From NCBI GenBank assembly GCA_028873975.1, contig JAPPMO010000119.1, forward strand, positions 104,651 to 168,650: DNA of 64,000 nt, in the 5' to 3' direction. The translations under genes and the position numbers were made by a program. The notes below the pieces were generated by a model. That model was not told where the DNA came from. It saw nothing but the letters and a program-made list of their open reading frames with translations, and did no database searches. This DNA comes from Chloroflexota bacterium. Its GTDB lineage: Bacteria > Chloroflexota > Anaerolineae > Aggregatilineales > Phototrophicaceae. Numbering within the stretch: the first letter of the stretch is position 1; every line of letters begins with the position of its first letter. Of this stretch, positions 1 to 64,000 are shown piece by piece.

Positions 1-192
1 TCAAAACAAAGAATTCAGGAATGCAACAACCTCTGCCGTTAGGTTATAAAGATTCGGGAGATACACCCTTGAAGTTTATTCATCAGTTTAGCCTTTATGC
101 TACCTCTCCATATAAGGGAGACTTGGACGAAATAGTCTTGGGATGGACTAGATTCGCGCCAGATCATTGACAAGCATGTTCAAACCAAACTG

Positions 193-1737
193 TCACCCGG
201 AACGTATCTGCCCCTTCACATCGAGCAGACCCAGCAGAAACTGACGAGGATCATCAACATCGGGCAAGGGTTGCTGCCGCAGCGGTTCCATAAACGGGAC
301 ATCGAAATAGCCCTCGCTGATGATGCGGTTGATCAACTTGGCGATATCGTTGTATTGCATGATGATGGCGTTGAGATAATGGTCGTTGCCGGTGACTTTC
401 CACAGTTCCACTGCCGAGAGCAAGGCTTCCAGGTTGTGTATCAGCATACCAATCTTGTAGCGGTATTCCGGCTCGTGGGTAGCGCCGCGCGCTTGAATGG
501 CATTGATGATCTGCCGGCTGGTCTTGATCGGCTTCGAGGCGTCGAGGGCGACGGGCAGTTGGCAGCGTTTGACATAATCGGCGTAATCGAAGAAGGGCGG
601 ATGACGCGTCTCGCGACTGTTGTTGAGGATTTGCTTGCCCTCCAGCGGGATGTAGGCATTGTCCCGCAGGGCAGCCATGCGTTCGGCGATGTCGCCCTGG
701 TTCGCCGCGTCCAGGTAACGCCGCGCATGTTTATAGGTGAGCAGGGTATTAAGCGTATAATGCCCGTCGAATACCGGGTAGACGAAGGAGTCGATGGCAT
801 TGCCGCCAATGTTGGATTCCTTGAGGAATCCCTTGGACCCCGTGACCAGCAGATTTTGCGAGAGGATCTCGTTGCATTTGAGCAGCAGCCAGGACTTGAG
901 CATGATGCCGTGAAACTGCAGGAAAGGACTGTCGCTGAAAGCCAGGGCGCGGAAAAACGTGAAATTGATATGCGCCGCTTGTTGAACGAGATTGTACAGC
1001 TGGCGGAAGACATTGCTGAAGCGAATGGGATTGTCGCCGAAGATATTCTTGCTCGAGAGATGATCGATAGCGGCGGGTAAGGAATCCGCGACCATGGATA
1101 CGCCCATATAGGCGCAGTGGTATTTTGAGGGCAGAGCCATACGCTGCAAAATTTCCAAGCCGCGCCCGACCTGGCCGATCAAGATGCCCGGTCCGTCAAT
1201 CTCGAATTTGGTCAGCACCATGCTGCGCAGGACATGGGTTTCCAGCCGTTCCCAGTTCCTGGTGCTGCTGTGCGGCACGGCGAAGATGGACAGCGAGCGT
1301 GGTCCGTCCGCGGCGGGATCCACTTTGGCGATGACCGAGTGATAGTCGGCGTGGTAGGAATTATTGATCAGCCACTTCTGCCCCCGGATGTGGAAATGCT
1401 TTTCATTTGGATCGTCGCTTGTCGGCGTCGCTTGGGTCCTGACGCTTAGCAAGTCGGTACCCGTGTGCTCTTCGGTCCAGCTGAGGGTGAAGATCTGTCC
1501 CTTGAGTTTTGCCGCCAGCTCGTATTCTTCGCCGGCTACCAGCATCATATACGCCAGGCCGCTGGCGGCGCAGGCGGTCATGTAACTGGGATTGTTGCGG
1601 AAGAGACGTGTGGCTTCCAGCATGGAGCCCATTAAGTTGAAGGTAGGATAGACGTTATCCAGCACCGCCTTCATGCCTCTGCGCAAGCGCTGGTAATCAA
1701 TGATGTCGCCGAAGTTGCGGTCTTTTACGATATCCAT
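193..1737 (-). CDS. Acyl-CoA dehydrogenase-like flavoprotein, paralogue 1
   Basis: This 514-residue protein has the acyl-CoA dehydrogenase fold signature. Residues 84-101 hold the FAD/substrate motif TLSWTEEHTGTDLLSVRT, residues 116-126 (HIRGQKWLINN) match the following beta-domain motif, and the C-terminal helical domain carries VFDGHYTLNTL at 322-332. In the family this last place is normally a Glu-Gly pair, with Glu the catalytic base in many members; here it is Asp324-Gly325. The family oxidises acyl-CoA thioesters at the alpha-beta bond or, in AidB- and KtzA-like branches, does other flavin chemistry. About 130 residues follow the motif, longer than the roughly 380-residue housekeeping enzymes, so an AidB-like or specialised branch is likely. 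It sits 114 bp downstream of a close paralogue. Substrate unknown. Confidence 0.75.
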   Translation of the reverse strand: MDIVKDRNFGDIIDYQRLRRGMKAVLDNVYPTFNLMGSMLEATRLFRNNPSYMTACAASGLAYMMLVAGEEYELAAKLKGQIFTLSWTEEHTGTDLLSVRTQATPTSDDPNEKHFHIRGQKWLINNSYHADYHSVIAKVDPAADGPRSLSIFAVPHSSTRNWERLETHVLRSMVLTKFEIDGPGILIGQVGRGLEILQRMALPSKYHCAYMGVSMVADSLPAAIDHLSSKNIFGDNPIRFSNVFRQLYNLVQQAAHINFTFFRALAFSDSPFLQFHGIMLKSWLLLKCNEILSQNLLVTGSKGFLKESNIGGNAIDSFVYPVFDGHYTLNTLLTYKHARRYLDAANQGDIAERMAALRDNAYIPLEGKQILNNSRETRHPPFFDYADYVKRCQLPVALDASKPIKTSRQIINAIQARGATHEPEYRYKIGMLIHNLEALLSAVELWKVTGNDHYLNAIIMQYNDIAKLINRIISEGYFDVPFMEPLRQQPLPDVDDPRQFLLGLLDVKGQIRSG

Positions 1738-1851
1738 GGTTCCTGGCAGAATCCTAATGCAATCCAGTTATGCGCTTGACGAACCGACTTTGCAGCATAC
1801 GATCCCCGCAGGCGCCCTCAACTTGCTGATCTGCCTCGCTTGCCTTGGCAG

Positions 1852-3414
1852 TCATTCCACAACAAGCGCTTCTTGACGAACGGAAAACTGTTCGACCAGA
1901 TGATACAAGCGCAGCAAAAACTCGCGCGGCTTTTCAAACCGGCGCATGGGGCGCTGCCGCATCAATGTCAGGAATGGCGTCTTCAAGGCGCTCTCGCTGA
2001 TTACGGAATTGAATTGATTGACGAAGGCGTTGTATTGCATGATCACGGCATTCAGATACTCGTCCTCTTCTGTGGCTCGCCACATTTCGCAGGCGGCCAG
2101 CAAGGCCTCCATCCAATGGATCATGGTGCCCAATTTATATCGATGTTCTGGATCTGTGGTCAACTCGCGCGAGCTAAGTTCGTCAAAGAGCGATTGCATG
2201 GCCGCGACCACAGCGCGGGCATCAAGATTGATGGGCAGGTCCAGGTCCTCGATATATCCGGCGTAATCGAAGAAGTCGGGGTTGCGCAGCTTGCGCGAGG
2301 GCGCGCGGATTGGGTCGCCGGTCCCCGACATGGCGCCGCCCCCGCGCAAGATGGACAGGCGTTTCTCTACGTTGGCGCGGCGGGTCGCCCCCAAGTAACG
2401 TCTCATGTGTTTGGCGGTCATCAAGGTGTTGATGGTGTAGTGACCGTCAAATACGGGCAGCACAAATGAATCGATGGTGTTGCGCCCGATGACGGATTCC
2501 GCCAGGAATCCCTTGGAGCCGACCACCAGCAGGTTCTGCCCCAACAGTTCATTGGCGCGCAGCAATAACCAGGACTTGAGCATCACGCCGTGGAATTGCA
2601 AGAAGCTGCCCGCGCTGAAGGCCAGGGCGCGATAATAGATGAAATTGAGCACTGCGCCTTGCAGCACCAGGTTGTACATCTGCCGCAGGACGTTGCTGAA
2701 GTTGATCGGGTTTTCGTTGAAAATGCGTTTTTTGGACAGATGCTCAATGCCGGCGGGTATGGCTTCGTTGATCAGATTGATGCCGACGTAGGCGCACTGG
2801 TACTTGCTGGGCATCGCCATCCGCTGCAGGATTTGCAAGCCGTGTCCGGCTTTGCCCAAGAGCCGTCCGGGACCGTCAATATCGAAGGTGGTCAGCACCA
2901 TTCTGCGCAAAACGTGGGTCTCCAGGCGTTCCCAGTTCTTGCAGCTGCTTTGCGGCACCAGGAAGATCGAAAGCGAACGCGGTCCGCCCGAATCCGGGTC
3001 GATCTTGGCGACGATCGTGTGATAGTCGGCATGGTAGGAGTTGTTGATCAGCCATTTTCTGCCCTTGATGTGATAATCGACGCAGTCGGGATCATCGTTG
3101 AGCGGCGTGGCGACGGTCCTCGCGCTTAAGAGGTCGGATCCGATCTCTTCTTCGGTCCAGCCCAGGGTGAACAAGCTGTCCTTCAGGTCTTCGGCGATCG
3201 CGTCTTCGCCAGCCGCGATCACCGTCATCCAGGCCAGCATGCTTGCGCCGGCGGCGATCATCAAGTCCGGTTCGTCGCCGTAAAGCTCGGTACCGACTTG
3301 CAGCGACTTGTGCATGTCGAAGTCTGGCAACAGCGCATCGTACAAGTGGCGGATCGACTCGCGCAGCTTGTCGAAATCCACGATATCGCCGAATCTCGAA
3401 TCGTTTATGAACAT
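1852..3414 (-). CDS. Acyl-CoA dehydrogenase-like flavoprotein, paralogue 2
   Basis: This 520-residue protein aligns with the downstream gene along its whole length. Shared blocks include TLGWTEEEIGSDLLSART (83-100), KGRKWLINNSYHADYH (117-132), NWERLETHVLRRMVLT (160-175) and VFDGHYTINTL (321-331). The pair therefore arose by tandem duplication and has since diverged considerably. As in its partner, the usual catalytic Glu place is Asp (Asp323). The gene is first in the pair and the two are probably co-transcribed. The identical substitution in both copies suggests a conserved property of this subfamily rather than decay. The acyl-dehydrogenase reaction itself is not assured; a nitrogen- or sulfur-oxidising flavin enzyme is a possible alternative. 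Confidence 0.75.
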   Translation of the reverse strand: MFINDSRFGDIVDFDKLRESIRHLYDALLPDFDMHKSLQVGTELYGDEPDLMIAAGASMLAWMTVIAAGEDAIAEDLKDSLFTLGWTEEEIGSDLLSARTVATPLNDDPDCVDYHIKGRKWLINNSYHADYHTIVAKIDPDSGGPRSLSIFLVPQSSCKNWERLETHVLRRMVLTTFDIDGPGRLLGKAGHGLQILQRMAMPSKYQCAYVGINLINEAIPAGIEHLSKKRIFNENPINFSNVLRQMYNLVLQGAVLNFIYYRALAFSAGSFLQFHGVMLKSWLLLRANELLGQNLLVVGSKGFLAESVIGRNTIDSFVLPVFDGHYTINTLMTAKHMRRYLGATRRANVEKRLSILRGGGAMSGTGDPIRAPSRKLRNPDFFDYAGYIEDLDLPINLDARAVVAAMQSLFDELSSRELTTDPEHRYKLGTMIHWMEALLAACEMWRATEEDEYLNAVIMQYNAFVNQFNSVISESALKTPFLTLMRQRPMRRFEKPREFLLRLYHLVEQFSVRQEALVVE

Positions 3415-3557
3415 ATAAATTCCAACTGATCGTTACCAGCGGGCTAGTATACGGTCATTTCCATTTCATAACAAGTTAGCGCCTGTCCGGCGCCATAAAG
3501 GAAAATTTTCACAAGCGTCTATGGCTTAGAACACTTTGAAACTTGGCAAGCTACGCA

Positions 3558-4226
3558 TTAAGCCTCGCGCACTGTTTTGACGATTTCGCGCAGTTGACGA
3601 TCAAAGTTGGGATCGGCCGCTTTGAATTCCTGCCCGCTGATCACCAGGGGCGCGCCAAAGACGACGATTTCCGCGCCCATCCGCAGCGTTTCTATGGCCT
3701 GCGGAACGCTCAAGCCGCCGACTGCTTGCACGGGGATATCAACCGCGTCCAGGATAGCGGGCAGGTCGTCGAGTGGGCTGAGGCCCGGGATCATATTGCG
3801 CTCGTCGAAGCCGGTGTGCACGATGATATAGTCCACGCCCAGCGCTTGCGCTTCTCGCGCGCGGAGCGCTTTATCGGGGCAGAGCATGACATCGCACATC
3901 ACTTGTTTGCCGTAGCGCTTTGCCATGTTGACTTGCTCAATGATGCTGGCGTCGTGCGCCTGACCCATGACGACCACCATATCGCCGCCGGCTTTGAACA
4001 TCATCTCCGCTTCCAGCCCGGCGCCATCCATGGTCTTGAGATCCACAACAATCGGCGTATCGGGGAAGGCTGCGCGGAAAGCGCGCACGGCGTGCAGACC
4101 TTCCGCCAGCAATAGCGGCGTGCCGACTTCGAGCCAATCAACGCCCGCTTTCACCGAAGCTCGCGCCAATGCCAGCGCCTCTTCGAGGTCAATGACATCG
4201 ATTGAAATCTGGATCTTGGCATCCAT
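3558..4226 (-). CDS. 3-hexulose-6-phosphate synthase / 3-keto-L-gulonate-6-phosphate decarboxylase family protein
   Basis: This 222-residue single-domain TIM barrel belongs to the orotidine-monophosphate decarboxylase superfamily. The family Asp-x-Lys-x-x-Asp motif is present as VDLKTMDGAG near residue 61, preceded by GVDWLEVGTPLL, which matches the substrate-binding strand of hexulose-6-phosphate synthase and UlaD-type decarboxylases. The phosphate-binding end is seen as VQAVGGLSVPQAIE and GAEIVVFGAPLV. It would either join formaldehyde to ribulose 5-phosphate (or the reverse) or decarboxylate 3-keto-L-gulonate 6-phosphate. No hexulose-phosphate isomerase partner is adjacent. It lies 23 bp downstream of a zinc alcohol dehydrogenase, so a sugar-acid or polyol route is more likely than formaldehyde fixation. 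Confidence 0.75.
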   Translation of the reverse strand: MDAKIQISIDVIDLEEALALARASVKAGVDWLEVGTPLLLAEGLHAVRAFRAAFPDTPIVVDLKTMDGAGLEAEMMFKAGGDMVVVMGQAHDASIIEQVNMAKRYGKQVMCDVMLCPDKALRAREAQALGVDYIIVHTGFDERNMIPGLSPLDDLPAILDAVDIPVQAVGGLSVPQAIETLRMGAEIVVFGAPLVISGQEFKAADPNFDRQLREIVKTVREA

Positions 4227-4249
4227 AGCTATTCCTTCGTTTGCGTTGT

Positions 4250-5293
4250 CTAGGCGGGCAAAAGAACCGACTTGACATTGCTGCCGGCTTCCATCTCTTC
4301 AAAGGCTTCGACCCAGTCGCCCAGGGGATAAACGCCGCCGATGATCAATTCCAGATCAATCTGCCCGGAAGACAGCAAGCCAAGCGCGCGTTCCCAGGTC
4401 GAATAGAGGTGGCTGAAGCTGCCTTGCAGCGTCACGGCTTTTTGCACCAGCGGGTCCAGGTTGAAGCTTAGCGGCTGCGGTCCCCAGCCGATCTTGGTGA
4501 TGACGCCATTGGGGCGGACCATTTCCAGAGCCGATTGCAAGGCGATGCTGACGCCGGTGCAGTCGACGATCAAGTCGGCGCCGTAACCGTCGCCCAGCGA
4601 ACGGACTAATTCGACCGGGTCGTCTTCGTCAATGTTGAGCGTCTTGGTCGCGCCAATCTGTTCCGCGATGCCCAAGCGCTGTTTGTCAAGATCCGTGCCG
4701 AGCATGATGATCTCGCTGGCGCCGCGCAGCTTGGCCACGAAGAGCGCCATCATGCCGATCGGTCCCGGACCCTGGATCACGACCGTGTCGCCGGGACGCA
4801 GCGCAGGCGTCTTTTCCACCAGCGCGTTGTAGGCGACGCAAATCGGTTCGGTGAGCGCGGCATATTCAAAGGGCACATTGGTCGGGATGTGATGCAGGAT
4901 CCCTTGCCGGGCGGTGACAAAGCGGGTGAAAGCGCCGTCGTAAAGAGCGCCGTAACCCAAGCGATGCGGACATTGATTGTAGTCCCCCGCGTGGCAGAAA
5001 ACACAATCGCCGCAGATCTCGGCCGCTGTCTCGACGGCGACGCGGTCGCCGATCTGGAAGCCTGTCACTTCGGCGCCGACAGCCGCGACTGTGCCGCAGA
5101 ATTCGTGCCCCAACACCAGAGGCAGCTTGATCGTCCAGCTCTGATGATCGCGCCACATGTGCAGGTCGCTGCCACAGACCCCCGCCGCCCGCACTTCCAC
5201 CACGACCTCGCCGGGAACGGGATCCGGCGGCTGCGGGATATCGCGGATCTCGACATTTTTGTCCTCACGTCCGAACTTGACTAGGGCTTCCAT
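4250..5293 (-). CDS. Zinc-dependent alcohol/polyol dehydrogenase (MDR family)
   Basis: This is a medium-chain dehydrogenase/reductase of about 347 residues. It shows the catalytic zinc site (AAGVCGSDLHMW, then GHEFCGTVAAVG) and the structural zinc cysteines in CGDCVFCHAGDYNQC. The Rossmann segment is VVIQGPGPIGMMALFVAK. The closest families are sorbitol, threonine and galactitol dehydrogenases. A longer in-frame start exists upstream, but the chosen ATG at 5293 has a GGAGG Shine-Dalgarno eight bases before it and begins with MEALVKFGRED, as usual for the family. It is co-oriented with and 23 bp upstream of the hexulose-phosphate-synthase-like gene, which suggests a short polyol or sugar-phosphate operon. 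NAD(H) dependence is expected but the substrate is not determined. Confidence 0.85.
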   Translation of the reverse strand: MEALVKFGREDKNVEIRDIPQPPDPVPGEVVVEVRAAGVCGSDLHMWRDHQSWTIKLPLVLGHEFCGTVAAVGAEVTGFQIGDRVAVETAAEICGDCVFCHAGDYNQCPHRLGYGALYDGAFTRFVTARQGILHHIPTNVPFEYAALTEPICVAYNALVEKTPALRPGDTVVIQGPGPIGMMALFVAKLRGASEIIMLGTDLDKQRLGIAEQIGATKTLNIDEDDPVELVRSLGDGYGADLIVDCTGVSIALQSALEMVRPNGVITKIGWGPQPLSFNLDPLVQKAVTLQGSFSHLYSTWERALGLLSSGQIDLELIIGGVYPLGDWVEAFEEMEAGSNVKSVLLPA

Positions 5294-5404
5294 GTCGCCA
5301 TCCTCCGCTAAACTTGGGCTGCTCGCCACTCTGCCATAGTCTTGCTGCCTTTGCTTTTATTGCAGTGCGTGCATAGCAGCTGCAAGTTCTCGCTACGACA
5401 GTAT

Positions 5405-5432
5405 TTTGAGAATCGGACAAATTGATTATAAT
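5405..5432 (+). promoter_or_regulatory. Putative promoter of the restriction-modification pair
   Basis: A perfect TATAAT lies at 5427-5432, with a TTTGAG/TTGAGA-like -35 about 15-16 bases upstream. It is placed 41 bases before the ATG at 5473. It supports that ATG as the methyltransferase start rather than an in-frame TTG at 5422 that would lie upstream of the -10 box. The spacing is slightly short, so this is tentative. Confidence 0.4.
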
Positions 5433-5472
5433 TCTTGCTAGTTGCCGGGGCATTGGATTCCTAATCATAACA

Positions 5473-6702
5473 ATGAATTCATTTTCAACTGTTGGTATTG
5501 ATCGCCAAGCAATTGCACAGCGCCAGCTAAATATTAAGAATAAGATTAGAAGTAACCCGCTAAAATGGAATGGGCAATTTTCGCCACAATTGGTAGAAGT
5601 GTTGCTAGGCAAGTTTGCAAGAAGCACCGACATTGTGCTGGATCCATTTGTTGGCAGTGGTACGGTTCTCCTTGAAGCCTCAAAACGCGGGAATACTGCA
5701 TTCGGAAGCGAAATCAATCCTGCCGCATATATTCTGTCTAATCTCTATTCTTTTGTAAACTTGCCGCAGAATCTTCGAAAATCATCAATCTCCAACATAG
5801 AAAAGTCAATAAACGAGATATTTCCATCTCCGCTTTTTGCGACAATGAAGCGACCTATAGAAGACAAGAATGGACTGAAAAGGTCTTTACGCCACCTATT
5901 GGAGCAAGATAATAACAAAAGAGAAGTTGATCTTATCAACGCCTTGATTATCTTACTGGATTTGTACCAAAAAAATATCAGTGAGCAAAAGGTATTCGCG
6001 ACTTGGGGACGCATCAAACATTTGGTCAATACATTGCCATATTCGTCCTCATTGGCAAAAGTTTTTCATACTGACGCTCGTCGCATTCCACTACCACGTC
6101 AATCAGTTGACCTAGTTATTACTTCACCACCGTACATCAATGTATTCAATTATCATCAGCAATATCGCGCCTCCGCTGAGTTCTTAAACTGGAATATTTT
6201 GAACGCCGCGAAATCTGAAATCGGCTCCAATCGAAAACATCGTGGAAATAGATTTCTTACTGTAATTCAATATTGCCTTGATTTAGCTCAGTGTCTTGCC
6301 GAGCTGCAAAGGCTTTGTAAGCAAGATTCAAAATTGATATTCGTGATCGGCCGGCTCTCCACAGTCCGCGGAACGCCATTCTATAACGGCGAGATATTAG
6401 CGGAAGTGTTTTTGCGTTCTTTTGAAGTTAGCCTGGATATGCGACAAGAGCGAGTATTCAAGAATCGCTTTGGTCAAGAAATTTTTGAAGATATATTACA
6501 CTTTTCATTTCGAGATTTGCGACAGCATGTAAATGCGAATCAGCTTGATTCTGCTAGACAAGTTGCGGAAGAGGTTTTGATATCTGCTTTGCCTCAATCC
6601 ACTGCTGATACCCGCAAGGATATCGAAAGCGCTTTGATGAAACTTAGGCTTGTCAAACCGTCTCCCATTTACCATACGCTTGGTAACTTAGAAGCATCAT
6701 GA
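5473..6702 (+). CDS. DNA modification methyltransferase (amino-MTase)
   Basis: This is an S-adenosylmethionine-dependent DNA amino-methyltransferase of about 409 residues. The AdoMet-binding motif DPFVGSGTVLLEA is at 57-69 and the catalytic motif TSPPY at 217-221, the Ser-Pro-Pro-Tyr form typical of N4-cytosine and some N6-adenine enzymes. Motif I precedes motif IV, and the N-terminal KWNGQFSPQLVEVLL block is the usual lead-in of this arrangement. The 150 residues between the motifs may hold a target-recognition insert. Its stop overlaps the start of the next gene by four bases (ATGA), so translation is probably coupled. Base composition is clearly AT-richer than the neighbours, indicating horizontal transfer. 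It would protect host DNA against the adjacent endonuclease; the recognition sequence is unknown. Confidence 0.85.
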   Translation: MNSFSTVGIDRQAIAQRQLNIKNKIRSNPLKWNGQFSPQLVEVLLGKFARSTDIVLDPFVGSGTVLLEASKRGNTAFGSEINPAAYILSNLYSFVNLPQNLRKSSISNIEKSINEIFPSPLFATMKRPIEDKNGLKRSLRHLLEQDNNKREVDLINALIILLDLYQKNISEQKVFATWGRIKHLVNTLPYSSSLAKVFHTDARRIPLPRQSVDLVITSPPYINVFNYHQQYRASAEFLNWNILNAAKSEIGSNRKHRGNRFLTVIQYCLDLAQCLAELQRLCKQDSKLIFVIGRLSTVRGTPFYNGEILAEVFLRSFEVSLDMRQERVFKNRFGQEIFEDILHFSFRDLRQHVNANQLDSARQVAEEVLISALPQSTADTRKDIESALMKLRLVKPSPIYHTLGNLEAS

Positions 6703-7610
6703 TAGATTACCCGAGACCTCATGGGGATAAACTAGCTGCGCTTATGGCGAATGCGAAATTGCCAGGTTCTGACGCGCAGCGGATCCGAGAAGCTTTAGAA
6801 CGCTATGAACAATGGCGATATGAGTTAATTCATCTTGAGGATGGACTGAGTGAGTGTCTGCCAAAGGCTGTGAATCTGCTTAATGCTTATAAATATTTTA
6901 TGGACAAAGAGTTGATATTCGATAGTCCGAATGATTTCCTGTATCGGCAAAAAGGACAGCTAAAGTTGGACAATACAGTTATAGAAGAGTTCTTGCCCAT
7001 ATTCATCCCTAAGATTTTGCAATCAGATTTGGAGGGGACGAGTCTACAATTTGGCTCATATTCATGCTTTGCAGGCGTTTATTTCACATCTACTTTACCG
7101 CACATCGAGAAAGGCGGTGGTCTAAAAATAAGACAGAAAAATCAAGATTTCGTTGTTAGCAGACCGCTGTTTGTTCGCGCATCGCATCATAAAGATTTTG
7201 CGGATGCAATAACTACACAGACAAACCTTGCCTATATGGCGGCGGAATGCAAGACCAATTTGGACAAGACTATGTTTCAGGAAGCGGCCGCAACCGCGCT
7301 TGATTTGAAAGCAAGCGTACCATCTGCGAAGTATTTCTTGCTGTGCGAATGGCTCGATATGACACCGATTAGCAGCAGCTTAACCGCAATTGATGAAATC
7401 ATTGTGTTGCGCAAGGCTAAACGAATCTCTTCTGATGTTCGGAGACTTTTCTCCACTGCGGCTGGTCGCGAAAGTAATCGCAATTACTTCGAGCGATACT
7501 TGCGTTCTAATCCTTTTCGAGAAGATACACTGGCGCGATTTGCTAATCATATAAACCGTCTGATAAGAGACACACCCGAGGACGAAGTTCTTAAGCGCGG
7601 ACATTTTTAG
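6699..7610 (+). CDS. Type II restriction endonuclease, Bpu10I-like (tentative)
   Basis: This 303-residue protein has no membrane segment. The block around residues 176-196 (NLAYMAAECKTNLDKTMF and on) carries an Glu-Cys-Lys core (E183, K185) that fits the second half of a PD-(D/E)xK nuclease site. From memory, this block followed by an aliphatic strand and CEWLDMTPIS resembles the Bpu10I endonuclease family, but I could not run a profile search. Translational coupling to a DNA methyltransferase by ATGA overlap strongly supports a restriction role. Bpu10I itself uses two different subunits for an asymmetric site; only one endonuclease gene is seen here, so this enzyme may act as a homodimer. 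Low GC matches the methyltransferase. Confidence 0.65.
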   Translation: MIDYPRPHGDKLAALMANAKLPGSDAQRIREALERYEQWRYELIHLEDGLSECLPKAVNLLNAYKYFMDKELIFDSPNDFLYRQKGQLKLDNTVIEEFLPIFIPKILQSDLEGTSLQFGSYSCFAGVYFTSTLPHIEKGGGLKIRQKNQDFVVSRPLFVRASHHKDFADAITTQTNLAYMAAECKTNLDKTMFQEAAATALDLKASVPSAKYFLLCEWLDMTPISSSLTAIDEIIVLRKAKRISSDVRRLFSTAAGRESNRNYFERYLRSNPFREDTLARFANHINRLIRDTPEDEVLKRGHF

Positions 7611-7658
7611 CGGACAGTGGTAGCTGCAACGTCGACCCGAAAACATCAGCCCGACAAG

Positions 7659-7808
7659 TTACTCGCCGATGGGCGCGGCGTAGTCTTCGTTGGAATTGAA
7701 GGGCGGGTCGAGGTAGATGAGGTCGACGCAGCCGCTATTGATGCCGCGCATGACGGGTAGATTGTCGCCCGTCCAGACGGTGCCGCTGGCGAAGTTGGCT
7801 TGGGTCAT
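7659..7808 (-). pseudogene. N-terminal remnant of a site-specific DNA methylase
   Basis: About 49 codons remain, reading from MTQANFASG through VWTGDNLPVMRGINSGCVDL to IYLDPPFNSNEDYAAPIGE and then a stop. The Asp-Pro-Pro-Phe motif and its surroundings are the standard N-terminus of a beta-class adenine methylase of several hundred residues, so almost all of the gene is missing. The break falls at the junction with the AT-rich restriction-modification pair, whose endonuclease ends 48 bases away on the opposite strand. The likely explanation is that insertion of, or recombination with, the cassette removed the rest. An in-frame ATG at 7844 would add 12 residues and overlap the upstream gene by four bases. 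Confidence 0.7.
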
Positions 7809-7840
7809 TTGCTTCGCGTTTCTTCTGCATTCTCTGCAGT

Positions 7841-8728
7841 TCAAAAATACTTCTCGCGCATCGTTTTGAGAAAGTCAATCGACGCGCGCATCTCGTCCAT
7901 GCCGTTCATGCCATCCTCAATGCTGACCCAGCCCGTGTAGCCGACATCGCTGAGGATCTGAAAGATCATGTCGTAGTCGTTCAAGCCCCGGCCCGTGACG
8001 CCGTGCTGCAAGCCTTCAAAATAGCCGACGCTGCCATCACTCTCGCGCAGGTCTTCCAAGCTGTAGCCTTCCAGCAGATAGCGGTCGCTGGCGTGCATGC
8101 TGACCACGCGGTCGGCGACGGCGCGCAGCAATGCGATGGGATCATCGCCGGCGACGATGGCGTTGGACGGGTCGTACTGGACGCCGAAATGCTCGCGCTC
8201 GGGGATGGCGTTCAGCAATTCCAGGAAGACGTCCATCTTCTGCGCGAACTCCGGATATGCCCAGAATCCGTCCTTATAGTGGTTCTCCAAGCCGAGAACG
8301 ACATTGTGCTCCCGCGCCACCGGCAGCACTGCTTCAATACATTCGACCACCCATTGCAAACCTTGTTCGCGGCTGACATCGGGGTAACGCTGCCCGCTGA
8401 GCACGCGGCAGACCGCGCCGTCGCCGCCCAGCAGTTGGGTAATGCGGATCATGCGCGCTTCTTTGTCCACAGCTTTGGCGCGTTCCCCGGCGTCGGGGTG
8501 GGTGAAGTTGGGCGAGCAGCAGAGCATGGGCATGGCGAAGCCGGCGCCGGCGATGGCCTCGCCCAATTGCCGGATATAGCTGTCATCGAGACTGGTGAAG
8601 AAGCCCTCGTACATTTCCAGCCCCTCTGCGCCCAGGTTCTTCGCCATTTCGATCCAGTCGAAGACGGTCATGCCGCCGTCGCTCGAGATTTCCTCCAGGT
8701 AGCATTTGGGAAAAGCCGATATCTTCAT
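7841..8728 (-). CDS. Sugar phosphate isomerase/epimerase family TIM barrel
   Basis: This protein of about 295 residues belongs to the xylose-isomerase-like / AP-endonuclease-2 barrel family. Metal-ligand blocks typical of the family are visible: GAEGLEMYEGF near the start, VVLGLENHY (Glu, His), VQYDPSNAI (Asp) and VVSMHASDRY (His), with a final GWVSIEDGMNG (Glu). Such enzymes isomerise or epimerise keto sugars or act as hydroxypyruvate or inosose isomerase-like proteins with divalent metal. The ATG at 8728 has AAGGA six bases upstream, better than the GTG directly before it. It is separated by 30 bases from a small membrane-protein gene upstream on the same strand. Substrate cannot be assigned. 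Confidence 0.8.
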   Translation of the reverse strand: MKISAFPKCYLEEISSDGGMTVFDWIEMAKNLGAEGLEMYEGFFTSLDDSYIRQLGEAIAGAGFAMPMLCCSPNFTHPDAGERAKAVDKEARMIRITQLLGGDGAVCRVLSGQRYPDVSREQGLQWVVECIEAVLPVAREHNVVLGLENHYKDGFWAYPEFAQKMDVFLELLNAIPEREHFGVQYDPSNAIVAGDDPIALLRAVADRVVSMHASDRYLLEGYSLEDLRESDGSVGYFEGLQHGVTGRGLNDYDMIFQILSDVGYTGWVSIEDGMNGMDEMRASIDFLKTMREKYF

Positions 8729-8758
8729 CACCGGTCCTTGATTTGCGGGTTTTTGAGA

Positions 8759-9145
8759 TCAGGTGCCGCAAGCGCTCGAGATAATGATGCGGCTGCCCGC
8801 GCTGTTTTCCAGCGGCTGCACAAAGGATTCGGTCCAAGCCAGGCCGCGCGTCTTGCCAGCATCGAGCGTCTCCAGGCGCTTGTTTCGATAGAATTGTTTC
8901 ACCGTCTCGACATCATCTGTCGATTCCATGATCCACATGGTCTCGCCCAGGGCGCGGGGACGGAACAGGGCGTACTCGACTGAAACGGTCTCGCCGTTGG
9001 GATAGAGCGGCGCCCACCAATTTTCGATATCGTAACCGCACTTGATATCGGCGAGCAGGATGATTGCAGCGATGAACAGGACTGCGGTTCCGACCATGAT
9101 GATTGCGGTCTTCAAGCAGCCGGCTTGGTTGCGGGTGGCTTCCAC
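8759..9145 (-). CDS. Hypothetical single-pass membrane protein
   Basis: This 128-residue protein has one hydrophobic segment at about residues 13-32 (TAIIMVGTAVLFIAAIILLA) after a short charged N-terminus. About 95 residues follow that are probably extracytoplasmic, with one Cys near the segment and one close to the C-terminus. No known domain is recognised. It precedes the isomerase-like gene on the same strand and may share its transcript. The region upstream up to the regulator at 9392 is intergenic and shared with the divergent regulator. Confidence 0.55.
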   Translation of the reverse strand: MEATRNQAGCLKTAIIMVGTAVLFIAAIILLADIKCGYDIENWWAPLYPNGETVSVEYALFRPRALGETMWIMESTDDVETVKQFYRNKRLETLDAGKTRGLAWTESFVQPLENSAGSRIIISSACGT

Positions 9146-9332
9146 GTATCTTCTCCTATTGCCTTTCCAATCGTATTGGGCTGGGGACCGCTACGTTCAG
9201 CGGCGGGAGCATGATAACACAGCGCAGGGCGATTGAAGCGCGCTACTTTGATCGTCCATCGCCATATTGCCCAAGGCGAAATTCGCATTTTTTGCTCTAT
9301 TGCATCATGGCGCAGTCCATGATAAAGTCACC

Positions 9333-9358
9333 AATTGTACATACATTTATGTACAATT
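9333..9358. promoter_or_regulatory. Perfect operator palindrome upstream of the GntR/AraR-like regulator
   Basis: An exact inverted repeat has 11-base arms AATTGTACATA and TATGTACAATT separated by four bases (CATT). It lies 33 bases before the regulator start. Its TTGTAC...GTACAA core resembles the boxes of AraR-type regulators, which have the same GntR-plus-LacI domain architecture as the downstream gene. Autoregulation is therefore likely, and the divergent minus-strand gene could also be affected. Confidence 0.65.
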
Positions 9359-9391
9359 CAAAAGAACTATACACTTAGATAATCGCTTTCT

Positions 9392-10579
9392 ATGCACGAC
9401 AAACTCAGCGAAATTCGGCTCGACCATAGCAGTTACATCTCCTTGCACGCGCAGCTGCACAATCAATTGCGCCGCTTGATCTTGTCCGAGCGCTGGCGGG
9501 ATGGCGAGCGGATCCCCACAGAGACGCAGTTGTCCCGGCATTTGGATATCAGCCGCACGACGGTGCGCATCGCCCTGCAGCGCATCGAAGTTGAAGGGCT
9601 GATCGAACGGACAGCGGGCCGCGGCACATTTGTCCGCTGCCAGCCCCAAGCCCAGCTCGCCAATCGCTCCATCGGTTACCTCACCTGCAGTTTCCACAAC
9701 GAGATCCACACAAACATCCTCAACAGCGCCCAGACCGAATTGCGCTCGGCCGGCTATCAGGTGATATTCAGCAATTCACAAGACCGTGATGACGAAGCGC
9801 GTATTTTGCAACAATTGTTAGATGACAACGTGGCCGGCTTGATGCTCTGGGCCAATGCCAAACCGACGGATGTTACCAGATCCATTCTGTTGGAATACGA
9901 ACGCCGCAAGATTCCCATCGTCTTTATCGATCGTCCGGTAGCGGGTATCCGGGCGGATTATGTATCGAGTGATAATTTCGGCGGTTCCTACGATCTGGTT
10001 CAGCATCTGATTGAGTTGGGACATCAGCAAATTGTGCCGTTAATGCCAAATATCGACGATCTCCATCCAGTCAATGAACGGCATCGCGGCTATGCGGCCG
10101 CTATTGAAGAGCGTGGCATGGTTGCCCATGCCCCTTGGAAGATCAACCCGCCGGCGCGCCACGAATTCCACGAAACAGATATTTATCATCTGGTAGGTCC
10201 GCAGAGTCAACTGATCACCGAGCAAGTCATGCGCTTGATGAACGACGGTCCCCATAATTATGGGGGAGAACCGCCGACAGCGATTGTCTGCATCAATGAC
10301 ATCCTTGCCATCATCGCTATCAGCGCCTTGCAGAAGATAGGTTATCAGGTGCCCGACAATATCTCGGTGGTCGGTTTTGACGATATTGGCATGGCTTCTC
10401 ATATTGGCGTGCCGCTAACAACCGTAGCTCAAAATGCCTATGAGTTGGGCAAGGTCGCGTCTCGGATGCTGATAGAGCGTTTGCGGGGCGGGGAAATGCC
10501 GCCTCGCTCTCACGAGGCGCCGACTCAGTTGCGAATCCGCAGCTCCACCGCAGCGCCATTGTTGGTCATGCGGCAATAG
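9392..10579 (+). CDS. GntR-type transcriptional regulator with LacI-like sugar-binding domain (AraR architecture)
   Basis: This 395-residue regulator has an N-terminal GntR winged helix at about residues 16-84, shown by RIPTETQLSRHLDISRTTVR and the wing GLIERTAGRGTFV. A periplasmic-binding-protein-like effector domain follows at about 90-390, with SIGYLTCSF, IPIVFIDRPV, PTAIVCINDILAI and ISVVGFDDIGMA. The C-terminal domain of such proteins binds a sugar, which releases DNA. A perfect palindrome sits immediately upstream. The next gene in the same direction, 184 bases on, is an ABC binding protein, so this regulator probably controls the 10.7-18.4 kb importer. The start codon has no clear Shine-Dalgarno. 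Confidence 0.85.
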   Translation: MHDKLSEIRLDHSSYISLHAQLHNQLRRLILSERWRDGERIPTETQLSRHLDISRTTVRIALQRIEVEGLIERTAGRGTFVRCQPQAQLANRSIGYLTCSFHNEIHTNILNSAQTELRSAGYQVIFSNSQDRDDEARILQQLLDDNVAGLMLWANAKPTDVTRSILLEYERRKIPIVFIDRPVAGIRADYVSSDNFGGSYDLVQHLIELGHQQIVPLMPNIDDLHPVNERHRGYAAAIEERGMVAHAPWKINPPARHEFHETDIYHLVGPQSQLITEQVMRLMNDGPHNYGGEPPTAIVCINDILAIIAISALQKIGYQVPDNISVVGFDDIGMASHIGVPLTTVAQNAYELGKVASRMLIERLRGGEMPPRSHEAPTQLRIRSSTAAPLLVMRQ

Positions 10580-10745
10580 AAGTGGATTTGTGGAGAGGAG
10601 GCTGCATCGGAAGAAACAGAACGAAGCAATCTTTGGTTAGTCCAGGGCGCCGTCAACGCGCCCGTCATTCACAGGCGCGCCTCTAGGCCGCCCCCGAATG
10701 ACAAACCGATTCCGGAGTTGGCAAACGCATATCTTTTAGTGATTA

Positions 10746-10761
10746 GTTGTAGGAGTACAAC
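10746..10761 (+). promoter_or_regulatory. Inverted repeat around the ribosome binding site of the binding-protein gene
   Basis: GTTGTA and TACAAC arms flank the Shine-Dalgarno GGAG, ending two bases before the ATG. The repeat contains TTGTA...TACAA halves like those of the operator at 9333, although with different spacing. It could be a DNA operator or a small RNA hairpin presenting the Shine-Dalgarno in its loop. It is short, so chance cannot be excluded. Confidence 0.3.
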
Positions 10762-10763
10762 CC

Positions 10764-12521
10764 ATGAAAGCAAGATCAATTCTCTTCGTACTTCTCGTCG
10801 TCATGTTTGCCGCGATCAGCTTTACCGCTGTCGGGCAAGATGTCGCGCGCGAAGACACCGTCATCTTCGATATTGACGGTCCCGCCGGCGCTGTCGCCAA
10901 CTTCGACCAGATGAACTACATGCTGCCCAACAATCACCGCAACAAGGGTTTGCATCAAGCCGTGGCCGAGCCGCTTTTCATTCTTAACTACGAAACTGGC
11001 GAGATTATGCCCTGGCTGGCCGAGAGCATGGAAAGCAATGACAGCCTCGATGTTTGGACCCTGAACCTGCGCGAAGGCGCGGAATGGGCCGACGGCCATC
11101 CCTTCGATTCGGGCGATGTCGTGTTCAGTATTGGGCTGTTGCTGAACGACGAGACCGCGTCGCTCAGCTACGCCGGCAACGTTCAGACCTGGATTGAGAG
11201 CGTCGAGGCTGTAGACGACTTGACGGTGCAGTTCAACTTGACGCAACCCAACCCGCGCTTCCAGCTGGACTTCTTCTCGGTCCGCATTTGGGGCGGCATC
11301 AACATGCTTCCCGAGCACGTTTGGGCGGACAAGGATCCCTACACCTTCAATAACTTCGATCCGGATCAAGGTTGGCCAATGGGCACGGGTCCCTACGTTT
11401 TGACCTCCGCCAACGAGACCACCTGGGTCTACGACCGCAACGACGATTGGTGGGGCGCCAAGACCGGCGTCTTCAAGCTGCCTGAACCGCAACGCGCCCT
11501 CTGGGTCGTGACCGGTAACGACCAGATCCGCACCACCATGGCTGTTGCCAACGAGTTGGACAGCATCATGGATGTCACCCTGGGCGCATTCGAAGCCATG
11601 CAGGCGCAAAACGACAACATTTTCGCCTGGGTAGAGGGCATGCCCTTCGTATGGTTGGATCCCTGCCCGCGCCAACTGTCCTTCCAGACACAGCGCGCGC
11701 CCTGGGACAACCCGGAAATGCGCTGGGCGATCAACCACGCCATCAGCCGCGACCAGGTCATCGAAATCGCTTATGAAGGCGTCACCATTCCGTCGCGTAC
11801 CCTGTACGTCGAGTACGGCGCCATGTTCCCCTTCATTGATGCGATTGAAGATGCCGGTATGGCTTTCGACAGCGGTTCCGATCTGGATGCCGCGGCGGCA
11901 TTGCTCGAGAACAACGGCTATTCGCGCAATGACGACGGCCGCTGGGTCGATGGTGATGGCAACGCGCTGAGCCTGGAAATCCAGGTACACGAGGGCTTCA
12001 TCGAGAAACGCCGCATCACCACCAACCTGGTGGAGCAGTTGCAGCGCTTCGGCATTGATGCCCGGGCTGCGGTCATCGCTGGACCCACCTGGGGCGACAA
12101 CAAGCGCTTCGGCAACTACGAAGCCACCACCGACTGGGACGCTTGCGGTTCCATCAACGAGCCCTGGGCGTCGCTGGATCGCTACACCTCCCGCTGGTGG
12201 GTAGCCTTGGGCGAGCGTTCCTCCGGCAACAACCACGTCCGCTGGGACGGCATGAACAACGAAGCCTACAGCGAACTCATTGGCCAACTCGGCTCGCTGC
12301 CTTTGGGCCATCCGGATGCCATTGACCTGGTTGTAGAAGCCTATCGCTATCTCTACGAAGATCTGCCCTTCATCCCGTTGAATCAGGCGACCAAGCTGAT
12401 TCCCTTCAACAGCACCTACTGGGATGGCTGGCCGACTTCGGATAACAACTGGAACCACCCGGCTACCTGGTGGCAATCGACCCATCAATTCTTCCAGGAA
12501 ATCACCAAAGCTGGCATGTAA
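10764..12521 (+). CDS. ABC transporter substrate-binding protein, family 5
   Basis: This 585-residue protein is the extracytoplasmic receptor of an oligopeptide/nickel/oligosaccharide-type importer (SBP_bac_5). An N-terminal signal peptide (MKARSILFVLLVVMFAAISF, cleavage near VGQ-D) lacks a lipobox cysteine. Family landmarks are LHQAVAEPLFILNYETGE, WTLNLREGAEWADGHPFDSG, the GTGPYVLTS turn and MRWAINHAISRDQVIEIA. It heads a gene run with two Dpp/Opp-type permeases and two ATPases, so all importer components are present. Family-5 proteins carry peptides but also oligosaccharides; the adjacent AraR-like regulator favours a sugar. A 13-bp hairpin follows the stop. Confidence 0.85.
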   Translation: MKARSILFVLLVVMFAAISFTAVGQDVAREDTVIFDIDGPAGAVANFDQMNYMLPNNHRNKGLHQAVAEPLFILNYETGEIMPWLAESMESNDSLDVWTLNLREGAEWADGHPFDSGDVVFSIGLLLNDETASLSYAGNVQTWIESVEAVDDLTVQFNLTQPNPRFQLDFFSVRIWGGINMLPEHVWADKDPYTFNNFDPDQGWPMGTGPYVLTSANETTWVYDRNDDWWGAKTGVFKLPEPQRALWVVTGNDQIRTTMAVANELDSIMDVTLGAFEAMQAQNDNIFAWVEGMPFVWLDPCPRQLSFQTQRAPWDNPEMRWAINHAISRDQVIEIAYEGVTIPSRTLYVEYGAMFPFIDAIEDAGMAFDSGSDLDAAAALLENNGYSRNDDGRWVDGDGNALSLEIQVHEGFIEKRRITTNLVEQLQRFGIDARAAVIAGPTWGDNKRFGNYEATTDWDACGSINEPWASLDRYTSRWWVALGERSSGNNHVRWDGMNNEAYSELIGQLGSLPLGHPDAIDLVVEAYRYLYEDLPFIPLNQATKLIPFNSTYWDGWPTSDNNWNHPATWWQSTHQFFQEITKAGM

Positions 12522-12536
12522 TTGATGCGATTTCGT

Positions 12537-12564
12537 ATGAGGTTGGGGCTTGCCCCAGCCTCAT
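12537..12564 (+). other. Strong intercistronic hairpin after the binding-protein gene
   Basis: A 13-base stem (ATGAGGTTGGGGC pairing with GCCCCAGCCTCAT, one G-U pair) closes a two-base loop, 16 bases after the stop codon. No T-run follows, so it is not a typical terminator. It probably protects the abundant binding-protein mRNA from 3' decay and lowers read-through expression of the permeases. Confidence 0.7.
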
Positions 12565-12698
12565 GCTCGCCTTGCGCCCTGTTCCCGGCCATGTTCAGCC
12601 TCGGCGCATGTAAATAAACATTGCTTAAGAATCTTGATAGGTATTTCTTTTACGGTGCGTTCACCGCGATCGACGGTTTAGGAGAAAGAAGCTTTTCA

Positions 12699-13712
12699 AT
12701 GGGAGGCCTATCGCTCAACTATATTATGCGCCGACTATTGGTCTTTTTCCTGACCTTGTGGGTGGCGGCGACTTTGATTTTTATCATTCCACGCCTGGCG
12801 CCTGGCGATCCGATCACCGCCATGGTTGCGCGCATGTCGCAGCAGGCCGGTTTTGTGGAAAACGCGGATCTGATCATTGAAGGCTGGAAAGAGCGTTTTG
12901 GCTTAAACGATCCGGTTTACGTGCAGTATCTTCGTTACATGGGCAATCTACTGCGCTTCGACCTTGGTTTGGCCATGGCCAGGTTCCCCTCGCCGGTATC
13001 CCAGCTGGTGTCGCGCGCCTTGCCTTGGACGATTGGCCTGGTCGGGATAGCGACATTGATCTTCTTCACCGTGGGCAATTTGTTTGGCGCGCTGCTGGCA
13101 TGGACCAAGACGCCAAAGCTGGTCAAAGTCTTGATTCCAATGTCGATGATCTTCACCTCCATCCCGCCCTTGTTAGCCGGTCTGTTATTGGTCTACATAT
13201 TCGGCTTTTTGCTAGACATATTCCCCCAAGCATATGCCTATCACCACTCCTTTCGACAACCGGAGTTTACGCTCAAGTTCATAGGCAGCGTACTCCATCA
13301 CGGTTTCTTGCCGGCCATGGCGATCGTGCTGGTGACATTTGGCTATTGGGCGCTTGGCATGCGAGGGATGATGGTGACGATCGAGGGCGAAGATTACATG
13401 ATCCTGGCGCAAGCCAAGGGCTTGAAGCCCTTTTATGTCTTGTACCGCTATATGATTCGCAATGCAATTCTGCCGCAGATGACGGCTTTGGCCGTCTCTA
13501 TCGGCACGCTTGTGGGCGGCTCTGTTCTGGTCGAGGTCATATTCAATTACAACGGTATGGGCACCTTGATCTTCACCGCGATTCGCGAACAAGACTTCAA
13601 CCTGATCCAAGGCACCTCCTTCATCTTGATTGTCACCAGCGCCTTGGCGGTCTTGATCATCGACTTGAGCTACCCGCTTATCGACCCGCGCATTAGCCTG
13701 GAAGGGAAATAG
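12699..13712 (+). CDS. ABC transporter permease, DppB/OppB type
   Basis: This inner-membrane permease of about 337 residues carries the first-permease signature of family-5 importers. The N-terminal helix RRLLVFFLTLWVAATLIF is followed by PRLAPGDPITAMVARMSQ and the extracytoplasmic GLNDPVYVQYLRYMGNLL. The EAA coupling loop is seen in EDYMILAQAKGLKPFYVLYR, and the C-terminus ends in DPRI. The ATG at 12699 is preceded by GGAGAAAG at a rather long distance; an ATG at 12726 just before RRLL is an alternative. It is two bases upstream of the second permease gene and would form the heterodimeric channel with it. Confidence 0.85.
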   Translation: MGGLSLNYIMRRLLVFFLTLWVAATLIFIIPRLAPGDPITAMVARMSQQAGFVENADLIIEGWKERFGLNDPVYVQYLRYMGNLLRFDLGLAMARFPSPVSQLVSRALPWTIGLVGIATLIFFTVGNLFGALLAWTKTPKLVKVLIPMSMIFTSIPPLLAGLLLVYIFGFLLDIFPQAYAYHHSFRQPEFTLKFIGSVLHHGFLPAMAIVLVTFGYWALGMRGMMVTIEGEDYMILAQAKGLKPFYVLYRYMIRNAILPQMTALAVSIGTLVGGSVLVEVIFNYNGMGTLIFTAIREQDFNLIQGTSFILIVTSALAVLIIDLSYPLIDPRISLEGK

Positions 13713-13714
13713 CG

Positions 13715-14665
13715 ATGGCTGCAGAAGCGAAGACCAAGGCTGCGGTCGTTGCCGGCGGCACCAAAAAAGCCGGTGCTTTCAACCGCTTTGACAATCCCTG
13801 GCTCAATTGGAAGTTCCTCGCGGGTGTATCAATCCTTGGCATCATCTTCTTCTTGATCTTCCTCGGCAATACATTTTGGGATACCAGCCTGGCGCTAAAC
13901 GCGAGCGCGCCGCTGAATTTACCGCCCTATGGGATGGAATATCAGAAGGGCAAGAACAATATACTGGTCGGTGTCCCGGAACATCCCCTGGGTACAGAGA
14001 ACAGCGGACGCGACATGCTGGCGCTCTTGATAGTCGGTACGCCGCGCACGCTTGGCGTAGGCGCGATCGCTGCATCGGTTGGTATGCTCGTCGGCATCTT
14101 CCTGGGCTTTCTGGCTGGTTTTCTCGGCGGCTGGATCGATGACGTGATTCGATTAGCCACCGACATCACAATCACCATCCCCTCGCTGCTCGTCTTGATC
14201 GTGATCCAATCGGTCTTGGGCAGTGTGGACCTGATTACCATGGCTCTGCTAATTTCCATGTTCGCCTGGGCGACGCCAACGCGATATATCCGCGCTCAAG
14301 TGCTCACCATGCGCGAGAGCGGTTACGTGCAGATGGCGCGCCTCTCTGGGGTGCCCACGCGCAACATCATGTTCAGGGAAATTATGCCCAATCTGCTGCC
14401 CTATCTGGCGGCGAGTTATATCGGCAATATGACCGGCGCGATCATTTCGGCCGTGGGTCTGGAAGTGCTTGGCTTTGGTCCCCAGCGCATTCCCTCGCTC
14501 GGGGTCGCGATTTTCTTCTCGATCGAGGCGGCTGCCTTGCTGCGCAACATGTGGTGGTGGTGGGGCATCCCGACCGTCATCCTGGCGATCGTCTTCATCG
14601 CGCTCTTGCTCATCAACCTGGGTCTGGACGAAATTGCCAATCCACGCCTGCGCAAAGCGAACTAG
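13715..14665 (+). CDS. ABC transporter permease, DppC/OppC type
   Basis: This 316-residue permease starts two bases after the DppB-type gene. It has a polar N-terminal tail of about 27 residues, a first helix SILGIIFFLIFLG, then the typical EHPLGTENSGRDMLALLIVG segment. The EAA loop is at MARLSGVPTRNIMFREIMPN. The C-terminus NPRLRKAN is canonical. The protein has six predicted membrane helices and pairs with the preceding permease. A short Trp-rich stretch (RNMWWWWGIP) near the last helix is notable but occurs in homologues that carry oligosaccharides. Confidence 0.85.
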   Translation: MAAEAKTKAAVVAGGTKKAGAFNRFDNPWLNWKFLAGVSILGIIFFLIFLGNTFWDTSLALNASAPLNLPPYGMEYQKGKNNILVGVPEHPLGTENSGRDMLALLIVGTPRTLGVGAIAASVGMLVGIFLGFLAGFLGGWIDDVIRLATDITITIPSLLVLIVIQSVLGSVDLITMALLISMFAWATPTRYIRAQVLTMRESGYVQMARLSGVPTRNIMFREIMPNLLPYLAASYIGNMTGAIISAVGLEVLGFGPQRIPSLGVAIFFSIEAAALLRNMWWWWGIPTVILAIVFIALLLINLGLDEIANPRLRKAN

Positions 14666-14686
14666 AGCCGGAAGGAACAATATAGC

Positions 14687-15841
14687 ATGTCCGAGCAGAG
14701 AGAAACCGGCAGCGAACGCGTTGTGCTTGATGTAGACAACCTGCGCATTCATTACGCGACCCCACAGGGTGATGTCATCGCCGTCAGCGATATTAGTTTC
14801 GAGTTGTACGAGGGCGAGACCCTCGGTTTGGTCGGGGAATCCGGCTGTGGCAAATCAACCACAGCCTACGGCATCTTGCAGTTGGTGCAGCCCCCCGGCT
14901 ACATCGTGCATGGCAGCATCGAGGTTGATGGCACGGAAGTGCTCAACCTGACCGAAGAGGAATTGCGCAAATTCCGTTGGACTGGCTTGTCGCTGATCCC
15001 GCAAGGCGCGATGAATTCGCTGAATCCGACCATGCGCGTCAAAGCCCAGATCGTTGACGTGATCGAATCGCACGAAGGCAAAGCGAATTATGAATCGTTC
15101 CGAGAACGCCTCAGCGTATTCTTGCGGAAGATCAGGCGGCCCCGGCGAGGAGAGCCGCTCAAGAAGTACCTCGGCGAATGGCTACGGAATTTGACCTTGC
15201 TCCTGCGCTATGAGCCGCTCAAAGAACGCATCTTCGATTTGTTCCAGGCTGTCGGTCTGCCCAATCGCATCTACAATATGTACCCGCACGAGCTCAGCGG
15301 CGGAATGAAGCAGCGCGTTTGCATCGCCATGGGCGTGGCGCTGCATCCCACGGTCGTCATCGCCGACGAGGCGACCAGCGCGCTGGACGTTGTGGTGCAG
15401 CGGATCGTGGCGCAAACGCTGGTGGAGGTGAAAGACGAGATCGGCGTTTCCCTGATCGTCATCGGCCACGACATGGGCTTGCTGGCGCAGATTGTCGATC
15501 GCATCGCGGTGATGTACGCCGGCAAGATCGTCGAGATTGCGCCCGTCGAAAATGTCTACGCCAATCCGCTGCATCCCTATACGCAACTGCTCATCGATTC
15601 CATCCCCTCGATCAAAGAGCGCAAACCGCTCAAGATCACCGAAGGCATCACGCACGACCCGCGCAACCCGCCCTCGGGCTGCATCTTCCGGCTGCGCTGC
15701 CCCTTCGCCTGGGAACATTGCGCCCTGGAGGAGCCGCCGCAGATCAATGTAGAGGCAAAGCACGAAGTTGCTTGTCACTTGTTCGACGAGCAATTCGAAG
15801 AGAGGAGGTCCAATGCCTTCGCCGCTATTGCAAATTCGTGA
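14687..15841 (+). CDS. ABC transporter ATP-binding protein, DppD/OppD type
   Basis: This 384-residue cytoplasmic ATPase has Walker [10 protein letters not shown], signature LSGGMKQRVCIAMG, Walker B VVIADEATSALD and switch His in VIGHDMGL. The OppD-type C-terminal region with iron-sulfur-like cysteines (SGCIFRLRCPFAWEHC) is complete. An insertion of about 55 residues between the Q-loop and signature (SFRERLSVFLRKIRRPRRGE region) makes it longer than the usual 330. Its last 29 bases overlap the next gene, so the two ATPases are probably translated together. Confidence 0.88.
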   Translation: MSEQRETGSERVVLDVDNLRIHYATPQGDVIAVSDISFELYEGETLGLVGESGCGKSTTAYGILQLVQPPGYIVHGSIEVDGTEVLNLTEEELRKFRWTGLSLIPQGAMNSLNPTMRVKAQIVDVIESHEGKANYESFRERLSVFLRKIRRPRRGEPLKKYLGEWLRNLTLLLRYEPLKERIFDLFQAVGLPNRIYNMYPHELSGGMKQRVCIAMGVALHPTVVIADEATSALDVVVQRIVAQTLVEVKDEIGVSLIVIGHDMGLLAQIVDRIAVMYAGKIVEIAPVENVYANPLHPYTQLLIDSIPSIKERKPLKITEGITHDPRNPPSGCIFRLRCPFAWEHCALEEPPQINVEAKHEVACHLFDEQFEERRSNAFAAIANS

Positions 15842-18380
15842 CGCGACCAAGATCTATTCTTCGGGCGGTTTTATAGGCGGCAGCAAGAAATCGGTTGTCG
15901 CGCTCGATAATTTTAATATGACCATTGCCGAGTCCCCGGCGACCATCACGACCATCGCGGGCGAAAGCGGCAGCGGCAAAACGACCCTGGCGAACCTGGT
16001 GCTCGGCTTCATCAAGCTCAGCTCGGGCAAAATCATCTTCGACGGTGAAGACATCACCGACATGACGGACGAGCAACTGAAAGAATACCGCCGCAACGTG
16101 CAGGCGGTCTTTCAAGATCCTTTTGGGGTCTATAATCCTTTCTATCGCATCGACCACGTTTTTGACCTTGTCAACAAGCATTTCAGCCTGTCGGACAATC
16201 AGAGCGAATATCGTGATATGGTGGAAGCCGGGCTGAATGTTGTCGGCTTGTACGGCGAGGACGTGCTGCGCAAGTACCCGCACCAGTTAAGCGGCGGACA
16301 GCGGCAGCGCATCATGATGGCCCGCGCTTATATGATCAAGCCGCGCCTGATCGTGGCGGACGAACCCGTCTCTATGGTGGACGCCTCGCTGCGCGCCTCC
16401 ATTCTGGATGCCATGCTGCGCCTGCGCGACGATCACAACATCTCTTTCCTCTATATCACGCACGACTTGAGTACCGCCTACCAAATCGGCGACCAGATCT
16501 ACATGCTCTATCAAGGCACGACTGCCGAACGCGGCAGCGCTATGGATGTCATCGACGCGCCGCAGCACCCTTATGTGCAGCTCTTGATTGATTCCGTGCC
16601 AGTGCCCGACCCGACCGACAAATGGGATGTCAATATCTCGCTGCCGAGCGAAGAGGAGATGCGCACAGCCGCCTCGAAAGGCTGCCGCTATTATCCGCGC
16701 TGCCCGCATCGCATGGACAAATGTCTGGAAGAACAGCCGCCGCTGTTCAAGATGGACAAGCCAAAGCACGAAGCCGCTTGCTACTTGTACGAAGAGAACG
16801 ATGTCGCGCCGATTGAAGCGCCTATCTTTTACAGCAAGCCCAAAACGGATGAGGTATTGCGGCCGGCGCGCCGGTCGCGGGTGCCGCTGGCAGCGGCGGC
16901 AATCGTGCTGATTGTGGCTGCGGCAGCCGCTGTTTACGCAATCAACCAGAATAATGCTGCCATCGCCGCCGAAGCAACGGCTGCAGCGCGCGCTGCCGAA
17001 GCGACTGATGCAGCTATCGCTGCCGCGACCGCCTCGGCTGCCGCCGAAGAAATCACCGCCGCGACCGCTCAAGCCGAAGCTGAAGCCTCAGAACCGACGC
17101 CGATCCCCGAGCAGGATTTCAAGCTGCCCCCCGACGGAGCAAGCGACAAGGGCGCTCTCGCGCTCAATGTGGTGACGATGGCCGAAATCGCCGGCGAGGG
17201 TGACATACACCGGTACAGCTTTGAAGGACTTGACGGTCAAGAGGTCACAGTCAAGATACGGACGGGCGGCGGCGGTTTGAGCGGCGGCAACCTCAACTCG
17301 CCCTACGGCACCATCTATGGACCTGACGGCGAGTTTGTGGCGCCGCTTGGGGACACGGCAGTGCGCCCCAGACGCAGCTACAACGCGCAACTCACGCTGC
17401 GGTCGGGGACCTACACGATTATCGTCGGACCCGCCGAAGTGGACCGCTACGGTCTGGTAGGCGACGCGCCTTATCAGGTGGAAGTCGAAGGCGACGCGCC
17501 TGAAATAGAACCGACGCCCGAGCCGACGCCGATCCCCGAGCAGGATTTCAAGCTGCCCCCCGACGGGGCAAGCGACAAGGGCGCTCTCGCGCTCAATCTG
17601 GTGACGATGGACGAAATCGCCGGTGAGTCTGATAGGCACCGGTACAGCTTTGAAGGACTTGACGGTCAAGAGGTCACAGTCAAGATACGGACGGGCGGCG
17701 GCGGTTTGAGCGGCGGCAACCTCAACTCGCCCTACGGCACCATCTATGGACCTGACGGCGAGTTTGTGGCGCCGCTTGGGGACACGGCAGTGCGCCCCAG
17801 ACGCAGCTATAACGCGCCGCTCATCTTGCGGGCGGGGATATATACAGTCATCGTCGGGGCGGCCGAAGTGGATCGCTATGGTCTGGTAGGCGACGCGCCT
17901 TATCAGGTGGAAGTTGAAGGCGACGAGCCGGCGCCCGCGCCAGAGCCGACAGCCTTGCCGGAAATCGATCCTACGCCCCTGCCGCGGCCAGATTTCATCC
18001 TGTCGTCCGCCGGCGCGCAGGACAAAGGCTCGCTGACCATTGAAGAGTTGACGAAGGATGAAATCACCGATGCTGATGATAAACACAGTTACCGCTTTAC
18101 AGCGACTGCCGGGCAGGATGTATCAGTCAAAATCCGCACCGGCGGCAGTGGCTTAAGCGGCGGCAATCTCAACTCGCCCTATGCTACGATCTATGGACCC
18201 GATGGCGAATTCGTGGCGGCGCTGGGCGATACGGCCGTCCGGCCCAGACGCAGCTACAACGCACAATTAACATTAAAGACGGGGGATTACAGCATCATCG
18301 TTGGCTCGGCGCAAGTGGACCGTTATGGACTAGTTGGCGATGCGCCTTATCAACTGATAGTGGAGAGCGCGGGCAGCTAG
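15813..18380 (+). CDS. DppF-type ABC ATPase fused to a membrane anchor and three repeated beta-rich domains
   Basis: This protein of about 855 residues begins with a complete OppF/DppF-type ATPase: Walker A GESGSGKTT near residue 50, LSGGQRQRIMMARA, LIVADEPVSMVD, and the Cys-rich C-terminal block ending near residue 320. It continues without a stop through a basic patch (RPARRSR) into one membrane segment at about 357-377 (VPLAAAAIVLIVAAAAAVYA). An Ala-rich linker and three repeats starting near residues 435, 578 and 727 follow. Each repeat resembles a PPC-like beta-sandwich (HRYSFEGLDGQEVTVKIRTG, then SGTYTIIVG-like strands). By the positive-inside rule the repeats would lie outside the membrane. 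AGAGGAGG before the ATG at 15813 decides the start. Ordinary family members stop after about 330 residues, so this is an unusual fusion. Confidence 0.8.
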   Translation: MPSPLLQIRDATKIYSSGGFIGGSKKSVVALDNFNMTIAESPATITTIAGESGSGKTTLANLVLGFIKLSSGKIIFDGEDITDMTDEQLKEYRRNVQAVFQDPFGVYNPFYRIDHVFDLVNKHFSLSDNQSEYRDMVEAGLNVVGLYGEDVLRKYPHQLSGGQRQRIMMARAYMIKPRLIVADEPVSMVDASLRASILDAMLRLRDDHNISFLYITHDLSTAYQIGDQIYMLYQGTTAERGSAMDVIDAPQHPYVQLLIDSVPVPDPTDKWDVNISLPSEEEMRTAASKGCRYYPRCPHRMDKCLEEQPPLFKMDKPKHEAACYLYEENDVAPIEAPIFYSKPKTDEVLRPARRSRVPLAAAAIVLIVAAAAAVYAINQNNAAIAAEATAAARAAEATDAAIAAATASAAAEEITAATAQAEAEASEPTPIPEQDFKLPPDGASDKGALALNVVTMAEIAGEGDIHRYSFEGLDGQEVTVKIRTGGGGLSGGNLNSPYGTIYGPDGEFVAPLGDTAVRPRRSYNAQLTLRSGTYTIIVGPAEVDRYGLVGDAPYQVEVEGDAPEIEPTPEPTPIPEQDFKLPPDGASDKGALALNLVTMDEIAGESDRHRYSFEGLDGQEVTVKIRTGGGGLSGGNLNSPYGTIYGPDGEFVAPLGDTAVRPRRSYNAPLILRAGIYTVIVGAAEVDRYGLVGDAPYQVEVEGDEPAPAPEPTALPEIDPTPLPRPDFILSSAGAQDKGSLTIEELTKDEITDADDKHSYRFTATAGQDVSVKIRTGGSGLSGGNLNSPYATIYGPDGEFVAALGDTAVRPRRSYNAQLTLKTGDYSIIVGSAQVDRYGLVGDAPYQLIVESAGS
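17094..17928 (+). repeat. Two near-identical 429-bp tandem repeats inside the fused ATPase gene
   Basis: The segment from 17094 recurs from 17523 at an offset of exactly 429 bases, with only scattered differences up to about 17928. A third, more diverged copy starts about 447 bases later (GAT codon of the repeat at 17991). The offsets are multiples of three, so the reading frame is kept. The DNA-level identity indicates a recent duplication of one repeat domain. Confidence 0.85.
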
Positions 18381-18419
18381 ACGGCGCATGACAATCGTCG
18401 TGGATAATGCCATCCAGGC

Positions 18420-18456
18420 GCCCCTGCGCGATCTTTCGCGGAGGGGCAACTTTTTT
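18420..18456 (+). terminator. Rho-independent terminator of the family-5 importer operon
   Basis: A 12-base stem (GCCCCTGCGCGA with TCGCGGAGGGGC, one mismatch) with a four-base loop is followed by AAC and six Ts. It lies 40 bases after the fused ATPase stop and marks the end of that operon. Confidence 0.85.
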
Positions 18457-18501
18457 CCGACGCCGTTGAACGGGATCTATTGAAAGAACAGGGGCAAAAG
18501 C

Positions 18502-18529
18502 TTGACACCGCCAGCAATAGGGTTAAACT
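18502..18529 (+). promoter_or_regulatory. Putative promoter of the PhyH-ROK-NanE gene run
   Basis: A consensus -35 TTGACA at 18502-18507 is followed after 16 bases by TAAACT at 18524-18529. It lies between the preceding terminator and the PhyH gene start at 18609, as expected for a new transcription unit. Confidence 0.5.
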
Positions 18530-18608
18530 TTTCCTGCGTCCATATCAGATCATGGTCTAAGCGACGCGGATTTGAAAGCGTTTCTGTCTAGCTGTAGAGG
18601 GAGTTGTG

Positions 18609-19400
18609 ATGTTAAGTCAAGAACAGATTGATTTCTTTCACGAGAATGGATTCCTGCGGATCCCGCAAGTCTATTCCGAAGACGAAATCAATGAGATGTC
18701 GGATAGCCTTGACCGTTTGATCGATGACTGGGCTTTGACCAGCCCGGGCTGGTCGGGTCCCTGGCGCGATGTTTATTTGGACGCGGAAGTCGAAAAGCAG
18801 GTCAAGCTAACCGCCATGCACGACTTGCACCTGTACTCCGACGCCTGGATGCGCGCGGCCACCAATCCCAAGCTGGCGACGGCGCTATCCCAACTATTGG
18901 ATTCGAGCGTCGAATTGCACCACACAACCATGCACATCAAGCCGCCGCAGACCGGCCATCCCTTCCCTATGCACCAGGATTCTCCTTTCTACGAACATAC
19001 CGATGGACGTTTTATCGATACGCTGGCGCACCTGGACGACACCTTCCACGAAAACGGCGAGATCCGCTTCCTGGCCGGTTCTCATAAAAGCGGGAAGCTC
19101 CCCCACATTCTTAAGAATCCGGATGGGACCTCCTGCTCGCCCCACCTCAATACCGACGCATACAAACTGGAAGATACCGTGCCCGTGCCAGCCAAACGCG
19201 GCGACGTCGTTGTCTTCCACATTTACTGCATTCATGGCTCCTACATCAACCAGACCACAGAGCCGCGCCGAATGGTGCGCATGGGTTATCGCGATCCGCA
19301 TAATGATCAACTGGCGGGCCAGAGCAATGGACGCCCCGGCTTGATCGTTAAAGGCTATCGTGAACGACGTGGCGACGAAGAATTGTTGAAACTAACGTAG
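18609..19400 (+). CDS. Phytanoyl-CoA dioxygenase (PhyH) family Fe(II)/2-oxoglutarate oxygenase
   Basis: This protein of about 263 residues has the PhyH pattern. The N-terminal QIDFFHENGFLRIPQVYS opens the fold, the iron ligands His-x-Asp are in FPMHQDSPFYEH, and the distal His is in FHIYCIHGSYINQT with the 2-oxoglutarate-binding Arg in EPRRMVRMGYRDP. It would hydroxylate an organic substrate using oxygen, 2-oxoglutarate and Fe(II), implying aerobic metabolism. AGAGGGAG before the ATG at 18609 fits as ribosome site; a GTG one codon earlier is also possible. Such enzymes are common next to sugar-catabolism genes in this kind of genome, usually with unknown substrates. It heads a plus-strand run with a ROK kinase 15 bases downstream. 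Confidence 0.85.
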   Translation: MLSQEQIDFFHENGFLRIPQVYSEDEINEMSDSLDRLIDDWALTSPGWSGPWRDVYLDAEVEKQVKLTAMHDLHLYSDAWMRAATNPKLATALSQLLDSSVELHHTTMHIKPPQTGHPFPMHQDSPFYEHTDGRFIDTLAHLDDTFHENGEIRFLAGSHKSGKLPHILKNPDGTSCSPHLNTDAYKLEDTVPVPAKRGDVVVFHIYCIHGSYINQTTEPRRMVRMGYRDPHNDQLAGQSNGRPGLIVKGYRERRGDEELLKLT

Positions 19401-19415
19401 CTGGCAAGGTCATAG

Positions 19416-20324
19416 GTGAGCGACTGGGTTTCCGCGTGCGTCGTCGGCGTCGATATCGGCGGCAGCAAGATCAGCGCAGGTTTGGTCACGTCAACGGGCG
19501 AGATCTTGCGGCGGCGCTCAGTCGCTACTCCCGCTACACCATCAGCGATCCTGGCTGAAGTTAAGCGACTGTGTCATGAGTTGATCGCCGGTTTCCAGGG
19601 CGAGATCGTCGCTATCGGGGTCGGCAGCGCCGGCATGGTTGACAGCAAGAGCGGACAAGTGATCCACGCCAATGACAACCTGCCCGGCTGGACCGGCACA
19701 TGTCTGTCCGCGCTTGATATTGGCGGCGGGCTTCCCGTCTTGGCCGAGAACGACGCGCGCGCGTTTGCCTATGGCGAGGCGAAGATGGGCGCGGGCCGGG
19801 ACTATAGGTCCTTGCTCTGTGTCACGGTTGGAACCGGCGTCGGCGGCGGCATCATCCTTGATGGCGAGATCTGGCGCGGTCCCAACTACAGCGCCGGCGA
19901 AATCGGCTATCTGGTAGTCGGCTGGGAAGGGGATAGCCCGATCATCCTCGATCAATTCGTCTCGGGACCCGGCATCGAAGGCGCGTACCAAGCCTCCACG
20001 GGAACGGAAGATCATATACCGCTCACCGAAATCGCTCGCCGCGCCTATGGGGGCGAGCTTGTCGCGGCGCAGACCATACAAGACAAAGCGCGACAACTTG
20101 GCATCATACTGGGCGGATTCGCCGCGTCGATCAATCCGGCCGCGCTGGTGATCGGCGGCGGCGTAGCGCAAATCGGCGAGCTTTGGTGGGAGGCGCTGGA
20201 AAGTTCCTTCCGAGAGAGCGCGCCATCGCTGCTGCGTTCGACGCCGATACTGCCGGCGAAGCTGGGCCTGGAAGCCGTGCTGCTGGGCGCGGCCATGCTG
20301 GCTTGGGACAAGGCGACCTCATGA
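19416..20324 (+). CDS. ROK family sugar kinase lacking the usual zinc motif
   Basis: This 302-residue protein starts with GTG and has the ROK ATP-binding motif GVDIGGSKISAGLV, the conserved VLAENDARAFAYGE segment and TVGTGVGGGIILDGEIW. ROK kinases normally continue with Gly-Glu-x-Gly-His and a Cys-x-Cys-Gly-x-x-Gly-Cys zinc site. Here the corresponding stretch is GEIGYLVVGWEGDSPIILDQ, with Tyr for His and no cysteines. The zinc-free form occurs in some divergent ROK members. Its stop overlaps the DUF4127 gene by four bases, and NanE follows, so N-acetylmannosamine or a related amino sugar is the most plausible substrate. This assignment is inferred from context. Confidence 0.8.
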   Translation: MSDWVSACVVGVDIGGSKISAGLVTSTGEILRRRSVATPATPSAILAEVKRLCHELIAGFQGEIVAIGVGSAGMVDSKSGQVIHANDNLPGWTGTCLSALDIGGGLPVLAENDARAFAYGEAKMGAGRDYRSLLCVTVGTGVGGGIILDGEIWRGPNYSAGEIGYLVVGWEGDSPIILDQFVSGPGIEGAYQASTGTEDHIPLTEIARRAYGGELVAAQTIQDKARQLGIILGGFAASINPAALVIGGGVAQIGELWWEALESSFRESAPSLLRSTPILPAKLGLEAVLLGAAMLAWDKATS

Positions 20325-21784
20325 AGCTCGGCTTGATCCCGCTGGACGAGCGCCCGGCCTGCGCGCGTTATCCGCAAATGATTGGCGACATCGCGGGCCT
20401 GAAACTGCTGGCGCCGCCGGCCGCTGCGCTCAGTCGAATGCGTGAACCCGGCAATTGCTTGGCGATCGCCGGCTGGTTGCGCGAAAACGCGAGCGAACTT
20501 GACGCCCTGATTGTATCGATTGATATGCTGGTCTACGGCGGGTTGACAGCGTCGCGCATTACCGACGACGCAACGGCCGCGCTCCTCAGCCGCCTGGATA
20601 TCCTGCGCGAGCTGAAGCGGGGACATCCTCGCCTGCGTATCTATGGCTTCAATCTCATCACACGGATTTCCGGCAATCCCGATAGCGTCGCCGAACCCGA
20701 GTATTGGAGCGAATCGGGCCCGCAGATCTATCAATACTCTCAAGCCTACGACGCGCGCCGCTGGGGAGCTGGACCCGCGCCACAGCGAGAGCAGTTGCAG
20801 GAAAGCCATTTGCTGGATGTGCTGCGCCGACGGCTGCGCAATCATATCGTTAATCTGGCCGTTCTGGATTTATTGGCGGAGAATGTCTTTGACCTCTTGG
20901 TGATCAGCTCGGACGATACCAGCGAATATGGCTTTGGCACGCGCGAAAAAGTCTGGATTCAAGAATGGGTCGATCGGCGCGGCGGCGACGAAAGCTTGCT
21001 CGTGTACCCGGGCGCGGATGAGGTCGCCTGTGCGTTGCTGGCGCGCACCTTTGTCGATATCCTCGAGCAAGCGCCGCGTTTTTTCACGCATTATGCCATC
21101 GAGGCCGATAAAGATCGCACCGCCCCTTTTGAGGACGGACCGGTATGCTTGACCTTGCAGCGGCAGATCCGCGCTGTTGGCGGAACACAAGTTGACGACA
21201 TCGCTGAAGCCGATATGATCGTCGCCGTCAATCCACCGGCGCCGAGCGCTCGATCATTCTTCCAGCCCGAGCAAGCGGAGAGTGATCGACGCTATCGCCA
21301 AGGCGCTCTCATAGACCTTGCCGAACAGATCGGGCGCTGGATTAACGAAGGGCGCCGTGTCATCGTCTGTGACCTGGCCTATCCCAATGGCAGCGACCCG
21401 GTCTTGATCGAGGCGCTGCAGCAGAAGATTCGGCTCCGGGATCTAGCAGCCTACGGCGGCTGGAATACCGCGGGCAATACAATCGGAGTGGCGCTCGCGC
21501 AGGGCATTGCGCAACTGCGCGACTTCAATCAAGAAGAGGCGCTGCGATTCTTGACGCATCGTTTTGCAGAGGACTTCTGCTTTATGCATCAGCTGCGCCC
21601 GACCATGAACGCCGACATGCCCCGCTACGATGATACGACCGAGGCGGCAATGATCGAACTTGTCAGCCGCGGATTGAATGACCGAATCCGGCATTTGTCC
21701 GGTCTTGGCGCTTGGCGGGTGAGTAATGTTCGCTTGCCCATGAAGCGCCGCTTTGAAATCGACTTCGATCTGGAGCGCTTGTGA
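20321..21784 (+). CDS. DUF4127 family protein
   Basis: This protein of about 487 residues begins [20 protein letters not shown], the characteristic opening of DUF4127 proteins. Further family-like blocks are [65 protein letters not shown] and [19 protein letters not shown]. There is no signal peptide and no membrane segment, so it is probably cytoplasmic. The family has no established biochemical function that I know of. It overlaps the ROK kinase by ATGA and the NanE epimerase start by GTGA, so the three are translationally coupled. This context points to a role in amino-sugar or N-acyl-sugar catabolism. Confidence 0.8.
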
Positions 21785-22482
21785 ACGCCGATGCTTTCCT
21801 CGCCGCCGTCAAAGGCAAGCTGATCGTATCTTGTCAGGCGCTGGAAGATGAGCCGCTGCATGGCTCGTCAATCATGGCGAAGATGGCGACGGCGGCGGAA
21901 ATCGGCGGCGCGGCCGCCATCCGCGCCAACAGCCCGGCCGATATCCGCGCCATCAAAGAAGCGGTCGATTTGCCGGTGATCGGCTTGTACAAACGCGGCG
22001 ACAGCGGCGTTTACATCACACCGACATTTGACGACGCGGCGGCTATCGCCGCGGCCGGCGCCGATATCATCGCTCTCGATTGCACGGCGCGTCCGCGCCC
22101 CGACGGCGCGCGTCTGCGCGATCTGCTGGCGCGCATTCACGCCGAGCTGGGCAAACCTGTTTTCGCCGATATATCGACGCTGGAGGAAGCGCAGGCGGCT
22201 GCTGAATACGGCGTTGCCATGGCGGGACCGACGCTGTCCGGCTATACCGATGCGCGCTCGATTTCTACCGCGACTGCCGAGCCCGACTATGCGTTGTTGG
22301 GAGCGATGATCGCGGCGCTGCCCGTCCCGGTGATCGCCGAAGGGCGGATTCATAGTCCGCGGCAGGCGCGACAGGCGCTGGATATGGGCGCGTGGGCGGT
22401 GGTGGTTGGCTCTGCCATCACGAGACCTCGTACAATCACCGCTCGCTTTGCGTCGGCGCTGCGGGATGACGATGGATATTGA
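21781..22482 (+). CDS. nanE: N-acetylmannosamine-6-phosphate 2-epimerase (NanE family)
   Basis: This 233-residue TIM barrel carries the NanE opening [16 protein letters not shown], followed by [45 protein letters not shown] (catalytic-site region), [27 protein letters not shown] and [14 protein letters not shown]. The length is normal for the family. It converts N-acetylmannosamine 6-phosphate to N-acetylglucosamine 6-phosphate, a late step of sialic-acid and ManNAc use. The start GTG overlaps the DUF4127 stop by four bases. No NanA lyase of clear identity lies next to it, so the source may be free ManNAc rather than sialic acid. Confidence 0.85.
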
Positions 22483-22518
22483 CACAATGTTTTGATTGAT
22501 CGAATGCGGGAGCAAGGT

Positions 22519-23538
22519 ATGAAAACGCTTGGTTTCCTCGGTGTGGCGCATATCCACACGCCGGGCTTTGTCAACAGAATCAATGAACGACCCGACGAGT
22601 TCCGTGTCAAAGCGCTTTGGGATAATCAGCCGGACCGGGCGCGGATCGCCGCGGCTCATCTAAAGGACTGCGCCGTCAAGGATATCGATGCGATCGTGGG
22701 GGACGACGAAATCGATGCCGTCGTCGTCTGTTCGGAGACGGCGCTGCACCGCGAACTGGTAGAAGCTGCGGCGGCGGCCGGCAAAGATATGTTCGTGGAA
22801 AAACCGCTGGGCATCACAGCTTGCGACGCTTATGCCATGCAAAAGGCGATCGACGATGCCGGGCTGATCTTCCAGATCGGGCATTTCATGCGCGGTTACC
22901 CCTTCTTGCGCGTCATCAAACGCTTGATCGACGACGGCGCCTTGGGGACGATTACCCGAATCCGCCACAGCAACGTGCATCATGGCGCCATCGGCGGGTG
23001 GTTTGATGCCGGCAATGGCTGGTACGACGATGGCTGGCTGTGGATGACGGACTTGGAGAAATCGGGTATGGGCGGTTTTGGCGACTTGGGCGCGCATTCG
23101 CTGGACGTGTTGATGTGGCTCATGGGTGATGTCTTGTCCGTCACGGCGCAGATGGATTCGCTGCTGGGCAAGTACCCCTGCGACGAATACGGCGAAGGCA
23201 TGCTGCGCTTTGCCAATGGCGCGATTGGGACGCTGGCGGCGGGCTGGGTCGATCTGGCGCGCACGATGCCCATCCATGTCAGCGGCACGGAGGGCGTCGC
23301 CTATGTCGATGATGACAAATTGTATGTAAAATCTGATAAGCTGCCGGGGGCGGAGCTGCGCGAATGGACGGACCTGCCCGAGGCGTTGCCCCATGCCTTC
23401 GACTTGTTCCTCGATGCGCTCGTTGGGCAAGACGCGCCGCTGATTTCGGCGAAAGAAGCGGCTGACCGCACAGCCGTGATGGAAGCGTTTTATCAAGCTG
23501 CGGAATCGAATACTTGGGTTCAGCCTCAAAGATCATAA
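22519..23538 (+). CDS. Gfo/Idh/MocA family oxidoreductase
   Basis: This protein of about 339 residues has an N-terminal Rossmann domain (KTLGFLGVAHIHTPGF), the strand VVVCSETALHRELV and the family motif DMFVEKPLGITACDAY, where the Lys of EKP is catalytic or cofactor-contacting. The C-terminal alpha/beta domain contains GGFGDLGAHSLDVLMWLMGD, with the Gly-Asp-x-Gly-x-His pattern. It would oxidise or reduce a sugar or inositol derivative with NAD(P). The ATG at 22519 follows GGGAG and is preferred to a TTG nine codons earlier. It lies 36 bases after nanE and 15 bases before a second oxidoreductase of the same family. Confidence 0.85.
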   Translation: MKTLGFLGVAHIHTPGFVNRINERPDEFRVKALWDNQPDRARIAAAHLKDCAVKDIDAIVGDDEIDAVVVCSETALHRELVEAAAAAGKDMFVEKPLGITACDAYAMQKAIDDAGLIFQIGHFMRGYPFLRVIKRLIDDGALGTITRIRHSNVHHGAIGGWFDAGNGWYDDGWLWMTDLEKSGMGGFGDLGAHSLDVLMWLMGDVLSVTAQMDSLLGKYPCDEYGEGMLRFANGAIGTLAAGWVDLARTMPIHVSGTEGVAYVDDDKLYVKSDKLPGAELREWTDLPEALPHAFDLFLDALVGQDAPLISAKEAADRTAVMEAFYQAAESNTWVQPQRS

Positions 23539-23553
23539 AAGGAGCGATAGAAC

Positions 23554-24609
23554 ATGAGCACATTGAAAGTGGGTGTGATTGGCGTCGGCGGGATCGCCCG
23601 CACGCATATGCCGGGTTGGGAAGCGTCGCCCCATGCCGAAGTGGTGGCCGGCGCCGATCTGGCGCCCGAGGCGCTGGAGCGCTGGAGCCGCGATTGGAAT
23701 GTCAGCAAGCTGGAGACAGACTCCGCCGCCGTCATCAACGACCCGGATATCGACATTATCGATGTCTGCACCCCCAATATGTATCACGCCCCTTTGTCCA
23801 TCGCCGCGCTGGAAGCGGGCAAGCACGTCATCTGTGAAAAGCCGCTGGCGCCCACCCCCGCCGATGTCCAGCGCATGATTGAGGCTCGCGACAAATCCGG
23901 CAAGCTGCTGATGACCGCGCAGCATTTTCGCTTTGCAGGCACATCTAAAGCGCTGAAAGCGGAGATTGACGGGGGCGCGCTGGGCGAGATCTATCACGCC
24001 CGCAGTTGGATGCTGCGCCGGTCTGGCATCCCTACCAGCCTCGCCTTCCTCTCCAGCGAGCATAGCGGCGGCGGCGCCTGCATCGATATCGGCGTGCACA
24101 TACTCGATTTGACGCTCTGGATGATGGGCAATCCAGAGCCGGTCTCGGTTACCGGCGTCGCGCGCCGAGAGCTGGCCAGCAACCCCATGGCTTTCGGGCG
24201 CTGGCCCCGCTATGGGCGCATTCCTGAAGGAATGGATGTCGAAGAGATGGCCATGGCTTTTGTTCGCTTCGCAACTGGCGCGACATTGGTATTCGAAATA
24301 TCCTGGCTGCTGCATCACGACATTGAAGGCGAAGATATGCAGATGTGGCTCTATGGCAGCGACGGCGGCTCGCATTGGCCCAAGTGCGAGGTTTACGACA
24401 CCAATTACGACGACATGCAACTCTACAATCGTAAACTGAAATTGACGCAGAATTTTTCCGAGCCGCACGCGCAGGAATGCGTCGAATTCGCGCAGGCCAT
24501 CGTCGATGGCGCGCCATCGCCGGTGCCGGCCGAGCAGTCGCTGCAGGTGATGAAGATCCTCAACGGCATCTATGAAAGCCAGAAGACGGGCCGTGAGGTC
24601 ATGCTGTAA
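23554..24609 (+). CDS. Gfo/Idh/MocA family oxidoreductase
   Basis: This 351-residue oxidoreductase starts after a good AAGGAG site. The NAD(P)-binding fold is shown by KVGVIGVGGIARTHMPGWEA, IIDVCTPNMYHAPLSI and HVICEKPLAPTPADV. The substrate domain includes GGACIDIGVHILDLTLWMMG. It is only distantly similar to the preceding family member, so the two likely act on different intermediates. It is the last enzyme of the PhyH-ROK-NanE run; a lipoprotein gene starts 37 bases downstream. Confidence 0.85.
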   Translation: MSTLKVGVIGVGGIARTHMPGWEASPHAEVVAGADLAPEALERWSRDWNVSKLETDSAAVINDPDIDIIDVCTPNMYHAPLSIAALEAGKHVICEKPLAPTPADVQRMIEARDKSGKLLMTAQHFRFAGTSKALKAEIDGGALGEIYHARSWMLRRSGIPTSLAFLSSEHSGGGACIDIGVHILDLTLWMMGNPEPVSVTGVARRELASNPMAFGRWPRYGRIPEGMDVEEMAMAFVRFATGATLVFEISWLLHHDIEGEDMQMWLYGSDGGSHWPKCEVYDTNYDDMQLYNRKLKLTQNFSEPHAQECVEFAQAIVDGAPSPVPAEQSLQVMKILNGIYESQKTGREVML

Positions 24610-24646
24610 ACGAGACTGGCATCCATCGAGTTTGGCATTGTCGAAA

Positions 24647-25093
24647 ATGCGATTTCGATTCGCTTGTCTGACGCTCGTCGCGTTCTGGCTGTCCAGTTGC
24701 GGCACGATGGCGATTCCGGTCACAACACCTTTGGAAAAGTCTCCCCCCATCGCGGTGGGGGGAGATTTAGAGGGAGGTAGACCAGGCTCCTGGACGCTGG
24801 AGTACACCGGCGAATGCGCCGGGCGCGGATCGGAGACGATCCAGGTTACCGGCCTGGGCGATGCCGAATTGCTCTTCGACGACTTTCACTTGCGTCGTAA
24901 CACTGAGGGCGTCTTCGAAGGGAGCGCTGATTTCATCGCGCCCATGCCCGCCGACGGCCGCGATGTGGTTTATACAATCGACTATGCGCTGCGCCTGACA
25001 GATGACGGCAAGTTTGCCGGCAGCGAGACGATCACAGAAGGCGGCGGGCACTCGCTGGGCTGCTCGGTGGAATTGTATTATGTTGGAGAGTGA
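24647..25093 (+). CDS. Small predicted lipoprotein of unknown function
   Basis: This protein of about 148 residues has a lipoprotein signal, MRFRFACLTLVAFWLSSC, with Cys18 as the predicted lipidated residue. The mature part begins with a linker encoded by a palindromic repeat (24738-24776), then a domain rich in beta strands (GSWTLEYTGECAGRGSETIQ, and further AELLFDDFHL, VVYTIDYALRLT). Two Cys in the mature domain could form a disulfide. No known family is recognised. The repeat keeps the frame open, which suggests either a tolerated insertion or a gene that acquired its linker from the repeat. It may be a separate transcription unit, since no Shine-Dalgarno is obvious. Confidence 0.5.
   Translation: MRFRFACLTLVAFWLSSCGTMAIPVTTPLEKSPPIAVGGDLEGGRPGSWTLEYTGECAGRGSETIQVTGLGDAELLFDDFHLRRNTEGVFEGSADFIAPMPADGRDVVYTIDYALRLTDDGKFAGSETITEGGGHSLGCSVELYYVGE
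24738..24776 (+). repeat. Palindromic repeat, family A, inside a lipoprotein gene
   Basis: Arms TCTCCCCCCA and TGGGGGGAGA surround a six-base loop at 24740-24765, followed by TTTAGAGGGAGG. The same arms and tail occur at 56408-56448 between two other genes. Here the repeat is read in frame as SPPIAVGGDLEGG after the lipobox. Confidence 0.75.
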
Positions 25094-25173
25094 TCCACGC
25101 AATTTGTCTCACGCTGTGGCTGCGCGGCAACCTCGGTCTTCTCGCCACAGCGACGGTACTTATTCCGCTTGAT

Positions 25174-25404
25174 TCAGTTTTTATCGTCATTTTCTTTATA
25201 TGGCGTCCCGCCTTGCAGTCTTACAAGCCATTCCACGTCTTTGCCAATTTCTGTCATGCGCACTCTAAGCGTACATAACTGGTCGCGTATATCCTTGTGA
25301 GCATCAGAAGATGCCTTCCAAATGAAAAACCCGGTCGCCAAGACACTTGCAGCTATCGCAAGCGCGCCTTCAAAGCTGATTACAAGGGGGGGCGTCTCGA
25401 TCAT
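25174..25404 (-). CDS. Small single-pass membrane protein with charged coiled tail
   Basis: This 76-residue protein has a hydrophobic segment at about residues 9-28 (ISFEGALAIAASVLATGFFI), then a charged amphipathic helix of about 35 residues (SSDAHKDIRDQLCTLRVRMT). The layout resembles small phage or hemolysin-associated membrane proteins, but no family can be named. GAGG lies five bases before the ATG, which supports translation. The surrounding DNA is AT-richer than the flanking operons. It lies in the otherwise empty stretch between the lipoprotein gene and the importer operon on the minus strand. Confidence 0.45.
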   Translation of the reverse strand: MIETPPLVISFEGALAIAASVLATGFFIWKASSDAHKDIRDQLCTLRVRMTEIGKDVEWLVRLQGGTPYKENDDKN

Positions 25405-25537
25405 GTAAGCCTCAAAATAAGTTCGCCTAAATCAGACAAAATCCACCGTTTACGTTGGTGAATTATAGTATTCTACTAATTCAATTCAAAGCCAAACATG
25501 AAATCCCATATTCCCTCAGCCGACGCCAAGCGAAGCT

Positions 25538-26416
25538 TCACTCCAGCCCGGTGCCGGTAATCGCTTGCACATAATAGCGCTGGAAGGGGATCACCAGCAG
25601 AATCGGCACGATGGCCGCGATCATCGAGCCGGCTAGCAATTCGTTCCAGATCGTGCCGTATTGCCCAATCGCCAGCGAAATCTCGACCTGCACCACGCGC
25701 ATCTCCTTGGTGGGCGCGACCAGCAGGGGCCAGAAGAAAGCATTCCACTGGCTGATGAACATCAGCAAGGCGGCCGCCACCAGAACCGGCTTGGAGATCG
25801 GCAAGATGATGCTGACCAGCACCCGCAGCCAGGTAGCGCCGTCTACCCGCGCGGCGTCGATTAGCTCCTGCGGTATCTCGGCGAAGAACTGACGAAAGAG
25901 GAAGATCACCAGACTGTTCGCTAAACCGGGTATGAGCAGCCCCTGCCAGGTGTTGATCCAGTCGAAGCTGTTGACCAGGATGTAACGGGGGATGGCGGTC
26001 AGATCGACCGGCACCATAAACGTGAGCATGACAATCGCCAGAAAGAGCGCGTTCTTGCCGCGGAATTCAAAGCGCCCAAAGGCGAAACCAGCCAGGGCGT
26101 TGACCCCGCCGCCGATGATGACGGTAGCGATCGCGAGGAAAAAAGTATTCCCAACCGCGCGTCCGAAGCCGCGTTCAAACAGGTTGTCATAGGCTTCCAG
26201 CGTGAAATCGACCGGGAAGAGCGCGCGCCAGGAGAAGGGATAGGCGTATTCAAAGACTTTGTGATTGGGCGTGAAAGACGCGGCCGCTGCCCACATCAGC
26301 GGCACGATGACGAAGACCACGCCCAGGATCAGCAAGGCATAGACGACAATCGGCTGCGCCTGGGAGCGCCAAGGCTTTCTGGCTGGGGATGCTGTTGGCA
26401 TCGCGCGATTGGACAT
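25538..26416 (-). CDS. Carbohydrate ABC transporter permease, MalG/UgpE type
   Basis: This permease of about 292 residues has six predicted helices and the MalG-type EAA loop ELIDAARVDGATWLRVLVSI followed by ILPISKPVL. The extracytoplasmic segment after helix 1 includes FTPNHKVFEYAYPFSWRALF. The ATG at 26416 (MSNRAMP) is preferred to a TTG eight codons earlier. It is the last of three genes (binding protein, MalF type, MalG type). No ATPase gene is present in this cluster, as is common for importers served by a shared MsmX-type ATPase elsewhere. Confidence 0.85.
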   Translation of the reverse strand: MSNRAMPTASPARKPWRSQAQPIVVYALLILGVVFVIVPLMWAAAASFTPNHKVFEYAYPFSWRALFPVDFTLEAYDNLFERGFGRAVGNTFFLAIATVIIGGGVNALAGFAFGRFEFRGKNALFLAIVMLTFMVPVDLTAIPRYILVNSFDWINTWQGLLIPGLANSLVIFLFRQFFAEIPQELIDAARVDGATWLRVLVSIILPISKPVLVAAALLMFISQWNAFFWPLLVAPTKEMRVVQVEISLAIGQYGTIWNELLAGSMIAAIVPILLVIPFQRYYVQAITGTGLE

Positions 26417-26456
26417 GTTTTGAACCAGCCTTCGCTTCAATCGTTACAATCGTTAT

Positions 26457-27323
26457 TCAATCGCTGCCCCGCAGCGCGTAGAGTTCGATCCCCACGATGA
26501 TGAATACGATAAGCAACATGACGGACAGCATGGCGGCGGAAGCGCCCAGATCGCCGTAAAGGAAGCCGCGCCGATAGGTCTCGTACATGATCAGATTGGT
26601 CGAAAGCCGCGGACCGCCGGAGGTGAGTAGCAAGATAGGCGCGAACATCAAGAAATTGGCGACGGTATCGGCGACCAGCACAAAAGCCAGCACGCGGCGC
26701 AATAGCGGCAAGGTGATCTTGGTGAAGGACTGCCAGGCGTTGGCGCCGTCGATCTTCGCCGCTTCCAAAACGGGCGGCGGGATGTTCTGCAAACCCGCCA
26801 GGATGAACAGACTCCATAACGGGACGCCGATCCAGGAAGCGATCAATATGATGGACCAGAGCGCTTGATCCACCGAATGCAGGAAGGGTTGCCGCGCGAT
26901 GCCCAATTGCCACAGAATCCCGTTGACCATGCCCGAATTCTGGTCCAGCATCAGCCCCCAGACAATGGCGGTGACGTTGAGCGAAACGGCGATCGGCAAC
27001 AGATAGATGCTCCTGAAAAGGCCGATACCGCGGACGCGCTGGTTAATCAAAACAGCCAGTCCCAGCGCCAGGGCAATCTGAATCGGGTTGACCAACAAGC
27101 TGAAAACAACGGTCACCTGGAAGGACTTCCAGAAAATGGGATCGTTGAAGATGCGGTTGTAATTGGCGAATCCTGCAAAAACACGTTCGCCGCTGCGTAG
27201 TGAAATGACAAACATGCTTTCAAAGAGGGTGGCGATCGTGGGCATCAAATTGAAGACAACCAGCAAAAGCAGCGCGGGCAAGAGGAATAGATAGGGAATG
27301 ATTTGCTGTCGCGCTCGCATCAT
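26457..27323 (-). CDS. Carbohydrate ABC transporter permease, MalF/UgpA type
   Basis: This 288-residue permease starts with a helix IIPYLFLLPALLLLVVFNLM and the family pattern PTIATLFESMFVISL, then AGFANYNRIFNDPIFWKSF. The EAA loop is PPVLEAAKIDGANAWQSFTK with ITLPLLRRVL. It would form the heterodimeric channel with the downstream MalG-type protein, 40 bases away. Between the binding-protein gene and this gene is a 128-base spacer with a stable hairpin. Substrate unknown, probably a sugar or glycerol-phosphate derivative. Confidence 0.85.
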   Translation of the reverse strand: MMRARQQIIPYLFLLPALLLLVVFNLMPTIATLFESMFVISLRSGERVFAGFANYNRIFNDPIFWKSFQVTVVFSLLVNPIQIALALGLAVLINQRVRGIGLFRSIYLLPIAVSLNVTAIVWGLMLDQNSGMVNGILWQLGIARQPFLHSVDQALWSIILIASWIGVPLWSLFILAGLQNIPPPVLEAAKIDGANAWQSFTKITLPLLRRVLAFVLVADTVANFLMFAPILLLTSGGPRLSTNLIMYETYRRGFLYGDLGASAAMLSVMLLIVFIIVGIELYALRGSD

Positions 27324-27404
27324 TCACTTCCGGCGCAGTGTGGACTTTGAATGGTTCAAACGATTGTGCGGGGCAGAGCTGTAGCTGTCTGCCGACCGAA
27401 TGGA

Positions 27405-27437
27405 AAGCAAGAGCCGCGTCTGAGGCAGCCCTTGCTC
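27405..27437 (-). other. Intercistronic hairpin after the binding-protein gene
   Basis: In the minus-strand RNA, GAGCAAGGGCUGC pairs with GCGGCUCUUGCUU over 13 positions (three G-U pairs), closing a seven-base loop, 14 bases after the stop codon. No U-run follows. It is placed like the hairpins at 12537, 31851, 52546 and 56408. Confidence 0.55.
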
Positions 27438-27451
27438 GGTTTACCGGATAT

Positions 27452-28738
27452 CTAGCGATATTTGGCCATTTCACTTTCGATGCGCTGAACAGCCAGATTC
27501 AGCGATTCCTCGACATCGGCGCCATTGCGGATATCCTGGAAGGTATTCTGCAAGATCTGCTCGTATTCCAGGAAGCCGACAGTCACAGCGCGAGGTCTCG
27601 GGTTGACCGTCGCTTCGTCAGCCGCCGTGCGCATGTAGGACATCGGCAGTTCGTCGAACTCTTCTTCGGTCGCGAACATTGCCAGTACCGATTGCTGCGC
27701 CGGGAAGTCCCCGCCGCCGGGTCGACGCCACCACAATTCAGCGCCCTCTCCGGTGGAGATGAAGTGGACGAAGCGCGTCGCCGCATCGACGTTTTCGGTG
27801 TTGGCGTTCACGCCGATATGCCAACTGCCGGTGGGCGTCGCCGGTACGCCGTCCGCGAAGTAGGGATGCCGGGAAACGCCCCAGTCGATGTCGAGATCGG
27901 CATTATTCGCGAAGCGCCCGATATTCCAGGGACCGCCGACGAACATGCAGATATTGCCCGTTTCGAAGATATCGGCGGGCCAGAATTCCTCGCCTTGCGG
28001 CGCCGCGTTCCAGACGTTAAACATGTTGAAGTAGTAGGTATAGGCTTCAATCCACTCGGGCGAATTGATCACGCCGTCCACCGTCAAGCCGTCCTCGCCA
28101 ATCGCGGACCCGCCCAGCGATTCCGGCAATGCCTGCAACTGGTAGATGCGCACCATTTGCTCCCAGATAAAGCCCCAAACATCAGGCGTGCCGTCGCTGT
28201 CGTCGTCAAAGGTCAACTGCGGCGCGATTTCCGCGATCTCTTCCCAAGTCAGGCGATCATCCGCGCCCGGCGGCATCAGCCCGGCTCGGTCGAAGCAGCC
28301 CTTGTTGTAAAACAGCAGTTGCGTAGAGGTGCTGACGGGCGCGGCATAGAGCGTTCCCTCGTAGGAACCGGCGTTGACAGCCGCGGGCAGCCAGTCTTCC
28401 ACCTCGTCGCCGGTGAACACCGGGTCCAGCGGCAGCAGCCAATTGCGCAGCGCATAGCCGGATACCAGCGGCACATCGACCGAAATGACATCGGGCACTT
28501 CCGACCCGGCGCCCAAACGTACTTGTATCTGGGCGAACAAATCGTTGAAGCCGACTTGTTCCGCTTCTACGTTGATATCCGGATTGCGCGCTTCAAATTC
28601 CTCGATGATATAATCTGCGGGCCAGCCCAGCGTCAACCAGGTGATGGTCGTGGGGTCATCCTGGGCGCTGGCCGGCGCTAACAGAATTACGAATATGCCA
28701 AGCAGCGTCGTCAAAAACATTATCTTGCGTCCTAACAT
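27452..28738 (-). CDS. ABC transporter sugar-binding protein, family 1
   Basis: This extracytoplasmic binding protein of about 428 residues has a signal peptide (MLGRKIMFLTTLLGIFVILL, cleavage near ASAQ-D) without a lipobox. Family-1 features are TITWLTLGWPADYIIEEFEA, SGYALRNWLLPLDPVF, the hinge-like TSTQLLFYNKGCFDRAGLMP and CMFVGGPWNIGRFA. The ATG at 28738 has AAGGAGGA seven bases upstream, which rules out longer in-frame starts. It heads the importer gene set 27.3-25.5 kb. The region upstream (28739-29294) holds a MITE-like element and a probable promoter area. Confidence 0.85.
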   Translation of the reverse strand: MLGRKIMFLTTLLGIFVILLAPASAQDDPTTITWLTLGWPADYIIEEFEARNPDINVEAEQVGFNDLFAQIQVRLGAGSEVPDVISVDVPLVSGYALRNWLLPLDPVFTGDEVEDWLPAAVNAGSYEGTLYAAPVSTSTQLLFYNKGCFDRAGLMPPGADDRLTWEEIAEIAPQLTFDDDSDGTPDVWGFIWEQMVRIYQLQALPESLGGSAIGEDGLTVDGVINSPEWIEAYTYYFNMFNVWNAAPQGEEFWPADIFETGNICMFVGGPWNIGRFANNADLDIDWGVSRHPYFADGVPATPTGSWHIGVNANTENVDAATRFVHFISTGEGAELWWRRPGGGDFPAQQSVLAMFATEEEFDELPMSYMRTAADEATVNPRPRAVTVGFLEYEQILQNTFQDIRNGADVEESLNLAVQRIESEMAKYR

Positions 28739-28889
28739 GGTACATCCTCCTTGAACTAGATACATTATGTGGTCTAGCGACAACACATCCGACGGCTCGG
28801 CATCTGAATGGGCGACATTCGCCATCGCGATATATTGACGGGAGTTTAGCGCTTTTGATGGCGTCGCACAAATCTCAAGTCGTGTAAGT

Positions 28890-29147
28890 CAGGGCAACCG
28901 CATCAAAATGATAGCGGCTAAAGTGGCGGGAATCTAAACTGAATATTAACCACAGAGAACACAGAGGGCACAGAGCAAAACATAAAATGTCTTATTTCAA
29001 CTGTGCTTTCGAGTGAAAAATCACGTTTCGCTTATCACTCTTTCTTATGCTTCGTCTCGGATTTTAGAAGAAATGTCGTCTGAATACCTAACCAACTCTG
29101 TGCGCTCTGCGCTCTCTGTGTTGAAAAAAATTTGATGCAATTGCCTT
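28890..29147. mobile_element. MITE-like non-coding element with terminal inverted repeats and 11-bp target duplication
   Basis: The element runs for 258 bases. Its left end CAGGGCAACCGCATCAAAAT matches the reverse complement of its right end, AAGGCAATTGCATCAAATTT. Inside, CACAGAGAACACAGAGGGC is mirrored near the right end by an inverted GAGAGCGCAGAGCGCACAG. It is flanked by an exact direct repeat GTCGTGTAAGT (28879-28889 and 29148-29158), the mark of a transposition event. There is no plausible gene inside, so it would need a transposase in trans. Related copies are at 54607-54951 and 63795-63870. Confidence 0.85.
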
Positions 29148-29294
29148 GTCGTGTAAGTGGCAGTTGTGAAAATATTGCAATATCCACAGAACCAACCCGC
29201 CAGCGGCTTTTGCGGATTTTCGCAAAGTCGCTAAACTTCCTGAAAATTACAAGCCTGCCATGCGGGGACAAGCGCGAAGCTTAGGAGCACTTCA

Positions 29295-30305
29295 ATGAAT
29301 AACCGGATTGTGAACGTCGGCCTCATCGGCACGGGTATGATTGGCAGCTTGCACGCCGGGATCTTGACGAGCTGTACAAATGGCGCCCGGGTCGCCGCGG
29401 TGATGGACGTTGACGGCGAGCGCGCTGCGGCGGCAGCGGCGGATTGCGGCGGCGCGCGCGTCTATTCTGATGCGGAGGCGCTCATTAAAGCCGCGGATGT
29501 CGACGCTGTCCTGATCGCCAGCCCAGACATCTTTCATGCCGAGCAGGCGCTGGCTTGCATCGCCGCTGGCAAGCCGGTGCTTTGCGAGAAACCGATGGCG
29601 ACCACGCGCGCCGATGCCGAGCGTATACTTCGCGCCGAGATGGCGTCGGGGCGCCGGCTGCTGCAAGTCGGTTTCATGCGTGAATATGACCGCGCGCACA
29701 AGGATCTGCTGGCGCTGTCGCGAAGCGGCGCTATCGGCGGCGCGCTGCGCTTCCGCGGCATTCACATGAATCCCAGCCGTTCAAGCCACACGAGCATCGA
29801 TACCGCAATCGTCAACTCCCTGATTCACGACATCCATTCGGCGCGCTTCATGATGGACGCGGAAATCGCCGAAGTCTTCCTGCGCTGGGCGCCAGCGAAC
29901 CCGAAAGACGCGCGATCCGCCCGTTACACGATCATTCACATCAGCTTTGACGGCGGCGCCATCGGCACGCTGGAATGGAGCGGCGACTCCGGCTACGGCT
30001 ATGAAGTCGAGGTCGAGATCACTGGCGAAAGAGGCACGGCGGGGACCACCGGCGTTCACAGCCCGATATTGCGACAGGGTGGTACGCGGTCTCAAGCGAT
30101 CAGCCCCGACTGGCCCCAGCGTTTCTATGACGCCTATGTAGACGAACTGGCGGCTTGGATAGGCTCGGTTATGACGGGACAAGCGACAGGTCCTTCAGCC
30201 TGGGATGGCTATATGTCCCTCGCTGTGGCTGAAGCCTGCGTCAAGTCAGCCGAGTCGGGCCAGCCGGAGCGGGTCATGGGCAGGGAGCGCCCGGCCATGT
30301 ATTGA
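29295..30305 (+). CDS. Gfo/Idh/MocA oxidoreductase, inositol 2-dehydrogenase-like
   Basis: This 336-residue enzyme starts after TTAGGAG. It shows VNVGLIGTGMIGSLHAGIL, the strand DAVLIASPDIFHAEQAL, and PVLCEKPMATTRADAERIL with the EKP lysine. The substrate domain has the His-Asp pair in VNSLIHDIHSARFMM, which is typical of myo-inositol 2-dehydrogenase-like members. It probably oxidises a cyclitol or aldose with NAD. It stands about 196 bases before a binding-protein gene that has its own candidate promoter, so it may be separately expressed or the first gene of the long plus-strand run. Confidence 0.82.
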   Translation: MNNRIVNVGLIGTGMIGSLHAGILTSCTNGARVAAVMDVDGERAAAAAADCGGARVYSDAEALIKAADVDAVLIASPDIFHAEQALACIAAGKPVLCEKPMATTRADAERILRAEMASGRRLLQVGFMREYDRAHKDLLALSRSGAIGGALRFRGIHMNPSRSSHTSIDTAIVNSLIHDIHSARFMMDAEIAEVFLRWAPANPKDARSARYTIIHISFDGGAIGTLEWSGDSGYGYEVEVEITGERGTAGTTGVHSPILRQGGTRSQAISPDWPQRFYDAYVDELAAWIGSVMTGQATGPSAWDGYMSLAVAEACVKSAESGQPERVMGRERPAMY

Positions 30306-30333
30306 CTGCGTCTCTTCGATGTTGCGATTTTTC

Positions 30334-30362
30334 TTGGTTTTATGACGAAATCTGTCTAAAAT
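30334..30362 (+). promoter_or_regulatory. Putative promoter of the 30.5-41.6 kb gene run
   Basis: TTGGTT at 30334-30339 and TAAAAT at 30357-30362 are separated by 17 bases. The pair lies in the 196-base gap before the Tat-dependent binding-protein gene. Confidence 0.4.
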
Positions 30363-30501
30363 TTGAATTGCCGCGGCCGACGCGCTATAGTTGGGCGCAG
30401 GCGGAATTGTCATCCGACTGACGCTATGCGCAAGCGGCGGCGTTGTGACTTGGCGCGGCTAAATTATGTTGGTTTGACCAATAAAGGAGACCGAAAGCAA
30501 A

Positions 30502-31806
30502 ATGAACAAGAGAGGACTTTCCAGAAGACAGTTCTTACAGACTACGGGAGCGGGACTTGCGTCCCTGGCTCTCGGCGGCGTATCGGCGGGCAGCGTGTTG
30601 GGGCAGGGCGATGCGCTTCAATTCTATGGCTGGGATTTCCAGCCCGATACCATCCGCCAGCACCTCGATAATTACACGGCTCAGTCCGGCACCCCGGTCG
30701 AGCTCAACATCATCCCCAACGTCGGCTATTCCACCGGCCTGCAGACCAAGATCCTCGGTGGCGTGCACATGGACGTCTATTACAACTTCAAGTACAACTC
30801 AACGCGCTTTTTCAACGCCGGCTGGGCGCGGCGCATGGACGACCTGCCCGATGCCGATGCCGTCATGGGCGAGATGTTCGCCAGTTCCGTGCCTTCCTAT
30901 ACCACGCCGGATGGTCAGTTGATCAGCATGCCCTACTTCAGCGCGGTGCATGTGCTGCATTACAACGAACGCCTGCTCAGCGAATCCGGCTTTGACGCGC
31001 CGCCGCAGACCAAGCAGGACCTCTATGACCAATGCGCGAAGCTGAAGGCTGATGGGGTCGAGGCGCCTTACCTGGCCTACTGGATCAAGGAATTCTGCGA
31101 GGAATACTTGCAGGTCTATCTCTTGTCGGAAGGCATCACGCCCTTCTCGCCCGCTGGCGAACCGAGTTTTGCCGATGATTCCAGGACGGCGGACGTCTTT
31201 GAATGGTGGCAGGCCATGTTCCAGGACGGCATGACTTCGCCGACCCAGTTGACCGACCAGCCCGGCGAACAGATGACCGCCATGCAAAATGGCACGGCGG
31301 CATTTTATGTCTTGCATCACTACTTCCTCAAGCTGATGAACAGCGGCGGCGGTCCGGAAGTGGATCACTTGCGTATCGCCGGGCGCATGCCCGGTTCGGA
31401 CGGCAAGACCTTCCAGATGGGCGAGGTCGTGCAAATGTCCGATGGTCCCAATGTCGACAAGTCTTGGGACCTGGTCAAGTTCTATACCTGGAAGGACGCC
31501 AACGGCGAACGTTCCGTACACAAGTCATGGGCGGCGGCCGCTGCTTTGGGCGCGCCATATCCCGATTTCTACGACGATCCGGAAGTACAAGCCAACTACG
31601 GCAGCTACTACGACTTCGATCAGATCAAGGATATGTTCGCCAACAACTCCGATGTGGTCCAGGCGCGCAATCAGCCTTGGTACAGCGAATTCCAGACGCA
31701 TGTCGGCGACGAAATCCAACGCATGCTCCAGGGCAATCTGGCGCCGGCGGACGCCGTCGCCAGCCTGGCGGACAAAGTGGTGGAATTGCGGGAGCAATAT
31801 TCCTAG
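30502..31806 (+). CDS. ABC transporter sugar-binding protein, family 1, Tat-exported
   Basis: This 434-residue binding protein has a twin-arginine signal: MNKRGLSRRQFLQTTG followed by a hydrophobic stretch and cleavage near VLGQ-G. The mature protein shows family-1 features: LQFYGWDFQPDTIRQHLDNY, PYFSAVHVLHYNERLLSESG and NGTAAFYVLHHYFLKLM. Tat export suggests that it folds, perhaps with a ligand or cofactor, before crossing the membrane, unlike the Sec-type signals of the other binding proteins here. AAAGGAGA precedes the ATG. It heads a gene run with one MalF-type and two MalG-type permeases. Confidence 0.85.
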   Translation: MNKRGLSRRQFLQTTGAGLASLALGGVSAGSVLGQGDALQFYGWDFQPDTIRQHLDNYTAQSGTPVELNIIPNVGYSTGLQTKILGGVHMDVYYNFKYNSTRFFNAGWARRMDDLPDADAVMGEMFASSVPSYTTPDGQLISMPYFSAVHVLHYNERLLSESGFDAPPQTKQDLYDQCAKLKADGVEAPYLAYWIKEFCEEYLQVYLLSEGITPFSPAGEPSFADDSRTADVFEWWQAMFQDGMTSPTQLTDQPGEQMTAMQNGTAAFYVLHHYFLKLMNSGGGPEVDHLRIAGRMPGSDGKTFQMGEVVQMSDGPNVDKSWDLVKFYTWKDANGERSVHKSWAAAAALGAPYPDFYDDPEVQANYGSYYDFDQIKDMFANNSDVVQARNQPWYSEFQTHVGDEIQRMLQGNLAPADAVASLADKVVELREQYS

Positions 31807-31850
31807 TTTGTCATCCATTCAGCATCAAGCCCACAGACAGGATTGCGATT

Positions 31851-31887
31851 GCGTACGGTTTGGGAAGCAGCTTCCCAAGCTGTACGC
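31851..31887 (+). other. Very stable intercistronic hairpin after the binding-protein gene
   Basis: GCGTACGGTTTGGGAAGC pairs over all 18 positions with GCTTCCCAAGCTGTACGC, including two G-U pairs, around a single base (in practice a three-base loop). It lies 44 bases after the stop and no T-run follows. It probably separates expression of the binding protein from that of the permeases. Confidence 0.7.
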
Positions 31888-31936
31888 GCGTATTCCGGGG
31901 GCATAGCGGCGCCTATCGTGTAACAGGTCTATTCCC

Positions 31937-32860
31937 ATGGCAGCGGTTCGGGCGAGAAAGACAAGCGCGCAAGAGCGCCAACATTGGGATCGCAAATGGA
32001 TCCCCTATGTCTTGCTGGCGCCCGCTATCATCACAATCGTTGTGGTCATTCTCAGTCCTTTGGTCACCACCATCTACTACAGCTTTTCCAATATCGATCT
32101 CATCCGCGATCGCACGACCTTTATTGGCTTCGACAACTACGTTGAGTTGTTCACCAGCCGCCTGTTCTGGAAAGCGGTCGAGATCAATCTGAAGTTCGCG
32201 GCCATCGTCGTCGTCGTCCCGACCCTGATGGGTCTCTTCTTCGCTGTGCTGCTGGTGGAAGACTTTGTGGGACGCGGCCTGGGCCGAACATTGCTGATCT
32301 TGCCCTGGGCCCTGCCCTGGATTGTGATTGGCTTGCTCTGGAACTGGGTCGTCCACTCGCAGTTCGGCGCGCTGAACGGATTGCTCTACAGCTTGGGTTT
32401 GATCGACAAGTACATACCCTTCATGGCGGACGAGAACTGGGCGCTGGTTTTCACCGCGATGGCTTCGGCCTGGCGGCAGACTTCCTTCAGCGCCATCTTG
32501 CTGCTGGCGGCGCTGCAGACCATCCCCGAAGATCTCTACGATGCCGCCAAGGTGGATGGCGCGGGCATGCGCGCGCGCTTCCGTTTTATCACCATCGCCT
32601 GGATTCGCCCGACGCTCACCATTGTCCTGCTCTACAACATCGTCCTGGGTTTCCTGCAATTCGACGCTGTCTGGATCATGACCCAGGGCGGGCCCGGGGA
32701 TGCCACCATGCTGATCTCTGTGCTGCTCTATCGTTATACTTTCATCAATTTTGATCTGGGCATGGGCGCGGCGGTCTCGAACGTGCTGGGCTTGATCACC
32801 ATGGGCGTCGGCTTGATCTTCGTTCGCTTGACTTATCGCTCGCAGTCGACCTATAGCTAG
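31937..32860 (+). CDS. Carbohydrate ABC transporter permease, MalF/UgpA type
   Basis: This 307-residue permease begins with a basic cytoplasmic tail (RARKTSAQERQHWDRKW) and a first helix YVLLAPAIITIVVVILSPLV. Typical blocks are TTIYYSFSNIDLIRD, FIGFDNYVELFTSRLFWKA and the EAA loop EDLYDAAKVDGAGMRARFRF. The late MTQGGPGDATMLISVLLYRY segment is diagnostic for this permease type. It is nine bases upstream of the first of two MalG-type partners. Confidence 0.87.
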   Translation: MAAVRARKTSAQERQHWDRKWIPYVLLAPAIITIVVVILSPLVTTIYYSFSNIDLIRDRTTFIGFDNYVELFTSRLFWKAVEINLKFAAIVVVVPTLMGLFFAVLLVEDFVGRGLGRTLLILPWALPWIVIGLLWNWVVHSQFGALNGLLYSLGLIDKYIPFMADENWALVFTAMASAWRQTSFSAILLLAALQTIPEDLYDAAKVDGAGMRARFRFITIAWIRPTLTIVLLYNIVLGFLQFDAVWIMTQGGPGDATMLISVLLYRYTFINFDLGMGAAVSNVLGLITMGVGLIFVRLTYRSQSTYS

Positions 32861-32869
32861 GCCAATACG

Positions 32870-33754
32870 ATGAGCGCTTCGACTCATAGCAACTGGCGGG
32901 TTGCCGCGCGCAGGGTTGCGACCTATGCGGCCTTCTGCTGTCTACTCTTTTGGGTCGGCTTTCCAGTCTATTATATGCTCATCACCAGCTTCATGGATCC
33001 GCCCGAACTCGGCCTCAAGCCGCCGCACTGGATTCCTCAAGAGCCGACGATAGAAAATTACCGCGAGGTCATCATCGGCCAGACCGGTCAACGCGGCGAC
33101 TATGGCACGACAACCGAGTTCTCTCGCATGATGCCGGCCTTGCTCAACAGTACCTTCGTCTCGGTATCAGTCGTCTTGCTCAATCTGCTTATTGGCGGGA
33201 TGGCCGCCTACGCCTTTTCCCGCTTCGATTTTCGTTTTTCGCGCTTCGCTTACCTTGGCGTTCTGATGACGCGGGTGCTGCCAGCTTTGAGCTTGATTGT
33301 GCCTCTATTCATTATTCTGCGAAAACTGAAACTGATTAACACGCTCTGGGCGCTCATTTTCACGTATACGATTTTCATCCTGCCCTTGACCATTTGGATC
33401 CTGCGCGAATATTTCGATACGCTGGCGCGCGATATCGAAGAGATGGCGCTGATTGACGGCGCGACGCGTTGGCAAGCCTTCCGCATGGTGGTCGCGCCCT
33501 TGGCCATCCCGGGGCTGATTGCGGTCGGCGTCATGTCCTTCATGGAAGCCTGGAGCGAATTCTTCTTCGCGCTGACGCTGACCAATTCGCTGACCTATCC
33601 GCCACTGCTGATGTCCTTTCGCAATTTGCATCAGGTCAATTGGAATGCCCTGGCCGCGGCGACGACCATCGGAGTGCTCCCGCCGGTTATTGTGGCTTTT
33701 GTCTTCCAACGATATCTGGTACGCGGCTTGAGCGAAGGCGCGGTGAAAGGATAG
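32870..33754 (+). CDS. Carbohydrate ABC transporter permease, MalG type, copy 1
   Basis: This 294-residue permease has the MalG-type EAA loop EEMALIDGATRWQAFRMVVA followed by PLAIPGL, and six helices. It is followed, after five bases, by a second gene of the same length that differs from it at about 16 positions beyond residue 18. Only the first 18 residues differ widely. It should pair with the MalF-type protein upstream. Two interchangeable partners could give two importers or a dosage effect. Confidence 0.87.
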   Translation: MSASTHSNWRVAARRVATYAAFCCLLFWVGFPVYYMLITSFMDPPELGLKPPHWIPQEPTIENYREVIIGQTGQRGDYGTTTEFSRMMPALLNSTFVSVSVVLLNLLIGGMAAYAFSRFDFRFSRFAYLGVLMTRVLPALSLIVPLFIILRKLKLINTLWALIFTYTIFILPLTIWILREYFDTLARDIEEMALIDGATRWQAFRMVVAPLAIPGLIAVGVMSFMEAWSEFFFALTLTNSLTYPPLLMSFRNLHQVNWNALAAATTIGVLPPVIVAFVFQRYLVRGLSEGAVKG

Positions 33755-33759
33755 GGACA

Positions 33760-34644
33760 ATGCCGGCCAAGTTTGGCGCCCTGGGCGCAGCTATCGCGCG
33801 CAAGACAGCTACTTACATCGCCTTCTTCTGCTTGCTGTTCTGGGTCGGCTTCCCGGTCTACTATATGCTGATCACCAGCTTTATGGATTCGCCCGAACTG
33901 GGTGTGAAACCGCCGCACTGGATACCGCAAAAGCCGACGATAGAGAATTATCGCGAGGTCGTGATTGGCGAAACCGGTCAGCGCGGGTCTTATGGCTCGA
34001 CGACCGAGTTCTCTCGCATGATGCCCGCCCTGCTCAACAGCACCTTTGTCTCGGTGGCTGTGGTCTTGTCGAATCTGCTCATTGGCGGGATGGCCGCCTA
34101 TGGTTTTTCCCGTTTTGACTTTCGGTTTTCGCGCTTTGCCTACCTCGGGATTCTGATGACGCGGGTACTGCCGGCGCTGAGCCTGATTGTGCCGCTCTTC
34201 ATCATTCTGCGAAAACTGAAACTGATCAATACGCTCTGGGCGCTCATCTTCACCTATACGATTTTCATTCTGCCGCTGACGATTTGGATCCTGCGCGAAT
34301 ACTTCGATACCTTGGCTCGCGATATCGAGGAGATGGCGCTGATCGACGGGGCGACGCGCTGGCAGGCTTTCCGCATGGTGGTGGCGCCGCTGGCCGTCCC
34401 GGGATTGATCGCCGTCGGCGTCATGTCCTTCATGGAAGCCTGGAGCGAATTCTTCTTCGCGCTGACCCTGACCAATTCATTGACTTATCCGCCATTGCTG
34501 ATGTCCTTCCGCAATCTGGCGCAGGTCAATTGGAATGCCCTGGCAGCGGCGACCACCGTCGGCGTTTTGCCCCCGGTGATTGTGGCGTTTGTCTTCCAGC
34601 GGTATCTGGTGCGCGGTTTGAGCGAAGGCGCGGTGAAAGGATAA
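33760..34644 (+). CDS. Carbohydrate ABC transporter permease, MalG type, copy 2 (tandem duplicate)
   Basis: This is a 294-residue tandem duplicate of the preceding permease. The EAA loop and all helices are conserved. Substitutions cluster in the first extracytoplasmic loop (FMDSPELGVK instead of FMDPPELGLK, ETGQRGSYGS instead of QTGQRGDYGT), where contact with a binding protein would occur. The start ATG at 33760 mirrors the start of copy 1 (both follow a stop by a few bases), so an upstream in-frame extension that would overlap copy 1 is rejected. No frameshift is seen. Confidence 0.85.
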   Translation: MPAKFGALGAAIARKTATYIAFFCLLFWVGFPVYYMLITSFMDSPELGVKPPHWIPQKPTIENYREVVIGETGQRGSYGSTTEFSRMMPALLNSTFVSVAVVLSNLLIGGMAAYGFSRFDFRFSRFAYLGILMTRVLPALSLIVPLFIILRKLKLINTLWALIFTYTIFILPLTIWILREYFDTLARDIEEMALIDGATRWQAFRMVVAPLAVPGLIAVGVMSFMEAWSEFFFALTLTNSLTYPPLLMSFRNLAQVNWNALAAATTVGVLPPVIVAFVFQRYLVRGLSEGAVKG

Positions 34645-34649
34645 GGTCA

Positions 34650-35627
34650 ATGTCGGTTAAGCTGGGCGTCCTGGGCGCCGGGATCATCGCGGGATCTTTC
34701 ATGGAAGCCGCGCCGGATGTGCCGGAGCTGGAGGTGGCCGTCATCTGCGATGTGGTCGAAGCCTCCGCCCGCGCGCTGGCAAAACCGCGCGGAATCGCTT
34801 GGCAGAGGGATTACCGGGCGGTCCTGGAAGACGAAGCGATCGACGCCGTTTACATCGCCTTGCCGCATCATCTGCACGCCGACGTTGCGGTCGCGTCCGC
34901 GCGCGCCGGCAAACATATCCTGCTGGAAAAGCCGATGGCCAATTCGTTGGAAGAAGCCGATCGCATTCTGGAGGCGCAGAAGCAATCCGGTGTCAAGCTC
35001 ATGCTCGGTTTCACGCATCGCTTTCATGCCGAGTTGGAAACAGCCAAGCGGTTGATCGACGCCGGCGAACTCGGACAGGTGACCCTAGCGCTTGACATCA
35101 TGACCACGGGCGGGCAGATTCCGGGCTGGTTCTGGCAAAAAGAGCGGGCCGGCGGCGGCGTCTTGCACGTCAATGGCGCCCACAGCTTTGATCGATTGCG
35201 CTGGCTGGTCGGCTCGGAGATCGTCGAGGTCTTCGCCTATGCCGAGACCTACGACGCGCGCAAGACCGTGGAAGACAGCACCGTGGTGGCGATCCGCTTC
35301 GAGAACGGCGCCATGGGCTCGACCATACACAACTGGGTGGTCGATTTTGCCCTGCCCTTCAAATGTGATCTGGATCTCTACGGCAGCGCCGGGGCGATCC
35401 GCATTGATACCTGGAACGCGCTCGAGTTCTCCAATGCCCGTCATACCTGGACGCAACGCCGCGATCGGGATGACATGTTCCAGAAAGAAATCGGCGAGTT
35501 CGTCGGCGCGATCCTGGAAGACCGCGATCCCTGCGTGACCGGCGAGGACGGCAGACGCAGCCTGGCCTGTGTGGCCGCCGCTTACGAATCGGCGCGGACG
35601 GGCAAACCTGTGCGAATAAACCATTGA
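34650..35627 (+). CDS. Gfo/Idh/MocA family oxidoreductase
   Basis: This protein of about 325 residues starts five bases after the duplicated permease, in the same rhythm of AAGGTCA-ATG. It shows KLGVLGAGIIAGSFMEAA, DAVYIALPHHLHADVAV and HILLEKPMANSLEEADRIL. The substrate domain carries GGGVLHVNGAHSFDRLRWLV. It is probably an NAD(P)-dependent sugar or cyclitol dehydrogenase that acts on the solute imported by the preceding transporter. A longer upstream in-frame reading overlaps the permease and is not used. Confidence 0.85.
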   Translation: MSVKLGVLGAGIIAGSFMEAAPDVPELEVAVICDVVEASARALAKPRGIAWQRDYRAVLEDEAIDAVYIALPHHLHADVAVASARAGKHILLEKPMANSLEEADRILEAQKQSGVKLMLGFTHRFHAELETAKRLIDAGELGQVTLALDIMTTGGQIPGWFWQKERAGGGVLHVNGAHSFDRLRWLVGSEIVEVFAYAETYDARKTVEDSTVVAIRFENGAMGSTIHNWVVDFALPFKCDLDLYGSAGAIRIDTWNALEFSNARHTWTQRRDRDDMFQKEIGEFVGAILEDRDPCVTGEDGRRSLACVAAAYESARTGKPVRINH

Positions 35628-35643
35628 TTTGGAGGTGATGACT

Positions 35644-36594
35644 ATGAGCAAAAAAGTACGCGCGATTACCGGCGATGTCGCGCCGGAGGAGTTGGGTCGC
35701 ACGCTGATCCACGAGCACCTGTGCGTGGATTGGGGAGACCTGCTGGGGCGTCCCAAATATATCGACTTCGACCGCGACGACATGGCCGACCGCATGGTCG
35801 CCAAGATGGATGAGCTTTATGCCTCCGGCATCGGCGCCATGACCGAATGCACGCCCATCGGCACCGGGCGCTATCTCGATCTCTTTCACGACGTCGCCCG
35901 CCGCAGCAAGGTCAAGATCATCTGCTCGACCGGTTTCTTTCACGAATCCTGGGCGCCTATGCATCTGTACGCGCAATTGATGGATATCGACCAGATGGCG
36001 GCGCTCTTTGTCCGCGAGATCACCGAAGGCATGGGCGAGACGCTGCTGAAAGCCGGTTTGATCAAATGCGCCACCGGCGAAGGTCAGATCTCCGCCAAGG
36101 AAGAAGAAGTCTTGCGCGCCGCTTCGCGCGCTCACCGAGCCACCGGCTGTCCCATCATCACCCACACCACCGATGGCTTGGGTCCCGAACAGCTTGACAT
36201 TTTTGAGTCGGAAGGCGTCATGCCCGAAGAAGTCATCCTCAGTCATATCGGCTGTCAGCCGGACCCAATCACCGGCTCCGAGCTGGTCTTGAAACGGGGC
36301 GCCAACGTTAGCATGGACCGCATCGGCATGGTCGGCGCGTTTTACGAAGATGATCACTGGCTCGAAGTGGTGGGCAACGCAATCAAGAAGGGCTATGTTG
36401 ACCAAATCATGCTCAGCCATGATGCCGCCGTCTTTGCCCACGGTTACGAAGCCGCCTCCGGCGACGACGTCTGGGACGATTACACCTACGTTTATTCGCA
36501 ATTCGTGCCCAAGCTGCAAAAGGCGCATGGCGTCACCGACAGCCAGGTTGAAACCATGTTCGTGACCAACCCACAGCGGGTATTGGCTTTCTGA
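35644..36594 (+). CDS. Phosphotriesterase-family amidohydrolase (lactonase-like)
   Basis: This protein of about 316 residues belongs to the phosphotriesterase family. Metal ligands visible are His-x-His in TLIHEHLCVDW (His23, His25), the lysine in GLIKCATGEG that is carboxylated in the family, His in CPIITHTTDG, His in EVILSHIGCQ and Asp in IMLSHDAAVF. Family members hydrolyse phosphotriesters, lactones or N-acyl compounds; sugar-lactone hydrolysis suits this neighbourhood. GGAGG eight bases before the ATG at 35644 decides the start over an ATG-like codon five codons earlier. It overlaps the next gene by one base. Confidence 0.85.
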   Translation: MSKKVRAITGDVAPEELGRTLIHEHLCVDWGDLLGRPKYIDFDRDDMADRMVAKMDELYASGIGAMTECTPIGTGRYLDLFHDVARRSKVKIICSTGFFHESWAPMHLYAQLMDIDQMAALFVREITEGMGETLLKAGLIKCATGEGQISAKEEEVLRAASRAHRATGCPIITHTTDGLGPEQLDIFESEGVMPEEVILSHIGCQPDPITGSELVLKRGANVSMDRIGMVGAFYEDDHWLEVVGNAIKKGYVDQIMLSHDAAVFAHGYEAASGDDVWDDYTYVYSQFVPKLQKAHGVTDSQVETMFVTNPQRVLAF

Positions 36595-37700
36595 TGGCGA
36601 CGCGGAAGGACGATCTCGATACGCCAGCGCTGATCGTCGATATCGACAAACTTCGCTTCAACATCGACGATATGGCTGCCTTCGCGGAAGCGAACGGCAT
36701 AGTCCTGCGTCCGCATGCCAAGACTCATAAAACGCCGCAAATCGCCAAGCTGCAAATGGAAGCGGGCGCGGTTGGCTTGACCGTCGCCAAACTCAGCGAA
36801 GCCGAAGTCTTCATCGACGCCGGCTGCAGCGAAATCCTGGTGGCTTATCCGCTGGTCGGCCCGGCCAAGCATCGGCGCTTGCTTGAGCTTTGCCAGCGCG
36901 CGGCGATCACCACTGTCGCCGATCATAGCGACATCGCCGAGGCGCTTTCGACGTCAATGAGCGCTGAGGGCATCGAATTGGCGGTGATGGTCGAAGTTGA
37001 TACCGGCTTGAGCCGCTGCGGCGTCGCGCCCGGCGAGCCGGCGCGCGATTTGGCGCAACTTATCGACCGGCTGCCGGGTTTGCGCTTTGCCGGTTTGTTA
37101 ACGCACGAAGGCCATGCGCAGCTGGCCGGCGCCCCCGATCAAGTCCGCGCGACCGGACTTTCCGCCGGCGAGATGATGGCGGAAAGTGCCGAGTTAATCC
37201 GCAAGTCCGGTCTTGAAGTGCCGATCATCTCCGTCGGTTTGACAGCCACCGCCAAAATCACGGCGACGGTTGATGGCGTCACCGAGACGCGACCGGGCAT
37301 CTATGTCTTTTATGATCGCAGCGAAGTGCTGCATCAGGTGGTCGAGCCCGAGCGCTGCGCCGCCCGCGTCTTGGCGACGGTGGCGACGCGCCCGGCCGCC
37401 GACCGCATCATTCTCGATGCCGGCACGAAGGCGCTAACCAGCGATCGCGCGGGTATTGCGCCGCCGGTGGCTGGCCATGGCATCGTCGTCGGTCATCCGG
37501 ATTGGGAAATCCGAAGTTTGAGCGAGGAACATGGCGCCACGGCCGTACCGCCAGAAGATCCCGCCCGAATCGGCGAACGGGTCGAGATCATTCCCAATCA
37601 TATCTGCCCGGTGGTCAATCTCTTCGACAGCATGACCATCACGCAGGGCGATCGCGTGATTGATCGCTGGACGGTGGCCGCGCGCGGGAAGTCGCAGTAA
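36594..37700 (+). CDS. D-serine dehydratase / D-threonine aldolase-like PLP enzyme (alanine racemase fold)
   Basis: This 368-residue protein has the fold-type III PLP barrel opening LDTPALIVDIDKLRFNIDDM and the lysine region RPHAKTHKTPQIAKLQ. The metal site near the C-terminus reads IIPNHICPVVNL: His-x-Cys, as in DSD1-type D-serine dehydratases, whereas D-threonine aldolases usually have His-x-Asp. It would therefore cleave or dehydrate a D-beta-hydroxy amino acid with PLP and a divalent metal. Its start overlaps the preceding stop by one base. A D-aminoacylase-like gene two genes downstream suggests joint use of N-acyl-D-amino acids. Confidence 0.8.
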   Translation: MATRKDDLDTPALIVDIDKLRFNIDDMAAFAEANGIVLRPHAKTHKTPQIAKLQMEAGAVGLTVAKLSEAEVFIDAGCSEILVAYPLVGPAKHRRLLELCQRAAITTVADHSDIAEALSTSMSAEGIELAVMVEVDTGLSRCGVAPGEPARDLAQLIDRLPGLRFAGLLTHEGHAQLAGAPDQVRATGLSAGEMMAESAELIRKSGLEVPIISVGLTATAKITATVDGVTETRPGIYVFYDRSEVLHQVVEPERCAARVLATVATRPAADRIILDAGTKALTSDRAGIAPPVAGHGIVVGHPDWEIRSLSEEHGATAVPPEDPARIGERVEIIPNHICPVVNLFDSMTITQGDRVIDRWTVAARGKSQ

Positions 37701-37711
37701 AGGCGGGAGCT

Positions 37712-38743
37712 ATGAGCAAACATCGCTTGGGCATCATCGGTTGCGGCTGGATCGCGCCTTTTCATGTGGGGGCGCTCAACCGGCTTTCCGATCGCGCCGA
37801 GGTCATCTGGACCGCCGACCCGGACCGGGAACGCGCGGCGCATATCGCATCGACCTTGGAAGGCGCGGGCAGTATCGATGTGCTCGGCGATTATCGCGAT
37901 GGCTTGGAACGCGTCGACGCCGCGATCATTCTGACGCCGCATCACCTGCATCATCCCATCACCATGGACGCGCTGCGCGCCGGCTGTCACGTGCTTTTGG
38001 AAAAGCCCTTCGCCCTCACGCTAGAGGAAGCGGATGACATGATTGCCGAAGCCGACAGGCAGGGGAAAACCTTGATGATCGCGCTGCCCCATCGCTATCG
38101 GGTGAGTACCCAGGCTTTCAAGGGGGCGATCGACAGCGGCGACTATGGTCGGCTTTTTATGTTGGACGCCTTCATGGACGAAGACAATCGCGAATATATC
38201 ACCGGCGGCTGGTTCGTGAAGAAGGCGACCTTGGGCGGCGGCGTATTCTTCTCCGCTTCGGCGCACATGCTGGATGTCATGCTTTGGATCGCCGGCGACG
38301 CGCAATCGGTATCGATGGCCGGCGCCCATGCCGGCATCCCGATGGAGGGGGAAGATACGGCTATTTCCATCATCAAGTTCAAGAACGGCGTGGTTGGCAC
38401 AACGCGGCATACCTGGTTTTCACCTGCGCCGGCGCACTGGTACGTCATGCGCGCTTATTGCGAGCGAGCGGTCATCACCTTGACGGTCAATCCGCTGGGC
38501 AAACTGGCGGTTGAGGGCTTTAGCTGTCCCTGGCAATCGCGGATCACGGTCTCTCAATCCGGTTGCGAAGAGAAAGTATTGCTCGACAGCGGCGAAGGGC
38601 TGGACCTGACGGAAGAAGTGCGGCATTTCTTCGACTGCGTCGACAGCGGCGCGCGGCCGCAGACCGATGGCCAGGTGGCGCGCGCGCTGATGAAAGTCGT
38701 CCTCGATGCCTATCAAGAGTCGGAAATTAAGGGAGCGAATTGA
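37712..38743 (+). CDS. Gfo/Idh/MocA family oxidoreductase
   Basis: This 343-residue protein starts after GCGGGAG. NAD(P)-binding blocks are RLGIIGCGWIAPFHVGAL, DAAIILTPHHLHHPITM and HVLLEKPFALTLEEADDMI. The substrate domain shows GGGVFFSASAHMLDVMLWIA, with Ser-Ala instead of the more common Asp-x-Gly before the His. It overlaps the following deacylase gene by one base. It likely acts in the same catabolic series as its neighbours, but no particular sugar can be named. Confidence 0.83.
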   Translation: MSKHRLGIIGCGWIAPFHVGALNRLSDRAEVIWTADPDRERAAHIASTLEGAGSIDVLGDYRDGLERVDAAIILTPHHLHHPITMDALRAGCHVLLEKPFALTLEEADDMIAEADRQGKTLMIALPHRYRVSTQAFKGAIDSGDYGRLFMLDAFMDEDNREYITGGWFVKKATLGGGVFFSASAHMLDVMLWIAGDAQSVSMAGAHAGIPMEGEDTAISIIKFKNGVVGTTRHTWFSPAPAHWYVMRAYCERAVITLTVNPLGKLAVEGFSCPWQSRITVSQSGCEEKVLLDSGEGLDLTEEVRHFFDCVDSGARPQTDGQVARALMKVVLDAYQESEIKGAN

Positions 38744-40359
38744 TGCACGATCTGCTGATTGAAGGCGGACGAGTTATTGACGGCGCCGGATCGCCCTGGT
38801 TCTGGGCGGATGTCGCCGTCGCCGGCGATCAAATCGTGGCTGTAGGGAATTTGGCGGGCGAAGCGGCGCAAGTCACGGTCAAAGCCGATGGCCGTTTCGT
38901 CAGCCCGGGTTTCATTGACATGCACACGCATTCCGACTTGCAGCCCCTGGTCAATCCCCGGCAGGAATGCAAGATTTATCAAGGCGTGACAACCGATGTC
39001 ATTGGACACGATGGCTTGGGCTTGGCGCCGGCCAGTCCGGAGACGGCGGCTATCCTGCGCGATCAACTGTCCGCATGGAACGGCCTGCCGGAAATAGATC
39101 GCGATTGGCGCACGCTTACGGACTATCTCGACCGCTTCGATGACGCTTGCGCCGTGAATGTCGCTACCTTCGCCTCGCAAGGCACGATTCGCATGGCTGT
39201 GGTCGGCATGGAAAACCGGGCGCCGAGCGCGGCCGAGATGACGCGCATGAAGGCGATCCTCGATCAGTGCATGCGCGAAGGCGCGATCGGCTTGTCGACC
39301 GGCTTGACCTATGCGCCTTGCATGTTTGCCAGCGACGACGAACTGGTGGAACTCTGCGAAGTCATCCGTCCTTATCAGGGAGTTTACTGTCCGCATCACC
39401 GCAACTACGGCGTTGAAGCGCTCAAGGGTTATTGGGATTCGATTGAAATCGGCCGGCGCGCGGGCGTTCCGGTTCATCTGACGCATTGTCACCTGAGCTT
39501 TCCCATCAACCAGGGACGCGTCGGCGAATTGATCGACATGATCGACGGAGCGCGCGCCGATGGCTTGGAAGTGACTCTGGACGCCTATCCTTATTTGGCG
39601 GGCCAAACCTACCTGCACGCCATGCTGCCCAGTTGGGCGCACGAGGGCGGCGTGGATGCCATTTTGGCGCATCTGACTTCTCCGGAGAGCCGCGCGAAAC
39701 TGCAGCATGAGTTGGAAGTGACCGGCTCGGACGGCATGCAAGGCGTGCCGCTCGGCTGGGAGATGCTGCGTATCGGCGGCATCCTGGGGGAGCATGACCC
39801 GGCTATCATCGGCATGTCCTTGCCGGACGCGGCAGAGCGAGCCGGCAAGCCGCCCTTTGACTTCTTCGCTGATCTCCTGCTGGAAACGCGACTGGGCGTA
39901 TCCTGCCTCGCTTTCTTCGGCATTGAAGCGCATGTGCAGACCATCATGCAGCACCCGGCTTATGTTGTCGGCAGCGATGGCATCCTCGTCGGCGGCCAGC
40001 CGCACCCGCGCGCATGGGGCGCTCACGCGCGATTTTTGTCGCACTATGCGCGCGACCTGGGGCTGATGAGCTGGGAAGAAGGCATTCGCAAAATCACTTC
40101 CGCCCCCGCCCGGCGCATCGGCAGCCTTGACCGCGGCCTCCTCCGTCCCGGCTGCAAAGCGGACTTGACCGTGTTCGATCCTGATAGCCTGCAAGCGACC
40201 TCGACCTACGAGAACCCGCGCAGTCTGGCCGAGGGCGTCAGCGAGGTCATTGTCAACGGCGTGCGGGCGCTGGCGGATGGACAGCCGACCGGCGCGACGC
40301 CCGGTCGCGCCCTGCGCGATCCCTTCGGCCGGATACACGAGCGCCATGATGCCTTTTAG
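38743..40359 (+). CDS. N-acyl-D-amino-acid deacylase family amidohydrolase (D-aminoacylase-like)
   Basis: This 538-residue amidohydrolase opens with the family's LLIEGGRVIDGAGSPWF beta-sandwich and AAQVTVKADGRFVSPGF. Metal-site His-x-His is in FIDMHTHSDLQPL. Further family blocks are GVTTDVIGHDGLGLAP, EGAIGLSTGLTYAPCMFAS, VHLTHCHLS and VGSDGILVGGQPHPRAWGAH, containing the catalytic Asp. It resembles D-aminoacylases and related N-acyl-amino-acid or dihydropyrimidinase-like hydrolases. It would release a D-amino acid that the PLP enzyme upstream could use. The ATG at 38743 overlaps the preceding stop; a TTG just before is less likely. Confidence 0.83.
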   Translation: MHDLLIEGGRVIDGAGSPWFWADVAVAGDQIVAVGNLAGEAAQVTVKADGRFVSPGFIDMHTHSDLQPLVNPRQECKIYQGVTTDVIGHDGLGLAPASPETAAILRDQLSAWNGLPEIDRDWRTLTDYLDRFDDACAVNVATFASQGTIRMAVVGMENRAPSAAEMTRMKAILDQCMREGAIGLSTGLTYAPCMFASDDELVELCEVIRPYQGVYCPHHRNYGVEALKGYWDSIEIGRRAGVPVHLTHCHLSFPINQGRVGELIDMIDGARADGLEVTLDAYPYLAGQTYLHAMLPSWAHEGGVDAILAHLTSPESRAKLQHELEVTGSDGMQGVPLGWEMLRIGGILGEHDPAIIGMSLPDAAERAGKPPFDFFADLLLETRLGVSCLAFFGIEAHVQTIMQHPAYVVGSDGILVGGQPHPRAWGAHARFLSHYARDLGLMSWEEGIRKITSAPARRIGSLDRGLLRPGCKADLTVFDPDSLQATSTYENPRSLAEGVSEVIVNGVRALADGQPTGATPGRALRDPFGRIHERHDAF

Positions 40360-40380
40360 GCTATTGAGGAGGACCGCCAG

Positions 40381-41568
40381 ATGAAACGCGCGAGGATCGT
40401 CGACGTTCGCGCCTACGTCAACGACGCCAGCAGCGGGGCGGACTATCACTTTCAGCCGCGGGGCCACTGGATCATCGATACGCCCATTGCCAACCCCATG
40501 TCCATATATGAAAGGTACAAGGGCTCCCGCGTCAGCTGGGGCATCAACGCGCTGGGCGGCGTGATCGTCGAGGTGGAACTGGCGGACGGCAGGACCGGCG
40601 TCGGCATCAGCACCGGCGGCGAACCAGCCTGCTTCATTATCGAGCGTCACCTCAAGCGCTTTCTCGTGGGCCAGTCCCCTCGCGATGTCGAAGTCATTTG
40701 GGATCAAATGTGGCGCGCCACCTTGCCTTACGGGCGCAAGGGCTTGGCCATCCACGCCATCAGCGCGGTCGATCTGGCGCTCTGGGATCTGCTGGGCAAG
40801 CTGCGCGACGAGCCTGTCTATGCCCTCTTGGGCGGGGCGACCAAAGACAAACTGCCGATGTACGCGACCACGATTCGCCCCGACCTGGCGCAAGAGCTGG
40901 GCTTTCACGCCGCCAAGCTGCCCTTGATGTACGGTCCCGCGGAGGGAATCGAGGGCTTGAAGAAAAACGTCGCGCTGATGGAAAAATCGCGCGCGCGCGT
41001 CGGTCCCGATTTTCGCCTCATGTTCGATTGTTATATGTCGCTGACCGTGCCTTATGCGATTGAATTGGCAAAAGCGCTTGAGCTCTACGATGTCTATTGG
41101 CTGGAGGAATGCCTGCCGCCGGACGACACCGACGGCTGCGCCGAATTGAAGGCGAGCGTATCGTCTTGCTTGTTCGCGGGCGGCGAACACGAATATACCC
41201 GTTACGGCTATCGCGAGTTGATCGCGCGCGCATGTTTCGATATTTTACAGCCGGATCTGACCTGGGTCGGCGGCATGACCGAAGCGCGGCGCATCGTCGC
41301 CATGGCCTCGGCTTACGATATTCCCGTCATACCGCATGGCTCGGGCATCTTCGCTTATCACCTGCAATACGCGTTCACCAATTGCCCGATGGCCGAATTC
41401 TTGATGATGAGCCCGGCCGCCGATGAAATGGTACCGATCTTCGGCGATATCTTCATCGACGAGCCTCTGCCGCAGGACGGCTATCTGCGCCTGCCGGACA
41501 AACCGGGCTGGGGAGTCGAGCTGAATCGCGCTGGATTGAACCTGCGCAGGCTCTACGCCGAAGATTAG
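40381..41568 (+). CDS. rhmD: L-rhamnonate dehydratase (enolase superfamily)
   Basis: This 395-residue enzyme matches L-rhamnonate dehydratase closely: DYHFQPRGHWIIDTPIANPM, RVSWGINALGGVIVEVE, AISAVDLALWDLLGKL and FTNCPMAEFLMMSP parallel the E. coli enzyme as I remember it. Metal ligands are present: Asp216 (LMFDCYMS), Glu242 (WLEECLPP) and Glu269 (GGEHEYT), and the catalytic His in IPHGSGIFAYH. The N-terminal His of the GHWI motif, substrate-contacting in the family, is kept. It dehydrates L-rhamnonate to 2-keto-3-deoxy-L-rhamnonate with Mg2+, in the oxidative L-rhamnose pathway. It ends the plus-strand run and converges with the aminotransferase gene 12 bases away. Confidence 0.9.
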   Translation: MKRARIVDVRAYVNDASSGADYHFQPRGHWIIDTPIANPMSIYERYKGSRVSWGINALGGVIVEVELADGRTGVGISTGGEPACFIIERHLKRFLVGQSPRDVEVIWDQMWRATLPYGRKGLAIHAISAVDLALWDLLGKLRDEPVYALLGGATKDKLPMYATTIRPDLAQELGFHAAKLPLMYGPAEGIEGLKKNVALMEKSRARVGPDFRLMFDCYMSLTVPYAIELAKALELYDVYWLEECLPPDDTDGCAELKASVSSCLFAGGEHEYTRYGYRELIARACFDILQPDLTWVGGMTEARRIVAMASAYDIPVIPHGSGIFAYHLQYAFTNCPMAEFLMMSPAADEMVPIFGDIFIDEPLPQDGYLRLPDKPGWGVELNRAGLNLRRLYAED

Positions 41569-41580
41569 TCGGGTTCTCCC

Positions 41581-42876
41581 TTAGCGCAATCCGTAATTGA
41601 CCGCCATTTCCTTCAATACTTCTTCCGCGACAGCGAGCGTATGGTCGACATCGGCTTCGCTATGCGCCGCGGAAATATGATTGCGCTTCATCGCCGTGGG
41701 CAGCATGAAGATGCCGCGCGCTGCCATCTCCGAGCGGAACTGGACATCGGCTTCGCTATTGTTGCGCAGCAGGTCCTGGTAGCGCCTGATGGGTCCGCTC
41801 ATAAAATAGGGTACAAAGACCGATCCATAACCCGCCACTGTCATGTTGATATCGAGCCGATCCGCGATCTGCTGCAGGCCGCGCCGGGCTTTGTCGCCCA
41901 GGCGGAAGAGCCTTTCATAGACAGCGTCGTCTTCCAGCTCGTTGATGGTGGCCAGCGCTGCTGAAGTGGCGACGGGGTGTCCATTGTAAGTGCCGCCCAC
42001 GAAGACATCGCCGCCGGCGCTGGAAAAGCGCATCATCAGGTCTGCCCGCCCGGCCAGCGCGGCGCAGGGGTAGCCGTTGGCGATGGCTTTTGCCAGGGTC
42101 GTCAAATCCGGCAGGATGCCCAGTTTTTCCTGATAGCCGCCGAGTCCATGCCGGAAGCCGGTGATCACTTCGTCAAAGATCAAGATGATGCCGCGCTCGT
42201 CGCACAGGCGGCGCAAGGTCTCCATGAACTCGACTTGTGGCAGGACGCAGCCGATATTATGCGGAATCGGTTCCAGGATGATGGCGGCGATCTCATGCCC
42301 CTGCGCATTCACGGCATTTTCTAGCGCTCCGCTGTCATTGAATGGCAGGACAATCGTGTTTTCGATCGCCTCCGGCAGCATGCCGGCCGAGGCGGGATCT
42401 TTCATGCCGATTTTCTCCGGCGGGCTGATGATGTTCATCAGCAGATAATCATGCCAACCGTGGAAGCAGCCCTGGAACTTGATCAGCTTCGTCCGCCCGG
42501 TGACCGCCCGCGCCAGGCGTTGCGCCATATACGTCGCTTCAGTCCCGGCGCCGAAGATCAGCGCCATTTCCGCCGAGGGCACATGCTCAACAATTTTTTC
42601 CGCCAAACGGATTTCCAGCTCGGTGGTGCCGACGCCGGTGAGATCGACGCCTGCCATGGCTTGGGCGACAGCCTCGTTGACCGCGGGATGGTTATGCCCG
42701 AGGATGATGGGACCGAAGGCGGCGTGATAATCCAGGTAGCGTTTGCCCTCGGCATCAACCAGATAAGCGCCTTCGCCGGCTTCCCAGACGATGGGTTCTG
42801 GCAGCCCGCGCGTACCCGAGTTGACGCCGCCCGGCGTGACGGCGACGGCTCTTTCAAAGAGAGATGCGTTTGTCAT
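41581..42876 (-). CDS. Class III aminotransferase, glutamate-1-semialdehyde aminomutase-like
   Basis: This 431-residue PLP enzyme follows the GSAM / class III aminotransferase pattern: TPGGVNSGTRGLPEPIVWEA, YLDYHAAFGPIILGHNHPAV, GTEATYMAQRLARAVTGR, IILIFDEVITGFRHGLGGYQ, and the PLP-binding Lys in LTTLAKAIANGYPCAAL. It is located in a catabolic operon rather than with tetrapyrrole genes and diverges from HemL, so it is probably a catabolic transaminase for an amino or keto intermediate. It is the last gene of the 54.5-41.6 kb minus-strand run, one base after the preceding amidohydrolase. Confidence 0.83.
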   Translation of the reverse strand: MTNASLFERAVAVTPGGVNSGTRGLPEPIVWEAGEGAYLVDAEGKRYLDYHAAFGPIILGHNHPAVNEAVAQAMAGVDLTGVGTTELEIRLAEKIVEHVPSAEMALIFGAGTEATYMAQRLARAVTGRTKLIKFQGCFHGWHDYLLMNIISPPEKIGMKDPASAGMLPEAIENTIVLPFNDSGALENAVNAQGHEIAAIILEPIPHNIGCVLPQVEFMETLRRLCDERGIILIFDEVITGFRHGLGGYQEKLGILPDLTTLAKAIANGYPCAALAGRADLMMRFSSAGGDVFVGGTYNGHPVATSAALATINELEDDAVYERLFRLGDKARRGLQQIADRLDINMTVAGYGSVFVPYFMSGPIRRYQDLLRNNSEADVQFRSEMAARGIFMLPTAMKRNHISAAHSEADVDHTLAVAEEVLKEMAVNYGLR

Positions 42877-42877
42877 C

Positions 42878-43765
42878 TTAGCTCAACCCCAAAAGCGCTA
42901 GCGAATCGCGATAAATGATCGCTTCCAGTTTGTCTTCCGGAACTCTGGGAAAGTTCGTTCCGTCGACAATTCTGTTGACCGTGTATAAAGCTTCAAAAGT
43001 TTCTGCTGCGGTGGTTACAGGATAGTCGCTGGCGAAGAGCAGCTTGTCAAGAACGTTCCACTCTGTCGCCTTGATCATGGCTTCGTAGAAGCCAAAAGCT
43101 CGGTAAAACAAGCCGGAAACATCGGCATAGACATTGGGATGTTTGCGGATGACAACGGCGGTGTCCACCGTCCAGGGATGGCCCAGGTGCGCCATGATGA
43201 TCTTGAGATCGGGATAGCGCATGGCGACTTCGTCCATCAGCAGAGGGTGGGCATAGCGTATCGGCGCCATGCGCACGGGCGATGTGCCTTGATGAAACAG
43301 AATCGGCAAGCCGTATTTCTGCGCCCGTTCATAGATGGCCAGCGCGCGCGCTTCCAGCGGATGAAAGATCTGATAATTCGCGCCCAGTTTGATGCCGCGC
43401 AAACCGAGATCGCCTTTACACCGTTCCAATTCTTCGAGCGCGCGTGGGTCCTGCGGGTGCAGCGACATGAAGCCGATCAATCGCTCTGGATAGGCTTTTG
43501 CGAAGGCAGCGGTTTTGTCATTGACGTTGCCGGGCATATCGGATGCTTCGTCGACGCCGTTCACGCCGCCAGTGCTGTCGCCCGGATGCCAGGCGACGCC
43601 GAAGACGATGGTGATGTCGGCCGGCGCCTGTTCCCCCAGGTATTCCTCCCAGTTGTACACCGAGCTGACCGCCCGGTCGGGCCGCCAGGCCGGGTTGATT
43701 TTGCGGCGCTCCGGCGGCACCTGGCCGCGATATTGGGGACTGTGCGAATGCACATCAATGATCAT
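42878..43765 (-). CDS. Amidohydrolase family 2 metal-dependent hydrolase
   Basis: This 295-residue TIM-barrel hydrolase has MIIDVHSHSPQYRG with the first His-x-His, GLRGIKLGANYQIFHP, LPILFHQGTSP with a metal His, LKIIMAHLGHPW with a second His and LLFASDYPVTTAAET with the catalytic Asp. Family members are decarboxylases or lactonases for aromatic acids and sugar lactones. It is followed by the aminotransferase and preceded by a second member of the family, 102 bases away. It could open a sugar lactone before the dehydratase step. Confidence 0.83.
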   Translation of the reverse strand: MIIDVHSHSPQYRGQVPPERRKINPAWRPDRAVSSVYNWEEYLGEQAPADITIVFGVAWHPGDSTGGVNGVDEASDMPGNVNDKTAAFAKAYPERLIGFMSLHPQDPRALEELERCKGDLGLRGIKLGANYQIFHPLEARALAIYERAQKYGLPILFHQGTSPVRMAPIRYAHPLLMDEVAMRYPDLKIIMAHLGHPWTVDTAVVIRKHPNVYADVSGLFYRAFGFYEAMIKATEWNVLDKLLFASDYPVTTAAETFEALYTVNRIVDGTNFPRVPEDKLEAIIYRDSLALLGLS

Positions 43766-43867
43766 GAGTCATCCCGTTCGATGGCTTCGAGCGCTTTGAT
43801 TTTACCTCGGCGCAATGAGCCAATCATAGTAGCCATTTTTGGGGAACTCCCGTATTTTGCGTTGGCG

Positions 43868-44698
43868 CTACAAGATACCCGCGAGGTTTTTTCCCATGAC
43901 CTTGTCCATATCTTGTGAAGGGATAAAGCGACAATGATGACGGACGATCTCGATGGCCTGGCGATGGCTGTAAAACCAGCGGCAGACGGGATAATCCGAG
44001 CCCCAAAGCAGGCGATCCGCCCCGTAGCGCCGGTAAATCCCCTGCAGGACAGGCTGCACGTCCGCGAGAGGATAATCCCACTTGGGCTGTGTTGTGCCAT
44101 TGTAAAAGCCGGATACCTTGATATAGACATTGTCGCATGACGCGCTGGCCAGCACTTCCGCCTGCGTCTCCGGCTCGATGACCTTGGGATGGCCCAGGTG
44201 GTGAATCAGGATCCTCAGTTGGGGGAATAGCGCCGCAAGCTTGCGGATATGTGCTTGATGCCCCGGCAGGCAATGGATGCTGGCGATCAAGCCATGGCTC
44301 GCCGCGACCTCAAAAAAAGCCATTCCAGCTTCGGAATGCAGCCAAACGCCTTCGGCGTCGTCGTCCAGCAGATAATGCGTGAAAGCGACCGGATGCCAGC
44401 GTGTGACCGCGCGCTCCAGACGATCCGCGGCGCCAGCGCTGTGATAGCTGTCTTTCCAGCGGCTGTCGACATCGACGGCGTAGACGAAGCGATCGCCGCA
44501 GGCTTTTGTTTTCTCGTGGACATACTGATTGTTGTCGGGGTTGCCCTCGATCTCGGCGCAGACGATGAGCGCTTTGTCCACGCCGTTGCTATCCATCTCA
44601 TAGACCAACTGCTCGATGCTGCCGCGGGTTCCGCGGTCGGGCACGGACCGGTCGTAGGGCCAGGTCTGCCAGGCGTGACAATGGGCGTCAAAGATCAT
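43868..44698 (-). CDS. Amidohydrolase family 2, sugar-lactone-hydrolase-like
   Basis: This 276-residue protein has MIFDAHCHAWQTWPYDR, ASIHCLPGHQAHIRKL, LRILIHHLGHPKVIEPET and DRLLWGSDYPVCRWF, giving the usual His-x-His, His, His and Asp metal and catalytic set. This pattern is shared with L-fucono- and L-rhamnono-lactonases. With the enolase-superfamily and DHDPS-family genes upstream in the same run, a role in converting an aldonolactone to the aldonate is reasonable. Its ATG overlaps the oxidoreductase stop by four bases (ATGA), so the two are probably translated together. Confidence 0.83.
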   Translation of the reverse strand: MIFDAHCHAWQTWPYDRSVPDRGTRGSIEQLVYEMDSNGVDKALIVCAEIEGNPDNNQYVHEKTKACGDRFVYAVDVDSRWKDSYHSAGAADRLERAVTRWHPVAFTHYLLDDDAEGVWLHSEAGMAFFEVAASHGLIASIHCLPGHQAHIRKLAALFPQLRILIHHLGHPKVIEPETQAEVLASASCDNVYIKVSGFYNGTTQPKWDYPLADVQPVLQGIYRRYGADRLLWGSDYPVCRWFYSHRQAIEIVRHHCRFIPSQDMDKVMGKNLAGIL

Positions 44699-45771
44699 GA
44701 TTCAACATCCTCATATAGTTCGTCCAGTGTAACCGCGCCGCCCGCCCGCGCCGCCGAGCGGTAGGCGGCCTCCAGCAATTCCACCGCGCGCCAGCCGACC
44801 AGGCCGGAACAGTGGTTTTCGGCTAGCCCCGTGATGACATCGGCGAAATTGTGAATAGGACCGTAGAAGTAGCGCTTTTCAGCTTCACCGGCGTCCGAAC
44901 CGGAATCTACGAACTCTTTTGCGCCATCTTCGCGTTCCACATGCAGGGTGCCGGCGGTATCGTCGATATCCAGCCAGCCCTTCTCGCAGAAGATGGTCAG
45001 GCGCGTACTCTGTCCGCCGCCGCTGACATGCCCGGTGCCGCCGACGGCGCCGAGGGCGCCGTTCTCGAATTCGACCGTACAAGCGACAACGAGATCGACT
45101 GCCAGCCCGTGATGCGCCATGCGCGCCTGCACCTGACGGACGCGCGTCTCGGTCGTGTAAAAGAGCATGCCGGCCATGTGCGTCAACTGCAATTGCCCGT
45201 GCCCGCCGCCCGAACGGACGGGATCGCCGTAAACATCGCCCGGACGATGCAAGTTGCCAATGTTTACGTTGTCGATGCCGGCCAGCAATTTTGAAACGGG
45301 TCGCGAGAATTGCGCGTCCAAGTATTGAATGGCCCCGAGTTCGCCGCTTTGGATGAGTTCGCGGGCGCGCGCGGTGCAGGGCTTGTAGGTGTGGTTGTAA
45401 CCCATGACGATTTGCTTGCCTTGCTCTTCGGCAAGCCGCAGCAGATGCCGCGCTTCGGCGGCAAGCAGGGTCATGGGTTTCTCGATGAAGACATGCAGCC
45501 CCGCTTCCAGGCATTGGCGCGCGGCGTCGTAATGAGCGGCGTGGTTGGTGGCCACCACAGCCCCGTCAAGCTGAACTTCGCGCAGCATGCTGCCGAGGTC
45601 GCTATAGGTTGCGTTCACGTCGAAGTAATCCGCCGCTTGTCGGGCTTTGGCTTCGTTGATGTCGCAGATGGCCGCGACCTGGATATCGGCGCGTTTGACC
45701 AGGGCCGGCAGGTGATTGGCGGTCGCCCACCAGCCGCTTCCGACGATCGCAACGCTGGCTCTATCGCTCAT
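44695..45771 (-). CDS. Gfo/Idh/MocA family oxidoreductase
   Basis: This protein of about 358 residues shows SVAIVGSGWWATANHLPALV, GAVVATNHAAHYDAARQCLE and HVFIEKPMTLLAAEARHLL. The C-terminal domain contains the ligand-binding segment DPVRSGGGHGQLQLTHMAGM. Three consecutive ATG codons occur at the start; the third (45771) is six bases from an AGGGGAG site and is preferred, and a long upstream in-frame extension into the enolase gene is rejected. It probably oxidises the sugar to the aldonolactone that the coupled downstream amidohydrolase would open. Confidence 0.83.
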   Translation of the reverse strand: MSDRASVAIVGSGWWATANHLPALVKRADIQVAAICDINEAKARQAADYFDVNATYSDLGSMLREVQLDGAVVATNHAAHYDAARQCLEAGLHVFIEKPMTLLAAEARHLLRLAEEQGKQIVMGYNHTYKPCTARARELIQSGELGAIQYLDAQFSRPVSKLLAGIDNVNIGNLHRPGDVYGDPVRSGGGHGQLQLTHMAGMLFYTTETRVRQVQARMAHHGLAVDLVVACTVEFENGALGAVGGTGHVSGGGQSTRLTIFCEKGWLDIDDTAGTLHVEREDGAKEFVDSGSDAGEAEKRYFYGPIHNFADVITGLAENHCSGLVGWRAVELLEAAYRSAARAGGAVTLDELYEDVES

Positions 45772-45794
45772 CATCATCTCCCCTGGCGACGTCT

Positions 45795-47000
45795 CTAGCC
45801 GTAGGTCCGCAAGGTGACGTCGATGTCGGCTGGACCGGAATAGGGGCGGATCCAATCGGCTTTGATATCCATGCCAAAGCCGGGCGCGTCGTTGGGTATC
45901 AGTTGGCCCCCCGCCGGCATGGCCATGCCCGGGATGGGCTGAAGTTCCGCCAGCGGTATGCCCGGGTCGGTACCCAGCCAGTACTCGGCGAAGGGCGATT
46001 CCGGCATGGCAAACGAGAAATGCTGCCCGAAGGGCGAATTGCATCCGCCGTGCAGTATGGTGGGAATGCCCGCCGCTTCCGCGATCGTGTAAATCTTGAG
46101 GGCTTCGCTTAATCCGCCGCACCAACTGATATCGGGCTGCACGACATCGACGGCGCGGTTTTCGATCAGTTGGCGGAAGGCGTGGCGCCCGTGATGATCT
46201 TCGCCGGTGGCGATGGGCATCCAGGGCACAGCCCGTTTGAGGGCGATATGGCCCTCCAGGTCAGGTGGAATCAGGGGCTCTTCCATCCAGCGTAAATGAT
46301 AGGGGCGCAGCCGCTCGGCCATTTGCACGGCGAAGCTCAAGTTGTAAGCCATGACCGGGTTGATCATCAGCTCGGCTTCGGCGCCGATTTGTTCGCGGGT
46401 CGCGGCGACTTTGTCTTCCATCAGGTTGAGCGCGGTGATGCCCATTTCGTAGTGCGCCTGATTGGTGAGCTTGAAGCGCTGGAAGCCGAGCTCCTGCGCC
46501 CAGTCAATGTCATCGCCGGTGGCGTAAAGCGGGATGGCGTCGCGGCTGGGCCCGCCGATAAGTCGATAAACGGGCTGATCCAGCAACTTGCCCTTCAGAT
46601 CCCAAAGCGCCAGATCGACGGCGCTGCGCGCGACATCGGCATGTCCCGCGCTGCCGACGCGCTGCGTAGCGCGCCACATCAGGTCGTTCAGGTATTCGAT
46701 TGCGAAGGGGTCGCGGCCCTGCAACAAAGGCGCGTAAATGTCGTCGATGATGGCGGCGGTGGGTCGGCCAAAATAACTGCGCCCCAAGCCCCAGGCGCCA
46801 TCTTCCGCCGTCACCTGCGCCCAGACCGCGCCGCCTTGGTTGCCGGGGTAGGCGCCGGGCTGGCCATAAAACTCTTCGCGATATTTGCTGATGGGCATGG
46901 CGACGGGAGTCGTCTTGCTCCAGGACGGTCGGCGCGCTTTGGTCTTGGGCGCGGGCTTTGGCAAATCGACATTAACCGCTCGCAGTTCCGTGATCTTCAT
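45795..47000 (-). CDS. Enolase-superfamily (mandelate racemase-like) sugar acid dehydratase with an altered metal ligand
   Basis: This 401-residue protein has both enolase-superfamily domains. The capping domain includes YREEFYGQPGAYPGNQGGAV; the barrel shows ARSAVDLALWDLKGKLLDQP, then metal-site strands at ELMINPVMAYN, WMEEPLIPP and ATGEDHHGRH, and the catalytic-type His in ILHGGCNSPFGQH. The first ligand, normally Asp as in FDCYMS of the rhamnonate dehydratase at 40381, is Asn214 here. Glu240/241 and Glu267 are kept. Overall it is nearest to the rhamnonate and mannonate dehydratase groups. GAGG lies eight bases before the ATG. Either metal binding is changed or the ligand set has shifted; its substrate is probably an aldonate. 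Confidence 0.8.
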   Translation of the reverse strand: MKITELRAVNVDLPKPAPKTKARRPSWSKTTPVAMPISKYREEFYGQPGAYPGNQGGAVWAQVTAEDGAWGLGRSYFGRPTAAIIDDIYAPLLQGRDPFAIEYLNDLMWRATQRVGSAGHADVARSAVDLALWDLKGKLLDQPVYRLIGGPSRDAIPLYATGDDIDWAQELGFQRFKLTNQAHYEMGITALNLMEDKVAATREQIGAEAELMINPVMAYNLSFAVQMAERLRPYHLRWMEEPLIPPDLEGHIALKRAVPWMPIATGEDHHGRHAFRQLIENRAVDVVQPDISWCGGLSEALKIYTIAEAAGIPTILHGGCNSPFGQHFSFAMPESPFAEYWLGTDPGIPLAELQPIPGMAMPAGGQLIPNDAPGFGMDIKADWIRPYSGPADIDVTLRTYG

Positions 47001-47009
47001 ACTATTTCC

Positions 47010-47915
47010 TCAGAATTCTGTGCTGATAAAGAGATGGCTCGCCGCCGCCAGCGCAGCTTCAAGTTCGCGATGATCGGCTTGGTCCAGCGAAGGAAGACCT
47101 GGCTGTCGCAGGACGCCGTTCGTCAAGATGCCGCGCCGTACTAGAATCTCTTTAACGAGCGGCAGGCGCAATTGCTGTGTCAACAAGATCAGCGGCGCGA
47201 TCTGGTTGAAGATTTCGCGCGCCCGCTCCTTGTCGCCGGCTTGATAGGCGCGCCAGATCTGCACGTGGATGTCGACGATCTCGACCGCGGGCATGAAGCC
47301 GGTCGCGCCGCGATCAAGCTCCGACATCATCCAGCGGCAGAAGCCGCCGCCGAATATGCCCCAGCAGCCGGGAATCCGCGCCTCGACAAGTTCGCTGATG
47401 TGATGGGCGCTGGGCTCCATTTCTTCTTTGATGTAATTGATATGCGCAACTTCGGCAAGCAGGCGCTTGAGGAAGGCGATATTCATGCCCGGTCCCAAGG
47501 GCGCGTGCTGGATGATAACGGGGATCCGAGCCGCCTCGGCAATGCGCTTGAAATAAGCGAAGATTTGATCCGGCGTCGCGACGGCGACATAGGGCGGCAT
47601 GGCGATGACGGCGTTGGCGCCGGCATGCGCGGCATGCGCGGCTTGCTCAACCGCAATCGCCGCCGAAGCGCCGGCCACGCCGGCGATGATCGGGATGCGC
47701 CCAGCCCCATGCTTGACGACGAAAGCCACCAGATCCCGCCTTTCCTTGTCGGAAAGGAACATGAACTCGCTGCCCAAAACCGGGAAGACAAGCCCGTCCG
47801 CGCCGGCTCGTATGCAGAATTCGATCTGCCGTTCCATGCTCGGCAAATCAAAGTCGCCGTCGTCGGCGAGCGCTGTCTGTAGCACCGGCAGGATGCCGGC
47901 CAATCGATCAGTCAT
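47010..47915 (-). CDS. DHDPS/N-acetylneuraminate lyase family aldolase or dehydratase
   Basis: This 301-residue TIM barrel has the Schiff-base Lys163 in INYIKEEMEPS and family strands GADGLVFPVLGSEFMFLS and PIIAGVAGASAAIAVEQA. Where lysine-dependent aldolases usually have Tyr-Asn-x-Pro it reads IIQHAPLGPG, with Gln136 for the catalytic Tyr. Gln in this place is seen in some sugar-acid dehydratase members. It could split or dehydrate a 2-keto-3-deoxy sugar acid made by the enolase-superfamily gene ten bases downstream. It lies between that gene and the importer ATPases, in one minus-strand run. Confidence 0.8.
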   Translation of the reverse strand: MTDRLAGILPVLQTALADDGDFDLPSMERQIEFCIRAGADGLVFPVLGSEFMFLSDKERRDLVAFVVKHGAGRIPIIAGVAGASAAIAVEQAAHAAHAGANAVIAMPPYVAVATPDQIFAYFKRIAEAARIPVIIQHAPLGPGMNIAFLKRLLAEVAHINYIKEEMEPSAHHISELVEARIPGCWGIFGGGFCRWMMSELDRGATGFMPAVEIVDIHVQIWRAYQAGDKERAREIFNQIAPLILLTQQLRLPLVKEILVRRGILTNGVLRQPGLPSLDQADHRELEAALAAASHLFISTEF

Positions 47916-47954
47916 CTTGTTTTGGCTCCTCGCTTAAGCTGCGGACGATCCTTG

Positions 47955-48989
47955 TCATTGACCAAAAGCCGCCGAAGATACTCTATCGGAGTATTGTTCA
48001 TCGTACAAAATACAGCGGGCGCGGTGGTCCTTGTCTATGTCTATCTCCTTGGGCGAAACCAGATCGCAGACGCCGGGCTGAAAACTGTCGCAGCGCGGAT
48101 GGAACAGGCAGCCGGAAGGGCGGTGCAGGGGATTGGGGATGGAGCCGGCGATCGATTGCAGTCGCTGCCCGCGCCCGGCGCCGGTCTGCGGTATCGAATT
48201 CAGCAGCGCGCGCGTATAGGGATGTTTTGGGTCCTCGAAGAGCCTGATGACGTCAGTCGATTCCACCACTTCGCCCAAGTACATGACTTCGACCCGATCG
48301 GCGAATTGCGAGACCACGCTCAAGTCGTGGGTGATGAAGAGAATCGCCATATTGAATTCGCGCTGCAGGTCATAGAGCAGGCGCAGGATCTGCGCTTGCG
48401 TCGTCACATCCAAGGCGGTGGTCGGCTCATCGGCGATCAGCAATTGCGGCCGGCAGGAGAGCGCCATGGCGATCATGGCGCGCTGCAGCATGCCGCCGCT
48501 CAATTGATGAGGGTAGCGGTGGATGATGCGCGACGGGCGCGGCATGCCAACCCGATTGAGAATGTCGAGCGTTTGCGCTGTCGCGCCGGCGTGGTCAATG
48601 CTTTGGTGCAAGATGATGGCTTCGTTGATTTGATTGCCGATGGTATGCACCGGGCTGAATGTGGCCATCGGTTCCTGGAAGATCATGGCGATGTCCGCGC
48701 CGCGGATCGCGCGGATCTCGGCGCCTTTTGCCTCCAGCGCGGTCAATTCGATTGCCCGCCCGTCGCGATAATAGTTGATCTGTCCCTCGACGATGTTGCC
48801 CGGCGCGGGAACGATGCGCAGGATGGCCCGCGCCATGACGGACTTGCCGCAGCCGCTTTCGCCGACGATGGCGACCGTCTCGCCGCGCTTGATCTCGAAG
48901 GAGACATCGCGAACCGCCTCGATGGGTCCTTCATCGGTAGAGAAGCGCACCTTGAGATTCTTGACTTCGAGCAAGGGTTCCATAATCAT
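47955..48989 (-). CDS. ABC transporter ATP-binding protein, DppD/OppD type
   Basis: This ATPase of about 344 residues has Walker [10 protein letters not shown], signature [14 protein letters not shown], Walker [13 protein letters not shown] and His switch [10 protein letters not shown]. The C-terminal Cys region ([17 protein letters not shown]) is complete. The ATG at 48989 lies six bases after the preceding ATPase's stop; an ATG two codons on is equally possible. Longer in-frame starts would overlap the upstream gene. With the DppF-type, DppC-type and DppB-type genes and the binding protein at 54.5 kb it completes the importer. Confidence 0.87.
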
Positions 48990-48994
48990 CCCGG

Positions 48995-50026
48995 TCAGGT
49001 GCTCGCCGCCGGCTGCGACAGTCCCGAAAGATTCAGTTCGCCGGCGAAATGGCAGCGGGCATGGTGGCGCGGCGCGGTCAGCGTCATTGCCGGCGTCTCG
49101 CGGCGGCAGCGATCCTCGGCGAAGCGACAGCGCGGGTGAAAGACGCATCCGGATGGCGTATTGGCAGGGTCGGCGACATCGCCTTCCAGCGGCACCGGAA
49201 GTTGCCGCAAGCGCGGATTCAATTGCGGGATCGCCGAGCGCAGCGCCGCTGTGTAGGGATGCTGCGGGTCCTTGAAAATGGTAGCGGTATCGGCCGTTTC
49301 GACGATTTTGCCGACGTACATGACGGCGACGCGCTCGCAGATATAATCGACCACGCTGAGGTCGTGGGCGATAAAGAGATAGCTGTAGCGGAACTCCGCC
49401 TGCAGGTCGCGCAGCAGGTTGAGGATCTGCGCCTGCACCGATACATCGAGCGCGGACACCGGCTCGTCGCAGATGATCAAACGCGGGTTGAGCGCCAGCG
49501 CGCGGGCAATGCCGATGCGTTGCCGCTGACCGCCACTGAAGGCATGTGGATAGCGCGACATGTGCTCGGGCCGCAGCCCGACGGATTCCAGCAGATAGGC
49601 GACGCGATCTTCCAGTTCCTTGCCGCGGCAGATCTGATAGTTGCGCATCGGTTCGCCGATAATCTGGCGCAAGGTCATGCGCGGGTTCAGTGATGAGAAG
49701 GGGTCTTGAAAGATCATCTGGATATCGCGGCGATAGGGCAGCATGTCCGGTTCGGGAATGTTGGCCAGGTCCACGGCGCGGCCTTTGGCATCGTATAGCA
49801 GGATTTGGCCTGCTGTCGGCCTGTAGGCGCGGACGATGCAGCGAGAAACGGTCGATTTGCCGCAGCCGCTTTCGCCGACCAGCCCCACAACTTCGCCTTC
49901 GCCGATGGTCAGGCTGACGTCGTCAACGGCTTTGACATAACCAACCGTGCGCCCCATGATGCCCCGCTTGATGGGAAAGTGCATCTTGAGATTCTTGATT
50001 TCCAGCAGAGGTTTTGGCTCGGACAT
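48995..50026 (-). CDS. ABC transporter ATP-binding protein, DppF/OppF type
   Basis: This ATPase of about 343 residues contains the DppF-type opening LEIKNLKMHFPIKRG, Walker [26 protein letters not shown], signature FSGGQRQRIGIARA, Walker B LIICDEPVSALD and IAHDLSVVDYI. The C-terminal region with SGCVFHPRCRFAEDRC is of ordinary length, which contrasts with the large fused homologue at 15813-18380. The start at 50026 (MSEPKPLL) follows the permease stop by 17 bases. Confidence 0.88.
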   Translation of the reverse strand: MSEPKPLLEIKNLKMHFPIKRGIMGRTVGYVKAVDDVSLTIGEGEVVGLVGESGCGKSTVSRCIVRAYRPTAGQILLYDAKGRAVDLANIPEPDMLPYRRDIQMIFQDPFSSLNPRMTLRQIIGEPMRNYQICRGKELEDRVAYLLESVGLRPEHMSRYPHAFSGGQRQRIGIARALALNPRLIICDEPVSALDVSVQAQILNLLRDLQAEFRYSYLFIAHDLSVVDYICERVAVMYVGKIVETADTATIFKDPQHPYTAALRSAIPQLNPRLRQLPVPLEGDVADPANTPSGCVFHPRCRFAEDRCRRETPAMTLTAPRHHARCHFAGELNLSGLSQPAAST

Positions 50027-50043
50027 GGTTTTGCTCGTCCCGC

Positions 50044-51156
50044 TTAGGCGTAGGGATCGGCGGCATCGCGCAAGCCATCGCCGACAAAGTTGAAAGCCAG
50101 TACCGTGATTATAATGGGCAGCACCGGCAGCAGCAGCCAGGGCGTCAAAGCGATGGCGTTGAGATTCTGTGTGCCGTCGAGCAGGGTGCCCCAACTGATG
50201 GTGGGCGGGCGTAAGCCCAAGCCCAGAAAGCTAAGCGCTGTTTCGCTGAGAATCATGATTGGCAGCGCCAGGGTCAGCGCGGCGATGAGATGGCTCATGA
50301 AGGACGGCACCATGTGCCGGTAAATGATGCGGAAGCGCGGCGTGCCGATGGTGCGCGCGGCCAGGATAAAATCTTCGTTGCGCAGCGACATGAACTTGCC
50401 GCGGACGACGCGAGCCACCTCGGTCCAGCCGATGAAGGACAAGATGATCGTGATGCCAAAGTACATCTGTAGTTGGGTCAAATTGCGCGGCAGCGCGGCG
50501 CTGAGCGTGAGCCAGAGCGGAATGGTCGGGATGGAACGCAATACCTCGATCAGGCGTTGAATCGCGACATCCAGCCAGCCGCCGTAATAGCCCGAGACGC
50601 CGCCGAGCAAGATGCCCAGTATCAAACTCAGGAAGACGCCGACCAAGCCCACGGTCAGCGAGATTTGCCCGCCGTAAATGATGCGCGAGAGCATGTCGCG
50701 CCCAAGCAAGTCCGTTCCCAAAAGGAAAAGCGGCAGATCCGGCTCGGCGGCGCCGATAAAATGAATATCGCTTTCGATAAAACCAAGGATCAAATAAGGG
50801 TCCCCGCGGACGAAGAAGCGCAGTTGATAGCGGTCGTCGGCGCTGACGCGGTAGAACTTGCGCAGAGTCTTGGGATCGCGCTCGCCGACGTAACCATAGA
50901 CGACGGGCGGAAAATGGAAGCCCGCCTCATCCAGGAAGACCAGCGGCTGCGGGGGCGCCTGGGCGAATTGCGCGTCGACGCGGGCGGGATCGCGCGGGGC
51001 GAAGAAACCGGCGAAGAGCGCGACAAAGTAAAACAGCAGCAAAACAGCCAGGCTGATCATGGCGGCGCGGTGCTTGCGAAAGCGCCACCAGATCAACTGC
51101 CACTGCGAAGCGGTCAGTTGGCGCTCGTCGGCTTTCTGCAGCGCTTCTTCGTTCAC
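50044..51156 (-). CDS. ABC transporter permease, DppC/OppC type
   Basis: This permease of about 370 residues has a cytoplasmic N-tail (RQLTASQWQLIWWRFRKHRA), a first helix and a long extracytoplasmic insertion of about 90 residues before FLLGTDLLGRDMLSRIIYGG. The EAA loop is ILAARTIGTPRFRIIYRHMV, and the C-terminus DPYA is canonical. The GTG at 51156 with AGGA upstream is chosen; a TTG at 51192 that overlaps the preceding stop by four bases would add 12 residues. The extra periplasmic insertion is larger than in typical DppC and may contact the binding protein. Confidence 0.83.
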   Translation of the reverse strand: MNEEALQKADERQLTASQWQLIWWRFRKHRAAMISLAVLLLFYFVALFAGFFAPRDPARVDAQFAQAPPQPLVFLDEAGFHFPPVVYGYVGERDPKTLRKFYRVSADDRYQLRFFVRGDPYLILGFIESDIHFIGAAEPDLPLFLLGTDLLGRDMLSRIIYGGQISLTVGLVGVFLSLILGILLGGVSGYYGGWLDVAIQRLIEVLRSIPTIPLWLTLSAALPRNLTQLQMYFGITIILSFIGWTEVARVVRGKFMSLRNEDFILAARTIGTPRFRIIYRHMVPSFMSHLIAALTLALPIMILSETALSFLGLGLRPPTISWGTLLDGTQNLNAIALTPWLLLPVLPIIITVLAFNFVGDGLRDAADPYA

Positions 51157-51188
51157 AGGGCGAGATCCTAACAAGATCAATTTTCCCC

Positions 51189-52175
51189 TCAATCGAGGCG
51201 GATGCGCGGATCCACCAGCACCAGCAAAATATCGGAGATCAAGGTGCTCACGAGGGTGAACAAGCTCAGCATCAGCAAGAAACTGCCAGCCAGGAACATG
51301 TCTTGTTGCAGCAGGGCGTCCAGCATGAGCGGTCCCGTCGTCGGCAAGTTGAGCACGACCGAAACGATGGTCGCGCCGGAGATCATCCCGGGCAAGATCG
51401 TCGCCAGCGAACTGATGAAGGGGTTCAGCGCCACGCGCACCGGGTACTTCCAGATCAGGCGGCGCTCGCGCAGGCCCTTTGCCCGCGCCGCTTCGACGTA
51501 GGGCTTGTTCAATTCATCCAGCAGGTTGGCGCGCATGGTGCGGATCAAACCGGCTGTTCCCGCTGTGCCCAGCACGACGATCGGCACCCACAAGTGCGAC
51601 AGGAAGTCGATGAACTTCTCTATGCTCCAGGGGGCGTCGCGGAACTCGCTGGAAAACAAGCCGCCCATCGACACCCCGAATACCGAAAAGCCGATCCACA
51701 TCAAGACCAGCGCCAGCAGAAAATTGGGGATCGCCAGCCCGATAAAGCCGATAAAGCTGAAAAAATAATCGAAAAGCGAATACTGATTGGTGGCGGAATA
51801 AATAGCGATAGGGAAAGCCAGCGCCCAGGTGAAAAGCAGCGAACCGAGGGAAATGGCAAGCGTCCAGCCCAACCGGCTCCAGATCAGTTCGGAGACCGGC
51901 CGGTTCCAGTTGAAGGAGCGTCCGAAGTCGCCCTCGGTCACAATATTGCTTATCCAGCGCGTGTATTGCGCCAGAAAGGGTTGATCCAGCGCATAACGCT
52001 CGCGCAGGAGGGCTTCGGTTTCCGCATCGACCGACGAGCCACTTTCCTGCATCCGCAGGATCAGCGTATCGAGATAATCACCCGGCGGCAACTGGATCAA
52101 GAAAAACACCAGGATCGAGATGAAGAGCAGGGTCGGTATGAAGAGCAGGATGCGCCGAAGGATAAAGCCCAGCAT
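51189..52175 (-). CDS. ABC transporter permease, DppB/OppB type
   Basis: This 328-residue permease starts MLGFILRRILLFIPTLLFIS and contains QLPPGDYLDTLILRMQESG, ALDQPFLAQYTRWISNIV and the EAA loop KPYVEAARAKGLRERRLIW, ending DPRIRLD. It is the first permease after the binding-protein gene, separated from it by 416 bases that hold palindromic repeats and a strong hairpin. It forms a heterodimer with the DppC-type protein. Confidence 0.87.
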   Translation of the reverse strand: MLGFILRRILLFIPTLLFISILVFFLIQLPPGDYLDTLILRMQESGSSVDAETEALLRERYALDQPFLAQYTRWISNIVTEGDFGRSFNWNRPVSELIWSRLGWTLAISLGSLLFTWALAFPIAIYSATNQYSLFDYFFSFIGFIGLAIPNFLLALVLMWIGFSVFGVSMGGLFSSEFRDAPWSIEKFIDFLSHLWVPIVVLGTAGTAGLIRTMRANLLDELNKPYVEAARAKGLRERRLIWKYPVRVALNPFISSLATILPGMISGATIVSVVLNLPTTGPLMLDALLQQDMFLAGSFLLMLSLFTLVSTLISDILLVLVDPRIRLD

Positions 52176-52254
52176 AAGGCAAATTACACTAGCCAGCTAT
52201 GGATGCGCAAAAGTGGAGAGTCCGAGGGAGCGTCTACTGTCGTGGGTATTTCTT

Positions 52255-52432
52255 TTCTAACCCCATCCCCGGCCCTTCCCCATTGCAATGGGGAAGGGTG
52301 ACTCGACGATGAATTTGAGCGATATTTTTCAGAATCGAACAATAATGAGCATGAAAACCCATCTTCAGTGATCGCGCGCCCCCTCTCCGATGCTTCGGGG
52401 AGGGGGTTGGGGGGTGGGGTAGGTGTTGAGAC
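52255..52432. repeat. GC-rich palindromic repeats, family B, in the binding-protein/permease spacer
   Basis: Two palindromic units occupy the non-coding stretch 52176-52591. The first (52273-52298) is a perfect 26-base palindrome with CCCTTCCCC arms. The second (52379-52406) pairs CCCCCTCTCCGA with TCGGGGAGGGGG around four bases and continues with a G-rich tail to about 52432. Similar C-rich units occur at 56325-56371. Apart from these and the hairpin at 52546, I see no gene in this spacer. Confidence 0.7.
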
Positions 52433-52545
52433 CTGTACGATTTCCACAGGAGTCCGCTCCTCAGCAAGGCATAGGAGAAGGTGGTCTTCTAAGGAAGTTG
52501 AGTTCGTGTTGTCTACAGCATATCTCCATGATATTAGACACTACC

Positions 52546-52581
52546 CGAGTCCGCGCAGTTTGGAAAGCCTGCGCGGACTCG
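52546..52581 (-). other. Strong intercistronic hairpin after the binding-protein gene
   Basis: CGAGTCCGCGCAG and CTGCGCGGACTCG form a perfect 13-base stem around ten bases, 10 bases after the binding-protein stop on the minus strand. No U-run follows, so it is more likely an mRNA stabiliser or partial attenuator than a terminator. Confidence 0.7.
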
Positions 52582-52591
52582 TCGCGTTGGT

Positions 52592-54514
52592 CTATTCAGC
52601 GAAGTACCATTGCTCGGGATGGTGCGGTCCCCAAACCCAGAATTCGACGCTGACGATGTCCTCTGGTCCCGGGACGTTGCGCAGATCCTTGTCGAAGACG
52701 ATGGGCCGCGGCATCAAGCCCACCGTGCCGATGACCCACAGGTTTTCGGCATTGGTGCGCATAATCTCCCGGCCGAGCTCCAGATAGCGCTCGGCGCCGC
52801 GCGGCACTTGCATCCATTCATCCACCGCTTCATAAAGCCGGCGAACGACCTCGGGCGGTTCATCGCCCTGTTCCCCGCCGGATTCGTACCACTGGTACCA
52901 GCGGAAACCGCCGATGGGCGTTGTCGGCCAGTGGAAGGGCGGGCGATAGCGAATCGGCGCGTTGTTGCGGCTGAAGACTTCGGAAGAGCCGCCGATTGCC
53001 CAGGAGCCCATATCAATGTCATTGGCGCGCAGACGTTCGCGGAAGAGCGTGCCGTCAATGGGATCCAGCAAGAGATCCACGCCGATCTCCGCCCAATAAG
53101 TTTTGATCAGCTCGACCAACTCCGTGCGCCAGGGTCCGCTGCCGAAGGGCGCGCTGAAGGTGATCTGGAGCGGCGCGCCGTCTGGGCGCATACGCCAGCC
53201 ATCGTCGCCGCGCTCCAAGCCCATTTCGTCCAGCAGGGCGTTGGCGCCAGCGACATCGTATTCAATCGCGTTCTCGTCGATGCCTTCTTCGTAGAATGTG
53301 GCTGATGGATCGAAGATCGGCTGCCGCGGCTTGCCCTGGCCCAGGAAGACCAATTCTTGTACTTCGGCGCGGTTGATGGCGATGGAAAGCGCCCGGCGGA
53401 AGCGAATATCGTTGAAGATCTCGCGCAGAACCGGATCCGTATGCGTGAAGTTGAGGACCATGCCGAACTCCGACGCCCGCAGATCGGGGTGCAAGTTCAC
53501 CACATAGCCATTGGCTTCGGCGTTTTCCGCCAGCAGCGGAAACTCGGAAATGTTGCGCCCGAAGCCCGCGTGCGTGATGTCCCCGGATACGATCCGGGCC
53601 ACCATGACCTCGGTGCTGGGCGCGGTGAGCCGCAGGAAGTAATCGGCATAAGGCAACTGATTGCCTTCGGGATCGACCACGTGATAGTAGGGATTCCGGA
53701 CGAAAGTATAGTTGTTTTCCGAATCCGTGCTCTCGTAGATCCAGGCGCTCAGCACCGGCAAATCGGGGTCCTGAACCGAGAAGTAAGGATCGGCCGCCGT
53801 CCCGCCCAGCAGCTTGGCTTCGAAGAGCTCGTGCCAGAAGTCGTAGCCCGCCGCCTGCGCCAGCTCATCCGCGCCGTCGTTGTAATCAATGTGGAACTGG
53901 CTCAAGTAGTGCTCCGGCAAGAAGGGACGGAAATCGGTGATGGTATCCAAAACGCGCACGAAAGGTTCGGGATAATGGAAGACGAAATTGTAGTCATCGA
54001 TGACTTCCAGCTCGGCGTGCTGCCCGCTGGCCAGGATGCCGTTGTCGGTATTCGCCAGGAAGACATCGTCGTTCTTGACCACGGCATCATACCAGAATTG
54101 CACGTCCTCGGTTGTCAACGGCGCGCCATCGGACCAGCGATGCCCTTCGCGCAGTTTCACGGCGAAGGTCAGGGCGTCGTCGCTGAGCGCGTAGGATTCC
54201 ACGATATCGGGCACGATATTGAAGTTGAAGTCGAATTGCGCGACATTGGCGTTCAAGACCGAGCAAGTTTCCGGATCACAAGCGACTTCGTCGTTCCAGA
54301 TGCCGACGATCGTGCCGCCGTAGACGCCGATCTCGTTGCGCGCCTCCTGGATATAGGGTTGGGCGGGCAAGCGCTCGTCAACCGGGGGCAATTCGCCCGC
54401 GGCGACCTGTTCCGCCAGCATCGGCGCTTCTTTGTACATGTCTTGGCTCGCAACGGCGCCGACAGCCAACAGCAGGCACAGCGAAGCAAGAAGAACTATC
54501 AATCGCCTGAACAT
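52592..54514 (-). CDS. ABC transporter substrate-binding protein, family 5
   Basis: This 640-residue binding protein has a Sec signal peptide (MFRRLIVLLASLCLLLAVGA, cleavage near AVA-S) without lipobox, though Cys13 lies inside the hydrophobic core. Family-5 features are PDIVESYALSDDALTFAVKL with REGHRWSDGAPLTTEDVQFW, RFRRALSIAINRAEVQELVF and NPYYHVVDPEGNQLPYADYF. It is long for the family and resembles the group found next to sugar-acid catabolic genes rather than classical DppA. AGGAG precedes the ATG by six bases. It heads the long minus-strand run to 41.6 kb, so the imported compound is probably a glycoside or aldonate conjugate. Confidence 0.87.
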   Translation of the reverse strand: MFRRLIVLLASLCLLLAVGAVASQDMYKEAPMLAEQVAAGELPPVDERLPAQPYIQEARNEIGVYGGTIVGIWNDEVACDPETCSVLNANVAQFDFNFNIVPDIVESYALSDDALTFAVKLREGHRWSDGAPLTTEDVQFWYDAVVKNDDVFLANTDNGILASGQHAELEVIDDYNFVFHYPEPFVRVLDTITDFRPFLPEHYLSQFHIDYNDGADELAQAAGYDFWHELFEAKLLGGTAADPYFSVQDPDLPVLSAWIYESTDSENNYTFVRNPYYHVVDPEGNQLPYADYFLRLTAPSTEVMVARIVSGDITHAGFGRNISEFPLLAENAEANGYVVNLHPDLRASEFGMVLNFTHTDPVLREIFNDIRFRRALSIAINRAEVQELVFLGQGKPRQPIFDPSATFYEEGIDENAIEYDVAGANALLDEMGLERGDDGWRMRPDGAPLQITFSAPFGSGPWRTELVELIKTYWAEIGVDLLLDPIDGTLFRERLRANDIDMGSWAIGGSSEVFSRNNAPIRYRPPFHWPTTPIGGFRWYQWYESGGEQGDEPPEVVRRLYEAVDEWMQVPRGAERYLELGREIMRTNAENLWVIGTVGLMPRPIVFDKDLRNVPGPEDIVSVEFWVWGPHHPEQWYFAE

Positions 54515-54558
54515 GATTATCTCCTCATTATAATTTTGTCGAAAAGCAAGCAGTATCT

Positions 54559-54588
54559 AGTGTAGCGCGTGAGAATAGATTGTCGCAA
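54559..54588 (-). promoter_or_regulatory. Putative promoter of the 54.5-41.6 kb minus-strand run
   Basis: On the minus strand TTGCGA (54588-54583) and TACACT (54564-54559) are 18 bases apart, about 45 bases before the binding-protein start. It lies just outside the target duplication of the MITE-like element at 54607, so the element's insertion may have affected its upstream side. Confidence 0.35.
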
Positions 54589-54606
54589 AAAATTCGCGAC
54601 GAACTG

Positions 54607-54951
54607 CAGGGCAATCGCATCAAAATGATAACGGCTGAAATGTTGGGAATCTAAACTGAATATTAACCACAGCCGCTCGGCGGCAGCGAAATTGGGCTAC
54701 CGCGCTCACAGAAAATAATAAACTTGCTCGGCTACCGCAGATCGCGGTTCATTAAATAAGAGAACACAGAGGGCACAGAGAAAAACAGAAAATGTCTTAT
54801 TTCAACTGTGTTTTCGAGTGAAAAATCACGTTTCGCTTATAACTCTTTCTTATGCTTAGTCTCGGATTTTAGAAGAAATGCCGTCTGAACACTAGCGAAC
54901 TCTGTGCGCTCTGCGCTCTCTGTGTTGAAAAAATTTGACGCAATTGCCCTG
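54607..54951. mobile_element. MITE-like element, second copy, with an 88-base internal insertion
   Basis: This copy begins CAGGGCAATCGCATCAAAAT and ends in ATTGCCCTG, the exact complement of its first nine bases. It is flanked by GACGAACTG (54598-54606 and 54953-54961). Compared with the 28890 copy it carries about 88 extra bases at roughly 54673-54760; without them its length is 257. Directly after the right duplication another left end, CAGGGCAATCGCTTCAAAAT, starts at 54962. The remaining non-coding bases to 55122 show no gene. Confidence 0.82.
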
Positions 54952-55122
54952 GGACGAACTGCAGGGCAATCGCTTCAAAATCAATTTGTGTCAGTTGTGC
55001 CGAATAATACGGCTAGGCAGGGGTGGCTCAGGGTCAGTGTCGATGGTCAGTGTCCACGCGACCTGTCATTGTGCCATCTGCGGGTGTTTCTGCGCTGTCC
55101 GCTGGCGAGAGCTTTGCGGACA

Positions 55123-55503
55123 TCACGCCACCGGATAGGCCATGGTCGTGATCAAGCTGTCAATTTTTCCGCCGCTGGCGTACATGCGCGAATACTGCAC
55201 GGTGATCGGCACATCGCTGCGGATGCGGACGCCGTAGGGCACATCAAAGGGAATCTGGTATCCGGCGATTTGCTCGGGTTTGTCGAGGCGGATATGCGGG
55301 CAGCGTTTGGCCGGCACCGTCACCTTGATCCCCTCAACCGCGTCGCGATCTTCGAAATAGAAATCGAATATCAGGTTGGCGTCGTCAACGGTGGTATTAA
55401 GCACGCAGATAGATTCGTGATTCTTGTTGACGGGGTCATCGTCCGCCGGCGCCGCCAAGTAGGCATCGGGGATGAGCCAAGTTAAAGCGCCATGGGTCGG
55501 CAT
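55123..55503 (-). CDS. Anabaena sensory rhodopsin transducer (ASRT) family protein
   Basis: This 126-residue protein matches the small beta-sandwich ASRT family (PF07100). Family features are WLIPDAYLAAPADDDPVN, HESICVLNTTVDDANLIFDF, VTVPAKRCPHIRLD and SDVPITVQYSRM near the C-terminus. There is no rhodopsin gene here. A published comparative analysis proposed that this superfamily binds small molecules, probably sugars, and often sits near carbohydrate genes, which this context fits. It is soluble, with no signal peptide. AAAGGAG precedes the ATG. It is the last gene of the rhamnose-type operon, 42 bases after a class II aldolase, and may sense or bind a sugar intermediate. Confidence 0.85.
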   Translation of the reverse strand: MPTHGALTWLIPDAYLAAPADDDPVNKNHESICVLNTTVDDANLIFDFYFEDRDAVEGIKVTVPAKRCPHIRLDKPEQIAGYQIPFDVPYGVRIRSDVPITVQYSRMYASGGKIDSLITTMAYPVA

Positions 55504-55545
55504 GGTTTCTCCTTTACTGAATGTCTATGGATAGCAGGGGATATT

Positions 55546-56316
55546 CTAGTGGGTCTTGCTGTCTTCGACAAACAGTTGCCGCCGGTAAATCTCGTCCGGC
55601 CGCTTGTACAAATGCTGGATTTCCTCGTCCGGCAGGCGGGTCGGCTTGCCTGCCAGCAAGGCGCCGTGGAAGATGCGCGCGGCTTTCACCGCCATCGCGG
55701 TAATATTCAGAATTTCGCTGGCTGTATCGCCCAGGGCGATCATGCCGTGATTCTCCAGCAGGATTACCTTGGGCGCTTCGCCCTGTTCCTCTATGTAGGC
55801 GCGCACGCGCTCTCGCATGATGACCGCTAGCGGCAAGCCCGGGTCGGCATAAGGCACGAGGGCGGAGGACGGTCCGCAGAGCACCACTTCGTCGGGGAAG
55901 CGGCGCTGAAGCGCGAAAGCGGCGGCGTATTCCGTGCACAAGACCTGGTTGATCGCGGTCGGATGCGTATGACCGATGTATTTGACGCCGCATTCATGCA
56001 GCAGCATGGCATGGAAGCTGACCTCGATAGACGGGTTTCGCTCGCCGCTTTGATCGAGTCGCGCCGACTGCGTGATCGCCTTCTCTTCGCTCATGCTGCT
56101 CGGCGGATGATCAAGCAGCCCCAGGATCGGTTCCAGATAAACGCTGACGAAGCCGCCGGCGTCGATATTATGCATCTGCTGTCCGCTGGCTTTGACGGCG
56201 AAGGATTCGGTGTCGAGCCGCAGGGACGTATTGCCTTCGCCGATGACGACGTAGTCCTTTTGCGGATCGCCGAGCGCGCGCGTCATGTTGATGAGGCTGT
56301 CGAGTGGCTTGGTCAT
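55546..56316 (-). CDS. Class II aldolase/adducin family protein (rhamnulose-1-phosphate aldolase-like)
   Basis: This protein of about 256 residues has the class II aldolase pattern: VVIGEGNTSLRLDTESFAVK, zinc ligands His-x-His in YIGHTHPTAINQVL, and the third His in VILLENHGMIALGDTASE. Its place directly downstream of a RhaS-like binding protein, in an operon containing rhamnulokinase, suggests cleavage of rhamnulose 1-phosphate to dihydroxyacetone phosphate and lactaldehyde. However, sequence similarity to RhaD itself is weak, and fuculose- or other deoxyketose-phosphate aldolase activity is equally possible. The ATG at 56316 is used; a longer reading would run into the palindromic repeats. 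Confidence 0.8.
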   Translation of the reverse strand: MTKPLDSLINMTRALGDPQKDYVVIGEGNTSLRLDTESFAVKASGQQMHNIDAGGFVSVYLEPILGLLDHPPSSMSEEKAITQSARLDQSGERNPSIEVSFHAMLLHECGVKYIGHTHPTAINQVLCTEYAAAFALQRRFPDEVVLCGPSSALVPYADPGLPLAVIMRERVRAYIEEQGEAPKVILLENHGMIALGDTASEILNITAMAVKAARIFHGALLAGKPTRLPDEEIQHLYKRPDEIYRRQLFVEDSKTH

Positions 56317-56324
56317 TGAATGCC

Positions 56325-56371
56325 TACCCCTCCCCCGGCCCCCTCCCCAAAGCATTGGAGAGAGGGAGCAC
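56325..56371. repeat. C-rich palindromic repeat, family B
   Basis: CCCCTCCCCCGGCCCCCTCC followed by an AAAGCATTGG turn and GAGAGGGAG forms an imperfect hairpin. It is similar to the units at 52255-52432 and lies in the leader of the aldolase gene. Confidence 0.6.
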
Positions 56372-56407
56372 AGAGGCCGTTACGTTGTTCGGAAAGTACG
56401 ACACAAG

Positions 56408-56448
56408 TCTCCCCCCATAGCTATGGGGGGAGATTTAGAGGGGGGTTG
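56408..56448. repeat. Palindromic repeat, family A, acting as hairpin after the RhaS-like gene
   Basis: The segment 56408-56433 is a perfect 26-base palindrome with TCTCCCCCCAT arms, followed by TTTAGAGGGGGG. The same arms and tail occur inside the lipoprotein gene at 24738. On the minus strand it starts about 25 bases after the binding-protein stop, so its RNA would fold into a very stable stem between that gene and the aldolase gene. Confidence 0.8.
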
Positions 56449-56457
56449 ACCGCAATG

Positions 56458-57603
56458 CTAGAAATCGAAGTCGTTGATATTGTCCGCCGTGAAGGTGAAG
56501 GGGGGACCAAGCAAGACTTCGCTGCCATTAACGACCACAAGATCGCCCAGGCGCCCGGCCGAGACCGACGCATCGCCGGGCTGGAACTCGCCATCGACGA
56601 CCGCGCGCATGACATAAACCGCGGCATAACCCAGGTCGACCGGGTTCCACAGAATCACATCGCGGACGCAGCCACTGTTGACATAAGGCTTCATGCCATT
56701 AGGCGTCGCCAGACCAACGACCGCGACATCTTCACAGACGCCAGCCTGCTGAACCGCATCAGCGCCGTTGGGCGTGGCGACCGAGGTCATGGCGAAGATG
56801 CCATCCAGGTCCTCGCCGTATTTGTTGATCAGCGTCTGCGCCTGCTGGAAGCTCAAGACGGCGTCTTCCTGCGCCTCGAGGGTTTCCAGCCAGGTCAGGT
56901 CGGGATAGCACTCGGCAGCGTAAGCCCACATTTCGGCGATCCAACGCGCCTGATTGGGCGTGGTAAAGGTCGAGGTGACGATGCCGAAGGAAGCGTCCGC
57001 GCCCATCTGGTCGGCGAGGCTGTCTACCAGCGCCTTGGCGATGCCGTTGAATTCCGCCTGGTTGACGAACCATTCGCGGGCGTCCGGCTCGCTATTGGCG
57101 TCATAACCGACGACATGGATGCCGGCTTCCAGCGCCTTGCGCAAGACCGGCGCGATGGCGACCGGGTCGTTGGCGGCGAAGAGGATGCCGTCAACGCCGG
57201 CCGTGATATAGCTGTCGATGACCTGGATCTGGTCGTCGATATTGGCTTCGGTCGGCGCGTCGGTGGTGACGGAGACGTTGCCCAGCTCTTCGGCGGCTTG
57301 CTGCTGACCCAGCGTGGTGGCGGCGAAGTAACCGATGCCGACCAGTTTGGGCACGTCAACCAGCGTGATGTCCATGCCAGCCATGTCATCGCCCATAGCC
57401 ACCATGCCGCCGTCGTATTCCATCATCTCCATGTCTTCTTCCATGTCCTCGCCCTCGTCCATCATCTCATCGCCCATGCCGCAGGCGAGGGGATTGACAG
57501 CGAGGTCGTCGGCGCCGTCCCAGCGGTCTTGCGCGCCGACGGGTACAGCGACTAGCGCCAGCAATAGCGCCAGGATAAAAGTAATTGCGAGTGTCCTTTT
57601 CAT
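56458..57603 (-). CDS. rhaS: Rhamnose-type ABC sugar-binding protein (RhaS-like)
   Basis: This 381-residue protein has a Sec signal (MKRTLAITFILALLLALVAV, cleavage near VGAQ-D). The PBP domain matches the RhaS/autoinducer-2 group: YFAATTLGQQQAAEELGNVS, DGILFAANDPVAIAPVLRKA, GIVTSTFTTPNQARWIAEMW, DGIFAMTSVATPNGADAV, CEDVAVVGLATPNGMKPYVN and LLGPPFTFTADNINDFDF, which is the typical C-terminus. An insert of about 35 residues near 41-77 is made almost only of Met, Asp, Glu and Gly; it is not expected in the family and may be a flexible or metal-binding linker. It is downstream of the permease and ATPase genes, with a small secreted-protein gene between. Confidence 0.87.
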   Translation of the reverse strand: MKRTLAITFILALLLALVAVPVGAQDRWDGADDLAVNPLACGMGDEMMDEGEDMEEDMEMMEYDGGMVAMGDDMAGMDITLVDVPKLVGIGYFAATTLGQQQAAEELGNVSVTTDAPTEANIDDQIQVIDSYITAGVDGILFAANDPVAIAPVLRKALEAGIHVVGYDANSEPDAREWFVNQAEFNGIAKALVDSLADQMGADASFGIVTSTFTTPNQARWIAEMWAYAAECYPDLTWLETLEAQEDAVLSFQQAQTLINKYGEDLDGIFAMTSVATPNGADAVQQAGVCEDVAVVGLATPNGMKPYVNSGCVRDVILWNPVDLGYAAVYVMRAVVDGEFQPGDASVSAGRLGDLVVVNGSEVLLGPPFTFTADNINDFDF

Positions 57604-57757
57604 GAGTTTGACTCCAGAAACTAGATGGGTAAACGAAATTGCGGAACGGTTATGATGTTGTGCGCATATTCACCTCCTTTCATGTTTAGATATTGCTACC
57701 AAGTGTTTTCCAAAATCTATCCTTATAAGATACTCATCGGGAGAGAAAAGCAGAGGG

Positions 57758-58117
57758 TTAGGTTTCCTCTTCTTCCGTAACTTCATCACCATTTAGAGTT
57801 GCAAGCCAAGACAACATATCCATATCGGCACATTCCCCAAATGCCTCATACAGATGACCAACGAAATCATTCATTTCTTCATATTGTGGCGTATCATACG
57901 TAGCAGCAGTCAGTGCGAATCCCAGCACAGCCCACAATGGCATTGTTTCTTCTCCGTCATGGATCATTGGAGACATGAGCACTGCGCAATCGACGGTGTA
58001 GATGTCGGGCTCGCTATCATTGCTAAAGTCGATGTTTACGTACTGTAGGTCATCCTCCGCAACGGTAAGTGACAAGAATAGTAGTAGCGAACATAACGCG
58101 TATAGAATTTTTGACAT
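57758..58117 (-). CDS. Small secreted protein of unknown function
   Basis: This protein of about 119 residues has a signal peptide MSKILYALCSLLLFLSLTVA, and a mature part of about 99 residues rich in acidic residues (VNIDFSNDSEPDIYTVDCAV, then GECADMDMLSWLATLNGDE). Two cysteines in the mature part could form a disulfide. No domain is recognised; the layout is a little like small acid-stress periplasmic proteins, but I do not assign it. AGAGGA seven bases before the ATG supports this start over upstream in-frame codons. It is AT-richer than its neighbours and interrupts the permease-to-binding-protein order, so it may be a later insertion. Confidence 0.55.
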   Translation of the reverse strand: MSKILYALCSLLLFLSLTVAEDDLQYVNIDFSNDSEPDIYTVDCAVLMSPMIHDGEETMPLWAVLGFALTAATYDTPQYEEMNDFVGHLYEAFGECADMDMLSWLATLNGDEVTEEEET

Positions 58118-58255
58118 GATAAGTCCTCTCAAATGCAACCGCGAGCCCACTTTTCCAAAACAGTGTGAGAGACTTGAGAAAAGATCGCTAGGTTGAAATC
58201 TCAGGTCCCCTTCTTCCTCAAAAATGGACACCGCAGGAAAAAAGGAAGCATCTAG

Positions 58256-59248
58256 TTAATTCTCCCGCCGCCGACTTTGGATGAAATTATTCACCAGTAT
58301 AGCAAATATCAGCACGCTGCCGATCACGACTATCGTCGCATCGCTGGTCACGCCCGACAGCGTCAAGCCATTCTTCAACAGTTGGATCAAAACGACGCCG
58401 ACGATCGTCCCCGGAATGGACCCAGTGCCCCCGAAGATGCTGGTGCCGCCCAATACAACCGCCGCGATCACATCCAGCTCAATGCCCGTTCCCATATCCG
58501 AGCGCGTCGTGCTCACCCGGGAGACGAAAATATAACCCGCCACCCCTGACATAAAACCGGAAAAGGTATAGATAAAGAGCAAATAGCGGTTGACTGTCAA
58601 CCCGCTGAAGCGGGCGCCGGTTTCATTGTTGCCGATGGCATAAAGCGCGCGTCCCAAGCGCGTGCGCGCCAAGACGATGCCGAAGATGACGACGGCGATG
58701 ATAAGCAGCCAGAGCTGCGTCGGGATGCCCAGGAACTCGCCTTGCCCCAGTTGGAAGAACCACTCCGGGTAGCCGCGGGCCGAGCGCGCCTCGCTGATGC
58801 CTTCGGCCAAGCCGCGGTATAGCGCCAGCGTCGCCAGGGTCATGATCAAGGGCGGCACGCCGACTCGCACGATGAAAAGCCCGTTGACGAAGCCGGCGAC
58901 TGTGCCGCTGAGTATGCCGGTGATGATCGCCAGTTCCAACGGGAAGCCAAGCTCCTGCCAGGTCCAGCCCAAAACGATGGCGGTGAGACCAAGGATAGAA
59001 CCAACCGAGAGGTCAATGCCGCCGGTGATGATGATATAGGTCATGGGAATCGCGATCAAACCGACCTCGGTCATGAAGCGGCCCTGCTGCAAGAGGTTGT
59101 CAACGGTGAGGAATTTGTCGGTGCGCGTCGCCAGGAAGAGCACAGAGACCAACATGATGACGAAGAGTACGCCTTCCTGGCTGATGAGCAAGTGGCGCAG
59201 CTTTTCGCCAACTGTTTGATTGCGCGGGTTTGGCATCCGTTCTTGCAC
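58256..59248 (-). CDS. Sugar ABC transporter permease, RhaQ/RbsC-like
   Basis: This 330-residue permease has the RbsC/RhaP-type motif TYIIITGGIDLSVGSILGLT, then LFIVRVGVPPLIMTLATLAL, NNETGARFSGLTVNRYLLFI and AAVVLGGTSIFGGTGSIPGT near the end. It has about 10 hydrophobic segments. The GTG at 59248 follows GGAGG by five bases; an ATG four codons further in is the alternative. It partners the larger permease upstream, nine bases away. Confidence 0.85.
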   Translation of the reverse strand: MQERMPNPRNQTVGEKLRHLLISQEGVLFVIMLVSVLFLATRTDKFLTVDNLLQQGRFMTEVGLIAIPMTYIIITGGIDLSVGSILGLTAIVLGWTWQELGFPLELAIITGILSGTVAGFVNGLFIVRVGVPPLIMTLATLALYRGLAEGISEARSARGYPEWFFQLGQGEFLGIPTQLWLLIIAVVIFGIVLARTRLGRALYAIGNNETGARFSGLTVNRYLLFIYTFSGFMSGVAGYIFVSRVSTTRSDMGTGIELDVIAAVVLGGTSIFGGTGSIPGTIVGVVLIQLLKNGLTLSGVTSDATIVVIGSVLIFAILVNNFIQSRRREN

Positions 59249-59257
59249 CCCTGCCTC

Positions 59258-60655
59258 CTACAGCCGCTGTCGCCGGCGCCGGATCAAATCCGCCAGCACC
59301 GTCGCCAGGATCAATAATCCTTGCACGGCTTTCAGCCAGAAGGGCGATACATTGATAAAGATCATCGCCGAACGGATGAAATTCAGCAAGAGCGTCGCCA
59401 TGGTTGATCCAATTGCCGTGCCCGTGCCGCCCAGGATGCTGACGCCGCCGACCACCGAAGCCGTAATGACAGAAAGCTCCAGCGCGGGCGGCGGCGTCGC
59501 TTGTATGATATTGAATTGGGTCGAATACATCACACTGGCGACGCCGATGAATATGCCGTTCAAAATGAAGACAGTCATCAACAGCCGCTTCTGTGACAAG
59601 CCGGAAAGACGCGCCGCTTCCGCATTGCCGCCCAGCGCGTAAAAAGCGCGTCCTGTGGCGCTGTACTTCATCCACAATACCACCACGACTGTCAGCGTGA
59701 CCATGATGATAATCGGCATGGGAATGCCCAGCGGACGCATCTGCGAGAGAAAATAGTCGGCTGGCATGTCCCGCACGCGTTCGCCCCCCGCCCAAATGAT
59801 CAAAATGCCCTTGATGATGCTCAACATGCCCAAGGTGACCACGATTGACGGTATGCGCAGGTAGGCGACCAGGAAGCCAATCAGGGCGCCAACGCCGGCG
59901 CCGACAATTAGCGGCGCCAGCCAGGCCAGCGGCGCCGGCAGGCCCGAGACCACCAGACGTCCGCTGATCACCGCCAGCAAGCCCACCAGCGAGCCGACCG
60001 AGATATCAATGTTGCCGGTGACGATGACCATCGTCATGCCCAGCGCGGCCACGGCGATATAAGCGTTGCCCTGCAATATGTCGGAGATATTGCGTTCCTG
60101 CAAAAAGCGCGGATTGGCGATGCCCACCAGGAAGATCAAGAGCAGCAGTCCGAAGAGAATGATGCTTTCCTGATTGCCGAAGAGTTTGGTGATGCGATAA
60201 CGTCCTTCGCCAGCGCCGCGCGGGACAAGGATTTGCAAGACGCACAAGATCCCGGCGGCCAGCATGATCCAAAATGCGCCCCCCATGCTGCTGATATAGG
60301 TCGCCTCTGTGGCGGCATAATCGCGCGTGAAATTGATGTAATACACCAGCGCCAGCAAACCGGTCACGCTCATCAGCAGTGAAATGGCGCGGCCCGCGCC
60401 CGGCGCAAGCGCGTTCCAGGCCCCCAGCAGCAGCACCCCCAGCCCGGCCAGCGGAATAAGCTCGACGCCGGTTTTGAAAATCTTCAGTTCGTTGGCTTTT
60501 TTGCTTGCGGTGACGACCGCGACCGTCGACGGACCCCTTTCCGGTTGGATGACAAAAGGCAGCAGGAAGTACGCGCCGATGATCACAAGCGCCAGGGCAA
60601 TGCCGATAAACTGCGCGGGACCGCGCTTCACGGGCGATGTCTTGCTCTTGCTCAT
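59258..60655 (-). CDS. Sugar ABC transporter permease, RhaP/RbsC-like, with N-terminal membrane extension
   Basis: The C-terminal 310 residues of this protein of about 465 are an RbsC-type permease: MTMVIVTGNIDISVGSLVGL, LRIPSIVVTLGMLSIIKGIL, GGNAEAARLSGLSQKRLLMT and TASVVGGVSILGGTGTAIGS. Before them are about 150 residues with roughly four further hydrophobic segments (IGIALALVIIGAYFLLPFVI, IPLAGLGVLLLGAWNALAPG, ISLLMSVTGLLALVYYI, FWIMLAAGILCVLQIL), which ordinary RbsC proteins lack. The ATG at 60655 overlaps the ATPase stop by four bases, so start and coupling are firm. Function of the extension is unknown. Confidence 0.82.
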   Translation of the reverse strand: MSKSKTSPVKRGPAQFIGIALALVIIGAYFLLPFVIQPERGPSTVAVVTASKKANELKIFKTGVELIPLAGLGVLLLGAWNALAPGAGRAISLLMSVTGLLALVYYINFTRDYAATEATYISSMGGAFWIMLAAGILCVLQILVPRGAGEGRYRITKLFGNQESIILFGLLLLIFLVGIANPRFLQERNISDILQGNAYIAVAALGMTMVIVTGNIDISVGSLVGLLAVISGRLVVSGLPAPLAWLAPLIVGAGVGALIGFLVAYLRIPSIVVTLGMLSIIKGILIIWAGGERVRDMPADYFLSQMRPLGIPMPIIIMVTLTVVVVLWMKYSATGRAFYALGGNAEAARLSGLSQKRLLMTVFILNGIFIGVASVMYSTQFNIIQATPPPALELSVITASVVGGVSILGGTGTAIGSTMATLLLNFIRSAMIFINVSPFWLKAVQGLLILATVLADLIRRRRQRL

Positions 60656-62187
60656 GCGCTGGCTCCCGTGGCGCGGCGCGCTTCTTCGCTCATCATGGCG
60701 TGGGCGATCAACTCTTGCGTGGCTTCCGCGCGACTGAATTCGCCCACCAAATGGCCTTCGCGCATGACCAGGATGCGGTCGCTCATGCCCAGGATCTCCG
60801 GCAGTTCGCTGGAAATCATCAGAATCGCCAAGCCCTCTTCCGCCGCCAACTGGCTCATCAGGCGGTGAATTTCTGATTTGGCGCCGACATCGACGCCACG
60901 CGTCGGTTCGTCCATGATCAGCAATTTGGGCTCGCTCGCCAGCCACTTGCTGACGACCACCTTTTGCTGATTCCCGCCGGACAGTTTGTTGACAATCTGC
61001 TCGGGCCCGGTGGCGCGAATGCTCAACTGCTGAATCGAGTGATTAGCCAGCCGGCGTTCTTCAGCGCGGTTGACAAAGGTATTCTGCGATACCGATTCCA
61101 GCACGGCCATCGAGGTGTTTTCGCGCAGGGTCATTTCTCGTACCAAGCCCTGCCGTCCGCGGTCTTCCGGCACATAACCGATGCCATGCCGCACCGCCTC
61201 GGAAGGTCGATGAATCTCAACCGCTTCGCCATTCAGCAGGATCGTGCCCGACTCCGCTGGCAAGACGCCAAAAATCACTTGCGCTGTCTCACTGCGCCCG
61301 GAGCCGACCAAACCCGCCAGACCGACGATTTCCCCCGCCCGCACCGAGAACGAGATGTCGCGCGTCAACGGCGGACGGTTGAGATTGCGAACTTCCAGCA
61401 CCACATCGCCGATCTTGGCCGCCTGTTTGGGGAAGAGATTCTCGATCGTGCGGCCGACCATCATGCTGATCAGTTGGGATTCGCTGGTGTCCCCCACGTC
61501 ATTGGCGCCAATGTATTCGCCGTCGCGCAAGACCGTCACTCGGTCCGCCAATTCAAAGACCTCGTTCAGGCGGTGGCTGATGTAAATGATGCTGACGCCG
61601 CGCTGGCGCAGCAAACGGACAATGCTGAACAACTGCTCGACATCGCTTTCGGTCAGGGCGGCGGTTGGCTCGTCCATGATGAGGATGCGGGCGTCAAGCG
61701 ACAAGGCTTTGGCGATCTCGACGCGCTGCCGGTTGCCGACGTTGAGCGTGCCGACCTTCGCCTGTACATCGAGGTTGAAGATATTCAGTTCCGCCAGCAG
61801 GGCTTCCGCCTCTCGCTCCATCCGCTCCCAGTCAATGGTTTGGAAGAAGCCTCGTTTCCGGGTCGGCGCATGTCCCATGAAGATGTTTTCCGCCACCGAT
61901 AACTCCGGGTACAAGCCGAGCTCCTGATAGATGGTGGCGATGCCGGCGCGCTGCGCCTCGCGCGGGTTGGCGAAGTGAACGCGCTGCCCTTCCAATTGGA
62001 TTTCCCCGGTTTCGGGCTGGTACACGCCGGAGACGATCTTGATCATGGTTGATTTGCCGGCGCCGTTTTCGCCGATCAGGGCGTGGACCTCGCCACGGCG
62101 CACGTCAAAATGGACATCTTTGAGCGCGTGCACGCCGGGGAAGTGCTTGTTGATCTCTCGCAATTGCAGCAGTGGCGCTTCGGTCAT
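60652..62187 (-). CDS. Sugar ABC transporter ATP-binding protein, RhaT/RbsA type (two ATPase domains)
   Basis: This protein of about 511 residues has two ABC domains. The first has Walker A GENGAGKSTMIKI, signature-region LNVGNRQRVEIAKALS and Walker B ILIMDEPTAALTESD. The second has the degenerate P-loop GLAGLVGSGRSETAQVI, signature KLSGGNQQKVVVSKWL and Walker B LLIMDEPTRGVDVG. This is the standard RbsA/XylG architecture. It starts at the ATG 62187 with AGGGA upstream, 44 bases after the kinase stop, and energises the two permeases downstream. Confidence 0.88.
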   Translation of the reverse strand: MTEAPLLQLREINKHFPGVHALKDVHFDVRRGEVHALIGENGAGKSTMIKIVSGVYQPETGEIQLEGQRVHFANPREAQRAGIATIYQELGLYPELSVAENIFMGHAPTRKRGFFQTIDWERMEREAEALLAELNIFNLDVQAKVGTLNVGNRQRVEIAKALSLDARILIMDEPTAALTESDVEQLFSIVRLLRQRGVSIIYISHRLNEVFELADRVTVLRDGEYIGANDVGDTSESQLISMMVGRTIENLFPKQAAKIGDVVLEVRNLNRPPLTRDISFSVRAGEIVGLAGLVGSGRSETAQVIFGVLPAESGTILLNGEAVEIHRPSEAVRHGIGYVPEDRGRQGLVREMTLRENTSMAVLESVSQNTFVNRAEERRLANHSIQQLSIRATGPEQIVNKLSGGNQQKVVVSKWLASEPKLLIMDEPTRGVDVGAKSEIHRLMSQLAAEEGLAILMISSELPEILGMSDRILVMREGHLVGEFSRAEATQELIAHAMMSEEARRATGASA

Positions 62188-62231
62188 GAAAATCCCTGAA
62201 CGTTCGTCCGATTGACGCCCATGGCGGCAGT

Positions 62232-63668
62232 TTATGGCAGCAAGGCGCGGAAGCGCTCGTAGTTCGCGTCCCAAGCCGCCCGGTCAACTGGCTCGAAAAG
62301 GACAAGCTCCGCCGACTCGCTCAACATGGCTCGCGCCTCGGCGACATCCCGCAGCTCTCCCAGGGCGATCAACTGAACGATAGCATTGCCGGTAGCCGTC
62401 GCTTCGGCCGGACCCGCCAGAACCGGACGACCGATGGCGTTGGCCGTCATCTGATTCAGCAGGGCATTCTTCGATCCGCCGCCGATGATATGCAGTCGAT
62501 CAACGCTGTGGCCCGAAACAGCGATCAATTGCTCCAAAACGAATCGATACTTGAAGGCCAGGCTGACGTAGACCGCGGCGATCAACTCGGCATCGCTTTC
62601 CGGCAAAGCCTGTCCATGTCGCCGACAATAGTCGATGACGCGCCCGGGCATATCGCCGGGCGCCAAAAAACTCGGATCATCCGGCTCAATCAAGGTCTTG
62701 AAGGGATCGACGCTCTGTACCCTCTGTACCATTGCCGCAAGCTGATCGAAACTGTAGTCCTTGCCTTCCGCTTTCCAGGCTGCCCGGCACTGATCCACCA
62801 CCCACAAGCCCATAATGTTTTTCAGGAAGCGGTAGGTATTTTCGTAGCCGCCTTCGTTGGTGACATTTGCGGCATAGGCGGCATGGCCGAGGATGGGCGC
62901 TTTTAACTCCATGCCCAGCAGGCTCCAGGTGCCGCTGCTCAGGTAGGCGACATTCGCGCCGGTGGCCGGTACGGCGACCACGGCGCTGCCGGTATCGTGA
63001 CAGGCTGGCGCGATAACGTCCCGGCCCCGGTAACTGCCGAGTTTTGCGCCCGGCGGCACAATCGGCGCAAAAATATCGGGGATGCCGATGGCCGCGGCGA
63101 TTTCGCGATCCCAATCGCCGCTATGGGCGTTGCATAGCTGCAGGGTGGTGGCTTCGGTGTATTCGCAGGTCTTCGAGCCCGTCAACCAATAGTTGAAGAG
63201 ATCGGCAATGGTCAAAAGGGTCCTGGCTTGCTCCAGCAGCGGGCTGCCGTCGCGGATGCTGGCCGCGAGCTGAAACAAGCCGTTGAATTGCAGGAACTGG
63301 ATGCCGGTGCGGTCGAAGATTTCGCGGCGCGGCATGCGCTCGAATGCCCACTCCATGGCGCCGTTTGTGCGCGGGTCGCGATAGTGGACCGGGTTTGCGA
63401 GCAATTCCCCGGCGCTATCCAGCAGGGCATAGTCGACCCCCCAACAATCCACGCCAATCGCAGCGGCGGCGTCAACCTTCTCGATGCCGACTGTAATTTC
63501 CCGCCAAAGCCGCAAAACATCCCAATGGAGCCTTTGCGGGGTTTGCACCGGGATATTGGGAAAACGATGGACTTCGCGCAGCGCTATGGCGCGGCCATCA
63601 AAGGACAGATCCATCACCCGTCCCGATGTTGCGCCCAAGTCTACCGCCGCGACGTGTTGTTTGGCCAT
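62232..63668 (-). CDS. rhaB: Rhamnulokinase (FGGY carbohydrate kinase)
   Basis: This 478-residue FGGY kinase follows the rhamnulokinase pattern: HVAAVDLGATSGRVMDLSFD, GVDCWGVDYALLDSAGELL, YRDPRTNGAMEWAFERMP, TGIQFLQFNGLFQLAAS and LFNYWLTGSKTCEYTEATTL. The ATP-domain motif is in LHIIGGGSKNALLNQMTANA followed by RPVLAGPAEATATGNAIVQL. It phosphorylates L-rhamnulose at O1. It is the first gene of the minus-strand rhamnose operon; no rhamnose isomerase is found in the window, so that gene may lie beyond 64 kb or elsewhere. No clear Shine-Dalgarno is seen. Confidence 0.88.
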   Translation of the reverse strand: MAKQHVAAVDLGATSGRVMDLSFDGRAIALREVHRFPNIPVQTPQRLHWDVLRLWREITVGIEKVDAAAAIGVDCWGVDYALLDSAGELLANPVHYRDPRTNGAMEWAFERMPRREIFDRTGIQFLQFNGLFQLAASIRDGSPLLEQARTLLTIADLFNYWLTGSKTCEYTEATTLQLCNAHSGDWDREIAAAIGIPDIFAPIVPPGAKLGSYRGRDVIAPACHDTGSAVVAVPATGANVAYLSSGTWSLLGMELKAPILGHAAYAANVTNEGGYENTYRFLKNIMGLWVVDQCRAAWKAEGKDYSFDQLAAMVQRVQSVDPFKTLIEPDDPSFLAPGDMPGRVIDYCRRHGQALPESDAELIAAVYVSLAFKYRFVLEQLIAVSGHSVDRLHIIGGGSKNALLNQMTANAIGRPVLAGPAEATATGNAIVQLIALGELRDVAEARAMLSESAELVLFEPVDRAAWDANYERFRALLP

Positions 63669-63794
63669 GAATTGATTTAGTTAGCGTGCGGGCAATTGAG
63701 ATCGCCCGGTATCCGCCGGTCATTTGCCAGGTTGCGCATTCGACCGATTTTATCCCGCGTCATTTTCACTGTCAATTGCGCCAGGGAACATGCC

Positions 63795-63870
63795 CAGGGC
63801 AATCGCTTCTAAATGATAGCGGCTGAAATGGCGAGAATCTAAACTGAATATGAACTACAGAGAACACAGA
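63795..63870. mobile_element. Truncated MITE-like element, third copy
   Basis: The left end CAGGGCAATCGCTTCTAAAT and the following segment through GAATCTAAACTGAATAT and CAGAGAACACAGA match the first 75 bases or so of the complete copies, then similarity stops. No right end is found before the window ends. The remaining non-coding sequence between 63669 and 64000 otherwise holds only the hairpin at 63962. Confidence 0.7.
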
Positions 63871-63961
63871 AGTAATTCCAAGTAAGTCATGCAACTAAAG
63901 CGAGCCTTGTAAGGCTTGTCCGATACTGCTTCGTTTTGCCAAAAATGGGGATATTTCCAGC

Positions 63962-63982
63962 GGGCGTTTCAGCGAAACGCCC
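63962..63982. repeat. Short GC-rich hairpin near the window end
   Basis: GGGCGTTTC and GAAACGCCC pair perfectly around a three-base loop, with CCTAC following. It looks like a dispersed palindromic repeat; a T-run 13 bases further could also make it a weak terminator for a plus-strand gene, but none is present. Confidence 0.45.
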
Positions 63983-64000
63983 CTACAACCCTCTTTTTTG

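Follow-up and report, generated by a model that had tools for sequence, protein, structure and literature searches.

A DppF-type importer ATPase fused to a predicted membrane segment and PPC-fold repeats in a genus of Chloroflexota

Importers of the DppF/OppF type are encoded by operons that contain genes for a solute-binding protein (SBP), two permeases and two ATPases. The PDB chains 8z1v_D (DppF) and 8z21_D (OppF) are 334 and 333 aa long, and the chains 8j5q_D and 8wd9_D contain a second ATPase-like stretch and are accordingly longer (612 and 548 aa). We know of no extracellular domain on these proteins. In the GlnPQ and OpuA importers, an extracellular ligand-handling domain is built into the importer itself as a substrate-binding domain fused to the permease. 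The importer ATPase subunits NrtC and CmpC possess a large C-terminal domain, which in NrtC is binding-protein-like and lacks a transmembrane (TM) segment. MacB is an exporter with four TM segments in which one chain combines an N-terminal ATPase, the membrane part and an extracytoplasmic domain. PPC domains (PF04151) occur in clostridial ColG and bacillar collagenases, where they sit on a secreted enzyme.

The operon described here lies on the forward strand of a Chloroflexota contig, in a window (the whole stretch of DNA that was analysed) of 64,000 nucleotides, and has the same layout as the DppF/OppF importers. Behind a regulator with a GntR-type helix-turn-helix and a LacI-type sugar-binding domain (9392..10579) are genes for an SBP_bac_5 protein (10764..12521) whose N-terminus resembles, by eye, a signal peptide without a lipobox, two BPD_transp_1 permeases (12711..13712, where the start is inferred and the listed frame opens at 12621, and 13715..14665) and a partner ATPase of the OppD/DppD type without a tail (14687..15841). 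The end of the partner gene overlaps the start of the second ATPase gene (15813-18380), whose ATG is preceded by GAAGAGAGGAGGTCCA and which encodes 855 aa and a stop. The downstream block on the same strand (18606..24609) encodes a PhyH dioxygenase (from 18606), a ROK kinase (19416), a DUF4127 protein (20321), NanE (21781) and two Gfo/Idh proteins (22492 and 23554). The NanE, ROK and Gfo/Idh neighbours suggest that the importer takes up an amino sugar.

Residues 1-326 of the second ATPase (15813..16790) form a DppF/OppF-type ABC ATPase domain with an oligo_HPY C-terminal region (Pfam ABC_tran at 32-186, 94.2 bits against a cut-off of 25; oligo_HPY at 239-304, 60.5 bits against 27.1), and 8z1v_D matches residues 3-327. 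We take GESGSGKT (50-57) to be the Walker A motif, LSGGQ (159-163) the signature, the stretch ending in ADEP (182-185) Walker B and H217 the H-loop; the motif residues and four cysteines (291, 297, 304 and 323) are invariant among 31 aligned fusions. The protein scores 196.3 bits against the DppF_dipep equivalog NF043071, below the NCBI cut-off of 660; the substrate is not readable from the ATPase. The protein is not a soluble subunit ending near residue 330. It continues into a linker with an Arg-rich patch that is predicted to be cytoplasmic from the K/R balance around the TM segment (327-358; 16791..16886), a single predicted TM segment (359-377; 16887..16943), an Ala-rich stalk (378-429; 16944..17099) and three repeats. 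Like NrtC and CmpC, it is an importer ATPase with a large C-terminal addition, but the addition is a PPC fold behind a TM segment rather than a binding-protein-like domain, and it is carried by the ATPase instead of the permease as in GlnPQ and OpuA. It shares with MacB the order of ATPase, TM and putative extracytoplasmic domain but differs in having one TM segment and separate permeases.

Repeats 1 (aa 430-565; 17100..17507) and 2 (573-708; 17529..17936) are defined by a repeat profile (207.4 and 208.1 bits) and the structure model. Repeat 3 (722-855; 17976..18377) contains the only stretch that reaches the Pfam PPC cut-off (757-830; 27.2 bits against 25.9); in a whole-genome search it scores 19.8 bits, under the cut-off. 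The model of repeat 3 (pLDDT 90.7) has the beta-sandwich fold of PPC structures and matches 5sv5 (E 3.7e-6, TM-score by target 0.71) and 2o8o (E 4.1e-6, 0.73). Bacterial collagenases supply the top PDB matches, namely their PPC and collagen-binding domains. The match is one of fold only; the five best have 13-17% identity. PliG-type lysozyme inhibitors appear at E 0.17-0.61 by sequence and at rank 22 by fold. The collagenase domains belong to secreted enzymes, whereas those of the fusion are attached to an importer ATPase by way of the TM segment and stalk. Between repeats 1 and 2 the identity is 92% at the protein level and 93% at the DNA level, and repeat 3 shares 67-68% and 70% with them, respectively. 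Three repeats are present in 20 fusions and two in 11, and one fusion is cut by its contig (counts by the repeat profile). A sequence-only reading of the window had proposed one uninterrupted frame with a hydrophobic segment at residues 357-377 and three PPC-like repeats of 140-150 aa. The frame is free of internal stops and the PPC assignment is borne out by Pfam and the model; the segment and the repeats, which measure 134-136 aa by the profile, were placed correctly to within a few residues.

The fusion is present in 33 copies in 32 of the 34 genomes of the genus, including the genome of the window, with the same architecture. The sole stop counted among the 33 matches (G018) is that protein's own end. 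Among 154 genomes of the order, only those 32 have strong tail matches (best match 275-657 bits); the others reach at most 62.7 bits. A search of 396 genomes drawn from the class matched the tail in 11, all of the same genus (E<=1e-14). All 33 fused ATPases fall in one clade of an 80-leaf tree (support 0.989), which points to a single origin in the genus ancestor. Over 159 non-independent pairs, the median dN/dS is 0.145 for the tail, which is thus under purifying selection, and 0.036 for the ATPase (pairs of unlike length were skipped; 207 pairs were finite and 159 were within the dS limits). Outside the fusion, ATPases end where a DppF protein is expected to end, at about 330 residues: the 21 matches in other genera of the order are frames of 335-391 codons, and among 46 named orthologues without the fusion, 45 have their stop 0-28 residues beyond the match, the remaining one being cut by its contig. 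A separate PPC gene beside these 46 orthologues was not found among 1809 frames of at least 100 aa (two profiles, E<=0.1) in fetched DNA that extended at most some 6 kb to either side and frequently less; as a control, the repeat profile recovered all 33 fused loci. The sequence-only reading had named homologues that always have the two parts as separate genes as evidence against a fusion; this pattern does not hold for the loci examined. Its statement that no importer built this way has been described agrees with the open-licence literature matches listed, judged by title and the start of the abstract.

We tentatively favor, at somewhat under an even chance, the explanation that a membrane-anchored PPC tail, acquired by the second of the two ATPases in a complete Dpp-type importer, acts as a tethered capture arm. 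The genus ancestor would have gained, once, a C-terminal module in which a cytoplasmic basic patch is followed by a single TM helix, a helical stalk and two or three PPC beta-sandwich domains. The ATPase would remain cytoplasmic and work normally with its partner ATPase and the two permeases, while the TM helix would fix it in the membrane and the PPC array, borne on the stalk, would reach the cell surface alongside the permeases. At that site the array would most likely hold a ligand next to the pore, candidates being a solute polymer, a host-matrix or wall polymer, and the unlipidated binding protein.

In all 27 fused loci where the start of the SBP could be read, it has no lipobox. Of 78 loci, 64 yielded a partner SBP; 28 of these are fused (the SBP of L082 is cut) and 36 unfused. 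The lipobox pattern flagged 12 unfused SBPs, of which L156 is discounted because its match precedes the start; three unfused SBPs (L118, L122 and L134) are cut, and two (L131 and L157) have N-termini that are only partly displayed. Several unfused Anaerolineae likewise have SBPs without a lipobox. The window's own genome has 37 SBPs, of which 30 were examined and 25 were readable (the count omits L167, L173, L182, L185 and L194, whose readings came from the wrong strand), with about one convincing lipobox; L175 was flagged but is unconvincing, and in L180 the lipobox is located beyond the position that was flagged. Loss of the lipobox is therefore rejected as a cause specific to the fusion, since the SBPs of this genome generally lack one, as do some SBPs of unfused relatives. 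Because the genome also has no second copy of the tail (E<=0.001), an anchor for this particular SBP is not clearly needed. Co-variation of tail and partners gives mixed evidence. Over 27 loci (L105, cut by its contig, was left out), last-repeat distance tracks that of permease C (r 0.65), the SBP (r 0.50) and permease B (r 0.49) with ATPase, DppD and PhyH distances controlled (permutation p 0.0005 each). The co-variation is not significant within 13 NLNSPY-type tails (r 0.18-0.30, p 0.11-0.24) and is r 0.27-0.53 within the other 14, to which L095 and L096 were assigned by pattern though their tails are nearer the NLNSPY group, and so most of it stems from a single deep split. The SBP and permeases of the window are nearest those of L095 and L096 and its tail is nearest genomes with the other SBP type, which indicates that tail and SBP can be uncoupled.

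The PPC array could instead be an adhesin or wall anchor that binds host matrix or the cell's own wall, with the importer serving only as a membrane anchor, or it could fix importer clusters at contact sites. The collagenase domains matched by fold are in keeping with such binding, and the variable repeat number, the near identity of repeats 1 and 2 and the fast divergence of the tail resemble surface adhesins. Several fused loci come from isolates whose names presumably denote sponge or coral holobiont bins. However, the tail is tied to one importer throughout the 32 genomes, a restriction that would not be required of a generic adhesin, and we consider this reading unlikely.

A ligand on the outer PPC domains could also signal through the TM segment and linker to the ATPase and gate transport. 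The TM segment starts 36 residues past the last of the four conserved cysteines, and NrtC, described as a cytoplasmic ATPase subunit that carries a regulatory domain (PMC6603209), offers a precedent for regulation by a C-terminal domain on an importer ATPase. A sensor is nevertheless quite improbable, since the linker is variable and looks flexible, a single TM segment offers no obvious coupling, and the linker/TM distance tracks those of the SBP and permeases weakly (r 0.14-0.23, 27 loci) and negatively within both tail groups. Equally improbable is that the PPC array is the ATPase's own receptor, docking a solute, a matrix glycan or a free binding protein at the pore, with this event coupled to ATP hydrolysis via the single TM segment.

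The capture-arm explanation places the tail outside the cell, and its relatives and flanking charges make this likely. Kyte-Doolittle windows of 19 residues exceed 1.5 only at starts 354-362, with a maximum of 2.65 at 359-377 that is the sole hydrophobic peak of the protein. The segment scores 2.26-3.09 across 32 fusions, and in all 32 the 15 residues before it are richer in K/R than the 15 after it. By eye, 15 of 16 frames with tail relatives open with a signal peptide or lipobox; these frames come from 15 of 16 loci hand-picked among weak tail matches (L210 gave no frame). Export of the repeats, on which the sequence-only reading depended, is thus probable. No Omp85 was found in a genome search in which 7 of 14 controls were positive, so the cell probably has one membrane. 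A full-length model draws the TM segment and stalk as one helix (359-418; pLDDT about 50-68) and is uninformative on domain arrangement (ATPase pLDDT mostly <50, pTM 0.26). The Ala-rich composition of the window's segment would fit a segment that is not inserted, leaving the tail cytoplasmic, but the hydrophobicity and charge pattern of the 32 fusions and the apparently exported relatives make this, or a protein cut in two, very unlikely. Separate translation of the tail is rejected, as internal starts with a ribosome-binding motif at residues 301-372 occur in only 4 of 32 fusions (L006, L028, L029 and L031), at differing places. An assembly or gene-calling artefact or a frameshift joining two genes has next to no probability given the recurrence of the fusion, the purifying selection on its tail, the stops of the orthologues and the absence of PPC frames from the fetched DNA that flanks them.

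Importer ATPase subunits are treated as purely cytoplasmic; a conserved fusion predicted to cross the membrane suggests that there can be exceptions. The fusion provides a natural handle on the question of whether a physical link can exist between the motor and events outside the cell. If the ATPase does possess its own receptor, this would be a new way to load an importer in a one-membrane cell without lipid-anchored binding proteins. For the Chloroflexota, it raises the question of how one-membrane cells retain their binding proteins without a lipid anchor.

The fusion (window 15813-18380, + strand) is open for 855 codons, and its start overlaps the end of the gene encoding its partner ATPase, DppD (14687-15841). 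Pfam places ABC_tran at residues 32-186, oligo_HPY at 239-304 and PPC at 757-830; a single hydrophobic peak lies at residues 354-380, and profile boundaries set the three repeats at residues 430-565, 573-708 and 722-855. Repeats 1 and 2 are 93% identical in DNA, and repeat 3 is 70% identical to either. The structure model of repeat 3 (pLDDT 90.7, pTM 0.87) has PPC/collagen-binding domains as its top fold matches (5sv5, E 3.7e-6; 2o8o, 4.1e-6; 1nqj, 5.1e-6), with GOLD domains, subtilases and PliG lower in the list, while a sequence search of the PDB with the repeat profile returned nothing better than E 0.17. In the full-length model, which is unreliable for the ATPase part (pLDDT mostly <50, pTM 0.26), residues 359-418 form a single helix and the repeats form three all-beta domains. 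The source genome of the window holds one copy of the tail (the part beyond the ATPase) and 10 PPC matches at E<=0.01, of which 3 are above the cut-off; repeat 3 is among the 10, below the cut-off.

The uninterrupted frame claimed in the sequence-only reading recurs in most of the genus. At E<=1e-100 a whole-protein search matched 32 of 34 genomes in the genus, with the source genome counted among them (33 copies, two of them in one genome), and none of 27 genomes of other genera. A stop was counted in one of the 33 matches (G018), where it is the natural end of that protein. Two matches span part of the query only (G003 and G004, the latter copy cut by its contig). In the two members without the fusion (G013 and G019) the best ATPases are only 38% and 50% identical, and no close ATPase orthologue was found in either. 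Three repeats are present in 20 of the 32 fused proteins and two in 11, and one protein is cut by its contig; the ATPase motif residues do not vary among 31 aligned fusions. Several fused loci carry isolate names that we take to resemble sponge or coral bins.

Tail searches took in 396 class genomes and 154 order genomes, ATPase searches likewise 154 order genomes, and one named-genome scan completed the coverage. Strong tail matches in the order were confined to the 32 fusion genomes, and weaker ones (E<=1e-6, best 62.7 bits) occurred in at least 61 further genomes, all of other genera (at most 11 candidates scored per genome). In the class sample at least 11 genomes matched at E<=1e-14, every one belonging to the genus that carries the fusion (at most four candidates scored per genome).

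At E<=1e-110 the ATPase alone gave 21 matches, spread over 20 genomes from the order's other genera; each lies in an open frame of 335-391 codons, and one, only 54% identical (G130), may be a paralogue. The 78 named loci comprise 32 fused and 46 unfused ones, the latter from Anaerolineae, Caldilineae, Trueperaceae, Poribacteria, Rhodobacteraceae and others. A stop is visible in 45 of the 46, 0-28 residues beyond the end of the match (residue 274-332), and the remaining locus (L156) runs off its contig. No separate PPC frame was found near any of the 46 unfused ATPases within the DNA fetched. The fused ATPases form one clade (33/33, support 0.989) in an 80-leaf tree rooted on the window's DppD, which makes a single acquisition of the tail most likely.

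The tail has a median dN/dS of 0.145 (maximum 0.412), against 0.036 in the ATPase; these values come from 159 non-independent pairs whose dS was usable, out of 207 with finite values. The tail is thus kept as protein yet evolves faster. Its dS is several times that of the ATPase in a number of pairs, suggesting that the two have not always shared one history. The solute-binding protein (SBP) and permeases of the window (10764-14665) share 97-99% identity with their L095/L096 counterparts, whereas the closest tails to its own come from other genomes, so that the operon looks like a mosaic.

The operon consists of a GntR/LacI-type regulator, SBP_bac_5, two permeases, the DppD-type ATPase and the fusion; PhyH, ROK, DUF4127, NanE and two Gfo/Idh genes follow in that order. 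NanE exceeds its NCBI cut-off (290.6 vs 189 bits); the ROK kinase reaches no such cut-off. Within the DNA fetched, PhyH occurs in 31 of 32 fused loci, the other (L105) stopping short of its position, and in three of 46 unfused loci (27-33% identity). From the neighbouring genes we infer that the substrate is an amino sugar. Transporters for N-acetylglucosamine and other sugars are reported in PMC6306507 for sponge Anaerolineae and Caldilineae. The DUF4127 protein (20321-21784, + strand, 428 bits) adjoins NanE, and no paper on this family was found in the open-licence literature. Elsewhere in the window, a DNA methyltransferase (N6_N4_Mtase, 50.5 bits) and, after it, a Bpu10I-type restriction endonuclease (285 bits) at 5476-7610 (+ strand) form a compact restriction-modification pair, and two look-alike neighbouring frames of 514 and 520 residues (193-3414, - strand) each match only the acyl-CoA dehydrogenase middle domain.

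Export of the repeats, raised conditionally in the sequence-only reading, is favored by several observations. Lysine and arginine are more numerous before the membrane segment than after it in 32 of 32 fusions, a pattern expected if the N-terminal side is inside and the C-terminal side outside. Sixteen loci were hand-picked among the weak tail-profile matches; 15 (14 from other genera, plus L211 from the fusion's own genus) yielded 16 frames, 15 of which begin, by eye, with a signal peptide or lipobox, while the start of the sixteenth (L196) is not visible. Four exported relatives (L198, L205, L208 and L209) have an N-terminal part that is thioredoxin-like by eye (CGPC/CPPC motif), along with regions matching the tail profile. 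LspA is present in the source genome (95.8% complete) and Omp85, a thin test as a single family, gave no match there, compared with 7 of 14 control genomes positive. These results point to a cell that probably has one membrane and carries the tail on its surface.

If the tail docks the SBP, distances between last repeats should follow those between partner proteins, and this was tested with control for ATPase, DppD and PhyH. Across 27 loci the correlations were 0.65 for permease C, 0.50 for the SBP and 0.49 for permease B (permutation p 0.0005 each), and they rose to 0.71-0.80 once the window, L095 and L096 were removed (24 loci). Among the 13 tails of the NLNSPY type (one of two tail groups) the correlation was not significant (r 0.18-0.30, p 0.11-0.24), and within the other 14 it was r 0.27-0.53 (p 0.0025-0.027). 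The window is an exception to the co-variation: its SBP is closest to those of L096 and L095, and its tail to those of L085, L087 and L090, whose SBPs are of the other type. One deep split therefore carries much of the signal. No lipobox was found in any of the 27 SBPs of fused operons with a readable start, and SBPs of unfused operons are mixed, some with and some without one. A convincing lipobox occurs in only about one (L180) of 25 readable SBP_bac_5 proteins of the source genome (L165-L194), even though that genome encodes LspA and gave no Omp85 match.

The tail may be an adhesin or a sensor, or the predicted topology, with which the charge bias accords, may be wrong. Our best guess, held tentatively and at somewhat less than even confidence, is that the tail would act as a general capture or docking arm. 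The single parts are known, and to our knowledge their combination is new; among the open-licence matches listed, no title or abstract opening described an importer ATPase that carries an extracellular domain anchored in the membrane. Other kinds of tail may be carried by ATPases of other phyla.
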